DNA of 47,977 nucleotides from a bacterium (GTDB lineage Bacteria; Planctomycetota; Phycisphaerae; Phycisphaerales; UBA1924), in the NCBI GenBank assembly GCA_024743075.1, contig JANSXG010000003.1, positions 1-47,977 of the forward strand, in the 5' to 3' direction. The translations under genes and the position numbers were made by a program. The notes below the pieces were generated by a model. The model was not told the origin of the DNA and searched no databases. It worked only from the letters and a program-made list of their open reading frames with translations. Below are positions 1 to 47,977 of this stretch, piece by piece; within the stretch, counting starts at the first letter, position 1, and each line of letters opens with the position of its first letter.

Positions 1-13
1 GGATTTGGTCCAG

Positions 14-29
14 TGCCACTGTGCCACTG
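14..29. repeat. Tandem 8-bp direct repeat downstream of pstC
   Basis: TGCCACTG occurs twice head to tail in the short stretch between the pstC stop and the left edge. The same stretch can also be read as CCAGTG...CACTGG inverted arms (10-30). It lies between pstC and the presumed next pst gene, whose start codon is not in the window. No function is assigned. Confidence 0.35.
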
Positions 30-62
30 GAGTGGGAATTGATTTGATGGAAGAGACGCCGA

Positions 63-1040
63 TCATTCGTATTCCTCGCGGAACTTCTTGAGGATGTAGT
101 TGCCGAGCAGTGTGAGACCGAGCGTGATGATGAACAGCGTCGCGCCGACCGCGTAACTGGAGTAGTACTCGACCGAGCCGTGCGGGGCGTCGCCGAGGAA
201 AATCTGGACCATGTAGGCCGTCATGGTCTGCGACCCGTCGGCGGGGTTGGTCGCGAGTCTGGCCATGCCGCCCGCGGCGAGCGCTACGATCATCGTTTCA
301 CCGATCGCACGGGCGATCGCGAGCAGGAACGCCGCGATCACACCCGACAGAGCAGCGGGCACCACAACCTTCACCGACACGTCGAACTTGGTCGCCCCAA
401 GCCCGTACGCGCCCTCGCGGAGCGACCGGGGAACAGCGCGAAGGGCGTCCTCGGACAGCGAACAGACCGTAGGCAGACAAAGGATGCCCACCGCGATACC
501 GGCCGAGGTAGAGTTGAAGTACTCAAAGATCTTGTCGCCCGTGAAGGCTTCGGAACCGGACCGCAACGCTGGAGTGATGACGGCCAGCGCGAAGAAGCCG
601 TAGACCACCGTCGGGATGCCCGCGAGCACTTCCAATACAGGCTTCAGAACCGCGCGGACACGCGTCGGCGCGTACTCACTGAGATACACAGCGGTGATCA
701 GACCGATTGGAAGCGAGATGATCGCGGAGATCGCCGTGACCATCAGCGTGCCGGTGACCAGCGGCCACATGCCGAATTTCTTGTCCGCCCCCAGCAGCGG
801 GTTCCACTCCAGCCCCGACAGGTAGCCCCAGAGCGATACCTCTTCGAACTCAGTGAAGAAGTGAAAACTCTCGCTGAACAAAATGTAGACGATCGAGGTG
901 GTGACCAGGATCGAGAACGCCGCGCAAAGCACGAGGCTGCTGAAGATCAACGACTCGCGGAACTTTCGGAGCTTCACGCTCCGAGTCCGACGCGAAGTCA
1001 CGGGCAGTTTCGGCGCTTCAAGCCCCGATGGGGTGTTCAT
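63..1040 (-). CDS. pstC: Phosphate ABC transporter permease PstC
   Basis: Inner-membrane permease subunit of the high-affinity phosphate importer PstSCAB. The 325-residue product has the usual family length. It has a cytoplasmic basic N-terminus, a first membrane helix at about residues 30-55, a periplasmic segment, then a binding-protein-dependent transport domain with five further hydrophobic segments. The EAA loop that contacts the ATPase is visible as GLGATKFDVSVKVVVPAALS followed by IARAIGETM, characteristic of PstC/PstA. It lies 123 bp downstream of pstS on the same strand, as in classical pst operons. The partner permease PstA and ATPase PstB are expected just beyond the left edge. Assignment as PstC rather than PstA rests on the order directly after pstS and on the N-terminal extension. 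Confidence 0.95.
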   Translation of the reverse strand: MNTPSGLEAPKLPVTSRRTRSVKLRKFRESLIFSSLVLCAAFSILVTTSIVYILFSESFHFFTEFEEVSLWGYLSGLEWNPLLGADKKFGMWPLVTGTLMVTAISAIISLPIGLITAVYLSEYAPTRVRAVLKPVLEVLAGIPTVVYGFFALAVITPALRSGSEAFTGDKIFEYFNSTSAGIAVGILCLPTVCSLSEDALRAVPRSLREGAYGLGATKFDVSVKVVVPAALSGVIAAFLLAIARAIGETMIVALAAGGMARLATNPADGSQTMTAYMVQIFLGDAPHGSVEYYSSYAVGATLFIITLGLTLLGNYILKKFREEYE

Positions 1041-1100
1041 GTCCGGCTTCCCATCGTTGGATCAGGTGAGGGTGGAAGGACAGATCAGCGGCTGCAAACA

Positions 1101-1128
1101 CCGCCCTTGGGCGTCGGCCCCAGGGCGG
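1101..1128 (-). promoter_or_regulatory. Strong hairpin in the pstS-pstC intergenic region
   Basis: CCGCCCT and AGGGCGG form a 7-bp outer stem. After one T/C mismatch the stem continues with GGGC-GTCG-GCCC. On the minus-strand transcript it lies 36 nt beyond the pstS stop codon and is followed by TGTTTGC, which is too weak a U-tract for a full terminator. Hairpins at this position in other pst operons protect the pstS message and reduce read-through into the permease genes, giving excess binding protein; the same role is inferred here. Confidence 0.5.
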
Positions 1129-1163
1129 CAGAATATCGAACAATCGAGCATCTGTCCGCTGCA

Positions 1164-2150
1164 TCAGCGGTAGACGTCGACCACGCTGCCCTTGACGGCG
1201 TTGCCGTCGGCGTCGTGGAACTGCGTGCCGGTCTTGCCCTGACGGAAGTTCCGCATGGCCCGGAAGTAGACGCTCTGGGGCAGCGGAACGTAACCGACCT
1301 GCGAGGCGTACTTGCCGCCGTTCTCAAGGTAGTACTGCACGAAGGCACGGATCTCGGGGCGCTGGGCGGACTTGGTGTTCACATAGACGAACAGCGGACG
1401 CGAGAACGGAGCGTAGTCACCCGCTTCAATCGCATCGGGGGTCGGGCCAACCGCTTCTCCGGTCTCGGGGTTCACGATGTTGACGGCCTTGAGCTTGTCC
1501 TTGTTCTCCTCGTAGTACGCGACGCCGAAGAAGCCGATCGCGCCGGCCTCGTTGGCTACGCCGTTCACAAGGATGTTGTCGTCCTCGGAAACGGTCACGT
1601 CACCGCGGATGTTGCCGTCCTCGACCACGACTTCCTTGAAGTAATCAAAGGTGCCCGAGTCGGTGCCGGGGATGAACATCTTGATGTCGCGGTTCGGCCA
1701 GTTCGGGTTGAGGTCGTTCCAGGTCTTGACCTTCGAGCCCTCGAGAAAGAGCTTCTTCATGTCCTCGACGCTCAGCTGGTCGCACCAGTAGTTGTCGTTG
1801 TTGACGACGAACGTGAGGCCGTCGTACGCGACGGGCAGTTCAATGAACTCGACGCCGTTCTCGCGAGCGATCTTCACTTCGGACCACTTGATCGGACGCG
1901 AGGCGTTGGAGATGTCGGTCTCGCCGACGGTGAACCGCTTGAAGCCGCCACCGGTACCGGTGATGGCGTTCTGGATCTGCAGGTCAGGGTTCAGATCGCG
2001 GAACGATTCGGCGACCGCGATCGTGATCGGAGCGACGGTCGAGGAACCGGCGATGTTGACCGAGCCGGTCACCGGGGCGGTTGCGGCGATAGCGACGGCG
2101 CCGAGGCCAAGCGCGGTGACGGAAGCGAGAGCTTTGGTGTTGCTTTGCAT
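1164..2150 (-). CDS. pstS: Phosphate-binding periplasmic protein PstS
   Basis: Solute-binding protein that captures phosphate in the periplasm and delivers it to PstCA. The 328-residue product starts with a Sec signal peptide (hydrophobic core at about residues 8-26). The mature protein opens with the family motif [13 protein letters not shown], in which the GSST turn contacts phosphate. A second phosphate-contact motif is [11 protein letters not shown] near the middle. No lipobox cysteine is seen, so the protein should be soluble in the periplasm rather than a lipoprotein. It follows phoB-phoR on the same strand after a 98-bp gap that contains a candidate operator, and precedes pstC. The organisation indicates phosphate-starvation control by the adjacent two-component system. 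Confidence 0.95.
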
Positions 2151-2216
2151 GTCATGATTCCTGTGGAAAGGGGCCTACGAGGGACCTCATCCGGTCCCGA
2201 ACGGCCGGGATAGTCC

Positions 2217-2242
2217 CCTCACACTATTCAGATTGTGTTAAG
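2217..2242 (-). promoter_or_regulatory. Candidate PhoB-type operator upstream of pstS
   Basis: Read on the minus strand, this stretch gives CTTAACAC-AAT-CTGAATAG-TGT. Two 8-bp half-sites spaced 11 bp apart resemble the direct-repeat layout of Pho boxes. It also contains an imperfect palindrome with ACAC/GTGT ends. It lies 67-92 bp upstream of the pstS start and 7 bp past the phoR stop. Function is inferred from position and repeat spacing only. Confidence 0.3.
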
Positions 2243-2248
2243 GGCCGA

Positions 2249-3682
2249 TTAGGAATACGGGAACTCGGCGTCGAGGCTCTCCGGATCGGTCGCCGCGGGG
2301 AGCCGGAGCCGGAACTTCGAGCCGGTGCCGAGGTCTGACTCCACCAGAATGCTCCCGCCGTGGACGAGCGCGATGTGCTTCACGATCGCCAGCCCGAGCC
2401 CGGTGCCCCCGAATTCGCGGCTGCGGGCCTTGTCCACCCGGTAGAACCGCTCAAACAGGCGCGGCAGGTGCTCCGGCGCGATGCCGGGCCCCTCATCAGC
2501 GACCTCGAACTCGACGAACTGTTCGTCTTCCACCTCTACCTGCCGGACCGTGACCGTGACCTTGGTCCCGGTCGGGCAGTATTTGATGGCGTTGCTTATG
2601 AGATTCGTGATCGCCTGCTCCGCGAGACGCGAATTGGCCTCGATGTACAGCGACTTTGACACGTGGAGGATGATCGGGATCTTCTTCTGCTTCGCCTCGG
2701 GCTCCAGATGGACCCTGACCGCGTGGAGCAGGGCACCGGCGGGAGTCGGCTGCGTGACAAGCCGATCGGCGACATCCGCCCGCTCGAGACTCGTCAGGGC
2801 GAGCATGTCGTCGATGATCTGGCCCAGCCGGTCCGCGTTTCGGGCGACGATGGCCAGAAACTTGCTCGCCTGCTCGGGATCGCCCAGCCCGTCGTCGAGG
2901 AGGGTTTCGACGTACCCCTTGATGTTCGTGATCGGTGTGCGCAGTTCATGGGAAACGTTCGCGGCGAAGTCCGTCCGCAGGTTCTCGAGCTTTTTCAGAT
3001 GGGTGACATCGCTCAGCACGATGATCGACCCGACCCGTTTCCCATTCGCGTCGCGAAGTCGTCCGGCGATCGCCCGGACGATCAGGGCGTTGCCCTCACG
3101 CAGTTCGAGTTCCCGGGTCATCTCGCCTTGCTCAACGATCGCATCGGCCGCAAACCGCAGCAGGGCGGGCTGCGATACGAGGTCCGCGAACCGCCTTCCG
3201 CGGGCGGCGGCTCCGGTTAGCCCAAGCATTTCCTGGGCGACTCGGTTGATGCTGAGGACCCGTTGCGCAGCGTCAATGGCGATCACACCGACCTGCATCG
3301 ACTGGAGCACGGACTCCTGCTCGTTGCGCTGAGTCGTCAGCAGGTCGACCTGTTGTCCCACGCGATCACGGATCTGATCGAGCGACTCCGAGATGCAGCG
3401 AATCTCCCTGATTCGCGAGTGGGCAATCGTCGCGGTCTGGCCCTCATCGATGAACGAGCGGGCACCGCCTGAGATTGCCGCGAGACGTGAGCCGATCCGC
3501 GAGAGAAAGATCGCTCCAGCGACGCAATTCGCGGTCGCCAGCCCGAGCACAACTCCCCACAGCGGAACCGCAACGCCGGCACCGACGCCAACGAGAAGGA
3601 TCGCGCCGCCACCGACGGCGTTGACCGGGATGAGGACCAGCAAGAGGCTCGTCCAGAGCGGGCGGATGCGTGGGCTATCCAT
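2249..3682 (-). CDS. phoR: Phosphate-regulon sensor histidine kinase PhoR
   Basis: Membrane-bound sensor kinase of 477 residues that phosphorylates PhoB. Two membrane helices span about residues 11-35 and 38-62 with almost no periplasmic loop, as expected for a PhoR that senses Pst status rather than an external ligand. A HAMP-like linker (65-120) is followed by a PAS domain (about 122-230). The HisKA dimerisation domain has the phosphoacceptor His245 in NVSHELRTP. The HATPase domain has an N box around Asn364 (NLISNAIKY), the DEGPGIAPEHL G1 box and the GGTGLGLAIV G2 box. The gene lies 38 bp downstream of phoB and directly upstream of pstS, which supports the PhoR name over a generic kinase. 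Confidence 0.93.
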   Translation of the reverse strand: MDSPRIRPLWTSLLLVLIPVNAVGGGAILLVGVGAGVAVPLWGVVLGLATANCVAGAIFLSRIGSRLAAISGGARSFIDEGQTATIAHSRIREIRCISESLDQIRDRVGQQVDLLTTQRNEQESVLQSMQVGVIAIDAAQRVLSINRVAQEMLGLTGAAARGRRFADLVSQPALLRFAADAIVEQGEMTRELELREGNALIVRAIAGRLRDANGKRVGSIIVLSDVTHLKKLENLRTDFAANVSHELRTPITNIKGYVETLLDDGLGDPEQASKFLAIVARNADRLGQIIDDMLALTSLERADVADRLVTQPTPAGALLHAVRVHLEPEAKQKKIPIILHVSKSLYIEANSRLAEQAITNLISNAIKYCPTGTKVTVTVRQVEVEDEQFVEFEVADEGPGIAPEHLPRLFERFYRVDKARSREFGGTGLGLAIVKHIALVHGGSILVESDLGTGSKFRLRLPAATDPESLDAEFPYS

Positions 3683-3720
3683 GTGCGAACACTACCGCTT
3701 GGCGGGCATCGCGTGCCGGC

Positions 3721-4440
3721 TCACGAGACCGAGCCCTGAGCGGGCTGGCGATCCCATTGTTCCGCGAGCCGGTACCCGACACCGCGGACCGTCTCGATGA
3801 GCCCGCCGTACTCCGCGAGTTTCTGGCGAAGCGCAGCCACATGGACATCGATGGCGCGGCTGGAAAGCACGGCGTCCTCGCCCCGGACCGCCGAGACGAT
3901 CTGATCTCGCGTCCGGACGAAGCCCGGTCGGGTGGAGAGGTAGTGCAGAAGACGGTACTGGGTCAGGGTGAGTTCCAGGTCCTCGCCGCAGAGCGTGGCG
4001 GTGTGGCGGGCGGGGTCGATGATGAGGTCACCGCTGGCGAGAGCGATCTGTCCACCGGCATCGGTCTCTCGGCGACGCAGGGCCGCCTTGACTCGGGCCA
4101 TCAGGACGCGTGGGCTGAACGGCTTGGTGACATAGTCTTCGGCCCCCAGCTCGAGCCCGACGACGATGTCCGACTCCTCCCCCCGGGCGGACACCATGAT
4201 GATCGGGATTTCCGCCGTGTTCGGATCTCGCTTGAGACGCTTGCACACCTCGAGACCGTCGAGGTCCGGAAGCATGATGTCCAGGATGATCAGTTTGGGC
4301 GGGGCGGTCCGCACGGCGTCCTGAACTTGACTGCCGGAGGCGATCAATTTGGTGGCGTAGCCCTCGCGCTCGACGTGATACTGGATCAGTTGGGCGATGT
4401 CCGTCTCGTCTTCAACAATCAGCACGCAAGGGCGTTCCAT
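3721..4440 (-). CDS. phoB: Phosphate-regulon response regulator PhoB
   Basis: OmpR/PhoB-class response regulator of 239 residues. The receiver domain has the acidic pair Glu10/Asp11, the phosphoacceptor Asp54 in LIILDIMLPDLDG and Lys106 in YVTKPFSP. The C-terminal winged-helix domain (about residues 135-230) contains LTLTQYRLLHYL and the recognition-helix region SSRAIDVHVAALRQKL, ending in the wing motif TVRGVGYRL. It is the first gene of a minus-strand run phoB-phoR-pstS-pstC and should activate pst and other phosphate-acquisition genes. The PhoA-type phosphatase at 14117-15589 is a possible further target. The start is preceded by a GGGAGA ribosome-binding site. Confidence 0.93.
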   Translation of the reverse strand: MERPCVLIVEDETDIAQLIQYHVEREGYATKLIASGSQVQDAVRTAPPKLIILDIMLPDLDGLEVCKRLKRDPNTAEIPIIMVSARGEESDIVVGLELGAEDYVTKPFSPRVLMARVKAALRRRETDAGGQIALASGDLIIDPARHTATLCGEDLELTLTQYRLLHYLSTRPGFVRTRDQIVSAVRGEDAVLSSRAIDVHVAALRQKLAEYGGLIETVRGVGYRLAEQWDRQPAQGSVS

Positions 4441-4479
4441 CGGTCGGGTCTCCCGCTGTTGGCCGGACGAGCCCGGCGC

Positions 4480-4490
4480 TCACATTGTGA
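4480..4490. promoter_or_regulatory. Palindrome TCACATTGTGA upstream of phoB
   Basis: A perfect inverted repeat (TCACA, one central base, TGTGA) lies 40 bp upstream of the phoB start, in the divergent region between phoB and the dihydroorotate dehydrogenase-like gene. Its half-sites recur in relaxed form in the pstS upstream region (TCACAC...TTGTGT). It could be an operator for phoB autoregulation; this is inference from position. Confidence 0.3.
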
Positions 4491-4650
4491 AGAACAGTAG
4501 GTTCCTGACGCGAACTGTCCAGAGGGGGGAGGCCGGATTTACAAGACCTGAGCGCAATGGCCGGCTTCGTGCAGCCCAAGGGCGGCCTTCTCACGCAACT
4601 CTTACCCGCATCCGGAGGGGCCGATGGCGCGTCTTCGATTCCGCCCCGGC

Positions 4651-4656
4651 TACACT
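4651..4656 (+). promoter_or_regulatory. Candidate -10 element for the DHOD-like gene
   Basis: GGCTACACT lies with its hexamer TACACT ending 7 bp before the ATG at 4664. That distance would place transcription start at or next to the start codon, giving a leaderless message. The same hexamer forms the better supported rpmH promoter. No convincing -35 hexamer is visible, so this is weak. Confidence 0.25.
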
Positions 4657-4663
4657 CCGGTCC

Positions 4664-5452
4664 ATGGACGCTCTCAAGCCGCTGGTCATCTCCGCGCCGT
4701 TCGGAAATTACATCCAACCTCGATGCGCGACCGCCACTCTGGGCACCTACACCGCCGCCGCGCGAGCGGGCAGGCTCTGGCGAATCATCCGGACCGTCCG
4801 CTACTACCCCCGTCTGGGGGCCTGGGTGAACAAGATCGGTCTGCGAAATCCCGGCATCGACCACCTCAGGCGAGCCGTGAAATCGGGCAAGGTTCGGGCG
4901 GAGGACAAGCTGCTCTCGATCCACGGTTTCTCGCCCGAGGACTGGTGGGTGTTGCTCGATCGGGCTTCCGAGATCGGCCCGATGGGACTGGAACTCAATA
5001 TCTCCTGTCCGAATGTGGGTGAGATGTCGTGGCCGCCGGACCTTTTCCGTCGCGCTACGGAGACCGGGCTGCCGGTGATCGCGAAAGTGCCGCCGGTGCG
5101 GTACGAGCAGATCGTTGATAACGCGCTCGAGGCGGGCGTTCGGTGGCTCCATTGCTGCAACACCCTGCCGGTCCCGGCCGGGGGGATGTCCGGGCGACCG
5201 CTGCTCCCGATTTCGCTTCGGGTTGTTCGTGAGATCCGACAAACTGCACAGGAGCGAGGCATCGACGATCTGCGAATCATCGGGGGCGGGGGGGTGAGGG
5301 GTCCGGTAGACGCGATCGCGTACCGCAACGCCGGCGCGGACATCGTGGCGGTCGGGACGCTGGTGTTCGGTCCTCGCTACCTCTCGAAGTCTCACGCGGA
5401 GCGCGTGCTCGCACCCATCGCAGAAGCCAGCCGGTCCGCTACTACCGGCTGA
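4664..5452 (+). CDS. Dihydroorotate dehydrogenase-like flavoprotein
   Basis: FMN-binding TIM-barrel protein of the dihydroorotate dehydrogenase family. The product has 262 residues, shorter than the roughly 300 of class 1 PyrD. The clearest signature is GLELNISCPNV at residues 108-118, the conserved FMN/substrate strand. VIAKVPPV fits the later lysine-bearing strand, and IIGGGGVRGPVDAIAYRNAGADIVAVGT fits the C-terminal phosphate-binding strands; the GGGGV turn binds FMN phosphate. The N-terminal region is abbreviated and lacks the usual GTF-type substrate loop. The ATG at 4664 is preferred because an upstream in-frame start would overlap phoB. The 3' end overlaps the convergent gene at 5442 by 11 bp. 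It may make orotate, or may be a family member with another substrate. Confidence 0.75.
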   Translation: MDALKPLVISAPFGNYIQPRCATATLGTYTAAARAGRLWRIIRTVRYYPRLGAWVNKIGLRNPGIDHLRRAVKSGKVRAEDKLLSIHGFSPEDWWVLLDRASEIGPMGLELNISCPNVGEMSWPPDLFRRATETGLPVIAKVPPVRYEQIVDNALEAGVRWLHCCNTLPVPAGGMSGRPLLPISLRVVREIRQTAQERGIDDLRIIGGGGVRGPVDAIAYRNAGADIVAVGTLVFGPRYLSKSHAERVLAPIAEASRSATTG

Positions 5453-6368
5453 CGCGCTTGACGCTGGTCGTGGAAATCGAGTTCACGGTAATCGAGATGC
5501 CCTGGGCCTCCGAGACCATTTCCGTCACCGACTCAGACTCGAGCGACTCGAGGATGCCCAATTGACCGTTCCAGCGGAGACGGCCGGTAAGCTTGGATTC
5601 GCGCGTCTCCACGTTCGGAAGGACGGCGGCGTCGCCGGGCAGTTCGGCCTCGGGTTTGCCGGAGAGGCTCAGGACCGCGGTCTCGCTCCTTGGCTGGACC
5701 TCAAGCAGGCGGAACTCCACGGAGCTTTCCGGAACGCCGAGGGAAGAGACTGCGGGGTGGTTGACCTGCCACGCCTCGCCGATGGATCGGGTCGTTGGAC
5801 CGTCATCGAGCACGCGGAGCAGCGGCTGAAACATCGCCTTGGTCGCTTCGGGGCCGAAGAGTTGTGCGAAGAGCACCCCCGCAAGACCATCGGGGGCGAG
5901 CGCTTCCAAACCCTCGACTCGCTCGATCGTTCCTCGCTGGTCAACGATCAGCCGGAACTGCTTGCCGACGAGTGGCCGACAGATTTGAGCGTAGAGATTG
6001 CCCTGATCCGCAGTCACGGGGTCTCGTGAATCGAAGTTTCCGGGGACCTGCCCGCCGTCAATTGAAATGGCAAGGCGCGCGTAGGTCAGCCCGACGGCGA
6101 TCTCGCCATCGGATAACTCAGCGGGCAGGCGGACGAGATCGATGGCTGCGCTCATCGCGGCCTCCGAAGTCTGATCCTGGCCGAACGCGCTCATCGTCTG
6201 CGTTGACTCGATCGAGTACTCGAACCGGTGATTCTCTTCGCTGTCGAGTTTGAGCGAGAGATCGATGGTGTTCGGCGGCGACGCATCAGCCGCGCTTGAG
6301 GAGCCGAGGCCCAGAACGCAGGCGAGAACGAGGAGCAAGCAGAAATTGTAACTCTGAACACGCGTCAT
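5442..6368 (-). CDS. Secreted DUF6263-like protein 1
   Basis: Exported protein of 308 residues with unknown function. A Sec signal peptide occupies about residues 6-27, ending at SSSAADA. The mature part is rich in beta strands and has repeated hydrophilic/hydrophobic alternation. It shares a layout with the protein at 6419-7417. Both have a PLVGK/PLIGK motif followed by a strand reading GTIE/GSIES, a GEAW/GSTW turn in mid-protein, and a C-terminal GILESLESES/GVLESLESRQ segment. These features resemble the planctomycete-enriched DUF6263 family, but the family name is from memory. The ATG at 6368 has a GGAGG ribosome-binding site 5 nt upstream, so longer starts are unlikely. Confidence 0.75.
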   Translation of the reverse strand: MTRVQSYNFCLLLVLACVLGLGSSSAADASPPNTIDLSLKLDSEENHRFEYSIESTQTMSAFGQDQTSEAAMSAAIDLVRLPAELSDGEIAVGLTYARLAISIDGGQVPGNFDSRDPVTADQGNLYAQICRPLVGKQFRLIVDQRGTIERVEGLEALAPDGLAGVLFAQLFGPEATKAMFQPLLRVLDDGPTTRSIGEAWQVNHPAVSSLGVPESSVEFRLLEVQPRSETAVLSLSGKPEAELPGDAAVLPNVETRESKLTGRLRWNGQLGILESLESESVTEMVSEAQGISITVNSISTTSVKRVSR

Positions 6369-6418
6369 TGGGCCTCCGTGACCATAGTGGCGATTGTTGG
6401 AAGATCCTGTGGGACGCT

Positions 6419-7417
6419 TCAGGCGTCGGCGGGTTCCTCGGCCGGCGTCGATTCCTTCACGGGGGCCTCGGGGCGGGGCTCGCTCGTCCAAGCCTCTTCG
6501 ACTCGATCGATCTGTACTCGGGAGCGCACGACCAGCTCGAGTTCGCCGCCGCGGAGTTCAGGAGGGCTGCCCGCCATCCGGATGGCCTGGCGCGATTCCA
6601 GGCTCTCAAGGACACCCTCGGTCGTATTCCAGACCGCGGTTCCGCTGCCGGATGATTCGCGGAGCGAAATGCCCGTGTCGCGGCGCACCTCGCCGGTGGA
6701 AAAAACGTTCCGAACCTCGATCGTTGCACGGTCCGCCGACGCACCCTCGAGTGTCCAACTCGTGACGGATACGACATCGAATCCCAGCCCGGAGTCCTGC
6801 TCGCTGGTCTGCTTCCAGGTTGAGCCGATTTCCACCGGTTCTCGTTCCGGACAAATCTGAACGAGGGGCAGGAAGCGATCGCGGACCATTTCCACACTGA
6901 TAAGGTCGGCATCACCGACTTCCGGTGGAATACGAACCGATTCGATCGATCCGAGTTTCGAGAGCTCAAGCGTGATCGCTTTGCCGATGAGCGGGTCGAG
7001 GATCGTTGCGTACTGGTTCGCGATGAATTCGCCTTTGCCAAGAATCGCTCTGCCCTGAACCTGCTCGGTCTCTGGATTCCAGAGACCGGTGTCGTACTCG
7101 ACATCTTCCAACTCGCCGAGCAGGTTTGGAGCCTGAGTCTTGAAGCGGATTCGGTCGAATCTCAACTTCGCAGACGGATTGCCATCCGCGTCTATGGAGA
7201 TCTGTCGCGTGAGGAAGTAAGTGAGTCGTGTCGTCTGGCTGATCCGCTCATCGAGCGCGGGGACAGCGCGCGTGATGACGCTCTCGCTCTCCACTCGGAA
7301 CCGTCGCTCGCCGCTGTCCGTGAACGTGGGGCGAAGATCGATCGGCGCAGCCGAGCCCGCCACCCCTATCGGAGCGAGCAGGCAGACGAACAGGCAGAAA
7401 CAAAGCAGGCGTACCAT
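6419..7417 (-). CDS. Secreted DUF6263-like protein 2
   Basis: Exported protein of 332 residues, related to its downstream neighbour at 5442-6368 and separated from it by 50 bp. A cysteine-containing signal peptide (residues 1-22, hydrophobic core LLCFCLFVCLLAPIGVAG) precedes a beta-rich mature region. Shared landmarks are PLIGKAITLEL, GSIES, GSTWKQ and GVLESLES. The C-terminus is a low-complexity acidic and proline-rich tail from about residue 305. The Cys residues lie inside the hydrophobic core and no LxGC lipobox is clear, so lipidation is not supported. The gene lies 35 bp after sucC on the same strand, but no functional link is evident. Confidence 0.72.
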   Translation of the reverse strand: MVRLLCFCLFVCLLAPIGVAGSAAPIDLRPTFTDSGERRFRVESESVITRAVPALDERISQTTRLTYFLTRQISIDADGNPSAKLRFDRIRFKTQAPNLLGELEDVEYDTGLWNPETEQVQGRAILGKGEFIANQYATILDPLIGKAITLELSKLGSIESVRIPPEVGDADLISVEMVRDRFLPLVQICPEREPVEIGSTWKQTSEQDSGLGFDVVSVTSWTLEGASADRATIEVRNVFSTGEVRRDTGISLRESSGSGTAVWNTTEGVLESLESRQAIRMAGSPPELRGGELELVVRSRVQIDRVEEAWTSEPRPEAPVKESTPAEEPADA

Positions 7418-7452
7418 GCCGGGAGTTTAGGCTGTTGGCCGCTCGCCAGACC

Positions 7453-8658
7453 TCACGCGCCAGCGACCGCCCCGCAGACCTTCTGGGCGGCGTCACCGAG
7501 GTCGTCAGCCGCCTGCATCGTGGGGATCTCCGATTGGGCGTCCTGAAGGATCTTGCGGCCTTCTTCGACGTTCGTCCCCTCAAGGCGGACAACAAGCGGG
7601 ACGTTGAAGCCCACCTGCTTGGCGGCGTTCACCACGGCCTGAGCGATGACGTCGCAGCGCATAATGCCGCCGAAGATGTTCACGAGCACGCCCTCGACGC
7701 CCTCGTCGTCGAGGATGATTTTGAAGGCCTCAGTGACGGCTTCCTCGGACGCACCGCCGCCGACATCGAGGAAGTTGGCGGGCTCCCCACCGTGGTGCTT
7801 GATGATGTCCATGGTGGACATCGCGAGGCCCGCACCGTTCACGAGGCAGCCGATGTTGCCGTCGAGTTGGATGTAGGACAGGCCGAACTTCTGGGCCTTG
7901 AGTTCGTTGGCGTTGTCCTCTGAGGGGTCGTGGAGAGCCGCGATGTCCTTGTGGCGAAACAGGGCGTTGCCGTCGAAGCCGAACTTGGCGTCGATCGCGA
8001 GGACTTGGCCGTCGGGATGGTCCTGAGAAGCGGGGGTGACAATCAGTGGGTTGATCTCGGCGAGTTCGCAGTCCTTCTCGCGGAATACGGTATCGAGCGC
8101 GATCATGATCTTGACCGCCTGACTGACCTGTTTGCCTTTGAAGCCCAGCCGGTACGCGAGGCGCCTCGCCTGATGCGGCTGCAGGCCCATCAGGGGATGG
8201 ATCGGTTCCTTGATGATCGCGTCGGGGTTGCTCTCGGCGACCACTTCGATCTCGGTGCCGCCCTCGGCGGAAGCAATCAGGATGTTCCGGCGCGTGGCGC
8301 GGTCGGTGGTGATCGAGAGGTAGAACTCTTTCTCGATGTCCACGCCGGCGGCCATCAGAATCTTCTTGCATTCGACGCCGTCCGGGCCGGTCTGCTGGTT
8401 GACCATCTTGTTGGAGAACATGAAGCGGGCGGCTTCCTCGGCGGCTTCAGGCGAGCGGACGAGCTTCACAAATCCGGCTTTGCCTCGTCCACCGGCGAAC
8501 ACCTGAGCCTTGACCACAACCAGGTCGGTGCCGGCTTCCTTGGAGACCTGCTTGTACGTGCTCGCGGCAGTCTCGACGTTTTCGATCACGGTGCCAGCCG
8601 GGACCGGAACGCCGGCGTTTGAGAGGATGTCGCGGGCCTGATATTCGTGGATCTTCAT
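7453..8658 (-). CDS. sucC: Succinyl-CoA synthetase beta subunit (ADP/GDP-forming)
   Basis: Beta subunit of succinate-CoA ligase in the TCA cycle, coupling succinyl-CoA to nucleoside triphosphate synthesis. The 401-residue product matches the family length. It opens with [12 protein letters not shown], followed by the ATP-grasp domain with [28 protein letters not shown] is the conserved metal/nucleotide-binding segment. The C-terminal CoA-ligase domain has NFLDVGGGA and the glycine-rich [13 protein letters not shown]. The ATG at 8656-8658 is chosen because the canonical N-terminus begins there, with GGAAG just upstream. The alpha subunit gene sucD, usually adjacent, is not present: the next two genes encode unrelated secreted proteins. 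SucD must lie elsewhere. Confidence 0.95.
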
Positions 8659-8740
8659 GCTGCTTCCTGGTGCCGGGTGATTGAGGTGGGCTTCGTCGGC
8701 GGGCATGATAACCAGCACGACGCTTCGGGATCGGAGCATG

Positions 8741-8765
8741 AAAAAACCAGCCCATGGGGCTGGTT
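8741..8765 (-). terminator. Intrinsic terminator of rpmH
   Basis: AACCAGCCC and GGGCTGGTT form a perfect 9-bp stem with a 3-nt loop. On the minus strand the stem is followed by an uninterrupted T tract. It lies 28 bp past the rpmH stop and upstream of the sucC start, so rpmH appears to be a monocistronic unit. Confidence 0.85.
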
Positions 8766-8792
8766 GGAAGGCATTCGGACGGTGTCGCCTCT

Positions 8793-8933
8793 TTACTTGT
8801 CGGCGACGTTCAGCGAGCGACCGAGGCGCCGCTTGCGGTTCATCATCTTGCGCCCGTTCTTGGTGCGCATCCGAGCACGGAATCCGATGGCGCGCTTCCG
8901 CTTGATCCGGCTCACTCGGCGTGGGTAATGCAT
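8793..8933 (-). CDS. rpmH: 50S ribosomal protein L34
   Basis: Small basic large-subunit ribosomal protein of 46 residues. The family core RAIGFRARMRTKNGRKMMNRKRRLGR is directly recognisable; the canonical family sequence reads HGFRARM.TKNGR. The N-terminus MHYPRRVSRIKRKR differs from the usual MKRTFQPSNLKR, and a short NVADK tail follows. The ATG at 8931-8933 has GAGGA 8 nt upstream. The gene has its own promoter candidate (9029-9056) and terminator (8741-8765). It is not followed by rnpA and yidC, its neighbours in most bacteria; instead it is flanked by sucC and, divergently, by rnc. Confidence 0.95.
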   Translation of the reverse strand: MHYPRRVSRIKRKRAIGFRARMRTKNGRKMMNRKRRLGRSLNVADK

Positions 8934-9294
8934 GGTGTAATCCTCACACGGTCTTCCGGGCCGAGCCCGATCCAAGGTCGAAATCGCGAATGAGACAGAC
9001 CGCCCGTGGGGGGTCTGCCGGGTCGGAGAGTGTAGCAGGCCCTCTCGAATCTGCAACCGGATTGGCTTGAGATCGCGATTTTTGATGCCCAAGCAACGAT
9101 TTGGGTGTACGCTGGTCGAGGTGTCGGGAGCGGCCCGCCATCTTTCAGCCGCGGCGAGCGAAGGTGCCGTCCCCTCGGACGGCGGTTTGGCCCACGCGTC
9201 TGCGAATCACCGACTGCCAGAGCCCGTTGGGCGCCGGCGTCGTATCGCATGCGATCCCGACCGACCTGACGGGGTTGCGCATCAGGTGTGCAAC
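8934..9294. other. Divergent intergenic region between rpmH and rnc
   Basis: This 361-bp stretch separates the divergent rpmH and rnc genes. It contains the rpmH leader and promoter candidate. An in-frame extension of rnc upstream to 9067 is open, but its translation is arginine/alanine-rich and shows no RNase III similarity, so I treat it as non-coding. I see no other gene in it. Confidence 0.6.
9029..9056 (-). promoter_or_regulatory. Sigma70-type promoter of rpmH
   Basis: On the minus strand, TTGCAG (9051-9056) and TACACT (9029-9034) are separated by 16 bp, and TGC precedes the -10 hexamer as an extended element. Each hexamer matches 4 of 6 consensus positions. Transcription would start about 90 nt before the rpmH ATG. 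Confidence 0.5.
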
Positions 9295-10056
9295 GTGGCA
9301 CTGAGCGACGAGTCAGTCAATAAAATCGAGTCTGTGCTGGGTTATTCGTTTTCCGATCCCTCGCTGCTCGAACGCGCACTGACGCACGCGTCGATCGCAG
9401 ACGACCGGCTGGTGTCTAATGAACGCCTTGAGTTTCTCGGCGATGCGGTGCTCGGCTATGTCGTTTGCGAGGAACTCTATCGCCAATTCGAGGATCTGCT
9501 CGAGGGAGAACTGACGAAGATCAAGTCGGCGGTCGTCTCACGCCAGCTGTGTGCCCGCATCGCCAGATCGCTCGGGCTCGACCGGATGCTTAGTCTCGGA
9601 AAGGGCATGCAAGCCCGCGACAGCCTGCCCTCCTCGCTCGCGGCGGCGGTCTTCGAGTCGGTGATCGGGGCGATCCTGCTTGACGGCGGCATCGAGGCGG
9701 CGAAGCGCTTCATCCTGACGTATATCGAGCCGCACATTGAGGAGGCCGCGGCCTCCGGGCACCAGCAGAACTTCAAGTCGGTCCTTCAGCAGCACGCCCA
9801 GGCGCGGTTGAATCACCAGCCCGTCTACATCCTTAAGAGTGAGACCGGCCCGGACCACGCGAAGAGGTTCGAGATAGCAGTGCAGTTGGGCGACCACCTT
9901 TTTGCATCTTCATGGGCGTCGTCGAAGAAAAGAGCCGAGCAAAAGGCGGCGCTTATTGCGTTGGAGGAACTGGGCCTCATCCACGAAACCAGAGACGGGC
10001 ATGTCGTCTACGTGCCGGAAGAGATGTTCGAGGGACGCAGCGACGCGGATGAATGA
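9295..10056 (+). CDS. rnc: Ribonuclease III
   Basis: Double-strand-specific endoribonuclease for rRNA and mRNA processing. With the GTG start at 9295 the product has 253 residues, close to the usual 220-250. The endonuclease domain carries the signature NERLEFLGDAVLGY with Glu43, Glu46 and Asp50. The second half-site reads LAAAVFESVIGAILLDGG: Glu121 matches the essential E. coli Glu117, but the residue matching E. coli Asp114 is Ala118. A double-stranded RNA-binding domain follows (about 165-235), with NFKSVLQQHAQ, PVYILKSETGPDHAKRFEIAV and a KKRAEQKAALIALEEL helix. A second in-frame GTG at 9286 is an alternative start. The gene ends 2 bp before the convergent gene at 10059. Confidence 0.92.
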   Translation: MALSDESVNKIESVLGYSFSDPSLLERALTHASIADDRLVSNERLEFLGDAVLGYVVCEELYRQFEDLLEGELTKIKSAVVSRQLCARIARSLGLDRMLSLGKGMQARDSLPSSLAAAVFESVIGAILLDGGIEAAKRFILTYIEPHIEEAAASGHQQNFKSVLQQHAQARLNHQPVYILKSETGPDHAKRFEIAVQLGDHLFASSWASSKKRAEQKAALIALEELGLIHETRDGHVVYVPEEMFEGRSDADE

Positions 10057-10058
10057 TC

Positions 10059-11900
10059 TCACCGAGCGTTCCAAGAACTCAGGTCAATCCTGAACCGGCC
10101 CGGCTCGTCCTGGCCGGGGAACCACGGGCGTGGCCAGGATGAGTGGACAGCGGCGTCGCGTCCGACGCCCCGGCGACGGACAAACCCGAATTCGATGAAT
10201 CCGATCGACTCGGCCCGCCGAGCCGCTTGTTCGGGCAGATCAATGATCGTCGACCAGCGATCCTCCGAGACGGCAACCCCGGCCGAATCGGAGGAGATGG
10301 TAATCACCTGACTCGACCCCTCGTACGGCCCGAAGTAAAGATCGACCGAGTGCGCGGCGGGTTGGTCGGTCTTCGTTCTGGCTTCCACCATGATGCGCCA
10401 TCGCCCCGCACGGTCGTCGCGGTAGATCAAGACACTCGTCTGCTCGTCCAGCGAGACCGGGACGACGGCATCGGCGTTCCAACTCGCGAGCGTCCACGGG
10501 CGGAGCGCCGGTCCGATCTGGAGGCCCGGGCGCGACACGTCGAGCGGGAGCACCCGCGCTTCAAGGCGTCTGACGCGATCTCCGTCACGGAGTTCGATCG
10601 CTCCGGCTGTAACGGGCGCCGTCGAAGGGCTGCTGCTTCGATCCATCGAACGAACGACACTCGGCTGGAACCGAAAGGTCGATGACCCGTAGGCGGGCAA
10701 TTGGAGCAGTTCCGCGTCGAACTCTCCGGGAGGCCCATAGGTCAAAGTACGCGCTGTGCCGGAGACATCCGTTGCCAGAGCGGTCGCCCCTTGGACGACC
10801 AAGACCTGTTCCGACTGCTCGCCGCTATCCCGGAACCGTTCGTTGTTCCGGAGCGCGAGCGACTGACCGGCGTCGTCGATGACGAGACAGCGCGAAGCGG
10901 GGCGTGAGTCGAGGTACTGACGGACCCTGGACGCTCGCTCCTCGGCGGTCAGCGACCGCGAGAGCAACGCCGGCATGAGGATGGTTTCGGCTTCCCCGTC
11001 GGTGGGCCATGCTGGGAGGAGGCGACCATCGAGGTCACGGGTCACGGCCGTGAGCCGGGCGAGCAGCTCTGCTGCCAGTTGGGGGTCGTCCGCACTGAGT
11101 TCGGACACGGCTGCGCGGACCTCAGCTTCAATGGTCTGGCCGAGTCCTGCGAGCACGGGGTCATCTTGCGTGAGGTAGTCATCAAATGATCCGGTGCCGA
11201 AGAGTCGCCCGGACCCGAACCGATCGGACAGGAGCGAGGCCCGCCACCGTCGGGCGGGGTCCTCGGCCTCTGCGCTCAAGAGTTCTCCAAACTCACGCCA
11301 CCGCTGTGCGGAGGCTTCCAGCGGCTTTATTCTGCCTGTTGGGAGCGGCCGGGGCTGCTCGGCGAGGCGGGCCGGAAAACGCTCGCCCGCGACTTCGAGC
11401 ACGACCGCTCGATCCCGACCGTTCCGCGGCATGCGGGCCTCCGCGGCGTCGTAGGAGGTGGGGAGTCGCACAAAGAGCGACCAGTAGACCGGGCCGGTTA
11501 CGCGGCCGCTGGAAACATCCTCCGGACGCACGGCTCGCCAGGCAGTGGGCGGTGCGAGCCAATCCGTTTTACCCCGATTGTCGTCAGCCGGCGTGCTGGT
11601 GAATCCGATGATTTCCGAAACGAGCACGTGCGCCGGGCCTGCCCCGTCGGGATCGAGCAGACGGACCTGAATGGGTTCCGGTACCCAGTTTCCGGTTGAA
11701 CCCCCCGGAGGCCGCGATAGCGGGATCCGCAGAGGCAGGCCCGGAAGAGCGACGAACGTGCTTGTGTTGATCTGGGCGGGCGCGACGGCCGGTGAGGCGT
11801 CTGGCGGGGGGTCTTGCCCAAACGCAAAGGGCGCAAGGATTGCGCACACGACGGACGCGATCGCAGTTGCTTTGAGGCCTGATCGGTGAGATTCACGCAA
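10059..11900 (-). CDS. Large exported protein of unknown function
   Basis: I do not recognise the family. The product has about 613 residues from a TTG at 11898-11900 (GGAGA lies 10 nt upstream), or 623 from another TTG at 11930. A signal peptide is clear (hydrophobic ATAIASVVCAILAPFAFGQD), followed by a proline/alanine-rich spacer. The rest is rich in Arg, Pro, Asp and Gly with few lysines and no obvious catalytic motif. Its central part (about residues 190-330) looks helical. The C-terminal third has beta-sandwich-like patterns and ends in a segment with RRRGVGRDAAVHSSWPRPWF, which could be part of a carbohydrate- or metal-binding module. It is convergent with rnc and divergent from the CBM48-like gene. 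The protein is probably periplasmic or secreted. Confidence 0.7.
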   Translation of the reverse strand: MRESHRSGLKATAIASVVCAILAPFAFGQDPPPDASPAVAPAQINTSTFVALPGLPLRIPLSRPPGGSTGNWVPEPIQVRLLDPDGAGPAHVLVSEIIGFTSTPADDNRGKTDWLAPPTAWRAVRPEDVSSGRVTGPVYWSLFVRLPTSYDAAEARMPRNGRDRAVVLEVAGERFPARLAEQPRPLPTGRIKPLEASAQRWREFGELLSAEAEDPARRWRASLLSDRFGSGRLFGTGSFDDYLTQDDPVLAGLGQTIEAEVRAAVSELSADDPQLAAELLARLTAVTRDLDGRLLPAWPTDGEAETILMPALLSRSLTAEERASRVRQYLDSRPASRCLVIDDAGQSLALRNNERFRDSGEQSEQVLVVQGATALATDVSGTARTLTYGPPGEFDAELLQLPAYGSSTFRFQPSVVRSMDRSSSPSTAPVTAGAIELRDGDRVRRLEARVLPLDVSRPGLQIGPALRPWTLASWNADAVVPVSLDEQTSVLIYRDDRAGRWRIMVEARTKTDQPAAHSVDLYFGPYEGSSQVITISSDSAGVAVSEDRWSTIIDLPEQAARRAESIGFIEFGFVRRRGVGRDAAVHSSWPRPWFPGQDEPGRFRIDLSSWNAR

Positions 11901-11989
11901 CGGGCAACGGTCTCCGGACGATGGGATCAAGGCGCGGCCGCGCGGGTCGCAACACCGCCGGACGATACCGACTGGAGGAGGCTTGTGTC

Positions 11990-12361
11990 ATGATCTCTCT
12001 GATGCCGGATGGACGAGTTGAGTTCCGTGTCCTGGCAAGGGACGCGGATCGTGTGCAGCTACTCGGTTCGTTCACGGGATGGGAGCGCGGCGCGATCGAG
12101 CTCGAATCAGAGGGGGGCGGCTGGTTCGGTGCGAGAATCGCCATCGACCCGGGCGATCACGAGTTCCAGTATCTCATCGACGGCACCGGTTGGCAGGCGG
12201 ACTTCGGCGCCTTCGGTGTGCGGTTCAATGAGTACGGGCTCTGGGTCTCGCAACTCCATGTCCCGGAGCCCGCACCCAGCAGACTGGTCGTCGAAACGCG
12301 TCCCGTGCGACCGAAGGCCACGCCGGCTCCCGGCGGTCGGACACGGCTCCCGGCTGCTTGA
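11990..12361 (+). CDS. Stand-alone CBM48/AMPK-type glycogen-binding domain protein
   Basis: A small protein of 123 residues made almost entirely of an E-set/CBM48-like domain (residues 6-85). The pattern VQLLGSFTGWE...GGWFGARIAIDPGDHEFQYLIDG is typical of the isoamylase N-terminal and AMPK-beta glycogen-binding modules, including the sugar-stacking tryptophans and the FQY strand. The C-terminal 35 residues are proline- and arginine-rich and probably disordered. There is no signal peptide and no attached catalytic domain. The ATG at 11990 is favoured by the upstream GGAGGAG. It may bind glycogen or another alpha-glucan, or act as a small scaffold. No glycogen enzyme is nearby. Confidence 0.75.
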   Translation: MISLMPDGRVEFRVLARDADRVQLLGSFTGWERGAIELESEGGGWFGARIAIDPGDHEFQYLIDGTGWQADFGAFGVRFNEYGLWVSQLHVPEPAPSRLVVETRPVRPKATPAPGGRTRLPAA

Positions 12362-12373
12362 GGCGCGGACGAC

Positions 12374-13417
12374 TCAGTTCGAGGCCGTGGCTTGCTCGGG
12401 CAGTGTTTGGACGATGTTCTCGACGACGCGGTCGGGCGTAAGCCCTTCCGCCTCACCCTCGAAGTTCAGCACGACGCGGTGACGGAGTGCAGGCAGGGCG
12501 ACATCCTTGATGTCCTGCACCGCGACCGTCGGGCGACCGGCGACCAGGGCTCGACATTTGGCCGAGAGCACGATCGCCTGAGCGGCACGAGGACTGGCGC
12601 CCACGCGGACGAACTGGTTGACCGTTGGGCTGGCGAACTCGCCTCCGGGATGGGTGGCGAGCACGAGGCGGACGGCGTAATCCTGGATGTGGTCAGCGAT
12701 CGCCACGCGAGTCACCAGTCGTTGGTGAGCAAGGATCTGCTCGGCGTTCAGGACCGGTTTGATTTCCGCGGTGATTCCCTTTGTGGTTCGGTTCAGGATC
12801 TCACTGAGTTCGGCGCGACCGGAGTAGCCCACTTCGAGTTTGAGCATAAAACGGTCGAGCTGCGCTTCGGGGAGCGGGTAGACGCCTTCCTGCTCCAGCG
12901 GGTTCTGCGTTGCCATCACGAAGAACGGCTTGGGCAGTTGGTATGTCTCGCCGGCGACGGTGACGCTGCGCTCCTGCATTGCTTCGAGCATGGCGGACTG
13001 CGTCTTCGGAGTAGCACGGTTGATCTCGTCCGCCAGCACGATCTGGGCGAAGACCGGCCCTTTTTCGAACACGAAGCGTCGGCCCTCCTGCGTCTCCTGA
13101 ACGATCTCCGTGCCGGTGATGTCCGCGGGCATGAGGTCCGGTGTGAACTGGATGCGGCTGAAATCGAGGGACAGAGCCTGGCTGAGCGAGCGGATCAGCA
13201 GGGTTTTTCCCAAGCCGGGCACGCCCTCAAGCAGCGTGTTGCCGCCGGTAAAGAGGCAGGTGAGGACGCCGTCCACAACATCGGTGTGTCCGACAACCGC
13301 GAGGCCGACCTGGTCTCGCACATTTTCAAAGTCCGATTTGAACTGCGCCGCGGCCTGTTTCACGTCATCGAGCGTGGTCGGGTCCTGGGTTGGGCGGCTG
13401 CTGCTCGGTTCGTTCAT
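12374..13417 (-). CDS. MoxR-family AAA+ ATPase
   Basis: MoxR-type AAA+ chaperone ATPase of 347 residues, a family that works with von Willebrand factor A proteins to assemble or activate enzyme complexes. Walker A is GVPGLGKTLL (residues 65-74). Walker B is IVLADEINRA (126-135). ATQNPLEQEGVYPLPEAQLDRFML holds the sensor-1 Asn and the conserved LPEAQLDRF arginine finger region. The C-terminal lid domain reads GASPRAAQAIVLSAKCRALV (sensor-2 region). A partner VWA membrane protein is encoded on the same strand at 16630-18756, but three other genes lie between them, unlike the usual adjacent moxR-bat order. The start has GGAGA 9-10 nt upstream. Confidence 0.93.
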   Translation of the reverse strand: MNEPSSSRPTQDPTTLDDVKQAAAQFKSDFENVRDQVGLAVVGHTDVVDGVLTCLFTGGNTLLEGVPGLGKTLLIRSLSQALSLDFSRIQFTPDLMPADITGTEIVQETQEGRRFVFEKGPVFAQIVLADEINRATPKTQSAMLEAMQERSVTVAGETYQLPKPFFVMATQNPLEQEGVYPLPEAQLDRFMLKLEVGYSGRAELSEILNRTTKGITAEIKPVLNAEQILAHQRLVTRVAIADHIQDYAVRLVLATHPGGEFASPTVNQFVRVGASPRAAQAIVLSAKCRALVAGRPTVAVQDIKDVALPALRHRVVLNFEGEAEGLTPDRVVENIVQTLPEQATASN

Positions 13418-13471
13418 CGGGTCGTGTCTCCGTGGGGCGTTCGCGGAGTATACGGCCCGAGTGTGGGTGGA

Positions 13472-13948
13472 TCATTCGGCGACGATCAGGTAGTAGCGAC
13501 CGTCGGCGATGCGACGGAAACCCCCGTCCTCGAGGTCGCCGTCGTCGAACTTCTCGTCGATCTGCTGCATGAACGCGTCATCCTGCGTGGTCCCGCGACC
13601 GTCGAAGTGGACGCCGAGGGCGCAGGCGTACCCGCCCGTATCGTTGCGCTCGCTGTCCCAACTGCCCCCGATGGGCGTAATCGCGGTCCAGTCGTCCTCT
13701 CGGACCCATCGGTCCAGGCCGGCGGGGAGCGAGCCGGTGCTCGCGTCTTCTGGATAGGTGCCGTAGTGCACCCGATAGAGTTCGGTCGCGTTCGCGAAGG
13801 ACTTCACGTTTGTGATGAACGATGCCTGCCTCGCGCTCTCGCTGGCGGAGGTGAACTGCGGAACCACGATCGCCGCGAGGATACCGAGGATGACCACCAC
13901 GATGAGGATCTCGACGAGCGTGAAACCGGGTGAGCGGCGGTTTGGCAT
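13472..13948 (-). CDS. Compact type IV pilin/GspG-like pseudopilin
   Basis: Prepilin-like protein of 158 residues. A short basic leader (MPNRRSPG) is followed by the class III signal FTLVEILIVVVILGILAAIVVPQF, with Gly at -1 and Glu at +5, then the long amphipathic N-terminal helix ending near residue 55. The globular part includes YRVHYGTYPED, a GspG-like segment, and a soluble domain with several Asp/Gly turns. Unlike the pseudopilins in the 30-36 kb locus, it has normal family length, so it could serve as a major subunit of the filament built there. The ATG has GAGGAAG 4 nt upstream. It lies between phoA and moxR, away from any pilus gene. Confidence 0.9.
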   Translation of the reverse strand: MPNRRSPGFTLVEILIVVVILGILAAIVVPQFTSASESARQASFITNVKSFANATELYRVHYGTYPEDASTGSLPAGLDRWVREDDWTAITPIGGSWDSERNDTGGYACALGVHFDGRGTTQDDAFMQQIDEKFDDGDLEDGGFRRIADGRYYLIVAE

Positions 13949-14116
13949 CGGACTTCCTCATGGCAGGACGCTCGGCGCGACCGGGGCGGCGCGCTCTCGT
14001 CCCAACTCTCGATTCGTCGTTGCGGCCGAACAACCGCGGCAAGCAACTTCTCGATTATTCGGACTCCGCCCGACCGTGCCGTCGGTAGGGGTTCACACGC
14101 GACGGCTGATAAGCGA

Positions 14117-15589
14117 TCAGAGCAGGACTTCGGTCGGCAGGTCCAGCGCCTCGCAGAGGACGCCGTGGATCTGGTCGATTCGCATCATGGGCGCGAAGGC
14201 GCCCGAGCCTGGCCCGCAGGCGGTGAGTTCCACGTAGTCGGCGGTGTGATTCGGGCTCATGAACGCGACCTTCGTGAAGTTCGAGAGCACCGCACCGAGA
14301 GGGCCGCACTTGCGGTTGGCGAGCAGGAACGGGTCTACGGTCTCACCGCCGAGCCAGCGGCGGAGCACGTCGAGGTCCGGGCGGGAGAGCGAGATGTTCG
14401 TCGCGGCCTCAACGACGGAGTGTATTTGCGACGGATCCGTTCGATCGATCCGGTCGAACCCGTTCATGATCCACTCGAAGGATCTTGTGAATCCCTCTAG
14501 CCGAGCGAATCCTTCGATCCCGTAGCGCGTGTAGTCGGTGAGGCCGGGGTTCGCGTTGCCGTGATCGGTGGTGACAACGAGCAGCGTGTCATCGCGATTT
14601 GTGACGAACTCGATCGCGGCGCCCAAGGCATCGTCGAACGCGATCTGCTCGGCGATGAGGCTGCCCGCATCGTTCGCGTGCGCGGCGTGGTCGACCCGGC
14701 CGCCTTCGATCTGCACAACGAAGCCGCCGGGGGCGCCCGCGAGCCATTCGAGCGAGGTGCGGGTCATTGCGGTGAGCGACGGCTCGGTGGCGGGGCGGTC
14801 GAGCTCGTAGGACAGGTGGCTGCGGTTGAAAAGCCCGATGAGCCGTTCCCGCTTCGACCAATCGATCCGGGATGAGGCCGCGGCAACCGCCGCCAGCTCG
14901 TCACCGGTGGATACCGTGACGAGTCCTGCCTCGGCGCATGGGCCCGCGAGATAGCGGCTTCCGCCCCCGAGGAGAACGTCGAATCCGCGATTGAGCAACT
15001 GCGAGGCGATGAGCGACTCATCGTTGCGGTCGCCGCCGATCACGTTGCACGCCAAGCCGGCGGGCGTCGCGTGGGTCAATCGGGTGGTGGTGACAAGACC
15101 GGTGGCTTTGCCGGCTTCGCGGGCACGGAGCAGCAGCGGGCTGCGCACCACCCGGTCTGGTGATTCTCCGATCCGACCGTTCTCGACGAGTTGGCCCGTG
15201 CCCCACGCGGTTGAGGCGGCGGCGGAATCGGTGACGAGCGAGTTAAAACTCGCGGTGTCGATGACGGAACGTGAAGAATCGTTGTCCCGTTGGATGAGGT
15301 CGATCCAGTGCGACTGCCGGTTTCGGGTCTGGCGCAGGTGCAGATCCGCGAGTTGAAGCGTGCCGGCCGACATGCCGTCGGCGACCATGAAGATCAGGTT
15401 CTGGGCGCGCCGCTTCGGAGTTGTCGAAGCCGTTCTGCGGGTTCCGGCGGTCGGCTTCGAGTTCGAGAGCTGGGCGGCTGCTGCGCCGTAGCCCAGTGCG
15501 AGGCCCGCACCGACCGCACCCAGAAAGGATCGACGGTCCACGGTGCTCGGCGATGTGACGGGCCTGTTTGAATCGGGCGAGTCGTTCAC
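14117..15589 (-). CDS. phoA: PhoA-type alkaline phosphatase, Tat-exported
   Basis: Secreted alkaline phosphatase of 490 residues from the GTG at 15587-15589. A twin-arginine signal (DRRSFLGAVGAGLAL, arginines 19-20) routes it as a folded metalloenzyme. Metal and catalytic motifs are in family order: VADGMS (Asp71), VTDSAAASTAWGTG with nucleophile Ser122, EGGRVDHAAHAND, TTDHGNANPG and the late NHTADYVEL histidine motif. It should release phosphate from organic monoesters and so complement the Pst system at the left of the window. An in-frame GTG at 15635-15637 would add 16 residues, but neither start has a good ribosome-binding site. The shorter one gives a more usual Tat n-region. Confidence 0.9.
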   Translation of the reverse strand: MNDSPDSNRPVTSPSTVDRRSFLGAVGAGLALGYGAAAAQLSNSKPTAGTRRTASTTPKRRAQNLIFMVADGMSAGTLQLADLHLRQTRNRQSHWIDLIQRDNDSSRSVIDTASFNSLVTDSAAASTAWGTGQLVENGRIGESPDRVVRSPLLLRAREAGKATGLVTTTRLTHATPAGLACNVIGGDRNDESLIASQLLNRGFDVLLGGGSRYLAGPCAEAGLVTVSTGDELAAVAAASSRIDWSKRERLIGLFNRSHLSYELDRPATEPSLTAMTRTSLEWLAGAPGGFVVQIEGGRVDHAAHANDAGSLIAEQIAFDDALGAAIEFVTNRDDTLLVVTTDHGNANPGLTDYTRYGIEGFARLEGFTRSFEWIMNGFDRIDRTDPSQIHSVVEAATNISLSRPDLDVLRRWLGGETVDPFLLANRKCGPLGAVLSNFTKVAFMSPNHTADYVELTACGPGSGAFAPMMRIDQIHGVLCEALDLPTEVLL

Positions 15590-15665
15590 GGTTTCAGGAT
15601 AGATCAGCGGTGCGGCGGGAGGGCCCTGGCCGCGCACATTTCACGAAACTCTGACAACGCGAGTT

Positions 15666-16610
15666 TCAGAAGCGAAACTCCAATCCGGCCTGGATCATCA
15701 GTTGCGGATCGCTCTGGCGCATGCTCAACTCGTTTCCCGAGGCGTTGAAGAACCGGTACTCCTGCCACACCGAAGCGCCCGCCTCAAGTTTCAATCGGAG
15801 CTGTTCGCCGACCTGCCATGACGCGCCGGCCCCGACGACGATCCGGTTGTCGCTGAACGACCCGCCGGGCAGGTAGGCGTTGCCATCATCCATCCGGTAC
15901 GCCCGGCTCGAATAGCGACCGAATGCACTGAGCTCCAGGTCGTCGTTCGCGTCCCAGACGAGACGGGTCGAAATGCCTTCGCTCTCCAGACGCAGATCGT
16001 CGGTGATCTGCCACCGGAAACCGACGAGGGGGATGACGAGGGCATCATCCTCGAGGCGTGTGAGCGCGCCGACGCCCAACGTGAGTGAAAAATCTTCCGT
16101 GAACCGGTAGCCGAAACCCGCGAAGCCGCCGCCGACGATCGAGTCCCCGAAGTCCGCACCCACCTCATAGCCGGCACCGACAATGCCGTTGGCGAAGAGC
16201 GACCACTGTTCGTCGAGTTGTGCCGAAAGCCCGACGGTGAGCCCGGATTCGTGCAGGGAGTCGAACGGCGACTCCGCGTTGCTGGCGCCGGCGAAAAGGC
16301 CGGAGGCCTGCTCAAAGTCGTAGTCCGACCATTCATGACGCAGCGAGCCGGTGAGCATCGTTGAGTCCGAGAGCGAATGGCGGAAGCCCAAGGTCGCGCC
16401 GAGGCGAGTGATATCAACATCTCCGGCGGTGCCATCGACGTCGGCGCCGTCGAGAAACTGACCGAGTCCTTCGAACGAGAAAGTGGTCCTCGCCGGTGGT
16501 GGCGACGCGATTTCGGGTTCGTTTGTCTGCGCGTCCTGCCCTGACGCGGTGCAGACAGAATGATTTGACGCGGCGCAAGCGATGAGGCAGATCAGTATTC
16601 GGTTCGGCAC
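15666..16610 (-). CDS. Outer-membrane beta-barrel protein
   Basis: Predicted outer-membrane barrel of 314 residues. A signal peptide (residues 1-25) precedes many alternating amphipathic strands, and the chain ends in LEFRF; a C-terminal aromatic is the classical barrel-insertion signal. Strands such as FRHSLSDSTMLTGSLRHEW, GVGALTRLEDDALVIPLVGF and LKLEAGASVWQEYRFF are typical of the DUF6268-like barrels in planctomycetes; the family match is from memory. No ligand or transport role can be assigned. The GTG start has AAAGGAA just upstream. It lies 19 bp after the VWA gene and 76 bp before phoA on the same strand, which suggests co-transcription. Confidence 0.75.
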   Translation of the reverse strand: MPNRILICLIACAASNHSVCTASGQDAQTNEPEIASPPPARTTFSFEGLGQFLDGADVDGTAGDVDITRLGATLGFRHSLSDSTMLTGSLRHEWSDYDFEQASGLFAGASNAESPFDSLHESGLTVGLSAQLDEQWSLFANGIVGAGYEVGADFGDSIVGGGFAGFGYRFTEDFSLTLGVGALTRLEDDALVIPLVGFRWQITDDLRLESEGISTRLVWDANDDLELSAFGRYSSRAYRMDDGNAYLPGGSFSDNRIVVGAGASWQVGEQLRLKLEAGASVWQEYRFFNASGNELSMRQSDPQLMIQAGLEFRF

Positions 16611-16629
16611 GAGCGTTCCTTTCGGTCGG

Positions 16630-18756
16630 TCAGACCCGCATTTTCCGGTCGAAGAGTAACCACTCCAAGACCAGCAGGGCGGCGGCGATGAGGACGAACC
16701 AGTCCCAGATCTCTCGACGGGCTTCGCGCTCGCTCGCGGAAGAAGTAAGGACCTCTCCCCCGAGTTCGAGGCTGGGGGCTGCAGCGGCCAAGGATTCGAA
16801 CGGATCGAGCAGACTCACAGCGAGAATCCGGATGGTCGATCCGTTCGATTCAGCCGGAAGCAACTCGTACAGGCCCACTCGCGGCAGCGGCGGAATGACA
16901 ACGGCTTCTGGTCCTTGCGGCGCGGGGATGTTGATCGTCTCGCCGGTCGCGCCGACGACTGTTGCGCCGCCTTCAACTTGCCCCGGATCGAGCCGTATCG
17001 GTTGGCTGGTAGTCAACGCGTTGCCGCCGGTCGCATCGTTGCTTCTCGTCAGGAAGTCCACGGCGTTTTGGATGAAAATCGGGAAGCTGCGGTCCTGCCA
17101 CCAGTTTGTCGCGTCGACGTCGAACGCGACGATCGTGGATCGCGTGCGTGCGTACTCGATCAGCGCGATCAGGGGCGCGGGGTCGCTGGCCAATTCAGTC
17201 GTCCGCACGACCGCGGGTTGCGGGCCGGCCTCGAATACCGGGGCGTCCTCCAGAATCAGGCGCGGGCGTCGATACACCACCACGCCATCGGGTACCACGT
17301 TGCGCATGATGGGGTGAGACCGGCGCCAGAAGAGAAACTCGCTCGATGATCCGTCGGGGTCTGGCTGGAGTCGCACCTGTTCGAGAGGCGGAACCCCGCC
17401 GAAGAACAGAGAGGGAAGGTCGGGCAATCGCTCTGGTGAAACGCCGTCGAAGACGAGCAGGTCAAAGCCCAGGTCGGCCGCGTTCGCCAAGGCCCCGGTT
17501 CCGGTTGCCTCGGATTCGGTGAGTACTTGGACCGTTTCGGGTTCCGGGAAGACCGTTTCGAGCGCAAAGGCGAGGTTCGCCGAGCCGTTGCTTAGCGGTC
17601 CGTCGGCACGGATGACGAGGATCCGGACGGCCTCGGGCTCCGGCAGCGTGAGCCACGCGCGGTTGTCACTCTCGATCGCGTCGTCGACCGCGATGGTTAC
17701 AGCCAGCAGTCCGCCGGCGGTGCTCCGAACGTCAAAGCTGAATGTCGCATCGGTCAACGCTACACCGGTGTCTGTCAGTTCGTCCGGGCTCGCCGGGGCG
17801 AGCCGAGTGGACTCAACCGCGACAACCTCGCCGTCGAGGGTGCAGCGAATCGGAACCGAACGCCCCTCGGGGTCGGTCGACTGAAGACGCGTGAAGACCC
17901 GAATCAACTCGGGATCATCGAGGTCGCGGCGGACGGAAAGACCCACCACGGCGATGTTCGGCGACGAAATCCACCGCGCCGGTTCCGTTTCCGTTTCCGT
18001 TGACGCTCCGGCCGCGGGGCCGAATCGGCGGAACCGGAAATCGAGACCCTCCACACCCGCGACGGCGCGATCCTCGATGGAGTCGGGGAACGCTCCGTCA
18101 GAGAACAGGATCACCCGGGGCGGCGCCTCAATCGAGTCGGTTTCGGATGCCGCTCCGCTCGACACACCGAAGGCGGCGAGCACCTCCAACGCTTCACGGA
18201 GCGCCGCGGGCTGGTCCGTCTGGCGAAGCGAGTCGAGCGCGCTCTTCGTCAGGCCGCGGTTGCGCGTGAAGTTGGTGACGGTCCGGGTGGTCCCGGACAC
18301 CGAGACCACCATGACCTCGGTCTGAGGCGGGAGCGACGAAATGTACTCAGACGCGTCCTTGACCGCCCGCTCGAAGCGGCTTGGCGCCCCGGGCGAGTCT
18401 CGCGACGCCATCGATGCCGACGTGTCGATCGCCACGATGACACGCTCGGCCCCGACCCCTCCCTCGATCGCGGGTCGAGCGATCGCGATGAGCAGGCAGA
18501 TGAGTGCGAGCAATTGGATGAACAGCAGGAGACTCGGTCGGATCCACCGAAAGGGGGCGTTGACCTGCAGATCGCTGACGGCCTGCTCCCAGAACAGGGT
18601 TGAGCTCACTCGAAGAGGGCGCCGGCGGAGTTTGAGAAAATAGAAAAAGAGAAACGCGGGTACAGCGATAGAGCCCGCGATCAGACCCGCAGCCGGAGCG
18701 AGGAACTGAAGGGCGAGGGTCAGTGGGAGCGGGTTGTAGGCAGCGAAACTGGTCAT
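16630..18756 (-). CDS. BatA-like membrane protein with von Willebrand factor A domain
   Basis: Membrane protein of 708 residues. The N-terminal aerotolerance-type double-helix domain (about residues 20-95) contains FFYFLKLRRRPLRVSSTLFW and RPSLLLFIQLLALICLLIAIARP. A VWA domain follows with a MIDAS motif DTSASM near residue 110 and later RVILFSDG, the strand before its third loop. The long middle region resembles the glutamine-amidotransferase-like or BatA C-terminal domains of planctomycete proteins. The chain ends with a membrane helix (WDWFVLIAAALLVLEWLLF) and a basic tail. A MoxR ATPase is encoded 3.2 kb downstream and is the expected partner. ATG codons at 18777 and a TTG at 18789 are alternative starts. 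Confidence 0.85.
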   Translation of the reverse strand: MTSFAAYNPLPLTLALQFLAPAAGLIAGSIAVPAFLFFYFLKLRRRPLRVSSTLFWEQAVSDLQVNAPFRWIRPSLLLFIQLLALICLLIAIARPAIEGGVGAERVIVAIDTSASMASRDSPGAPSRFERAVKDASEYISSLPPQTEVMVVSVSGTTRTVTNFTRNRGLTKSALDSLRQTDQPAALREALEVLAAFGVSSGAASETDSIEAPPRVILFSDGAFPDSIEDRAVAGVEGLDFRFRRFGPAAGASTETETEPARWISSPNIAVVGLSVRRDLDDPELIRVFTRLQSTDPEGRSVPIRCTLDGEVVAVESTRLAPASPDELTDTGVALTDATFSFDVRSTAGGLLAVTIAVDDAIESDNRAWLTLPEPEAVRILVIRADGPLSNGSANLAFALETVFPEPETVQVLTESEATGTGALANAADLGFDLLVFDGVSPERLPDLPSLFFGGVPPLEQVRLQPDPDGSSSEFLFWRRSHPIMRNVVPDGVVVYRRPRLILEDAPVFEAGPQPAVVRTTELASDPAPLIALIEYARTRSTIVAFDVDATNWWQDRSFPIFIQNAVDFLTRSNDATGGNALTTSQPIRLDPGQVEGGATVVGATGETINIPAPQGPEAVVIPPLPRVGLYELLPAESNGSTIRILAVSLLDPFESLAAAAPSLELGGEVLTSSASEREARREIWDWFVLIAAALLVLEWLLFDRKMRV

Positions 18757-18811
18757 GGTGGGAGAGAGGTGACGCATTGTTGCACACAATGTCCGTCCGG
18801 GCCGACCCTAG

Positions 18812-18817
18812 ATAGTA
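18812..18817 (-). promoter_or_regulatory. Candidate -10 element for the VWA gene
   Basis: TACTAT on the minus strand matches 5 of 6 consensus -10 bases and lies about 55 bp upstream of the chosen start of the VWA gene, in the divergent region with the halogenase-like genes. No good -35 hexamer is visible. Confidence 0.25.
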
Positions 18818-18979
18818 ATGGGAGATAGCGTCCGGAACGGTCCCACGATCGATCAGGGATTCCGGTTGTTCGGGCGAAATCCGGGCGGATACCCCCGGAT
18901 CTGCTTGCTTCGCATCCGACTGCCGATACCGTACTTGGACTGAATCCCAACGCCCGTTCGGGGAAGGATGCGATTTCGG

Positions 18980-20788
18980 ATGGTGAGCGAAAACATTCAA
19001 CTCCGCGACAGTTACGACGTCGTGATCATCGGAGGCGGGCCTGCGGGCTCCACCTGTGCCTCACTGCTCCGTAAATACAACCCGGAGTTGCAGGTCGTCG
19101 TGCTCGAGAAAGCCCAGTTTCCGAGGGATCATGTCGGCGAATCTCAGTTGCCCGGTGTCTCGGCGGTGCTTGACGAAATGGGCGTTTGGGACAAGGTGGA
19201 AGCCGCGGGGTTCCCGGTCAAGATCGGCGCGTCTTACACCTGGGGACGCGACGCGGGACAGTGGGATTTCGATTTCTATCCGGTGGAGAAGTTCGTCGAC
19301 GAGCCGCGACCTGCCAAATACGAGGGCCAGCGTCGCGCCACCGCCTTTCAGGTCGATCGGGCGATCTACGACGACATTCTGTTGAAACACAGCGCGGAAC
19401 TGGGTGCAGAAGTTTTCCAGCAGGTGCGAGTCACCTCCGTGAACCGCAACGAATCGAACCCGGATGAGATTTCCAGTCTTTCCGTCGAGTCCGCCGATGG
19501 CGAGAGCCGCGAGGTTCGAGGCAGATACTACGTCGATGCGTCGGGCACCGTCGGCATCATCCGACGGGCGATGGGCGTCGAGGGGTGGGTGCCTGAAGAA
19601 CTCAAGAACATCGCGGTTTGGGATTACTGGCAGAACGCTGAATGGTCGGTCAAGATCGGCGTCGGGGCGACGCGCGTGCAGGTCCGCAGCCTGCCGTACG
19701 GCTGGATCTGGTTCATCCCACTCGGTCCGACCCGCACATCGATCGGCCTGATCTGCCCAGTCGAGAAGTACAAGGAGTTCGGTCTCTCTCCGAAGGAGCT
19801 ATACGAGAAAGCTCTCGAGGATCAGACCGAGATCCGTGAGCTGATCCGCAACGGTGAGCCCGAAGGCAAACTCGAGTCGACGAAGGATTGGTCAAACATC
19901 GCGGATCGTCTGGTCGGCGAAAACTGGTTTCTGACCGGCGAAGCCGCGGGATTCGCGGACCCGATCCTGGCCGCCGGCATGAATATCGCGCACAGCGCCG
20001 CGCGGGATTTGGCCTTCACCCTGCTGGAGCTCTTCCGTGAGGAGGCGGACCCGGCCTGGCTCAAAGACCGCTACTGCTCGCGACACCGCGCGAACATCAA
20101 TCAGCACATCCGTTTCGCGCAGTTCTGGTACGCGTCGAACGGTCAGTTCACGGACTTGAAGGCGCACTGCCAGAAGATCGCCAAAGAAGCCGGACTCAAA
20201 CTGAGCCCCGACAAGGCATGGCAGTGGCTGAGCCAGGGCGGGTTCATCGCGGAGAAGCCCGGTCACGCCGCCCTTGGCTCAGTCGATCTGACCATCGGGA
20301 AGGCCATCGCCGAGCGCCTGGACGGCGGCAGCCGCAAGTCGTCGTGGAAGATCGAGAAGTACAACCTGTTCGTGCTCGATGTTTCCGGAGCGAAGCGGTT
20401 CAGCATCGGTGTGCCGAGCGAAGGGCGAATCCGCCAGTACCCGGCCTACAAGCGGGACGAATCGACGTTGCCGCTGGTCGGACCGGTCGAGGTCGTGGTT
20501 CGCGCGGTCCAGGCAGAGACTGACTGGAACGGTCTCACGAACGCGTTCAAAGAGTCCGCTCGATCGCTGGGTATCTCCGAGGCCAATTATCCGGGCTTCG
20601 TCATCAACTGTTTGAGCGCACTGGAGGGATTGCTGGCGGAGGGCTGGGTGAAAGCCCGGTTTGATCCGAAGCGTCCCAAATTGCGCGAGGCTCCGTCGGT
20701 TGGTGCGTTGATTCGCGACGCTCAGATCAGCGCGGCGTACCTCAGATCAAGAGAAGAAAGCGGCGAAACAGCTGCTGCGTCCAGTTAA
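18980..20788 (+). CDS. Flavin-dependent halogenase-like oxidoreductase 1
   Basis: FAD-dependent monooxygenase-fold protein of 602 residues, closest in motifs to flavin-dependent halogenases. The FAD-binding motif is VVIIGGGPAGSTCASLL (residues 14-30). FPRDHVGESQLP follows, then FPVKIGASYTWG with Lys81 at the position of the halogenase catalytic lysine. GWIWFIPLG (241-249) is the WxWxIP signature of halogenases. The later flavin segment reads GFADPILAAGM, where halogenases normally have FxDPxFSxG; the serine is Ala here. A C-terminal domain of about 200 residues has no recognised motif. The ATG at 18980 aligns with the paralogue start; an ATG at 18968 is possible. It is followed after 45 bp by the paralogue. 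Substrate unknown; an unusual reductase is the alternative. Confidence 0.75.
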   Translation: MVSENIQLRDSYDVVIIGGGPAGSTCASLLRKYNPELQVVVLEKAQFPRDHVGESQLPGVSAVLDEMGVWDKVEAAGFPVKIGASYTWGRDAGQWDFDFYPVEKFVDEPRPAKYEGQRRATAFQVDRAIYDDILLKHSAELGAEVFQQVRVTSVNRNESNPDEISSLSVESADGESREVRGRYYVDASGTVGIIRRAMGVEGWVPEELKNIAVWDYWQNAEWSVKIGVGATRVQVRSLPYGWIWFIPLGPTRTSIGLICPVEKYKEFGLSPKELYEKALEDQTEIRELIRNGEPEGKLESTKDWSNIADRLVGENWFLTGEAAGFADPILAAGMNIAHSAARDLAFTLLELFREEADPAWLKDRYCSRHRANINQHIRFAQFWYASNGQFTDLKAHCQKIAKEAGLKLSPDKAWQWLSQGGFIAEKPGHAALGSVDLTIGKAIAERLDGGSRKSSWKIEKYNLFVLDVSGAKRFSIGVPSEGRIRQYPAYKRDESTLPLVGPVEVVVRAVQAETDWNGLTNAFKESARSLGISEANYPGFVINCLSALEGLLAEGWVKARFDPKRPKLREAPSVGALIRDAQISAAYLRSREESGETAAASS

Positions 20789-20833
20789 GGCGCTCGTTCT
20801 GAATCCTGAATCCTTTTGTTCCGGCGGGAAGTC

Positions 20834-22600
20834 ATGGTCGCAGATAACTTAAAGCAGTACGACGTCGTGATAATCGGTGGCGGTCCCACCGGCTCGACGG
20901 TTGCTTCGCTACTAAAGAAGTACTCGCCGGACTTGTCCGTTCTGATCATCGAGAAGGAAAAGTTTCCCCGTGACCACGTCGGGGAGTCCCAACTCCCATC
21001 CATTTCCGGCATCCTCAACGAGATGGGCGTGTGGGAAAAGGTGGAGGCTGCGGGGTTCCCGATCAAGATCGGCGCGTCTTACACATGGGGCAAAAAGGCC
21101 GATCACTGGGACTTCGATTTCTACCCTGCCGAGGAATTCGTCGACGAACCCCGTCCCGCGAAGTACGAAGGGCAGCGCCGGTGGACGGCTTTCCAGGTCG
21201 ACCGCGCGGTGTACGACGACATCCTGCTTCGCCATTCCGAGGAGATGGGTGCGGTTGTCCGCGAACAGACAAAGGTCGATCGCGTTCTGACGGAAGGCGA
21301 CAGGGTCACGGGGTTGCTCCTGAACACGGGCGAAGAGGTGACCGGACGCTACTACGTTGACGGTTCGGGTACGGTCGGTCTCATACGCCGAGCGATGGGT
21401 GTCGAATCGGACGTGCCTCACGAACTCCGAAACATCGCGATGTGGGACTACTGGGAGAACGCCGAGTGGGCGGTGGAGATCGGCGTCGGCGGCACCCGCG
21501 TTCAGGTACGCAGCCTGCCATACGGGTGGATCTGGTTCATCCCGCTCGGACCAACCCGGACATCGATCGGCCTGATCTGTCCTTCCGACCATTACAAATC
21601 GCAGGGACTGTCACCGGCAGAGTTGTATGAAAAGGCGCTCCGCGAGCAGCCGGACGTTTGCAAGTTGATCCAGAAGGCCACCCCGCGCGGCGAGGTGGAA
21701 ACCTGTAAGGACTGGTCCCATCTCGCGAAGCGGCTGGTCGGCGAGAACTGGTTCCTCGCCGGGGAATCGGCTGGCTTCGCCGACCCTATCCTCGCCGCGG
21801 GCATGAGCCTCGCCCACTCATCGGGCAAGGAAGTCGCCTACTCGATCCTCGAACTCGAGCGCGCCGAACTCGAAGCCGATTGGATAAGGCAGAGGTACGA
21901 CGAGCGGAACCGAACGAACATCGACCAGCACATCCGCTTCGCTCAGTACTGGTATGCCGCGAACGGTCAGTTCACCGACCTGAAGGCCCACTGCCAGAGC
22001 ATCGCGAAAGAAGCGGGCCTGAAGCTGACGCCTGACAAGGCGTGGCGATGGCTCAGTCAGGGCGGCTTCACAACCGAGGCTACCGGTTTGCCGACATTCG
22101 GTTCCTTCGATGTTTCAACGACGCGCCAGCTGCTTTCCCGCTTCGATGACCGAGGGCGGAAGCAGAAGTACAACTGCGACGGGTACAACGAATTCAAGTT
22201 GAATATCGCGAACGCGACCAAGGGGAAGATCGGCGTGCTCAAGGAAGGGCGCATCGAGCAGATCGAATGCTACGAGCGCGGCAACGCCAAATTGCCGCTG
22301 GCGGGTTATTACGGTCTCTTGGTCAAGGTCCTCGGGTTCACATCCGACTTTGCAGAGATTCTGGAGCACTTGAAGCGAGCACTGGCGAGCAAGGGCGCTC
22401 AGGGGGAGTCGCTGAACTTGAACCTGTCTCACGCGATCCAGGCTCTTGATGTGATGATCGAGGAGTTCTGGGTACTGCGATCCAAGAACCCGAAGCGCCC
22501 GACGGTCAGCGTCGGCAACGAGAATTCGCGGTTCATCCGCTCTTCGGAGGAAGGGCGTGAGGCGTTGGCCAAGGCCGGCAAGGGCAAATTCAACCTCTAA
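20834..22600 (+). CDS. Flavin-dependent halogenase-like oxidoreductase 2
   Basis: A 588-residue tandem paralogue of the protein at 18980-20788, alike over its whole length. It has VVIIGGGPTGSTVASLL at residues 11-27, FPIKIGASYTWG with Lys78, DGSGTVGLIRRAMG, and GWIWFIPLG (231-239). The late flavin segment is GFADPILAAGM, again with Ala in place of the usual halogenase Ser. The C-terminal domain from about residue 400 is the most diverged part, suggesting that the copies act on different substrates or partners. No flavin reductase, carrier protein or biosynthetic cluster is adjacent. Its end overlaps the convergent CoaB-like gene by 4 bp. The ATG at 20834 is chosen because the only upstream start is a TTG. 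Confidence 0.75.
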   Translation: MVADNLKQYDVVIIGGGPTGSTVASLLKKYSPDLSVLIIEKEKFPRDHVGESQLPSISGILNEMGVWEKVEAAGFPIKIGASYTWGKKADHWDFDFYPAEEFVDEPRPAKYEGQRRWTAFQVDRAVYDDILLRHSEEMGAVVREQTKVDRVLTEGDRVTGLLLNTGEEVTGRYYVDGSGTVGLIRRAMGVESDVPHELRNIAMWDYWENAEWAVEIGVGGTRVQVRSLPYGWIWFIPLGPTRTSIGLICPSDHYKSQGLSPAELYEKALREQPDVCKLIQKATPRGEVETCKDWSHLAKRLVGENWFLAGESAGFADPILAAGMSLAHSSGKEVAYSILELERAELEADWIRQRYDERNRTNIDQHIRFAQYWYAANGQFTDLKAHCQSIAKEAGLKLTPDKAWRWLSQGGFTTEATGLPTFGSFDVSTTRQLLSRFDDRGRKQKYNCDGYNEFKLNIANATKGKIGVLKEGRIEQIECYERGNAKLPLAGYYGLLVKVLGFTSDFAEILEHLKRALASKGAQGESLNLNLSHAIQALDVMIEEFWVLRSKNPKRPTVSVGNENSRFIRSSEEGREALAKAGKGKFNL

Positions 22601-23325
22601 CGACCCAGCTTCCGGCCGAGCTCACCGATCAGCCAATCCCCAAACGCGGACTTGCTCAGTTCACCGTTCGTCGATGCCTCGACCCCTCGCGGGGACACGA
22701 GGGTTGCGTTGATCGATTCGGCGTCCATCGTTTCAAGCGGGTTCGCAACGATCAGGTCCGCTCCCTTCCGCTTGAGTTTGGCCGAGGCCGCCTCCAGCAG
22801 CCCGTTCGCAGGTTCGAGCGCGAACGCCACGATGAGGTTTGGGCCACCGTCCGCGCCGGATTCCCGTCGACAAACGCATTCGGCCACCAGGTCAGGGGTC
22901 GCCTCGAGTCGCAGCGTGACCCCGCTCGGATCCCTTCGCATTTTGCCCTCGGGACGATGAGCGTCCCCGACCGGGCGGAAGTCCGCGACAGCGGCCGCCA
23001 TGATCAAAATGTCGTTGTTCGGAGCGGATTGCGTCAGGATGGTCCGCAAATCCTCAGTGGTTCGGAATCGGATGAGTTGGAACCGTCTCGCGGGAGTCTG
23101 CGTATCGCCGTAGGTCGTCTCGATCGAGTCGGTGACCTGTTCCGCGCGCGTGATCAGGGGCGTCGGCCCGAGGGCCAGCGTGACCTCCCAGCCGGATCGC
23201 AACGCCGCACGAGCGATTTCGACCCCGACCCGCCCCGATGACCTGTTCGCGATGTAGCGGACGGCGTCGATGGGTTCGTGCGTCGGACCCGCGGTAACGA
23301 GTAGTCTGGGGCGTTGATCGGGCAT
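22597..23325 (-). CDS. coaB: Phosphopantothenoylcysteine synthetase domain protein (CoaB-type)
   Basis: CoaB-type ligase of 242 residues that would join cysteine to 4'-phosphopantothenate in coenzyme A synthesis. The opening LLVTAGPTHEPIDAVRYIANRSSGRVG is the CoaB nucleotide-binding signature. MAAAVADFRP is the acyl-cytidylate Asn/Ala-rich loop region, and GKMRRD matches the family lysine motif (GKIKR). AFALEP and ADLIVANPLE complete the core. The family usually exists as a CoaBC fusion with an N-terminal flavin decarboxylase; that half is absent here. The ATG at 23323-23325 gives a chain starting right at the domain. It is divergent from the pilus locus and convergent with the halogenase-like gene. 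Confidence 0.88.
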   Translation of the reverse strand: MPDQRPRLLVTAGPTHEPIDAVRYIANRSSGRVGVEIARAALRSGWEVTLALGPTPLITRAEQVTDSIETTYGDTQTPARRFQLIRFRTTEDLRTILTQSAPNNDILIMAAAVADFRPVGDAHRPEGKMRRDPSGVTLRLEATPDLVAECVCRRESGADGGPNLIVAFALEPANGLLEAASAKLKRKGADLIVANPLETMDAESINATLVSPRGVEASTNGELSKSAFGDWLIGELGRKLGR

Positions 23326-23436
23326 GGTTGGTCGTGTGAATCGGGAGCCAGACTTTGGGACTTCATCGGAAACGAGCCGCGGGGGCGGGTGAGGGGCCAT
23401 TTAGAGGATACGCTTGAATTCCGGTCGCTCGTCTGT

Positions 23437-23465
23437 TTGCCGCAGATTCCCGGCGTCCCCATAAT
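23437..23465 (+). promoter_or_regulatory. Sigma70-type promoter of the pilus/secretion locus
   Basis: TTGCCG (23437-23442) and CATAAT (23460-23465) are separated by exactly 17 bp, matching 4 and 5 of 6 consensus bases. They lie about 90 bp upstream of the first ATPase gene in the divergent gap with coaB. This is the best promoter-like sequence in the gap. Confidence 0.5.
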
Positions 23466-23488
23466 GCCCGTCCCGGCTGTCAGTGTTT

Positions 23489-23523
23489 GGTTCGGGAACC
23501 GTTCCTTGCGATCTGCGGATCGC
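23489..23523 (+). promoter_or_regulatory. Palindrome and hairpin in the pilus-locus leader
   Basis: GGTTCGGGAACC (23489-23500) is an inverted repeat with 5-bp arms. It is followed by GCGATC-TGCG-GATCGC (23508-23523), a 6-bp stem with a 4-nt loop and a short TTT after it. Both lie between the promoter candidate and the first ATPase start, where an operator or weak attenuator would act. Function is inferred from position. Confidence 0.3.
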
Positions 23524-23554
23524 TTTCATCGTGACAGGAAACCTGAGAGAGATT

Positions 23555-25327
23555 ATGGCCAAAGTGCGAAAGAAACTCGGACAGATCCTCGTCGAAAACG
23601 GGACCATCACGTCCGAGCAGCTCGAAACAGCCGTCACGATGTCCAAGGGCGCGGGCAAACGCATCGGTGAGATTCTCGTCGAAGCCGGAATGTGCTCCGA
23701 GGAGGCGGTCGCCAAGGCGCTCGCGATGCAGTTCGGCATCGATTATCTCGACATAGATGACGAGGCGGTCGCGGCGAAGGTTGACGCTTCGTTGCTCCCC
23801 AAGGACCTTATCCGCAAGCACCTCGTGCTTCCGCTCGGCAAGGAGCGGGGGCGCCTCGTGCTCCTGATGCACGACCCGAAGGACCTCGAACTGCTCGACC
23901 TCATCCGGTTCCGACAGAACACGGAAGTTGAGCCCAAGATGTGCGCGCGAGGCAAGCTCAAAGCCTACATCGATGGCAAGATGGAGGGCGGCGCAAAGCC
24001 GATGGTGCCCGGCGGCAACGAGTCGCTGCTGACCGCTTCGATCGACAAATCGATCGACAAGTCCGTGGATCGTTCCGTTGACTCGTCGATCGATCAGGCA
24101 GCCGAGTCCGCCCCGATCATCAAGCTCTGCGAGCGCATTATTATCGAGGCGGTTCGGAACCGTGCCTCCGACATTCACATCGAGCCCATGGCCGACCGCG
24201 TGCGCCTGCGATACCGCATCGACGGTGTCTGCATCGAGCGTGACAACCTCCCGAAGCGGATGCAGAACGCCATCCTCGCACGTTTCAAGCTGATGGCCGG
24301 CGTGAACATTGCCGAGAAGCGCATCCCGCAGGACGGTCGTATCAAGATGCACATTCCGTCGGAGGACGGAGGCGAGGGGGAGACCGTCGACTTCCGTGTA
24401 TCGTCCTGCCCGGCGTACCACGGCGAGTCGATCGTGCTCCGTATTCTGCGCCCCGATTCGGTTCGAATCGGCCTGAAGAACCTTGGCTTCGAAGAAGACA
24501 CTCTCCAAGCCTTCAACAAGATCATTCGGCGGCCCAACGGCATCTTCCTCGTCACCGGACCCACCGGCTCCGGCAAAACGACCACGCTGTATTCGGCGCT
24601 CGATGTGCTCAACCGGCCCGACAAGAAGATCATCACCGCCGAAGATCCGATCGAGTACGCGTTCACCGGCATCAACCAGTGCCAGGTTCGCGAGGGCATC
24701 GGGCTGACCTTTGCCAAAGTGCTTCGCGCCATGCTTCGTCAGGCGCCGAACATCATTCTCGTCGGTGAAATCCGTGACCGCGAGGTCGCCGAAGTCGCCA
24801 TCCAGGCCGCTCTGACGGGCCACCTCGTGTTCAGTACGCTCCACACGAACGATGCCCCGTCGGCGATGACCCGACTTATCGACATGGGTGTGAAGCCGTT
24901 CCTCGTTTCGTCCTCGATTCAGGCTGTGCTCGCTCAGCGGCTGATCCGCAAGGTCTGCCCGAAGTGCCGGAAGCCCGACGACAACCCGGACCGCAAGTAC
25001 CTGCGTCTGACGGGCATCACCGACGAGGAGATGAAGAACCACACGATCTACAAAGCCGTCGGCTGCGACAACTGCGCCGGGACCGGCTATCGCGGTCGTC
25101 AGGGCATCTACGAGCTGATGACCATGAACGCCGAGATCCGGGACCTGACGTTCAAAGTCTCGCCCTCGGCGGATATCCGTCGGGCCGCCATCGCGGGAGG
25201 CATGCGCCCGCTGCTGGGCGACGGCAAGATCAAGGTCCTCAACGGCATCACCACGCCAGCGGAAATCGCCCGTATCGCCCAGGTAGAGGGCGTCCAGATG
25301 GCGGAAGAGGAACTCGCCGCCGTCTGA
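23555..25327 (+). CDS. PilB/GspE-type assembly ATPase 1
   Basis: Cytoplasmic ATPase of 590 residues that powers pilin or pseudopilin polymerisation. The N-terminal MshEN-type domain (residues 1-145) has LGQILVENGTITSEQL and ILVEAGMCSEE repeats. The linker at 162-182 is a repeated SIDK/SVDR sequence. The GspE core has RNRASDIHIEP, Walker A GPTGSGKT (335-342), the Asp box ITAEDPIEY, Walker B NIILVGEIRD (399-408) and the His box TGHLVFSTLHTND. A zinc site is formed by Cys468, Cys471, Cys504 and Cys507. The ATG at 23555 is preferred over an upstream start because it begins the MshEN domain. It is the first gene of the locus, 84 bp before pilT. Confidence 0.93.
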   Translation: MAKVRKKLGQILVENGTITSEQLETAVTMSKGAGKRIGEILVEAGMCSEEAVAKALAMQFGIDYLDIDDEAVAAKVDASLLPKDLIRKHLVLPLGKERGRLVLLMHDPKDLELLDLIRFRQNTEVEPKMCARGKLKAYIDGKMEGGAKPMVPGGNESLLTASIDKSIDKSVDRSVDSSIDQAAESAPIIKLCERIIIEAVRNRASDIHIEPMADRVRLRYRIDGVCIERDNLPKRMQNAILARFKLMAGVNIAEKRIPQDGRIKMHIPSEDGGEGETVDFRVSSCPAYHGESIVLRILRPDSVRIGLKNLGFEEDTLQAFNKIIRRPNGIFLVTGPTGSGKTTTLYSALDVLNRPDKKIITAEDPIEYAFTGINQCQVREGIGLTFAKVLRAMLRQAPNIILVGEIRDREVAEVAIQAALTGHLVFSTLHTNDAPSAMTRLIDMGVKPFLVSSSIQAVLAQRLIRKVCPKCRKPDDNPDRKYLRLTGITDEEMKNHTIYKAVGCDNCAGTGYRGRQGIYELMTMNAEIRDLTFKVSPSADIRRAAIAGGMRPLLGDGKIKVLNGITTPAEIARIAQVEGVQMAEEELAAV

Positions 25328-25411
25328 TCGACCGCCAACGCCAAACCGAACTCACCGCCCAGAATCCCACGCGATCCGTCGCGAGCAAGAACCGACGAAG
25401 GAACCGACCAA

Positions 25412-26539
25412 ATGTCCACCATGCAGATCGACCGCCTGCTTGACACGGTCATCAAACTCAACGCTTCTGACCTCCACCTCAGTGTGGGGCGAAAGCCAAC
25501 ACTCCGCCTTCACGGCGGCCTGAAGAATCTCGATACGAAGGTGCTCGAGTCTGACGACATGGTCACGCTCATGAAGGCGATCACGCCCGAGCGCAACCAG
25601 CAGGAACTGCAGGAAGTGGGCGGCACCGACTTCGGCTTCGCCTATGGCAAGGCCGCTCGTTTCCGTGTTTCGGTGTTCCGCCAGCGTGGTGACATCTCGA
25701 TCGTCTGTCGCCTGATTCCGAACAAGCTGCTGACATTCGATCAGATCGGCCTCCCGGATCAGGTGAAAGACCTTATCAGGCGTCCGCGAGGACTGTTCCT
25801 TGTGACAGGACCGACGGGGTCCGGCAAAACGACGTCGCTGGCAACGATGCTCGACTACATCAACATGAACCTCGAGCGCCACATCGTCACGATGGAAGAC
25901 CCCATCGAGTATTACCACTATCACAAAAAGTCGATCGTGAATCAGCGCGAGGTCGGAACCGACGTCCCGAGCTTCGCGGAATCGCTGCGAAGGGCCCTCC
26001 GGCAGGACCCGGACGTGATCCTCGTCGGCGAAATGCGAGATCTCGAGACGATTGAAGCCGCGATCCGCGCGGCTGAGACCGGCCACCTTGTGTTCGGCAC
26101 GCTCCACACCACCGGGGCGGCGAAGACGATCGACCGTGTCGTTGACGCGTTCCCGGTCAGCCAGCAGAACCAGATCCGCGTCCAGATCTCAACCTCGCTC
26201 ATCTGCGTGCTCAGCCAGGTCCTGCTCGGGCGTGTGGACATCAAGGGCATGGTCGCTGCCTACGAAATGCTGGTGATTACGCCCGCGATCGCCAACCTCA
26301 TCCGTGACAACAAGTCATTCCGTATCGACTCGGCGATCCAGACCGGGAAGAAGTACGGCATGCAGCTCCTCGATGAGCACCTCTGGTCGCTGTACACCAA
26401 GGGAATGATCGCGGCGGACGAAATGGTGGACAAGGCGAAGAACGGTGCGGACCTCGCGGATCGGGTGCATCGCCTCGGCCGCCAGGTTGGACGCCCGGAA
26501 TTGGATGTCGAGGACGACACAGCAGCCGCGGAAGAATGA
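25412..26539 (+). CDS. pilT: Twitching/retraction ATPase PilT
   Basis: PilT-type hexameric ATPase of 375 residues that depolymerises type IV pili. The N-terminal PAS-like domain starts with LNASDLHLSVGRKPTLRLHG. Walker A is GPTGSGKTTS (133-142). The Asp box MEDPIEY, Walker B DVILVGEMRD (201-210) and the diagnostic PilT motif AIRAAETGHLVFGTLHT (217-233) follow. There is no tetracysteine zinc site, as expected for PilT. The C-terminal tail is acidic. Its presence between two PilB-type ATPases means the filament is probably retractable and so more pilus-like than a pure type II secretion pseudopilus. Confidence 0.95.
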   Translation: MSTMQIDRLLDTVIKLNASDLHLSVGRKPTLRLHGGLKNLDTKVLESDDMVTLMKAITPERNQQELQEVGGTDFGFAYGKAARFRVSVFRQRGDISIVCRLIPNKLLTFDQIGLPDQVKDLIRRPRGLFLVTGPTGSGKTTSLATMLDYINMNLERHIVTMEDPIEYYHYHKKSIVNQREVGTDVPSFAESLRRALRQDPDVILVGEMRDLETIEAAIRAAETGHLVFGTLHTTGAAKTIDRVVDAFPVSQQNQIRVQISTSLICVLSQVLLGRVDIKGMVAAYEMLVITPAIANLIRDNKSFRIDSAIQTGKKYGMQLLDEHLWSLYTKGMIAADEMVDKAKNGADLADRVHRLGRQVGRPELDVEDDTAAAEE

Positions 26540-26770
26540 CCCGGTATGTCGGTGGCGTATCAATCGACCCGATCGCTTAGCGTCGCAGGCCTTTGCGAAG
26601 AAATTGGCCTCGCCGTGGTGAATTCTATTTTCTTTCGCCGCCAAACGAACTGCAATCGGAGTGTCGCATGCATGTGATTGCTCTATCCGCTTTGTTTTCA
26701 GGATCTTACGGATCGAAATCAGTGAATATATACCCGTGACGTCGGCAGTTGCCGGCGAGGAGGTTTTGGT
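26540..26770. other. Intergenic gap between pilT and the second ATPase
   Basis: A 231-bp gap, noticeably more AT-rich than its surroundings. It contains TATATA at 26727-26732 with a poor TTACGG -35 at 26706-26711 (15-bp spacing), so an internal promoter is possible but weak. An AGGAGG site at 26758-26763 precedes the GTG start of the next gene. No gene is seen in it. Confidence 0.4.
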
Positions 26771-28528
26771 GTGGCGACAGTGAGCCCTGAAGAACTGAAG
26801 AAACGCAAGATCGGCCGCGTGCTGACAAAGCTCGGCAAGATCAGTCGTGAGCAGGTTCACGAGGCGCTCGCCAAGCAGCGTCAGATGGACCCAAAGGCCC
26901 GCAAAATGCTGGGTGAGATCCTTGTCGAGATGGGGCTGGTCACGGAGCGCGACGTTCTCGAAGCGCTTGCCGGCCAAGCTGGCATGGGCTTCGTCGAAGT
27001 CGGCAAGCTGACCCTCGACCAGGAAACCATCGACGCCATCCCGGCCGAGACCGCCATGGCGTACCAGTGCGTGCCCGTGGAGTACGACAGGGCCCGCAAG
27101 CGTTTGAAGGTGGTCGTAAAGAGTCCGGATAACTTCCGGGCGGTCGACGACCTCCGTCTTCTCATGGGGTTCAAGGTCGAGGCCTTTGTCGCCCCTCCCG
27201 AGCAGGTCGACGAGAAGCTCAAGGAGCACTACGCCGCGGCGAAGTCTTCGATCGCCGATGTGGTTGGCGAGATCGGCTCGGATGCAGGGCTCGCGAACCT
27301 GTCGAACCGCCCGGGCGGTGGCCAGTCGATCGACCTCGAAGCGGTCTTAGATGCTTCGGAGGACAACAAGGTCATCAAACTGATGAACCTGGTGCTCCTG
27401 CAGGCCATCAAGGACCGCGCTTCCGACATCCACTTCGAGCCGTTCGAAGATGAATTCAAGATGCGGTATCGCATCGACGGCGTGCTGTACGAGATGGTGC
27501 CGCCTCCCGCGTATCTCGGCCCGGCCATCACATCGCGCGTGAAGGTTATGGCGAACCTCGACATCGCCGAGCGCCGCCTCCCGCAGGACGGGCGCATCGA
27601 ATTGACCGTCGGCGGCACGCCGGTCGACCTGCGTGTGTCGGTTCTGCCCACCATGCACGGCGAGAGCGTCGTGATGCGTGTGCTCGACCGGTCGAACGTC
27701 GAACTCAGTCTCGACCGGGTCGGCCTGCGTTCCAACGACTACGAGACTGTCAGCCAGATGATCCACAAGCCGAACGGCATCGTGATCGTCACTGGTCCGA
27801 CCGGCTCAGGAAAGACGACAACTCTCTACGCCGCTCTGCAGGAGCGGAACGGTCCGAGCGAGAAAATCCTGACCGCCGAGGACCCTGTCGAGTACGACAT
27901 CGATGGCCTGTGTCAGTGCCAGATCAACACGGAAGCAGGCCTGACCTTCGCGTCCTGCCTTCGGTCGTTCCTGCGTCAGGATCCCGACGTGATCCTCGTC
28001 GGCGAGATCCGCGACCTTGAGACCGCGCAGATCGCGGTGCAGGCGTCGCTGACCGGCCACCTCGTGTTCAGCACGCTGCACACCAATGATGCGCCAAGTT
28101 CGGTCGTGCGTCTGCTCGACCTGGGCCTCGAGGCGTTTCTCCTGACCGCGACGATCGAGGCGATCATCGCGCAGCGTCTGTGCAGAACGGTCTGCGCGAA
28201 CTGCAAGGAGCCTTACACGCCGACGGAGGAGCAACTCATGGAGCTGCAACTCCGTCCGGAAGATGTGGCGGATCGCCAGTTCTTCCGCGGACGCGGGTGC
28301 GATGTGTGCCACGGGTCCGGCTACAAGGGGCGTACGGCGCTCTTCGAAATCATGGTCATGGACGACGGCCTGCGCGATCTCATCATGAAGGAAGCATCCA
28401 CGGCGGTGCTCCGCGAAGAAGCACGCAAGCGCGGCATGCGTTCGCTGCGCGAGTCCGGCCTGCTCGCCATCTACGACGGGCTTACCACCATCGACGAGGT
28501 CGTCCGCGAGACGGCGCTCGACGACTGA
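26771..28528 (+). CDS. PilB/GspE-type assembly ATPase 2
   Basis: Second assembly ATPase, 585 residues, with the same domain order as the one at 23555 but without the SIDK linker. The MshEN-type domain (1-155) has LGKISREQVHEAL and LGEILVEMGLVTERDVLEAL. The core has KDRASDIHFEP, Walker A GPTGSGKT (342-349), LTAEDPVEY, Walker B DVILVGEIRD and TGHLVFSTLHTNDAPSS. The zinc cysteines are CANC and CDVC. The GTG start is fixed by an AGGAGG ribosome-binding site 7 nt upstream. It immediately precedes the platform protein gene, the canonical gspE-gspF order, which suggests this is the ATPase paired with that platform. Confidence 0.93.
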   Translation: MATVSPEELKKRKIGRVLTKLGKISREQVHEALAKQRQMDPKARKMLGEILVEMGLVTERDVLEALAGQAGMGFVEVGKLTLDQETIDAIPAETAMAYQCVPVEYDRARKRLKVVVKSPDNFRAVDDLRLLMGFKVEAFVAPPEQVDEKLKEHYAAAKSSIADVVGEIGSDAGLANLSNRPGGGQSIDLEAVLDASEDNKVIKLMNLVLLQAIKDRASDIHFEPFEDEFKMRYRIDGVLYEMVPPPAYLGPAITSRVKVMANLDIAERRLPQDGRIELTVGGTPVDLRVSVLPTMHGESVVMRVLDRSNVELSLDRVGLRSNDYETVSQMIHKPNGIVIVTGPTGSGKTTTLYAALQERNGPSEKILTAEDPVEYDIDGLCQCQINTEAGLTFASCLRSFLRQDPDVILVGEIRDLETAQIAVQASLTGHLVFSTLHTNDAPSSVVRLLDLGLEAFLLTATIEAIIAQRLCRTVCANCKEPYTPTEEQLMELQLRPEDVADRQFFRGRGCDVCHGSGYKGRTALFEIMVMDDGLRDLIMKEASTAVLREEARKRGMRSLRESGLLAIYDGLTTIDEVVRETALDD

Positions 28529-28587
28529 TTATTCACAGGATTTATTCGCGATCGTTCTGATCGCTCATCTCTGATTCATCCAGCAGT

Positions 28588-28607
28588 CGGCTCGTTCACC
28601 CGAGCCG
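28588..28607 (+). promoter_or_regulatory. Hairpin between ATPase 2 and the platform gene
   Basis: CGGCTCG and CGAGCCG form a 7-bp stem with a 6-nt loop, 24 bp before the pilC start. No T tract follows, so it is not a standard terminator; it may be an RNA processing or stability element. Function not known. Confidence 0.35.
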
Positions 28608-28631
28608 GCACGATCACCTCGGAGCGGCACC

Positions 28632-29933
28632 ATGCCATCATTCGCTTACCAAGCCCTCGACAAGTCCGGCAAGCAGCAGAAGGGGACCATCGAGGCCGCG
28701 AACTCGGAAGAAGCGATCCAGCGGATCAAGCTGCAGGGCTACTTCCCAACGTCCGTCCGCGAGCAGAAGGCCAAGAAGGGCAAGGGGGCCCCCGAAGGCG
28801 CTGGCAAAGACCAGATGCAGAAGAAGTCGGGCGGCAGCGGGGGCATCGTGCTTCCGTTCGCAAGGGTCAAGGGCAAGCAGCTCACCACCTTCACCCGTCA
28901 GCTCTCCACCCTGCAGGACGCCGGCCTACCGTTGCTGCGCTCGCTGCAGATCCTCGAACAGCAGCAGAAGCCGGGCCTGCTCAAAGGCACGCTCCAGGGC
29001 GTCGTCGAGGATGTCGAGGGCGGCTCATCGCTTTCTGAGGCGATGGCCAAGCAGCCCAAGGCGTTCAACCTGCTGTACACCAAAATGGTCGCGGCCGGTG
29101 AGGTCGGCGGTGTTCTCGATGTCATCCTGCAGCGTCTCGCCGAGTTCATGGAGAAGAGCCAACGCCTGAAGCGTCAGATCATCGGTGCGCTTGTCTACCC
29201 CGCGGCAGTCATCTCCGTCGCGGTCCTGATCGTGGTCGGGATCATGATCTTCATCATCCCGCAGTTCGAGGAGGTTTTTGCCGACTTCGACGTCGCGCTG
29301 CCGAAGCTGACTGTGCTGCTGACAGACACGTCGCGCTGGATGGCCGGCAACTACCCGACCGAGGGCGCGATGATGCTCCCCGGTGCCGTGTACGTGGTCG
29401 GGGGGTTGATCCTCGTTCCGATTCTCTTCAAGCTCGCACGTTCGGTGAAGCCGGGTAAGGCGCTGCTCGACCGAATCACGCTGTACATCCCGATCATCGG
29501 CGGCCTCGTCCGCAAGACAGTCGTCGCGCGATTCACCCGAACGCTGGGCACGCTGATCGCGGCCGGTGTTCCGATCCTTGAGGCGGTCACCATCACGAAG
29601 GAAACCTGCGGCAACTACGTCTTCGAGAAGGCGCTCGGCAACGTGCACGACTCAATCCGCGAGGGTGAAACCTTCGCGCAGCCGCTTCGGGAGGCGAAGG
29701 TCTGCGACGCGATCGTCGTCAACATGATCGATGTCGGCGAAGAAACCGGTGACATGGACACCATGCTCATGAAGATCGCCGACAACTACGACGAGGAGGT
29801 CGACACCGCCGTCGCGTCGCTCGTCTCGCTGCTCGAGCCGATCATGGTCATCGTGCTCGGTGGCATCGTCGGCACGATCGTGGTCGCGATGTTCCTCCCG
29901 CTGATCTCCATGATCGACGGCCTCCAGGGCTGA
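28632..29933 (+). CDS. pilC: Inner-membrane platform protein PilC/GspF
   Basis: Polytopic platform protein of 433 residues on which the assembly ATPase acts. The N-terminal sequence PSFAYQALDKSGKQQKGTIEA is the family opening. Two cytoplasmic GspF repeats lie at about residues 85-205 and 295-415; each has the FTRQLSTLQDAGLPLLRSL or FTRTLGTLIAAGVPILEAV pattern. Hydrophobic helices are visible at about 185-210, 250-270 and 390-420. GEVGGVLDVIL and VGEETGDMDTML are the conserved acidic turns. The start has GGAGCGG 7-8 nt upstream. It is the only platform gene in the window, although there are two PilB-type ATPases. Confidence 0.95.
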   Translation: MPSFAYQALDKSGKQQKGTIEAANSEEAIQRIKLQGYFPTSVREQKAKKGKGAPEGAGKDQMQKKSGGSGGIVLPFARVKGKQLTTFTRQLSTLQDAGLPLLRSLQILEQQQKPGLLKGTLQGVVEDVEGGSSLSEAMAKQPKAFNLLYTKMVAAGEVGGVLDVILQRLAEFMEKSQRLKRQIIGALVYPAAVISVAVLIVVGIMIFIIPQFEEVFADFDVALPKLTVLLTDTSRWMAGNYPTEGAMMLPGAVYVVGGLILVPILFKLARSVKPGKALLDRITLYIPIIGGLVRKTVVARFTRTLGTLIAAGVPILEAVTITKETCGNYVFEKALGNVHDSIREGETFAQPLREAKVCDAIVVNMIDVGEETGDMDTMLMKIADNYDEEVDTAVASLVSLLEPIMVIVLGGIVGTIVVAMFLPLISMIDGLQG

Positions 29934-29985
29934 TCCCTCGTTCAATTCGCCGGCCACCGGTGCCTTTCCAAGAGAAGCAGTTCCC

Positions 29986-31020
29986 ATGCACGATTTCAGA
30001 ACGACATCCCGAGCCAGACGCGGTTTCACGCTGGTGGAACTCCTGGTTGTGTTCGTCGTCATCCTGATCCTCGTCGGGATTCTGGTGGTCGCGCTGAGCG
30101 GTGCGGTCAGCAGCGCCCGACGCTCGAAGACGGTGGCTCAACTGCAGTCGATCAGCACCGCCATCGACGCGTTCGAGACCGACTTCCGCTACGTGCCGCC
30201 GCTGGTCACACCGGAACTCGTGTCACCCGATTCGAGCCCGACGCGCACCGGCCTGGTGACTCCGAGGACGCACGCTCAGGCGGCGGGGAACCCGAACAAC
30301 ATCGACCAGTACTACCGTGACGCCCGTTACAACAGCGAGTTCTCGCTGACGGTCTATCTGCTGGGCATCGGAGCACTGAACCCGGACGAACTCGACGACG
30401 ACGGTGTCGCGCCCGGCAGCACCCCGCTGCACGACGGCGTCCCGGGGCCGGGCTTCAAGGCACCGGGCAACCTGCGGGCGTGGAAGGTCCAGCCTTCCAG
30501 CGGTCCCATCCGCCACGAGCCGCAACTGACCGGTCGTACATACGGACCGTACCTTGACTTCGGCACGCTCGAAGGCGTCGTCGACTTCGACGAGGATCGC
30601 GGCATGTTCCGGATTCTCGACCCCTGGGGGAATCCGGTCCGCTACTACTCGGGCTGGAACGGCTTCCGCATCGTGAACGGCAACCGCCAGCCGACACTCG
30701 ACGAGATCCCGATCGAACTGCGATCGAGCGAAGGCCTTGAGGCCGAATTGGGCGGCGCGAATCTGGCGCAGTTGCTCGATTTCGATGACGAACTCCGCAC
30801 CGCCAAGTACGCACTGCTTTCCGCAGGGGAGTCCTCGGACGACTACTACGGCACGAACCCGTACACCGGCGAGCAGAACACCTTCATCGCCCCGTTCGGC
30901 GATGTGGTGTTTGAGTCGAACGGCTCGACATCGCTGGTCGACACCTACTCCGCGCTCAACCAGGAGCAGCAGGTGTCGTTCCTGAAGCAGGTGGGCTCCA
31001 ACCTGAGGTACATCAAGTGA
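29986..31020 (+). CDS. Large GspG-like pseudopilin
   Basis: Pseudopilin of 344 residues, more than twice the usual GspG length. The class III signal is RRGFTLVELLVVFVVILILVGILVVAL with Gly at -1 and Glu at +5. An amphipathic helix with SKTVAQLQSISTAIDAFETDF follows, then the GspG-like RYVPP. The globular part contains DPWGNPVRYYSGWNGF, a variant of the DPWG motif in GspG proteins. The extra length is mostly proline-, aspartate- and glycine-rich insertions. It follows the platform gene by 52 bp. The stop overlaps the GTG start of the next pseudopilin by 4 bp. Confidence 0.9.
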   Translation: MHDFRTTSRARRGFTLVELLVVFVVILILVGILVVALSGAVSSARRSKTVAQLQSISTAIDAFETDFRYVPPLVTPELVSPDSSPTRTGLVTPRTHAQAAGNPNNIDQYYRDARYNSEFSLTVYLLGIGALNPDELDDDGVAPGSTPLHDGVPGPGFKAPGNLRAWKVQPSSGPIRHEPQLTGRTYGPYLDFGTLEGVVDFDEDRGMFRILDPWGNPVRYYSGWNGFRIVNGNRQPTLDEIPIELRSSEGLEAELGGANLAQLLDFDDELRTAKYALLSAGESSDDYYGTNPYTGEQNTFIAPFGDVVFESNGSTSLVDTYSALNQEQQVSFLKQVGSNLRYIK

Positions 31021-31772
31021 CGCAGACCACCACCCGCCAACCCCGCCAGCGCGGCTTCACGCTCATCGAGGTGCTGATCGCCATCGCGATCATCGCGATT
31101 CTCGTCGCCGCGGTCTTCGCGGTCGGCCGTCAGGTCGTGACCCGTCAGAAGATCAACCAGACGACGGGCGTACTGTCCTCGCTCGACCGTGCTCTTGAGG
31201 AGTATCGGATCGAGACCCGTGTCTTCCCGCGTCTGGAAACCGACCGCTATCTCGATCAGCTTTGGCGCGATTTCGCCGGCGGGTCGAGCCCCGTGGTTGA
31301 CGACGAGACGCAGCAGACATTTCTCGGTGGCGTGCGCAACTACCGCGGTGAGAACTTCACGTGGCTGCCGAACGCCGCGTACTTCCTGTACCTCGCTGAC
31401 GGCTACGAGAACATCGACGCCATCACCAGCGGTATCCCGGATCAGTTCAGCGAGACGGTGCAGATCAGCAACAGCGTGTTCCGCGTGCAGGTTGTCGATG
31501 CGTGGGAGCAGCCGATCATCTTCGTGACCCCGGACAACCCGTTGGCTCAAGCGATCTTCGGCGAATGCCCGAGTGATCGGCCGTACTTCATGTCCGCCGG
31601 GCCCGACGGGCATTACGGCGTGCCGACGGATGTCGGGGTGGGCGGGCTGAGCGGTCCGGCGTTGGAGCGCAAGCTGGCCTCGTACCGCGAGGACAACATC
31701 TATTCGCTCACACCCGGCAGCATCGATGCGTCGTTCGATATCGGGTCTCTCAGCATCGGGGACTTCCAGTGA
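31017..31772 (+). CDS. GspG-like pseudopilin
   Basis: Pseudopilin of 251 residues. The leader MTQTTTRQPRQRG precedes FTLIEVLIAIAIIAILVAAVFAV, with Glu at +5. The globular domain carries DAWEQPIIF and later FMSAGPDGHYGVPTD, matching the DPWG and SxGxDG calcium-site motifs of GspG. The GTG start overlaps the upstream stop (GTGA) and its own stop overlaps the next start (GTGA), indicating translational coupling. It is the smallest of the pseudopilins in this run and the one most like a canonical major pseudopilin, though still almost twice the usual 140 residues. Confidence 0.9.
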   Translation: MTQTTTRQPRQRGFTLIEVLIAIAIIAILVAAVFAVGRQVVTRQKINQTTGVLSSLDRALEEYRIETRVFPRLETDRYLDQLWRDFAGGSSPVVDDETQQTFLGGVRNYRGENFTWLPNAAYFLYLADGYENIDAITSGIPDQFSETVQISNSVFRVQVVDAWEQPIIFVTPDNPLAQAIFGECPSDRPYFMSAGPDGHYGVPTDVGVGGLSGPALERKLASYREDNIYSLTPGSIDASFDIGSLSIGDFQ

Positions 31773-32878
31773 ATCGCAACGCTCCGTACATCCGACGCGC
31801 GTTCACGCTGATCGAACTGCTGGTGGTGATCATCATCATCATCATCGGGGCGACGCTCCTGCTCCCGGCGGCAACGCGGATCCTCGAGTCCAACAGTTAC
31901 GCCTCAGCAGTGAACCTGGTTTCGACCACGCTCGCCAACGCGCGAGCCCAAGCGATCCGCACGGGTGTGCCGACCGGCGTGGTTTTCCTCTTCGACACGC
32001 AGACGCAGACCTGCACCATGCAGGTCGTCGAGGTCCGTTCCCGTCAGGGTGGTGCGCTCACGCAATTCGTCGCGCAAGACCCGCGTCACGCCTACGCCCA
32101 GGTGTTCCGCCCGGCGATCGGCTCCGCGCCGGTCGAGCTGCCGGCGGGGATCGCTGTGATGGGCCTCTCGTTCTCGACCGCTCCGGGCGACGGCGACGGC
32201 AGCCTGATCGACGAGGACACCGCTCACTGGTACGCCGGTGAGATCTACACCGACGCGGACGGCAATGACATCATCCCGTGGGTTTTCCCGCGGAACGATC
32301 CCCTGCACTTCGTCCGCAACAATTTCTCGCGCGAGCAGATTTGGGAACTCGACGGCATCGCCGATGACGATGCGTTCGCCGCTGTGCGCCATGCCGCCAG
32401 CTTCATGATCCGTTTCAGCGAAACCGGCGCGGTGGTCACGACCTCGGTCGGCGGCGGCATCGCCACCCCCAACGCCTTCCTCGAGTTCCCCGAGGGTCCG
32501 CTGGACCGTACCGTGGACTACGACCCCGATGATCCACCCGAAGCAGTCGATGCGCTCGACCGCTTCGATCCCGAGATCGGGCTCGGCGAAGACTTCGACC
32601 CGAACCCGGAAGTGCTCCTCCGCTCGGCCCATCAGTTGGCGGTGGTCGAACTCGGTCGCATGAGCCGCGAGCTCGCTATTGAGGAACCGTGGTTCATCCG
32701 CCCCGAGCGCGACGGCGGCCTGCCCATGCCCGGCCCGAACAACCCGAACGACGACAACTGGTACGCGCGGGTCAGCGACGACGACACCAGTCGCATCAGC
32801 CTCTGGGTTGACTTCAACGCAGAGATCGTCGGTTTCAACCGCTACACGGGAGAGGTCCTCAGAAAGGCCAACCCATGA
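31769..32878 (+). CDS. Large GspH/FimT-like pseudopilin
   Basis: Pseudopilin of 369 residues; GspH proteins are normally 150-190. The signal is YIRRAFTLIELLVVIIIIIIGATLLL, with Ala instead of Gly at -1 and Glu at +5. The six consecutive Ile are encoded by a pure (ATC)6 tract. The following helix ASAVNLVSTTLANARAQAIRTGVPTGVVF is the GspH pattern, with the conserved AR and short strand after it. The remainder is Asp/Glu/Pro-rich and has no recognised domain. It overlaps both neighbours by 4 bp. Prepilin peptidases can usually tolerate Ala at -1, so processing is plausible. Confidence 0.88.
   Translation: MNRNAPYIRRAFTLIELLVVIIIIIIGATLLLPAATRILESNSYASAVNLVSTTLANARAQAIRTGVPTGVVFLFDTQTQTCTMQVVEVRSRQGGALTQFVAQDPRHAYAQVFRPAIGSAPVELPAGIAVMGLSFSTAPGDGDGSLIDEDTAHWYAGEIYTDADGNDIIPWVFPRNDPLHFVRNNFSREQIWELDGIADDDAFAAVRHAASFMIRFSETGAVVTTSVGGGIATPNAFLEFPEGPLDRTVDYDPDDPPEAVDALDRFDPEIGLGEDFDPNPEVLLRSAHQLAVVELGRMSRELAIEEPWFIRPERDGGLPMPGPNNPNDDNWYARVSDDDTSRISLWVDFNAEIVGFNRYTGEVLRKANP
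31829..31846 (+). repeat. (ATC)6 trinucleotide repeat in a pseudopilin signal helix
   Basis: Six perfect ATC codons encode six Ile in the hydrophobic transmembrane segment of the GspH-like pseudopilin. Slippage would change helix length in steps of one residue without frameshift. Confidence 0.8.
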
Positions 32879-34410
32879 CACAGCGATTCTCACATCCCAC
32901 CACACCGGCCCGCTCAGGCTTCACGCTGATCGAAGTATTGATCGCGACCTTTGTGATCGCCCTCGGTTCCATCGGCCTGATTGCGCTCTTTGCTGGCGCG
33001 GCCGCTCAGCAGCGCGTCGCCTCGCAGACGACTGCGTCGGTCATCGTGTCCAAGAACGCCGAGGCCATCATCTCGCCCCGATTTGGGCGCATCGATGGCA
33101 CCCTGTTCGACGGCCAACCGAACCCAAACGATCTCGACCGCGGCGTCTGGTACCCCGTGCCCGCCGATGACCTTGGCAACCTGTCGATCAACCCCCGCGC
33201 GAGCAGCATCCAGGAGCGTCGTGAGGCCTACTTCCTTCTCGACCGCAACGATGAAACGGTTCTCTTTGAACTGCCGATGACCAGCCAGTGGCGCCAGCAG
33301 GCCCTCGGGCGCGGTCGGTACCGCGCAGACGGCCAGGGACCCGACGGCGCGGTGTTCAACGTCTCTCCCTACGCCGTTCGTCCCTTCCCCGTGAGCCGCG
33401 TGGACGGTGCCGGAACCGCCTCGATTCAGGTCGTGCACAATGACAAGCCACAACCCGGAGACCCGCAGTACAACTACCGCGGCGAGGTGACCAGCCGATT
33501 CGTCTATGTCAACACCAACTACGCTGCGGGTCGGCCCACGAACTGGCCGGTCAACGCCCCGTTCTCGAACCAGGGCGAGTACGCGCTGTTCACCCAGAAC
33601 GGTGGTTTCCCCGGCCCGACCGGTTCTTACATTCTGGTCAAGCGCTACGAGGAACCCGTCACCGGCGAGCCGCTCTCGTTCATCGACCAGTTCGACATCA
33701 CGGCGATCGTCGATCCCACTGGGGACGCGCAGTTCCAGCGACACCTCCAGCGGATCGTTGTGCCGAGGGTGGTCTACCGGTCCGCCGAGGTCATCTCGTC
33801 CGGCGACCGCGTCGTGACGGTGGCGGACGACGCCTTCGACGCGGGCGTACGCCCCGATGTCGGCTACTCGCTGCTCTTCCGCAAGCTCGAAAGCGGCGGC
33901 AGCCAAATCGCGGTCTTCACATACTTCGTGAGTGGCTCTGACCGCTCCGGCGAGTTCGCTCTCGCCGAGAATGTCGGCGATGCCCCCGGCCCGTTCGGCA
34001 GTGACTCCGGCAGCGACGAGTGGGGGCTGCGCATGCTCGCCGACATCGTGCTCGCGTACGACGAGGATCGAGAACAGTTCTACTTCGAGGCATCGTCCGA
34101 CGAAGAGATCAACGCGCTCGCTCCCGGAGCAGTGATCCTGGTGTCGGGTGAACCGGAGGGCGGTTCGAACCGGCTCGCCGGCGCTGATCTCCCGGTGCGG
34201 GTCGTGCGACAGGTTCGTGCCCCGGGCGGCGGAAACGTCTTCCGGTGCTACATCAACCGCGTCCCACGTGCGGGCGGCAAGTCCATGCTGGCCTTCCGCG
34301 ATCAGACCCGGTCGCTGGACCTCTGGACGATCCGCCAGAACGTCGTTTCGACCGATGGCTCGGAATGGTCGTTGCGTCCGCGTGAACTCCGCATCTTTAA
34401 CGTGAACTGA
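32875..34410 (+). CDS. Large GspI/PilV-like pseudopilin
   Basis: Pseudopilin of 511 residues, against about 120-200 for GspI/PilV. The signal is ARSGFTLIEVLIATFVIALGSIGLIAL with Gly at -1 and Glu at +5. It is followed by a helix with AAAQQRVASQTTASVIVSKNAEAI, resembling the GspI/PilV N-terminal stalk. The long C-terminal region is beta-rich, with many Asp/Gly turns and few cysteines, and has no recognised enzymatic motif. The ATG overlaps the previous stop (ATGA). The order GspG-G-H-I-J-K across this run matches the canonical minor pseudopilin order, which supports the GspI label. Confidence 0.85.
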   Translation: MTQRFSHPTTPARSGFTLIEVLIATFVIALGSIGLIALFAGAAAQQRVASQTTASVIVSKNAEAIISPRFGRIDGTLFDGQPNPNDLDRGVWYPVPADDLGNLSINPRASSIQERREAYFLLDRNDETVLFELPMTSQWRQQALGRGRYRADGQGPDGAVFNVSPYAVRPFPVSRVDGAGTASIQVVHNDKPQPGDPQYNYRGEVTSRFVYVNTNYAAGRPTNWPVNAPFSNQGEYALFTQNGGFPGPTGSYILVKRYEEPVTGEPLSFIDQFDITAIVDPTGDAQFQRHLQRIVVPRVVYRSAEVISSGDRVVTVADDAFDAGVRPDVGYSLLFRKLESGGSQIAVFTYFVSGSDRSGEFALAENVGDAPGPFGSDSGSDEWGLRMLADIVLAYDEDREQFYFEASSDEEINALAPGAVILVSGEPEGGSNRLAGADLPVRVVRQVRAPGGGNVFRCYINRVPRAGGKSMLAFRDQTRSLDLWTIRQNVVSTDGSEWSLRPRELRIFNVN

Positions 34411-34418
34411 AACGAGCC

Positions 34419-36287
34419 ATGATGAAGACACACAACAACACATCAACGCAGCGTTTCAGAACTGCTTCGCCGCGATCGGCGTTCACGCTCGTGGAACTCC
34501 TGGTCGCCGTGGCGGTGGTGATTCTTCTCTCGATCGGCATCGGCCAGCTGTTCGGCAACGTCTCGCGACTGGTGAACACCGGCTCCGCCGTAGCCGAAGT
34601 CGACGCGCTCGCGAGAGCGCTCGAAAAGCAGATCCGCGATGATTTCGATCGGATGAACAGGCTGCCAACCGAGGACACGATCCTCGCGATCCGTTCCCGC
34701 CTCGTCCGCGATGTGTACCTGACCGCGGATGACGAAGAGAGCGATCGGCGAGCAAACATCGAGCCCGGTGACCCGGGGTCGTTGGCAATCTCGACCCGCC
34801 TCGACGAGGTACTCTTCCTCGCAGAGTCGGGCGGCAACGAACTCTTCCAGACCGCCCAGGAGGCCGGCGACGAGTACGACACGGTCTTTACGCCCGTCGC
34901 TCGCATCATGTACGGCCACGGTCTCAAGCCGGTGCTCGATCCGAACTACGCCCCGGACCCCGACGACATCGACTTTGACACCGCCGACCCGGCCAACGAA
35001 GACCTCTATCGCAATCGGATCTGGTACGCCGACGGCGACTTCGGCTCCGGGCCGACCGCGACCGGGTTCAACACCACCGTGAACCGATTCAGCCCCGGCA
35101 GCGAGCGGTCCACCGGACGCAACCAGTTTGCCGGCCAGTACTCCCTCGCGCGCCACGAACTGCTGCTCGCCGGCGGGCTCGCGTTCTCGTACGCGGACCC
35201 CGGAACCGGTTCGGCGTCCGGACGCAACCGCAATATCGCGATGTACGTCCGCGACCTCGACACGCTGCGGTTCAACGGCATCAACTCGAGTGTCTTCGAG
35301 CCGTCGGGTTCCGATCCTGACCCTCCGTTCTTCCGCGCTTCGGCTTTCGACAATCTCGATGTCCCGGCGATCGGCCTGATCCGCCACGGGCGAGTCGACA
35401 TCGCCGCGCAATCGCCCGAGTCACTGAAGCGTTGGCTTGAGGGCGTCCAGTCCCGCGATACCGCCAGCGCCGGCGTACCGCCGCCGCTCCCGCCCGACGG
35501 CACCGCCTTCGACGCGGGCTACTTCGACCAGGGGGCCGACGAGTGGCGCCCGACCGCGCTCGATGTGGCGGACCGCCCGCTCTGGGTCCGGCGTACCGTG
35601 CGTCGAGGAATCGTCACTCCCCCGGGGCTTTCTGTCGGCCAGGTGCGTCAGTACAACACGCGTCTGCTCCAGAGTTCGATCGCGGGCATGTTCAATCGCC
35701 TGCTCGTTGAGACCGAGCCCACCACCATTCAGCGTGTGGTGCCCAACTCGCCGAACGCGCAGCGCCCCGAGCAGACGCTCATGGATTACCACGCGGTCAT
35801 CGCATCCCGATGCAGCCGCTTCGAGGTGTATTGGTCCGATGGCACTCGCTGGCGCGGCCCGGACTCCGGTCCGATCGATCTGAGCGGTGACGGCACAAAC
35901 ATCGTCGAATACAGCGCGGGCGACATCGTCTGGTTCGGGTTCAACACGCCGCGCGAATCGCTCCTGCTCACCGGCGCTGCCAGCGCCGAGATCCCGCGGA
36001 ACACAAGAGACGCACGCCTGAACACGACTACCGACGGCCTGAGTCAGATCGGTCTCGAAGCCGCGTACGACATCGATCGCACCGCCGCATCGCCGGACCC
36101 TCGCAACGAGTACATGGCGATCTGGGGCTACCGCACCCCGGGGCCCTCGGGCTTCTACGAGCCCGGCGGCTGGCCCAAGCCCTCGCTGCTCAAGTTCCGG
36201 ATCACGCTCCACGATTCACAGTTCCGTCTGCGCGACGGCAAGACATTCGAGTTCATCATCGAAATCGATACCCAGCAGCTCAACTGA
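34419..36287 (+). CDS. Large GspJ/PilW-like pseudopilin
   Basis: Pseudopilin of 622 residues; GspJ proteins usually have about 200. The signal is SPRSAFTLVELLVAVAVVILLSIGIG, with Ala at -1 and Glu at +5. The following stalk, GSAVAEVDALARALEKQIRDDFDRM, is the GspJ/PilW pattern in which a long helix precedes the first strand. The globular part is Pro/Asp/Arg-rich and contains no recognised domain. It is 8 bp after the GspI-like gene and 73 bp before the giant GspK-like gene. Start at 34419; a second ATG at 34422 is equally possible. Confidence 0.85.
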   Translation: MMKTHNNTSTQRFRTASPRSAFTLVELLVAVAVVILLSIGIGQLFGNVSRLVNTGSAVAEVDALARALEKQIRDDFDRMNRLPTEDTILAIRSRLVRDVYLTADDEESDRRANIEPGDPGSLAISTRLDEVLFLAESGGNELFQTAQEAGDEYDTVFTPVARIMYGHGLKPVLDPNYAPDPDDIDFDTADPANEDLYRNRIWYADGDFGSGPTATGFNTTVNRFSPGSERSTGRNQFAGQYSLARHELLLAGGLAFSYADPGTGSASGRNRNIAMYVRDLDTLRFNGINSSVFEPSGSDPDPPFFRASAFDNLDVPAIGLIRHGRVDIAAQSPESLKRWLEGVQSRDTASAGVPPPLPPDGTAFDAGYFDQGADEWRPTALDVADRPLWVRRTVRRGIVTPPGLSVGQVRQYNTRLLQSSIAGMFNRLLVETEPTTIQRVVPNSPNAQRPEQTLMDYHAVIASRCSRFEVYWSDGTRWRGPDSGPIDLSGDGTNIVEYSAGDIVWFGFNTPRESLLLTGAASAEIPRNTRDARLNTTTDGLSQIGLEAAYDIDRTAASPDPRNEYMAIWGYRTPGPSGFYEPGGWPKPSLLKFRITLHDSQFRLRDGKTFEFIIEIDTQQLN

Positions 36288-36360
36288 CCCGAGCGAAGCA
36301 AAGTCAACTCTGTACGCGCGGCCTCGCCGGTCGCGTGGGAAAGAGCCGGAGGGCTCAACC

Positions 36361-39300
36361 ATGAACCTGATCAAGAAAATCGCACACGCACGACGAACCA
36401 GGCAGGAGCGGGGAACGATCCTCATCCTCGCGATCGCCGTCCTGGCGGTGCTCTCGTTGCTCGCGGTCTCCTACGTGACCGTCGTCCGCATCGATCGAGA
36501 CTCGTCCGATGCCGTCGCTGTTTCTCGCGATTTCGACCAGCAGGTCGGTACCGTCGTCCGGCACATGCAGTCGCTCCTGACCGCCGACATGTTCGGGAAC
36601 AAGGTCGTGACCACCAGCGTGCCGAGGTACACCGGAAACGGCGTCGCCGTCTGGCCGAGCATGTTCGAGGACGGAGAGTACACGGACATCGATTTCATCG
36701 ATCCGCTCTACGCCCGTTCCAACCCGTCCGACGCGCCGTCGTTCCAGAACGGACGAGTCCTTCAGGCCGTCGGCAACGCTTCGCGCCGCGTCGGTCACCC
36801 GGACGACGCGTGGCTCGCCTCGACCGAACCCCGCTGGGTCAGCAACGGATTCTCGGGCAACCCGTACTTCGAAAACTTCACAAACCTCCGCAGCGCGTTC
36901 AAGTGGAACGCCGAAGACCAGCGGTGGGAGCGCGGCGACGGCCTCTACGTTGATCTGGCCCAGTGGTTCCTGAACCCGATCGACGGGCGTGCGAACGCGG
37001 GCGTCGACCTGCTGGACACGACCGGGTCTGAAGTGACCGCCATACGCGGACCGCAGTACTCGAAAGGCGAGTTCGTTCGGCAGCAGGACGGCATCGACTA
37101 CACGCTCCAGATGCCGCAGCTCACGCCGGGCGGTGACCCGACCTTCCTGTTCCAGAACGACGAGCGATTCTTCGTCGATACGACCGGCGACCTTCGCCCC
37201 GATGCGCAGTGGACCCAGCTCGAGGAACTCGGCAACCTCTTCGGTCTCAACTGGGTCGTCGCGGCGCGCATCACCGATGCCTCGGCACTCGTCAACCTCA
37301 ACACCGCGATCGAAGCCCCCGCGTACAACCTCGTGCCCGGCACGATCGGCTCACGCGACTACGCAGAAATCGTCGGGACCGGCGAGACTCCCGCGGATGT
37401 CGATCTGGTCCGGCTGCTGACCTACGACTACGGGCTGACGGTTCCGACCGGTCTGTTCGTCAACGGCAGCCCCAACCTGAACCGCATCCTCGGTGACGGC
37501 GCCGCGTTCAACAACCACCTCGACGACGGGCGCGGACTCTTCAACGTTCTGAGCAATGTGCAGGACCAGGCCACCCCGGGGTACATCTCGGCCGTCGATC
37601 CGCTCCGCGCGGGACCCGGCCAGACGTCGGCCCCCTGGGGCGTCAACCAACCGCTGACGCGAAACCAGCGCCTGGCGCTCTATCAGGCAGCCTACTCGCG
37701 TCCGCTCGGGGGGTACCCGCGGGCAGAGCGATACCCCGAACGGGCCCTGCTCGACCTGCATGGCTTCTGGGCAACCAACAACGCGACGCTCATCTCCAAG
37801 CCCGAGCAGTACCTCGACGGCCCGGAGATCGGCGGTTACCTCCCCTCTGCAACAAACTCGCCCGGTAACGGTCCGCTCCGAGCAGCCGAGATCACCGCGC
37901 CGAGCATCCGTGCCTACGGCGAAGGCCCCGCAGCTCGGCCGACCGTGCAGCAAGCCGTCTTCGACAACCGCCGGCTGCTCACCACGATGAGCGGTGCCGG
38001 CCGCTTCAGCCCCGTTCCAGTAATCAACAAGACGCAGCAGGTCACCGAGTTCGACGGCATCTTCGCCCGTGAACAGCACGAGGTTTCCTCTCTGCGGACG
38101 AACGACGCCGCAGAGGTGTTCGCCGACATGGTCTGGGCGCTGGCGCCGTTTGCGACGAATCAGGAATTGGTGAAGCCTGTTCAGGGCAGCTCGGCCATCG
38201 AGTCCAACCAGGCGTCCAACCCGGACTTCCACTACGGCGGCGGACCGAACGGACCCGCGCAGCAGTTCGCGAACCTCATCGGCTCCGGTGTCGGCCAGAT
38301 CGGCGCGGCGTACGCGCTCCATCGAGCCGGAGCGTTCACCGTCAACCTGATCGATGCCGCAGATCGTCAGATCCTTGGTGGCGTCGAGCGAGAGCGCCCC
38401 ACGGTGCTCCGATTCCTGCCCACCGTGGACTTCCCCATCCAGCTGCCTCTCCTGCCCGGCTACGAGCAATCGTTCGCGAACGCTCGATTCGCTCACGGCG
38501 ACATCGAGTTCACCGGCAGCCCCATCAGCCCTGATTTCATAGGCGAAGACTTCGGCGGCATCAGTTTCATCGGAGTTGATCGCCAGCCGTTCTTGGTCGA
38601 TGCGCACACATTTGCGATCTACCAGGGCAACACGAACGGCAACCCGGCCGTTATCACCCCCGACGATCCATCCAACCACGTGGGCTCACTCATCGCCATT
38701 GAACTCGCCAACCCTTGGCCGGACCCGATACAGGTCGGACCGAGCAGCGCGTTGGGCTCTGGTGACCCCGCCGGAGGCTACGCCGTGCGTATCCAGCGCG
38801 ATCGCTCTTGGATCGAGCTGCAGTTGCCGAACGTGACGATCGATCCCGGCGAGCGACGCGTCATCGTGTGGGCGTCCGAGTCCGGTGTGAACGGATTCGA
38901 GCCTTCGATCATGGACACGGTCTTGGCCGGCTGGATCAGCACGGTCGAGGACGAGTCCGATGTGCCGGGTGTTGTCTCGGTGCTCGACCGCGGATTGGTC
39001 GAGGAAGTGATCTCGGTGAACTACCAGAACGGCGGCGCCACCATCAGCGAGGCCATCCCGTTCCAGCAGTTCGCCACGCAGCTCACCGGGCAGACGCAGG
39101 TCCAACTTATCCTGAAGGCCGATGATCCCGCGCAGGGCTCGGCGAATCCCATCCATTCGCCGCCCGCGCCCGAGCGCAAGGCCGACATGCTCGTCGATCG
39201 TCTGACCACGATCAGCACATCGGTGGCAACGGGCGACGGGATAGACGCGCTCGACTTCTTCGGCGGCCTGCGCGAGACGCGTACTCAGACCTTCGTGAGA

Positions 39301-40902
39301 CCGGACGGAACTCGCGCGAACGGCAATTTCCGGGTGACCGTCGTCGGCAGCATGACGCGCCCGCCGCGCCGTCCGGCGGGCCAGGAAGGCTTCCCGGCCT
39401 ACGTCGTCGAGAAGCCGTCCTTAAACCGAATCGCGGTCGCCGGGCACACCGATAGCAGCGGGCCCGGAATCGGGAGTAACTACATCCAGACATGGGAGAC
39501 CACCACCGGCGGCGGCGGCGGAGGGGGTACCGGTCCCGGTGCGGGAGGCGGCGGCGCCGGCGGCGGCGATGTCAACGATCCGCTCATCGGCCCCGCTCCG
39601 ATTCCCGGCCTGTGGGCATCCGGGGACGGCTTCCGCATCGGCAACGATGCCGAACGCCCGATCTTCCAGAACCTCCCCGCGTTCCAGCTGTTCAACCCCA
39701 GCACGAGCCTGTCCTCGGTCGCGAATGTCGGACTCGTTTCCGCGTTCAGCCACATGTACCTGCACGACGCCGCGGGCTTCCCGAACTCCGGATATAGCGT
39801 CCTTCGAGTGAACGAGTTCTCGACTCGCTACAACAACGATGTCCCGGGATTCGGCGTGAACGACCCGACCGCCGGTCGCTGGCTGACTTTCAGCGAACAA
39901 CTCGGATTCGATTTCCACCTCGACGGCGATCCCACAACGCCCGGCACCATCGAGCCGAACCCGTGGTTCGGCAAGATCGATCCGACGCGCTATCGCTTCG
40001 GCGACCAGCTCGCGACCGCGCAGGGACTCCCCGACAGCATGGCCGTCCCGGTCGGCTCGCGGATCTTCGATCTGTTCTTCACGATGAGCACAAGCGATTT
40101 CCTGACGCCGGGTCAGATCAATATCAACACCGCACCCCGACGCGTGTTGTCCACGCTGCCCTTGGTCGAGCCTCTCCAGCCGGTCCAGGACGGTTCGGGA
40201 AGCGGTCCGACCCTCGTCGCGACACCGCCTCTGTTCGGCGGCTTCAACGGAGCGAGCCGCGCCGGCCGCATGTACGACTACCGAGAGCGCAAGGGACAGT
40301 TCGGACCGGGTCGCGACCAGATCACGAACTTCACCGGCCTCACGAATCTGAGGAACGTCGCCGGCAGTGACAACCAGACCGCGATGAGGGGCTTCGTCAC
40401 GAAGGGCGAACTCGCCTTGCTGGGGCAGTTCCAGGCGTCGGACGGTCTCCCGGTCCCCGGTCAGACCGGCACTTTCCTTGAGGTGGGGGCCAACGCGCTT
40501 AACGCCAAGGCCCCGCCGTTCGAAACATGGTCGGACACCGGTCGCTTGTTCTCGTTCGGCCCGGGTGGTGACAAGGCCTACGCCTTCACCGACTTCAATC
40601 CGAGCAGCGACGCCGAGGAGCAACTCGCGCTGTTCCGCGCTGTAGCCAACATCGTTAGCACCCGTTCGGATGTGTTCATGGCGACGTTCGTGCTCCGTGG
40701 CTACGACCCCGATGTCATAGAGTCGATCGAGATCCCCGGAGGCTCCGGAAGCGGCGGGGCACTCCAAGCAATGAACGACCCCCTGTTCCGCCCCGCCTAC
40801 GAATCGCGATGGCTGGTGGTGTTCGATCGCTCCAACGTTCGTCAGCCGACCGACCGGCCTCGCGTCCTGCTCCGCATGGAATTGCCGAGCGCCATACCGT
40901 AA
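36361..40902 (+). CDS. Giant GspK-like tip pseudopilin
   Basis: A 1513-residue protein with GspK architecture, about five times the normal 300-330. The N-terminus, RQERGTILILAIAVLAVLSLLAV, has Gly at -1 and, as in GspK, no Glu at +5. DASALVNLNTA near residue 310 resembles the first GspK strand-loop. INTAPRRVLSTLPLV near residue 1255 matches the second GspK helix motif NINTAxxxVLxxL. The segment between them has grown to roughly 940 residues; part of it (1047-1070) is a poly-Gly linker that separates an N-terminal globular region from the C-terminal GspK half. GGAGGG precedes the ATG. An intrinsic terminator follows. It would cap the filament tip. Confidence 0.85.
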   Translation: MNLIKKIAHARRTRQERGTILILAIAVLAVLSLLAVSYVTVVRIDRDSSDAVAVSRDFDQQVGTVVRHMQSLLTADMFGNKVVTTSVPRYTGNGVAVWPSMFEDGEYTDIDFIDPLYARSNPSDAPSFQNGRVLQAVGNASRRVGHPDDAWLASTEPRWVSNGFSGNPYFENFTNLRSAFKWNAEDQRWERGDGLYVDLAQWFLNPIDGRANAGVDLLDTTGSEVTAIRGPQYSKGEFVRQQDGIDYTLQMPQLTPGGDPTFLFQNDERFFVDTTGDLRPDAQWTQLEELGNLFGLNWVVAARITDASALVNLNTAIEAPAYNLVPGTIGSRDYAEIVGTGETPADVDLVRLLTYDYGLTVPTGLFVNGSPNLNRILGDGAAFNNHLDDGRGLFNVLSNVQDQATPGYISAVDPLRAGPGQTSAPWGVNQPLTRNQRLALYQAAYSRPLGGYPRAERYPERALLDLHGFWATNNATLISKPEQYLDGPEIGGYLPSATNSPGNGPLRAAEITAPSIRAYGEGPAARPTVQQAVFDNRRLLTTMSGAGRFSPVPVINKTQQVTEFDGIFAREQHEVSSLRTNDAAEVFADMVWALAPFATNQELVKPVQGSSAIESNQASNPDFHYGGGPNGPAQQFANLIGSGVGQIGAAYALHRAGAFTVNLIDAADRQILGGVERERPTVLRFLPTVDFPIQLPLLPGYEQSFANARFAHGDIEFTGSPISPDFIGEDFGGISFIGVDRQPFLVDAHTFAIYQGNTNGNPAVITPDDPSNHVGSLIAIELANPWPDPIQVGPSSALGSGDPAGGYAVRIQRDRSWIELQLPNVTIDPGERRVIVWASESGVNGFEPSIMDTVLAGWISTVEDESDVPGVVSVLDRGLVEEVISVNYQNGGATISEAIPFQQFATQLTGQTQVQLILKADDPAQGSANPIHSPPAPERKADMLVDRLTTISTSVATGDGIDALDFFGGLRETRTQTFVRPDGTRANGNFRVTVVGSMTRPPRRPAGQEGFPAYVVEKPSLNRIAVAGHTDSSGPGIGSNYIQTWETTTGGGGGGGTGPGAGGGGAGGGDVNDPLIGPAPIPGLWASGDGFRIGNDAERPIFQNLPAFQLFNPSTSLSSVANVGLVSAFSHMYLHDAAGFPNSGYSVLRVNEFSTRYNNDVPGFGVNDPTAGRWLTFSEQLGFDFHLDGDPTTPGTIEPNPWFGKIDPTRYRFGDQLATAQGLPDSMAVPVGSRIFDLFFTMSTSDFLTPGQININTAPRRVLSTLPLVEPLQPVQDGSGSGPTLVATPPLFGGFNGASRAGRMYDYRERKGQFGPGRDQITNFTGLTNLRNVAGSDNQTAMRGFVTKGELALLGQFQASDGLPVPGQTGTFLEVGANALNAKAPPFETWSDTGRLFSFGPGGDKAYAFTDFNPSSDAEEQLALFRAVANIVSTRSDVFMATFVLRGYDPDVIESIEIPGGSGSGGALQAMNDPLFRPAYESRWLVVFDRSNVRQPTDRPRVLLRMELPSAIP
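39508..39570 (+). repeat. Glycine-rich linker-coding tract in the giant GspK-like gene
   Basis: A GGC/GGA/GGG-rich stretch encodes about 20 residues of mostly glycine near residue 1050-1070. The reading frame is continuous across it. It looks like a flexible hinge between two large folded parts. Confidence 0.75.
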
Positions 40903-40905
40903 TCA

Positions 40906-40925
40906 GGGCGCCTCAATAAGCGCCC
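40906..40925 (+). promoter_or_regulatory. Small hairpin after the pilus locus
   Basis: GGGCGC and GCGCCC form a 6-bp stem with an 8-nt loop immediately after the stop codon of the giant GspK-like gene, just ahead of the main terminator. Confidence 0.4.
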
Positions 40926-40929
40926 AGAC

Positions 40930-40964
40930 ACCGGCCGGAAGCTCTCTCCGGCCGGTTCTCGTTT
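40930..40964 (+). terminator. Intrinsic terminator of the pilus/secretion locus
   Basis: ACCGGCCGG and CCGGCCGGT form a 9-bp GC-rich stem with a 9-nt loop, followed by TCTCGTTT. It is 28 bp past the stop of the last pseudopilin gene and upstream of the convergent rhodanese gene. Confidence 0.75.
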
Positions 40965-40977
40965 GTGCGACATGCGC

Positions 40978-41376
40978 TCAGTATCGCGGAACCGAGGGAT
41001 CGATCTGCTCTGACCACGAGTCGATACCGCCGATCATTGAGCGAGCGTTCGCGATCCCCATCCCACGCAGCGCCGCGGCAACCCTCAGCGATCGCACTCC
41101 GTGGTGACAGTAGACGACGACCTCCGGATCTTCCGCGCCGGCATCATCGATGAGATCCTCGACATCGTTGATCCGCTGACGCACCTCGCCCATCGGGATC
41201 AACTCGGCACCGTCGATCCGTGCCGTTTTGTGCTCGTTCGGCTCGCGGCAATCGATCAGCACAAGGCGATTGGGTGATTCTGTCAGCATGCGTCGAACGA
41301 ACGCGGGAGACACTTCAAATTCGTGGTTGAAGCGGCTGCCCGTGGGCAAGTCGAGGTCATACGGTGGTTTGGACAT
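40978..41376 (-). CDS. Single-domain rhodanese-like protein
   Basis: Cytoplasmic sulfurtransferase-fold protein of 132 residues consisting of one rhodanese domain. LVLIDCREPNEHKTARIDGAELIPM is the characteristic first half. The active-site loop CHHGVRS has the catalytic Cys90, and GGIDSWSEQIDP is the conserved C-terminal segment. It should carry sulfane sulfur, but no partner is evident. It is the last gene of a minus-strand operon (membrane protein, nth, TPR, recX, rhodanese), separated from recX by 9 bp. GTG or other upstream starts are not needed: the ATG gives a full domain. Confidence 0.92.
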   Translation of the reverse strand: MSKPPYDLDLPTGSRFNHEFEVSPAFVRRMLTESPNRLVLIDCREPNEHKTARIDGAELIPMGEVRQRINDVEDLIDDAGAEDPEVVVYCHHGVRSLRVAAALRGMGIANARSMIGGIDSWSEQIDPSVPRY

Positions 41377-41385
41377 GCGTCCACT

Positions 41386-42195
41386 CTAGTCCCGGATCTC
41401 GGGCTCCGTCGCCCGTTCGCCGAGAAGTCGCTTCGCGACATCCCGGCACACCCGCGGCGGGAAGCCGCGACGAGCAAGTGCAGCCACCAGGCGCCGCTCG
41501 ATCACTTCGTGCTCAAGACCCGGGCGCAGCACGCGCAGTTTCTTTCGAGCAACCCGCTCGGCATCCGCCGCGGCGTCACGATCCGCCGTGAGTTCCTCAG
41601 CGACCTCCCTCGCGACCGACCCTCGGATGTCCCGCCGATGCAGTCTCGCCTCCAAGACCCTCGCCCCAACCGGATTCTGAGCCAGCGCCGAACGGCCGAT
41701 CTGCTCGGCCATCGTCCGGTCATCCACGAGGCCCGATCGCTCGAGTTCCTCGATCACCGACGACGCGAGCCCCTTCGGCGCGCCCCGGGCGACCATTTTC
41801 GTCAGTAGTCGTCCAGAGCTCATGGCCCGAACGGACAGCGCGTTGAGCGCATAACGCCGGGCCTCCGAACGGTGCGCCGCTTCGAGTACCGCGCTCGCGA
41901 GCGCCGGCGTCCAACGTGTACCCGACTCAAGACGCAGACCGTCGACGATCTCGCGCGGCAGCCTTGCCACCGGAAGGCGCTCCGCTTCGATCGCATCGCT
42001 GGACACGCTGATGCGCCAGAGGACCCCTTCGCGACCGCTCGGACGGATCTCTTCGATCTTCGCGTCAGGGGGCGGCGATTCGTACATCTGGCGTCGCGTG
42101 AGGTCCGCCTCCGTAGCCTCGCGCGGACGGCGCGATCTCCCGCCCATGTTGCCGAAGCCCGGCGGGTCGAACGGGCTGTCGCCGAATCGTGACAC
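41386..42195 (-). CDS. recX: Regulatory protein RecX
   Basis: RecX-family modulator of RecA filaments, 269 residues. The conserved helices appear as ARRYALNALSVRAMSSGRLLTKMVARG, then VIEELERSGLVDDRTMAEQIGRSAL, then PVGARVLEARLHRRDI and the final RRLVAALARRGFPPRVCRDVAKRLL. The tandem three-helix repeats are typical of RecX. An unusual N-terminal extension of about 100 residues, starting with a proline- and arginine-rich tail and an AEATEADL segment, precedes the core. recA is not adjacent. The GTG start lies 3 bp after the upstream TPR gene. Confidence 0.88.
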   Translation of the reverse strand: MSRFGDSPFDPPGFGNMGGRSRRPREATEADLTRRQMYESPPPDAKIEEIRPSGREGVLWRISVSSDAIEAERLPVARLPREIVDGLRLESGTRWTPALASAVLEAAHRSEARRYALNALSVRAMSSGRLLTKMVARGAPKGLASSVIEELERSGLVDDRTMAEQIGRSALAQNPVGARVLEARLHRRDIRGSVAREVAEELTADRDAAADAERVARKKLRVLRPGLEHEVIERRLVAALARRGFPPRVCRDVAKRLLGERATEPEIRD

Positions 42196-42198
42196 GAG

Positions 42199-42534
42199 TC
42201 AGTCGGCTTCCTTCGCGCGGATCTCGTCCTGGAGTTGGGTCAGGTATTCACCGAGTTCGCCGAGCGCCTTGGCGTTCGCCTCGGCCTTCGAGCGGCGCAC
42301 GCCCTCTTCAAGCGTCGCCACGGCGATCTCAATCGATCCATCCGCTTCAAGCGATTTGGCCTTGTGGAAGTAAGCGTAGAGGTAGTTCGGGTCGAGTTCG
42401 ATGCAGCGGTCATACCACTCGACCGCCTGCTCATGGTCGCCCTCTCGGGCGACTTCCTGCGCGATCATGTAGGGCACATCCGCATCGGTCGGATCGGCGT
42501 CTCGCAGTTTGTGCAGCTTGTCGAGTCGGCTCAT
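42199..42534 (-). CDS. Small TPR-repeat protein
   Basis: Soluble 111-residue helical protein with two or three tetratricopeptide repeats. AQEVAREGDHEQAVEWYDRCIELDPNY is a clear TPR helix pair, followed by LYAYFHKAKSLEADGSIEIAVATLEEGV. It has no signal peptide and probably mediates protein contacts. It lies between nth (12 bp) and recX (3 bp). No function beyond protein binding can be assigned. Confidence 0.85.
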   Translation of the reverse strand: MSRLDKLHKLRDADPTDADVPYMIAQEVAREGDHEQAVEWYDRCIELDPNYLYAYFHKAKSLEADGSIEIAVATLEEGVRRSKAEANAKALGELGEYLTQLQDEIRAKEAD

Positions 42535-42546
42535 TCGGGTGCTTTC

Positions 42547-43299
42547 TCAGTCGGATTGGTTCTTGGCCTGTTCGCGGAGTTCCGCCGTGCGCTTGCAATA
42601 GCGAGAGCACACGGGGTCGTCGAGTAGCGTCCGTACATCGTAGCCCCGGGCCGGCGACACGCGGCGCCCGTGGAAGATCAGCAGGTGGCTGATCTGACCC
42701 CACTTCTCCCGTGGGAGCAGCGCCATGAGATACCGCTCGGTCATTGGAATCGTCGTCCCCTCGGCCACAAGCCCGAGCTGCTGGCTCAGGCGGTGAACAT
42801 GCGTGTCGACCACGACCCCCATGTGGATGCCGAAGGCCTCGCTCAGCACGACTCCCGCGGTCTTGCGCGCGACGCCCGGCAGCGACAGCAGCTCATTCAT
42901 GGTGCGTGGCACCTCGCCCCCGAAATCCTCCACGATCTTCGTCATCGCGCCGTGGATATGTCTGGCCTTGTTGCGAAACAATCCGATCGTCTTGACATGT
43001 GGTTCGATTTGCTTCGGCGTCGCCTCCGCGTAGTCGCGCGGCGTCGGGAAAGCCTGGAACAGCCCCGGTGTCGCCTTGTTCACCGCCTTGTCCGTTGACT
43101 GCGCCGAAAGAATCGTCGCGATCAGCAGTTCGTGTGGCGTGGTGTAGTCCAGCTCGCAATGCGCATCAGGGTGCCGTTGCTGCAACAGCGAGAAGATACG
43201 GGCCGCCCTCCGCTTCTCAGACGCACTTACCTCCGGCAACTCGAACGGGACATCCCGCTTCCCGCGAGGATTCGATGGAGTCAGAGCCGGTGTGCTCAT
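42547..43299 (-). CDS. nth: Endonuclease III-like DNA glycosylase lacking the iron-sulfur cysteines
   Basis: Base-excision-repair glycosylase/AP lyase of 250 residues for oxidised pyrimidines. The helix-hairpin-helix is LPGVARKTAGVVLS (residues 140-153) with catalytic Lys146; the catalytic Asp165 is in VVVDTHVHRL. ILSAQSTDKAVNKATP is the family substrate-pocket helix. The C-terminal region reads LIFHGRRVSPARGYD. In E. coli Nth a CX6CX2CX5C cluster follows this point; here the first position is Ser, and only Cys231 and Cys235 (spaced CX3C) remain. The protein therefore cannot bind the classical 4Fe-4S cluster. Its start overlaps the upstream membrane gene stop (ATGA). Confidence 0.9.
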   Translation of the reverse strand: MSTPALTPSNPRGKRDVPFELPEVSASEKRRAARIFSLLQQRHPDAHCELDYTTPHELLIATILSAQSTDKAVNKATPGLFQAFPTPRDYAEATPKQIEPHVKTIGLFRNKARHIHGAMTKIVEDFGGEVPRTMNELLSLPGVARKTAGVVLSEAFGIHMGVVVDTHVHRLSQQLGLVAEGTTIPMTERYLMALLPREKWGQISHLLIFHGRRVSPARGYDVRTLLDDPVCSRYCKRTAELREQAKNQSD

Positions 43300-43913
43300 G
43301 CCGACTCGTCTTCCGCTTCGCGGCTCCGACGAGTCGCGCCATCGAATCCGCCACTGAGCCCCGCAACGAGCACGAGCGTGAACTGGGTCGCCAGCAGGAA
43401 ACTCGCTTTCGCGTGCTGGGGGGCCAGCCGATCACGGATCTCGGCTGCTCGTTCGTTCTCGCCTCGTTGGGCGGCCCCCCAGAGCTGCTCGAATTTCGAG
43501 TTCAGACTCGGTCGAAACGCGGCCGTCTGAAAGATCGTGATGATCGCGAGGACACCGAGGGAAGCGAGTCGCAGAACCAAGCCCGGCCGGACCCGCCGGA
43601 AGTCCGGCTTGCTCATTCCCCAGAGCACGCCGATGCAAACAATGGCCACAGCCAGGCAAACGAGGCCTATCCAGTCCGAAATCAGGAACGCCCGGTTCAG
43701 CACCTGCCCCGCGGCGATGCGATGGTGTTCGCCATCGAACGACTCGTATCCCGGGATCCGGACATCGAGATCCGCCATCAGCGGGAAGGAAACGGCGGCG
43801 GTGACGCCGACCATCAGCAACACCCCGGCCCACAGCCCCAGCGAGAGCGTGCTCCCGGCTTCGGCCAGCCCTTCAATCGTCCGGCGATGCGATGTCGATT
43901 CGGTCTCGGCCAT
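43296..43913 (-). CDS. Small DUF4149-like membrane protein
   Basis: Inner-membrane protein of 205 residues, function unknown. Four hydrophobic stretches are visible: SLGLWAGVLLMVGVTAAVSF, LISDWIGLVCLAVAIVCIGV, GLVLRLASLGVLAIITIF and ASFLLATQFTLVLVAGLSG. The combination of a GLWAG first helix, a His/Arg-rich loop and the closing LLATQFTLVL resembles the DUF4149/TMEM205-like family, but this is from memory. The C-terminus is acidic. The ATG at 43911-43913 has GGGAG 7-8 nt upstream. It is first in a minus-strand operon with nth, TPR, recX and rhodanese genes, and divergent from the TIM-barrel gene. Confidence 0.75.
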   Translation of the reverse strand: MAETESTSHRRTIEGLAEAGSTLSLGLWAGVLLMVGVTAAVSFPLMADLDVRIPGYESFDGEHHRIAAGQVLNRAFLISDWIGLVCLAVAIVCIGVLWGMSKPDFRRVRPGLVLRLASLGVLAIITIFQTAAFRPSLNSKFEQLWGAAQRGENERAAEIRDRLAPQHAKASFLLATQFTLVLVAGLSGGFDGATRRSREAEDESA

Positions 43914-43981
43914 GAAATCTCCCTCGGGAGGGGAATGATAGCCGCTTGCCAGAAACGATCCGGTCTGCGAAAAGAAGTCCC

Positions 43982-44782
43982 ATGGACGCTTTCGCCCTGC
44001 CGACATTCGAACTCTCCCTGAGCTCTGCGGGTCTGCGCGATGCCGAAGGTCGGATTCAAGACATTCGGGGCACGCTCGAGTTCGCTCGGTCCGCCCAATA
44101 CCACGCGATCCAGCTGAATGCCGCCGACCCGTTGACCCGACCGCGCGATCTCGGCCGATCGGCTCGGCGAGACCTGGCAGCGCACATCCGCCGTCACGAG
44201 TTGCGGTGCAGTGGCATCGACCTCTGGATACCCAAGGCTCATTTCTCCGACGAGACGAGGGTTGATCGCGTCGTCGGCGCGCTGGGCGACGCTGTGCAGT
44301 TTGTCGCCGATCTCGCCGAACTCACGAACGGGGAACGGATTCTCTCGTGCGCCATCCCGTGGCAAAGTGGGGGGGCGGTGCTCGCTGAGGTCGCTGCTCG
44401 CGCGGCAGCGGTGGATGTGGTCGTCGCGAACCATATCTACCCTTGGCCGGAGACCGTCGTGCCAGAGGGCCCTGTCCGCGTCGGCGTCGATCCGGCGGAG
44501 ATCATCCTCGCCTCGGCCGACCCCGCCCAAGCGGTCTCCGAAGCCACTTCATCCGGATTGCTCGCGTCGGCACGCTTGTGCGACCTCGCATCCTCGGGCC
44601 GGGTCGCCCCGGGCGAGGGTGCTCTCGATCTGCTGTCCTATCGCGTCGCCCTCTCGACGGGGTCGAGAGCCGGTCCGTTGATTGTTGATGTCAGAGGACT
44701 GTCGTCGAACGCGGGCGATGCCGGTCAGCTCGGGGTCGCGCGACTGCTTGCCGAGGAGTTCGGGCATCCGCGGTCCACCTGA
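43982..44782 (+). CDS. Xylose isomerase-like TIM-barrel protein
   Basis: Protein of 266 residues that resembles sugar-phosphate isomerase/AP-endonuclease family 2 TIM barrels. The features seen are a repeating beta/alpha pattern, LRCSGIDLWIPKAHFSD with a metal-ligand-like acidic residue, FVADLAELTNGERILSCAIPW, the strand VRVGVDPAEIIL, and a late VDVRGL. I do not see all the metal ligands of characterised members, so substrate and activity are unknown. The ATG at 43982 (MDAFALPTFELSLSS) is preferred to an upstream in-frame start because the beta strand starts there. It is 49 bp upstream of dnaJ and may be co-transcribed. Confidence 0.6.
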   Translation: MDAFALPTFELSLSSAGLRDAEGRIQDIRGTLEFARSAQYHAIQLNAADPLTRPRDLGRSARRDLAAHIRRHELRCSGIDLWIPKAHFSDETRVDRVVGALGDAVQFVADLAELTNGERILSCAIPWQSGGAVLAEVAARAAAVDVVVANHIYPWPETVVPEGPVRVGVDPAEIILASADPAQAVSEATSSGLLASARLCDLASSGRVAPGEGALDLLSYRVALSTGSRAGPLIVDVRGLSSNAGDAGQLGVARLLAEEFGHPRST

Positions 44783-44831
44783 TCCCACAGGTGATAAATC
44801 GCGTCCGGCGCGGATACCATGCTGACGACCT

Positions 44832-45884
44832 ATGCCTTCAAAGAGTGATTACTACGACATTCTCGGGGTCTCTCGCAGCGCCAGCGAAGACGATATCAAG
44901 CGCGCCTATCGCAAACTCGCGCGGGAGTACCATCCCGATGTGAACAAGGGCGAGGACGCCGCGAAGAAGTTTGCGGAGATCTCCGAGGCGTATGAGGTGT
45001 TGTCCGACGCTGAAAAGCGGTCCAGATATGACCGCTTCGGACACGCATACGCGGGTACCGCCGGCCCGGGACCCGGGCAAGGCGGGCGACCGGGCGGAAC
45101 CTACACATGGTCCAATGTCGGCGGCTCCGGTGGCGGTATGCCGGGGTTCGACCAAGACGATATCGGTTCTATCTTCGAAGAGGTGTTCGGCGTCGGCGGG
45201 CGCTCCCCCGGTGGGTCGCCTTTCGGGGGCCGTACTCGGGGCGGGGCGAGGGCGCGATCCCGTCCGATGCGCGGCGAGGACATCACCACCGACCTGCACA
45301 TCACTTTCATGACGGCCGTCCGAGGCGGCAATGAGTCCGTCCGCGTCCAGCGGGGCGGGAGCACGCAGACCATCGACATCACGGTGCCGCCCGGCATCGA
45401 AGACGGCAAGAAACTCCGGGTCCGCGGCGCAGGCCATCCGGCACGCGGAGCCGGTACGACGGGCACTGCGGGCGATCTGATCGCGACGGTCCACATCGGC
45501 AAGCACCCGCACTTCCGGCGGGACTCGGGCAAGCCGCTCGATGTGCTTATCGACCTTCCGCTTACGATCGCAGAGGCGACGCTCGGTACGACGGTCAATG
45601 TTCCGCTGCTCAAAGGCTCGGTCGACCTGACCGTGCCCCCCGGCTCGCAGAGCGGTCAGCGCCTGCGCGTGCGCGGGCACGGCATCTGTGATACCACCAA
45701 GGCTTCGAAAAAGGGCGGGACACCGCCCACCGGCGATTTCTACGCGGTGATCAAGATCGTCACGCCAGCGCCGGGCGACCTGACGCAGCCGGATCGTCAA
45801 CTCATCGAAGAATTGGGCGAGCGACTGCCCTCCCCCCGAACGGGAGCCCCGTTCTTTGAGGGGAGCGGTGAGTCGTCGCCGTGA
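44832..45884 (+). CDS. CbpA-type DnaJ chaperone (no zinc finger)
   Basis: J-domain co-chaperone of 350 residues that stimulates Hsp70 ATPase. The J domain occupies residues 4-72 with [35 protein letters not shown] and the HPD motif at 34-36. A Gly/Phe-rich linker (75-145) is followed by the C-terminal substrate-binding domains I and II; both contain a GxKLRVRGxG/[10 protein letters not shown] segment. The cysteine-rich zinc finger of DnaJ is absent, so it is type II (CbpA-like). [13 protein letters not shown] is the conserved helix II. The stop is 20 bp before the convergent gene at 45905. Hsp70 and GrpE are not nearby. Confidence 0.93.
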
Positions 45885-45904
45885 CCGGTTCCGCTCGCAG
45901 GCGC

Positions 45905-47698
45905 TTACGGGGTGCCGCCGGTAAGGCTCATCTGGCGATCGTGTGCGATCCGGATGGTGTAGGTCACCGACGCGGCATCGTCGGCGATTGACTTTGCCGG
46001 AACACGGAGGTTCCACGCGATCCGCCCATCGGTCAGAACCGCTTCCGGATCGTCGACGAACGGGCTGCTCGCCGCGCCGTCTTCCACGATCTCCAACTGG
46101 ACCTGCTGCGGATCGACCTGCGGCAGCCGATCGATGAGGCGCACCAGAGCGTCCTTGCTGCCAAAGTTCTGCACGGAAAGCCGAACCGTCAGCGTGACGA
46201 TCTGGTTGCCGCCCTGGATGTCTTCCCGCTGATCGATGACGACCCGTTCGCTGCGGAGGTCGGAGTTGATGCCGAGCCCGACGATCATCCGCTCGCCCAT
46301 CGCGATGTCGTCGAACATGCTGTAGCCCACGAACTGCCCGTCCGCGTAGGTCGTCACCGGGCCGGAGAGCAGCACATTGGAAGACTCGTTGACGACCATG
46401 GCTTCCTCGTAGACGAAGCTGGTCAGAAGCGGGATCGCGACCTTGTAGAACTTGCCTTCGAGCGGCGTTGCGGCGATCTGGATCGACTGGCGTTCGGGGC
46501 GGCTCGGCAGTGCTGTGCGACCCGGGATGGTGTACGTCACGGTGTGGCCCGCGCTGGAGGTCGCGGTTCGCTCGACGGCGCTGATCGTCGTGCCGGCCTG
46601 CAGTTCGAGGATCTGGTAGTCCATCGCGATGCGGTTCAGCGAACTGTCGAGGTCGGCGAAGTTGTCGGTCGCGCTCCGAGAGTTGCCGAAGACCGCCACG
46701 TTGGACTGGCGCAACTGGTCGGCAGCAATCTGACGCTGGATGAGCGCATCGCGGTCGTACTTGCTGGACTGGCGAGCCTGCGAACCGTTCGGGGTCAGGA
46801 CGAGGCGGAGCGATGTCAGTTGTGGTGCCTTGGCGACCAGCGACGGGGTAGCGGTCGACAACTTCATCTCGACATCGTTCCAGTCCTCGCCGCTGGTTTG
46901 CTGGATAGACGCGAAATACTCCGCGACCAGTTCTTCACCCGAGATATCCGCCCGGACCGTGTGCGAAGGATCCCAACTCGCCCGGTTGACGAGGTACCGC
47001 AGGTCGAGGTCCTGATCTGGTCCGTTCCTTGTCTCAACCATGATCACGGCTTCGCGCGCGGTTCGGGTCGAGCGAGCGCCGAGCGCGTTCTTCTCCCGCT
47101 CAAGCAGCTGGATCTCGGCCTCAACTTCCTCGCGTTGCTCGCGCAACTCGATTTCCTGCTCCTCGATCTTCTCCTGCTCGGCGAAGATGAACTCGCTTAG
47201 TTCCTTGAGCGTGACGGCGTCGAGCACACCTTTGGACAGTTCGGCCATCGCGTTCTGCGTGGTGAAACTCTCGAGATTCTTGACGTAAGCTTTCCGGCCT
47301 TCGATGGTCTCGGAGCGCCGGCTGAGTCGAGCGAGCGAGGACCGCAGTTCATCGAGTTGGGCGTCGACCTGCTGGACTTCCTCTCGCACGTCGGTTCGCA
47401 CGGGCTGTTCGCGGTACCGCACGGAGCGAATGCTTACGTCCGCGCCGGCCTCCGCGTGCAGACTGCCCTCGACGAGGTGCGCCGGCAGGTCGCTCACCAC
47501 GACTTCGTGAATGCCGGGTGCAAAATCCAGATTGAGCGAGCGAGTGACCAGGGCCTGCCCGCGATACACGGTGACCGCTTCGATTTCACCGCTGAGGCGA
47601 TGCTCTGCCCGACTCGCGGCGTCGGCCCATGTCGTTGGAGCCAGAGTTGTCCCAGCGGAAGCAGCAAGCAGCCCGGCGATCAGTGAACGCGTCGTCAT
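45905..47698 (-). CDS. Secreted DUF4139-domain protein
   Basis: Exported protein of 597 residues. A Sec signal peptide (1-25) precedes an N-terminal beta domain (DUF4140-like, VTVYRGQALVTRSLNLDF). A long coiled coil at about residues 100-205 is rich in Glu, Gln, Arg and Leu (EKIEEQEIELREQREEVEAE). The C-terminal DUF4139 domain starts near residue 220 with LDLRYLVNRASWDPSH and is beta-rich. Homologues of this architecture (including mucoidy-inhibitor-A-like proteins) are widespread, with unclear function. The ATG at 47696-47698 has a strong AGGAGGG site, which rules out a longer start at 47743. It is convergent with dnaJ. Confidence 0.85.
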   Translation of the reverse strand: MTTRSLIAGLLAASAGTTLAPTTWADAASRAEHRLSGEIEAVTVYRGQALVTRSLNLDFAPGIHEVVVSDLPAHLVEGSLHAEAGADVSIRSVRYREQPVRTDVREEVQQVDAQLDELRSSLARLSRRSETIEGRKAYVKNLESFTTQNAMAELSKGVLDAVTLKELSEFIFAEQEKIEEQEIELREQREEVEAEIQLLEREKNALGARSTRTAREAVIMVETRNGPDQDLDLRYLVNRASWDPSHTVRADISGEELVAEYFASIQQTSGEDWNDVEMKLSTATPSLVAKAPQLTSLRLVLTPNGSQARQSSKYDRDALIQRQIAADQLRQSNVAVFGNSRSATDNFADLDSSLNRIAMDYQILELQAGTTISAVERTATSSAGHTVTYTIPGRTALPSRPERQSIQIAATPLEGKFYKVAIPLLTSFVYEEAMVVNESSNVLLSGPVTTYADGQFVGYSMFDDIAMGERMIVGLGINSDLRSERVVIDQREDIQGGNQIVTLTVRLSVQNFGSKDALVRLIDRLPQVDPQQVQLEIVEDGAASSPFVDDPEAVLTDGRIAWNLRVPAKSIADDAASVTYTIRIAHDRQMSLTGGTP

Positions 47699-47854
47699 CA
47701 GAACCCTCCTTTGGAATTGGTGCCCGGATTGCCGCGGCAACATGCGGCTGTCGCAACCGGAGCCCCTCTTGGTACCCCGGTCGCGATGACACGGTTCAGT
47801 CGATGCCGTCGAAACTCCGCAAGTATTTGTCTGGACAGCATTCGCGGCAAATGT

Positions 47855-47860
47855 TAGTAT
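47855..47860 (+). promoter_or_regulatory. Extended -10 candidate before the last gene
   Basis: TGTTAGTAT contains TAGTAT, 5 of 6 consensus -10 bases, preceded by TGT as an extended element, 35 bp upstream of the ATG at 47896. No suitable -35 hexamer is seen. Confidence 0.3.
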
Positions 47861-47895
47861 CTACTAGCCGAATCAGTCTCACCAAAGGAGCCCGC

Positions 47896-47977
47896 ATGAG
47901 CGTCCACTGGCCGATCCTCCGCCGTTGTCTGACTCGTCCGTTTGAAGTCGCAATGGTCGATGACCAACGCGAGTGGA
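47896..47977 (+). CDS. Partial gene running off the right edge
   Basis: An ATG preceded by AAAGGAG (5 nt spacing) opens a frame that stays open to the window end, giving 27 codons (MSVHWPILRRCLTRPF, then VAMVDDQREW). The pattern PxxVAMVDxxREW resembles the start of AMP-dependent acyl-CoA/ACP synthetases, where a short helix leads to an ALVDGxRxxTY strand, but the fragment is too short to be sure. The strong ribosome-binding site supports a real gene. Confidence 0.5.
   Translation, partial: MSVHWPILRRCLTRPFEVAMVDDQREW

Follow-up and report, generated by a model that had tools for sequence, protein, structure and literature searches.

The window, by which we mean the whole 47,977-nucleotide stretch of DNA that was analyzed, encodes PilB, PilT and PilC together with a run of pilins, the combination found in type IVa pilus clusters (Table 1). 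The order PilB, PilT, second PilB, PilC was found in 15 of 15 genomes checked, two of them from a clade with short K proteins. The pilins and a large protein that we call K come next, and in most loci examined K is the last gene of the pilin operon. The K protein of the window, P0001, is encoded by an open frame with an ATG start and no internal stops. Both PilB/GspE-type ATPases (window 23483-28528) carry the MshEN motif, and they flank PilT in an arrangement kept in the 15 genomes. The H-, I- and J-like pilins (window 31769-36287; 369, 511 and 622 aa) are also enlarged, two- to fourfold over what is usual. Elsewhere in the window, two adjacent FAD-dependent halogenase/monooxygenase-like genes (18968-22600; CmlS-like, far below cut-off) are possibly a tandem duplication.

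Table 1. Features of the filament gene cluster and of the K protein P0001 (positions in the window)
Feature	Positions	Strand	Basis
PilB-type extension ATPase with c-di-GMP-binding MshEN motif	23483..25327	+	family match; conserved neighbour
PilT/PilU-family retraction ATPase	25412..26539	+	438 bits, cut-off 319; conserved neighbour
Second PilB/GspE ATPase with c-di-GMP motif	26771..28528	+	family match; conserved neighbour
PilC/GspF inner-membrane platform	28632..29933	+	family match; conserved neighbour
GspG-like pilin, 344 aa, Glu5 present	29986..31020	+	
Pilin, 251 aa, Glu5 present	31017..31772	+	
GspH-like pilin, 369 aa, Glu5 present	31769..32878	+	
GspI/PilV-like pilin, 511 aa, Glu5 present	32875..34410	+	
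GspJ-like pilin, 622 aa, Glu5 present	34419..36287	+	
GGAGGG Shine-Dalgarno-like site	36348..36353	+	7 nt 5' of P0001 start codon; sequence
Giant K-type minor pilin P0001, 1513 aa	36361..40902	+	open reading frame; homologues
Class III (prepilin) leader, residues 1-18, predicted cut after G18	36361..36414	+	sequence; RRG motif conserved in relatives
Hydrophobic alpha1 helix, residues 19-48; position 5 is leucine, not glutamate	36415..36504	+	
Motif 1, residues 272-316: D-x-x-G-D-x-x-x-D acidic loop and ARITDASALVNLNTA	37174..37308	+	
Lamin-tail-like Ig-fold domain, residues ~740-953	38578..39219	+	VIA on P0001 and L075 models; Pfam LTD in short members
Gly-rich stretch, residues ~1050-1069, predicted disordered, not conserved	39508..39567	+	
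Motif 2 and helix-hairpin-helix region, residues 1249-1350, homologous to GspK second SAM-like domain	40105..40410	+	hhalign; PF03934/HHH_3 in relatives
C-terminal strands (RSDVF ... FDRSNV ... RVLLRMELP), residues 1430-1511, matching GspK C-terminus	40648..40893	+	hhalign; VIA range of L075 to model residue 1198

The N-terminus of P0001, RQERG/TILILAIAVLAVLSLLAV with the slash at the predicted cut, is compatible with cleavage by prepilin peptidase ahead of a hydrophobic helix, as expected of a K-type pilin. P0001 also lacks Glu5, a feature of K-type tip pilins, whereas all five sibling pilins of the operon have it, and none of the 110 K members scored has an acidic residue at position +5 of the predicted mature chain, some of these cleavage calls being approximate. 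Two GspK-like motifs follow, VNLNTA at residues 311-316 and ININTAP at 1253-1259, with a spacing of 942 residues. A first-pass annotation had described a 1513-residue GspK-like tip pseudopilin with two GspK-like motifs about 940 residues apart; the frame and the motifs are confirmed, the latter starting at 311 and 1253, and the K-type tip class is supported. The acidic loop of motif 1 reads DGDGxxDxRW in relatives. In its longer form, DxDGDGxxDxRW, this loop resembles a calcium-binding loop and is kept in most relatives, and it is degenerate in P0001 (37174-37218; DTTGDLRPDAQW). Direct database searches returned little: P0001 had no match in Pfam or NCBIfam at E<=1 and none to the N_methyl model PF07963, and, searched against PDB sequences, P0001 mostly hit antibody fragments through their Gly linkers. 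The same search with a short relative (L129) gave no matches, and a PDB search with profile A2 gave weak helix-hairpin-helix matches only.

Judged through sequence intermediates and modelled folds, P0001 is a distant relative of GspK. It falls short of the curated cut-offs for GspK, with no match to NF037980 or PF03934 at E<=1, and for that reason we file it as a distant K-type relative and not as a T2SS GspK. The short members of the family supply the connection. Thirteen of 20 match NF037980 (T2SS_GspK; best 1.9e-8, and best 34 bits against a cut-off of 130), nine match PF03934 (T2SSK), where L129 exceeds the gathering score, and 16 match the helix-hairpin-helix family PF12836. The N-terminal 70 residues of one short relative (L107) align with GspK 2-71; in L129 it is the C-terminal part that aligns, with GspK 198-285. 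Short and long K families can in turn be aligned end to end (Prob 100, E 1.3e-68). When compared by hhalign with the ordinary GspK-like proteins of the lineage (A4), the short forms match GspK 312-430 over 119 columns (Prob 98.3, E 1.3e-14), a stretch that takes in the RSDVF strand as well as the motifs NINTAP and DRS, and the long forms match over 30 columns at motif 2 (E 6e-7). By this measure the NxNTA/helix-hairpin-helix region and the C-terminal strands are homologous to those of GspK; motif 1 is colinear with its GspK counterpart, but the profile match there is not significant (Prob 29). The textbook size of GspK is 300-330 aa. That figure, quoted in the first-pass annotation, needs qualifying for this lineage, whose ordinary GspK-like proteins have about 270-560 aa and two NxN motifs some 220 residues apart.

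Structure prediction is consistent with this assignment. Residues 116-1315 of the homologue L075 were modelled with AlphaFold2 from 63 sequences (pLDDT 73, pTM 0.84), and compared by VIA with known structures. Across model residues 11-1198, the model aligned with XcpX (Z 8.0, 213 of 259 residues) and with GspK 3ci0 (Z 7.6, 210 of 280 residues); its match to the Xcp pseudopilus model had Z 7.1. The GspK and XcpX scores are only moderately above background, values of 7.6-8.0 lying near the level that VIA calls common, but the alignment takes in the greater part of the GspK chain and is in line with what the sequences show. The model of L075 thus has a pilin fold with an inserted alpha-domain. 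The model of P0001 covers residues 300-1499 (pLDDT 72.6, pTM 0.83), without 1-299 and 1500-1513. GspK is not in the VIA list for this model, which is no evidence against a GspK fold because the model lacks both termini. Fold and tip class are both supported, and the GspK-like ancestry proposed at first pass is upheld by short relatives that match GspK families at both ends, by the profile-profile match at the C-terminus and by the fold of L075.

Within the extra mass of P0001, the models support a lamin-tail-like Ig fold, a fold best known from animal nuclear lamins. Residues 740-953 of P0001 match the lamin tail domains 3umn/3jt0/1ifr with Z 7.8 over 99 aligned positions, the next unrelated row being at 5.8, and residues 512-699 of the L075 model match lamin tail domains with Z 9.8. 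These results come from VIA run on candidates and on the Foldseek list of L075; Foldseek with the P0001 model (300-1499) gave no significant PDB match. The Ig fold of the model is like that of the lamin tail domain, whereas the sequence of P0001 has no match to PF00932, a family matched weakly in six of 20 short members (best relative 25.7 bits against a gathering score of 34.3). As had been anticipated, most of the chain is extra to the GspK core and includes at least one extra domain fold. The proposed poly-Gly hinge is a real Gly-rich run at 1050-1069, but it sits in a low-confidence loop (1048-1091, pLDDT <50 in the model) that is not conserved, and the suggestion of an enzyme at the tip is not supported by any fold or family: none of the enzyme folds stood out in the models, in which it was chiefly the lamin-tail part that was probed. 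Residues 330-700 and 955-1240 yielded no domain assignment.

With P0001 as query, matches were obtained in 49 of 61 genomes (its own and related ones). A profile of 18 full-length relatives found enlarged K proteins in 265 of 296 genomes of the class Phycisphaerae (E<=1e-4), most of the open frames measuring about 790-2730 aa, and nearly all named records that match are metagenome-assembled genomes of Phycisphaerales, Phycisphaerae or Planctomycetota. The short-form profile also has matches in a number of further families of the phylum, among them open frames of 755-952 aa. Because the enlarged form is class-wide and extends further into the phylum, its sequence distribution indicates that it is old and widespread. 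A recent insertion unique to the source genome was considered and is ruled out by the same distribution. Homologues of 1271-2241 aa in related genomes align with P0001 from end to end, so its features are not due to chance; coincidental N- and C-terminal signals were what the first-pass annotation had named as refuting its reading. The spacing of the two motifs grows from about 480-620 residues in short members (829-949 aa) to 942 in P0001 and 1380-1640 in the longest examined, and the enlargement seems to consist of several insertions inside the GspK fold rather than one. The earlier expectation of a single insertion, datable by comparison of relatives, is not supported, given a class-wide enlarged form of 790-2730 aa. 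K proteins share 20-36% identity with P0001, compared with 66-87% for PilT (15 genomes), and the K head is most likely fast-evolving.

In type 4 filaments, a tip complex of minor pilins is capped by a subunit without Glu5 (PMC10191384). Modular pilins, onto which a binding module has been grafted, have been described, and the pilin sheet of GspK and of ComZ has its module set into it (PMC8179133). P0001 likewise joins a pilin part to a domain that is not pilus-specific, the lamin-tail-like fold of the model. We therefore consider it likely that P0001 is the K-position tip pilin, with a large head, of a class-conserved, retractable type IV pilus-like system. The K protein would be processed by prepilin peptidase, as for other type 4 filaments, would pair with the I- and J-like pilins to prime assembly and, lacking Glu5, would occupy the very tip of the filament; support for a K-I-J complex and for the tip location comes from gene order alone. 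Large insertions, the lamin-tail-like Ig domain among them, would break up the GspK core, such that more than 1000 residues of K may form a head exposed at the tip of the filament. With PilB driving extension and PilT driving retraction, this head would attach to a surface, a polymer or a cell. We infer the tip position, the retraction of the filament and the binding of a ligand; an adhesin or ligand-binding role of the head is plausible.

The first-pass annotation had called the protein a GspK-like tip pseudopilin, and GspK/XcpX, a minor pseudopilin of the type II secretion system, is indeed among the closest known systems. Like P0001, GspK/XcpX (PF03934, NF037980) has a prepilin N-terminus without Glu5, an alpha-rich insertion inside a pilin-type fold, an NxNTA and helix-hairpin-helix motif, C-terminal strands, and a gene that ends an H-I-J-K order. 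P0001 differs in being five times longer, in its extra lamin-tail-like domain and several insertions, in its linkage to PilT with no secretin found nearby, and in lying far below the family cut-off. A T2SS-type pseudopilus whose tip recruits secreted substrates would account for the GspK/XcpX fold match, the GspE- and GspG-like similarities in the cluster and the several secretin places in the source genome. Against it, the PilT retraction ATPase is part of the cluster in 15 of 15 genomes checked. No secretin (PF00263) is found on the contig of the window (C128) among the matches listed (the best five of eight in the genome), all of which lie on other contigs, and ordinary-size GspK-like genes beside secretins occur elsewhere in the source genome. 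Because the cluster is PilT-linked, no secretin is listed on its contig, and GspK-like genes and secretins lie elsewhere, the system of the window is probably a type IV pilus-like filament and not the T2SS of the cell, and we rate the secretion reading as improbable. PilM (C113, C230) and PilO (C230) are encoded elsewhere in the source genome. At one locus on C113 (L171), PilM is followed by two genes whose N-termini resemble single membrane spans and that have no Pfam match, and no secretin was recognized among the three genes scanned; this locus is a candidate assembly platform for the filament of the window. The size of P0001, its low similarity to any pilin family and its lack of a direct family match would also suit an ordinary surface protein, secreted or anchored in the membrane, with a pilin-like N-terminus and no place in any filament. 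The position of K as last gene of the operon at most loci examined, its GspK homology at both ends, the missing Glu5 and a fold match across the chain make such a protein very improbable.

The main rival, and a serious one, is a general enlargement: structural demands, such as those of a deep periplasm or of a thick envelope, would have increased the size of every pilin of the operon, and what K has gained would be spacer or packing for the most part. Across 84 loci the length of K correlates with those of J (rho 0.70) and I (rho 0.43), and across 54 loci with at least four pilins with those of H (rho 0.83) and the fourth pilin (rho 0.87), all values being uncorrected for phylogeny. All pilins of the operon are enlarged along with K, and this is no specific pointer to the tip. 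Extraordinarily long secretins elsewhere in these genomes point the same way. However, the length correlation, uncorrected as it is, mainly reflects the contrast between the short-K and long-K clades; the length and sequence of K vary far more than those of the engine genes; and the lamin-tail-like domain of K is in keeping with a displayed head. On balance we regard general enlargement as unlikely. The long secretins are of interest in themselves. One relative (G011, contig C11; L177:5464-19257) has a 4597-aa open frame with 42 Secretin_N stretches before a single secretin domain, adjoining a T2SS-like cluster whose K-like gene is of ordinary size. Secretin-matching open frames of 3100-5018 aa occur in many relatives, and a contig-edge frame of the source genome (C72; L175:2226-7484) has 14 Secretin_N stretches. 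Such proteins possibly form a very long periplasmic tube and could reflect a deep periplasm; a literature search on giant secretins found nothing.

Among known systems, a tip pilin with a large head also resembles the modular type IV pilins (Streptococcus sanguinis PilB/PilC, Thermus thermophilus ComZ and ETEC CofB), minor pilins that carry a functional module; the largest in the published survey has 860 aa (PMC8179133). P0001, in contrast, has 1513 aa and its relatives have open frames of up to 2730 aa, and the family is K-type and near-universal in its class. The PilY1/PilC tip adhesin of type IVa pili (PF05567) is likewise a large protein and a proposed pilus-tip cap, but PilY1 is no pilin and forms a separate chain. 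PF05567 matched in none of 41 genomes, control genomes being equally silent, and P0001 has no Pfam match. There is a weak likeness to Verru_Chthon cassette protein A (TIGR02600), itself a very long model (1296 positions), whose N- and C-terminal parts match inside the giant K frame of five relatives; with E-values of 6e-4 to 0.03 all these matches are weak, their scores falling far short of the 332-bit cut-off, and in the source genome, P0001 included, there is no match. Searches of the literature on planctomycete pili and pseudopilins found no giant minor pilins by title or abstract. We tentatively put forward the possibility, which we hold with less than even confidence, that in the Phycisphaerae, and perhaps more of the Planctomycetota, the K pilin itself became the tip adhesin, one chain replacing K plus PilY1, through repeated insertion of domains (including the lamin-tail Ig) into the GspK core that took it from about 800 to more than 2000 residues.

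The K family is nearly universal in a large and ecologically abundant bacterial class, where P0001 had escaped Pfam and NCBIfam and exceeds the biggest modular pilin of the published survey. A large head carried on a retractable filament by an enlarged tip pilin would be an undescribed construction that resembles, and falls within, the known modular pilins. If K caps a retractable pilus, it would show how far assembly tolerates enlargement of the tip pilin, and it would give direct access to the means by which these bacteria attach to surfaces or polymers and pull on them.
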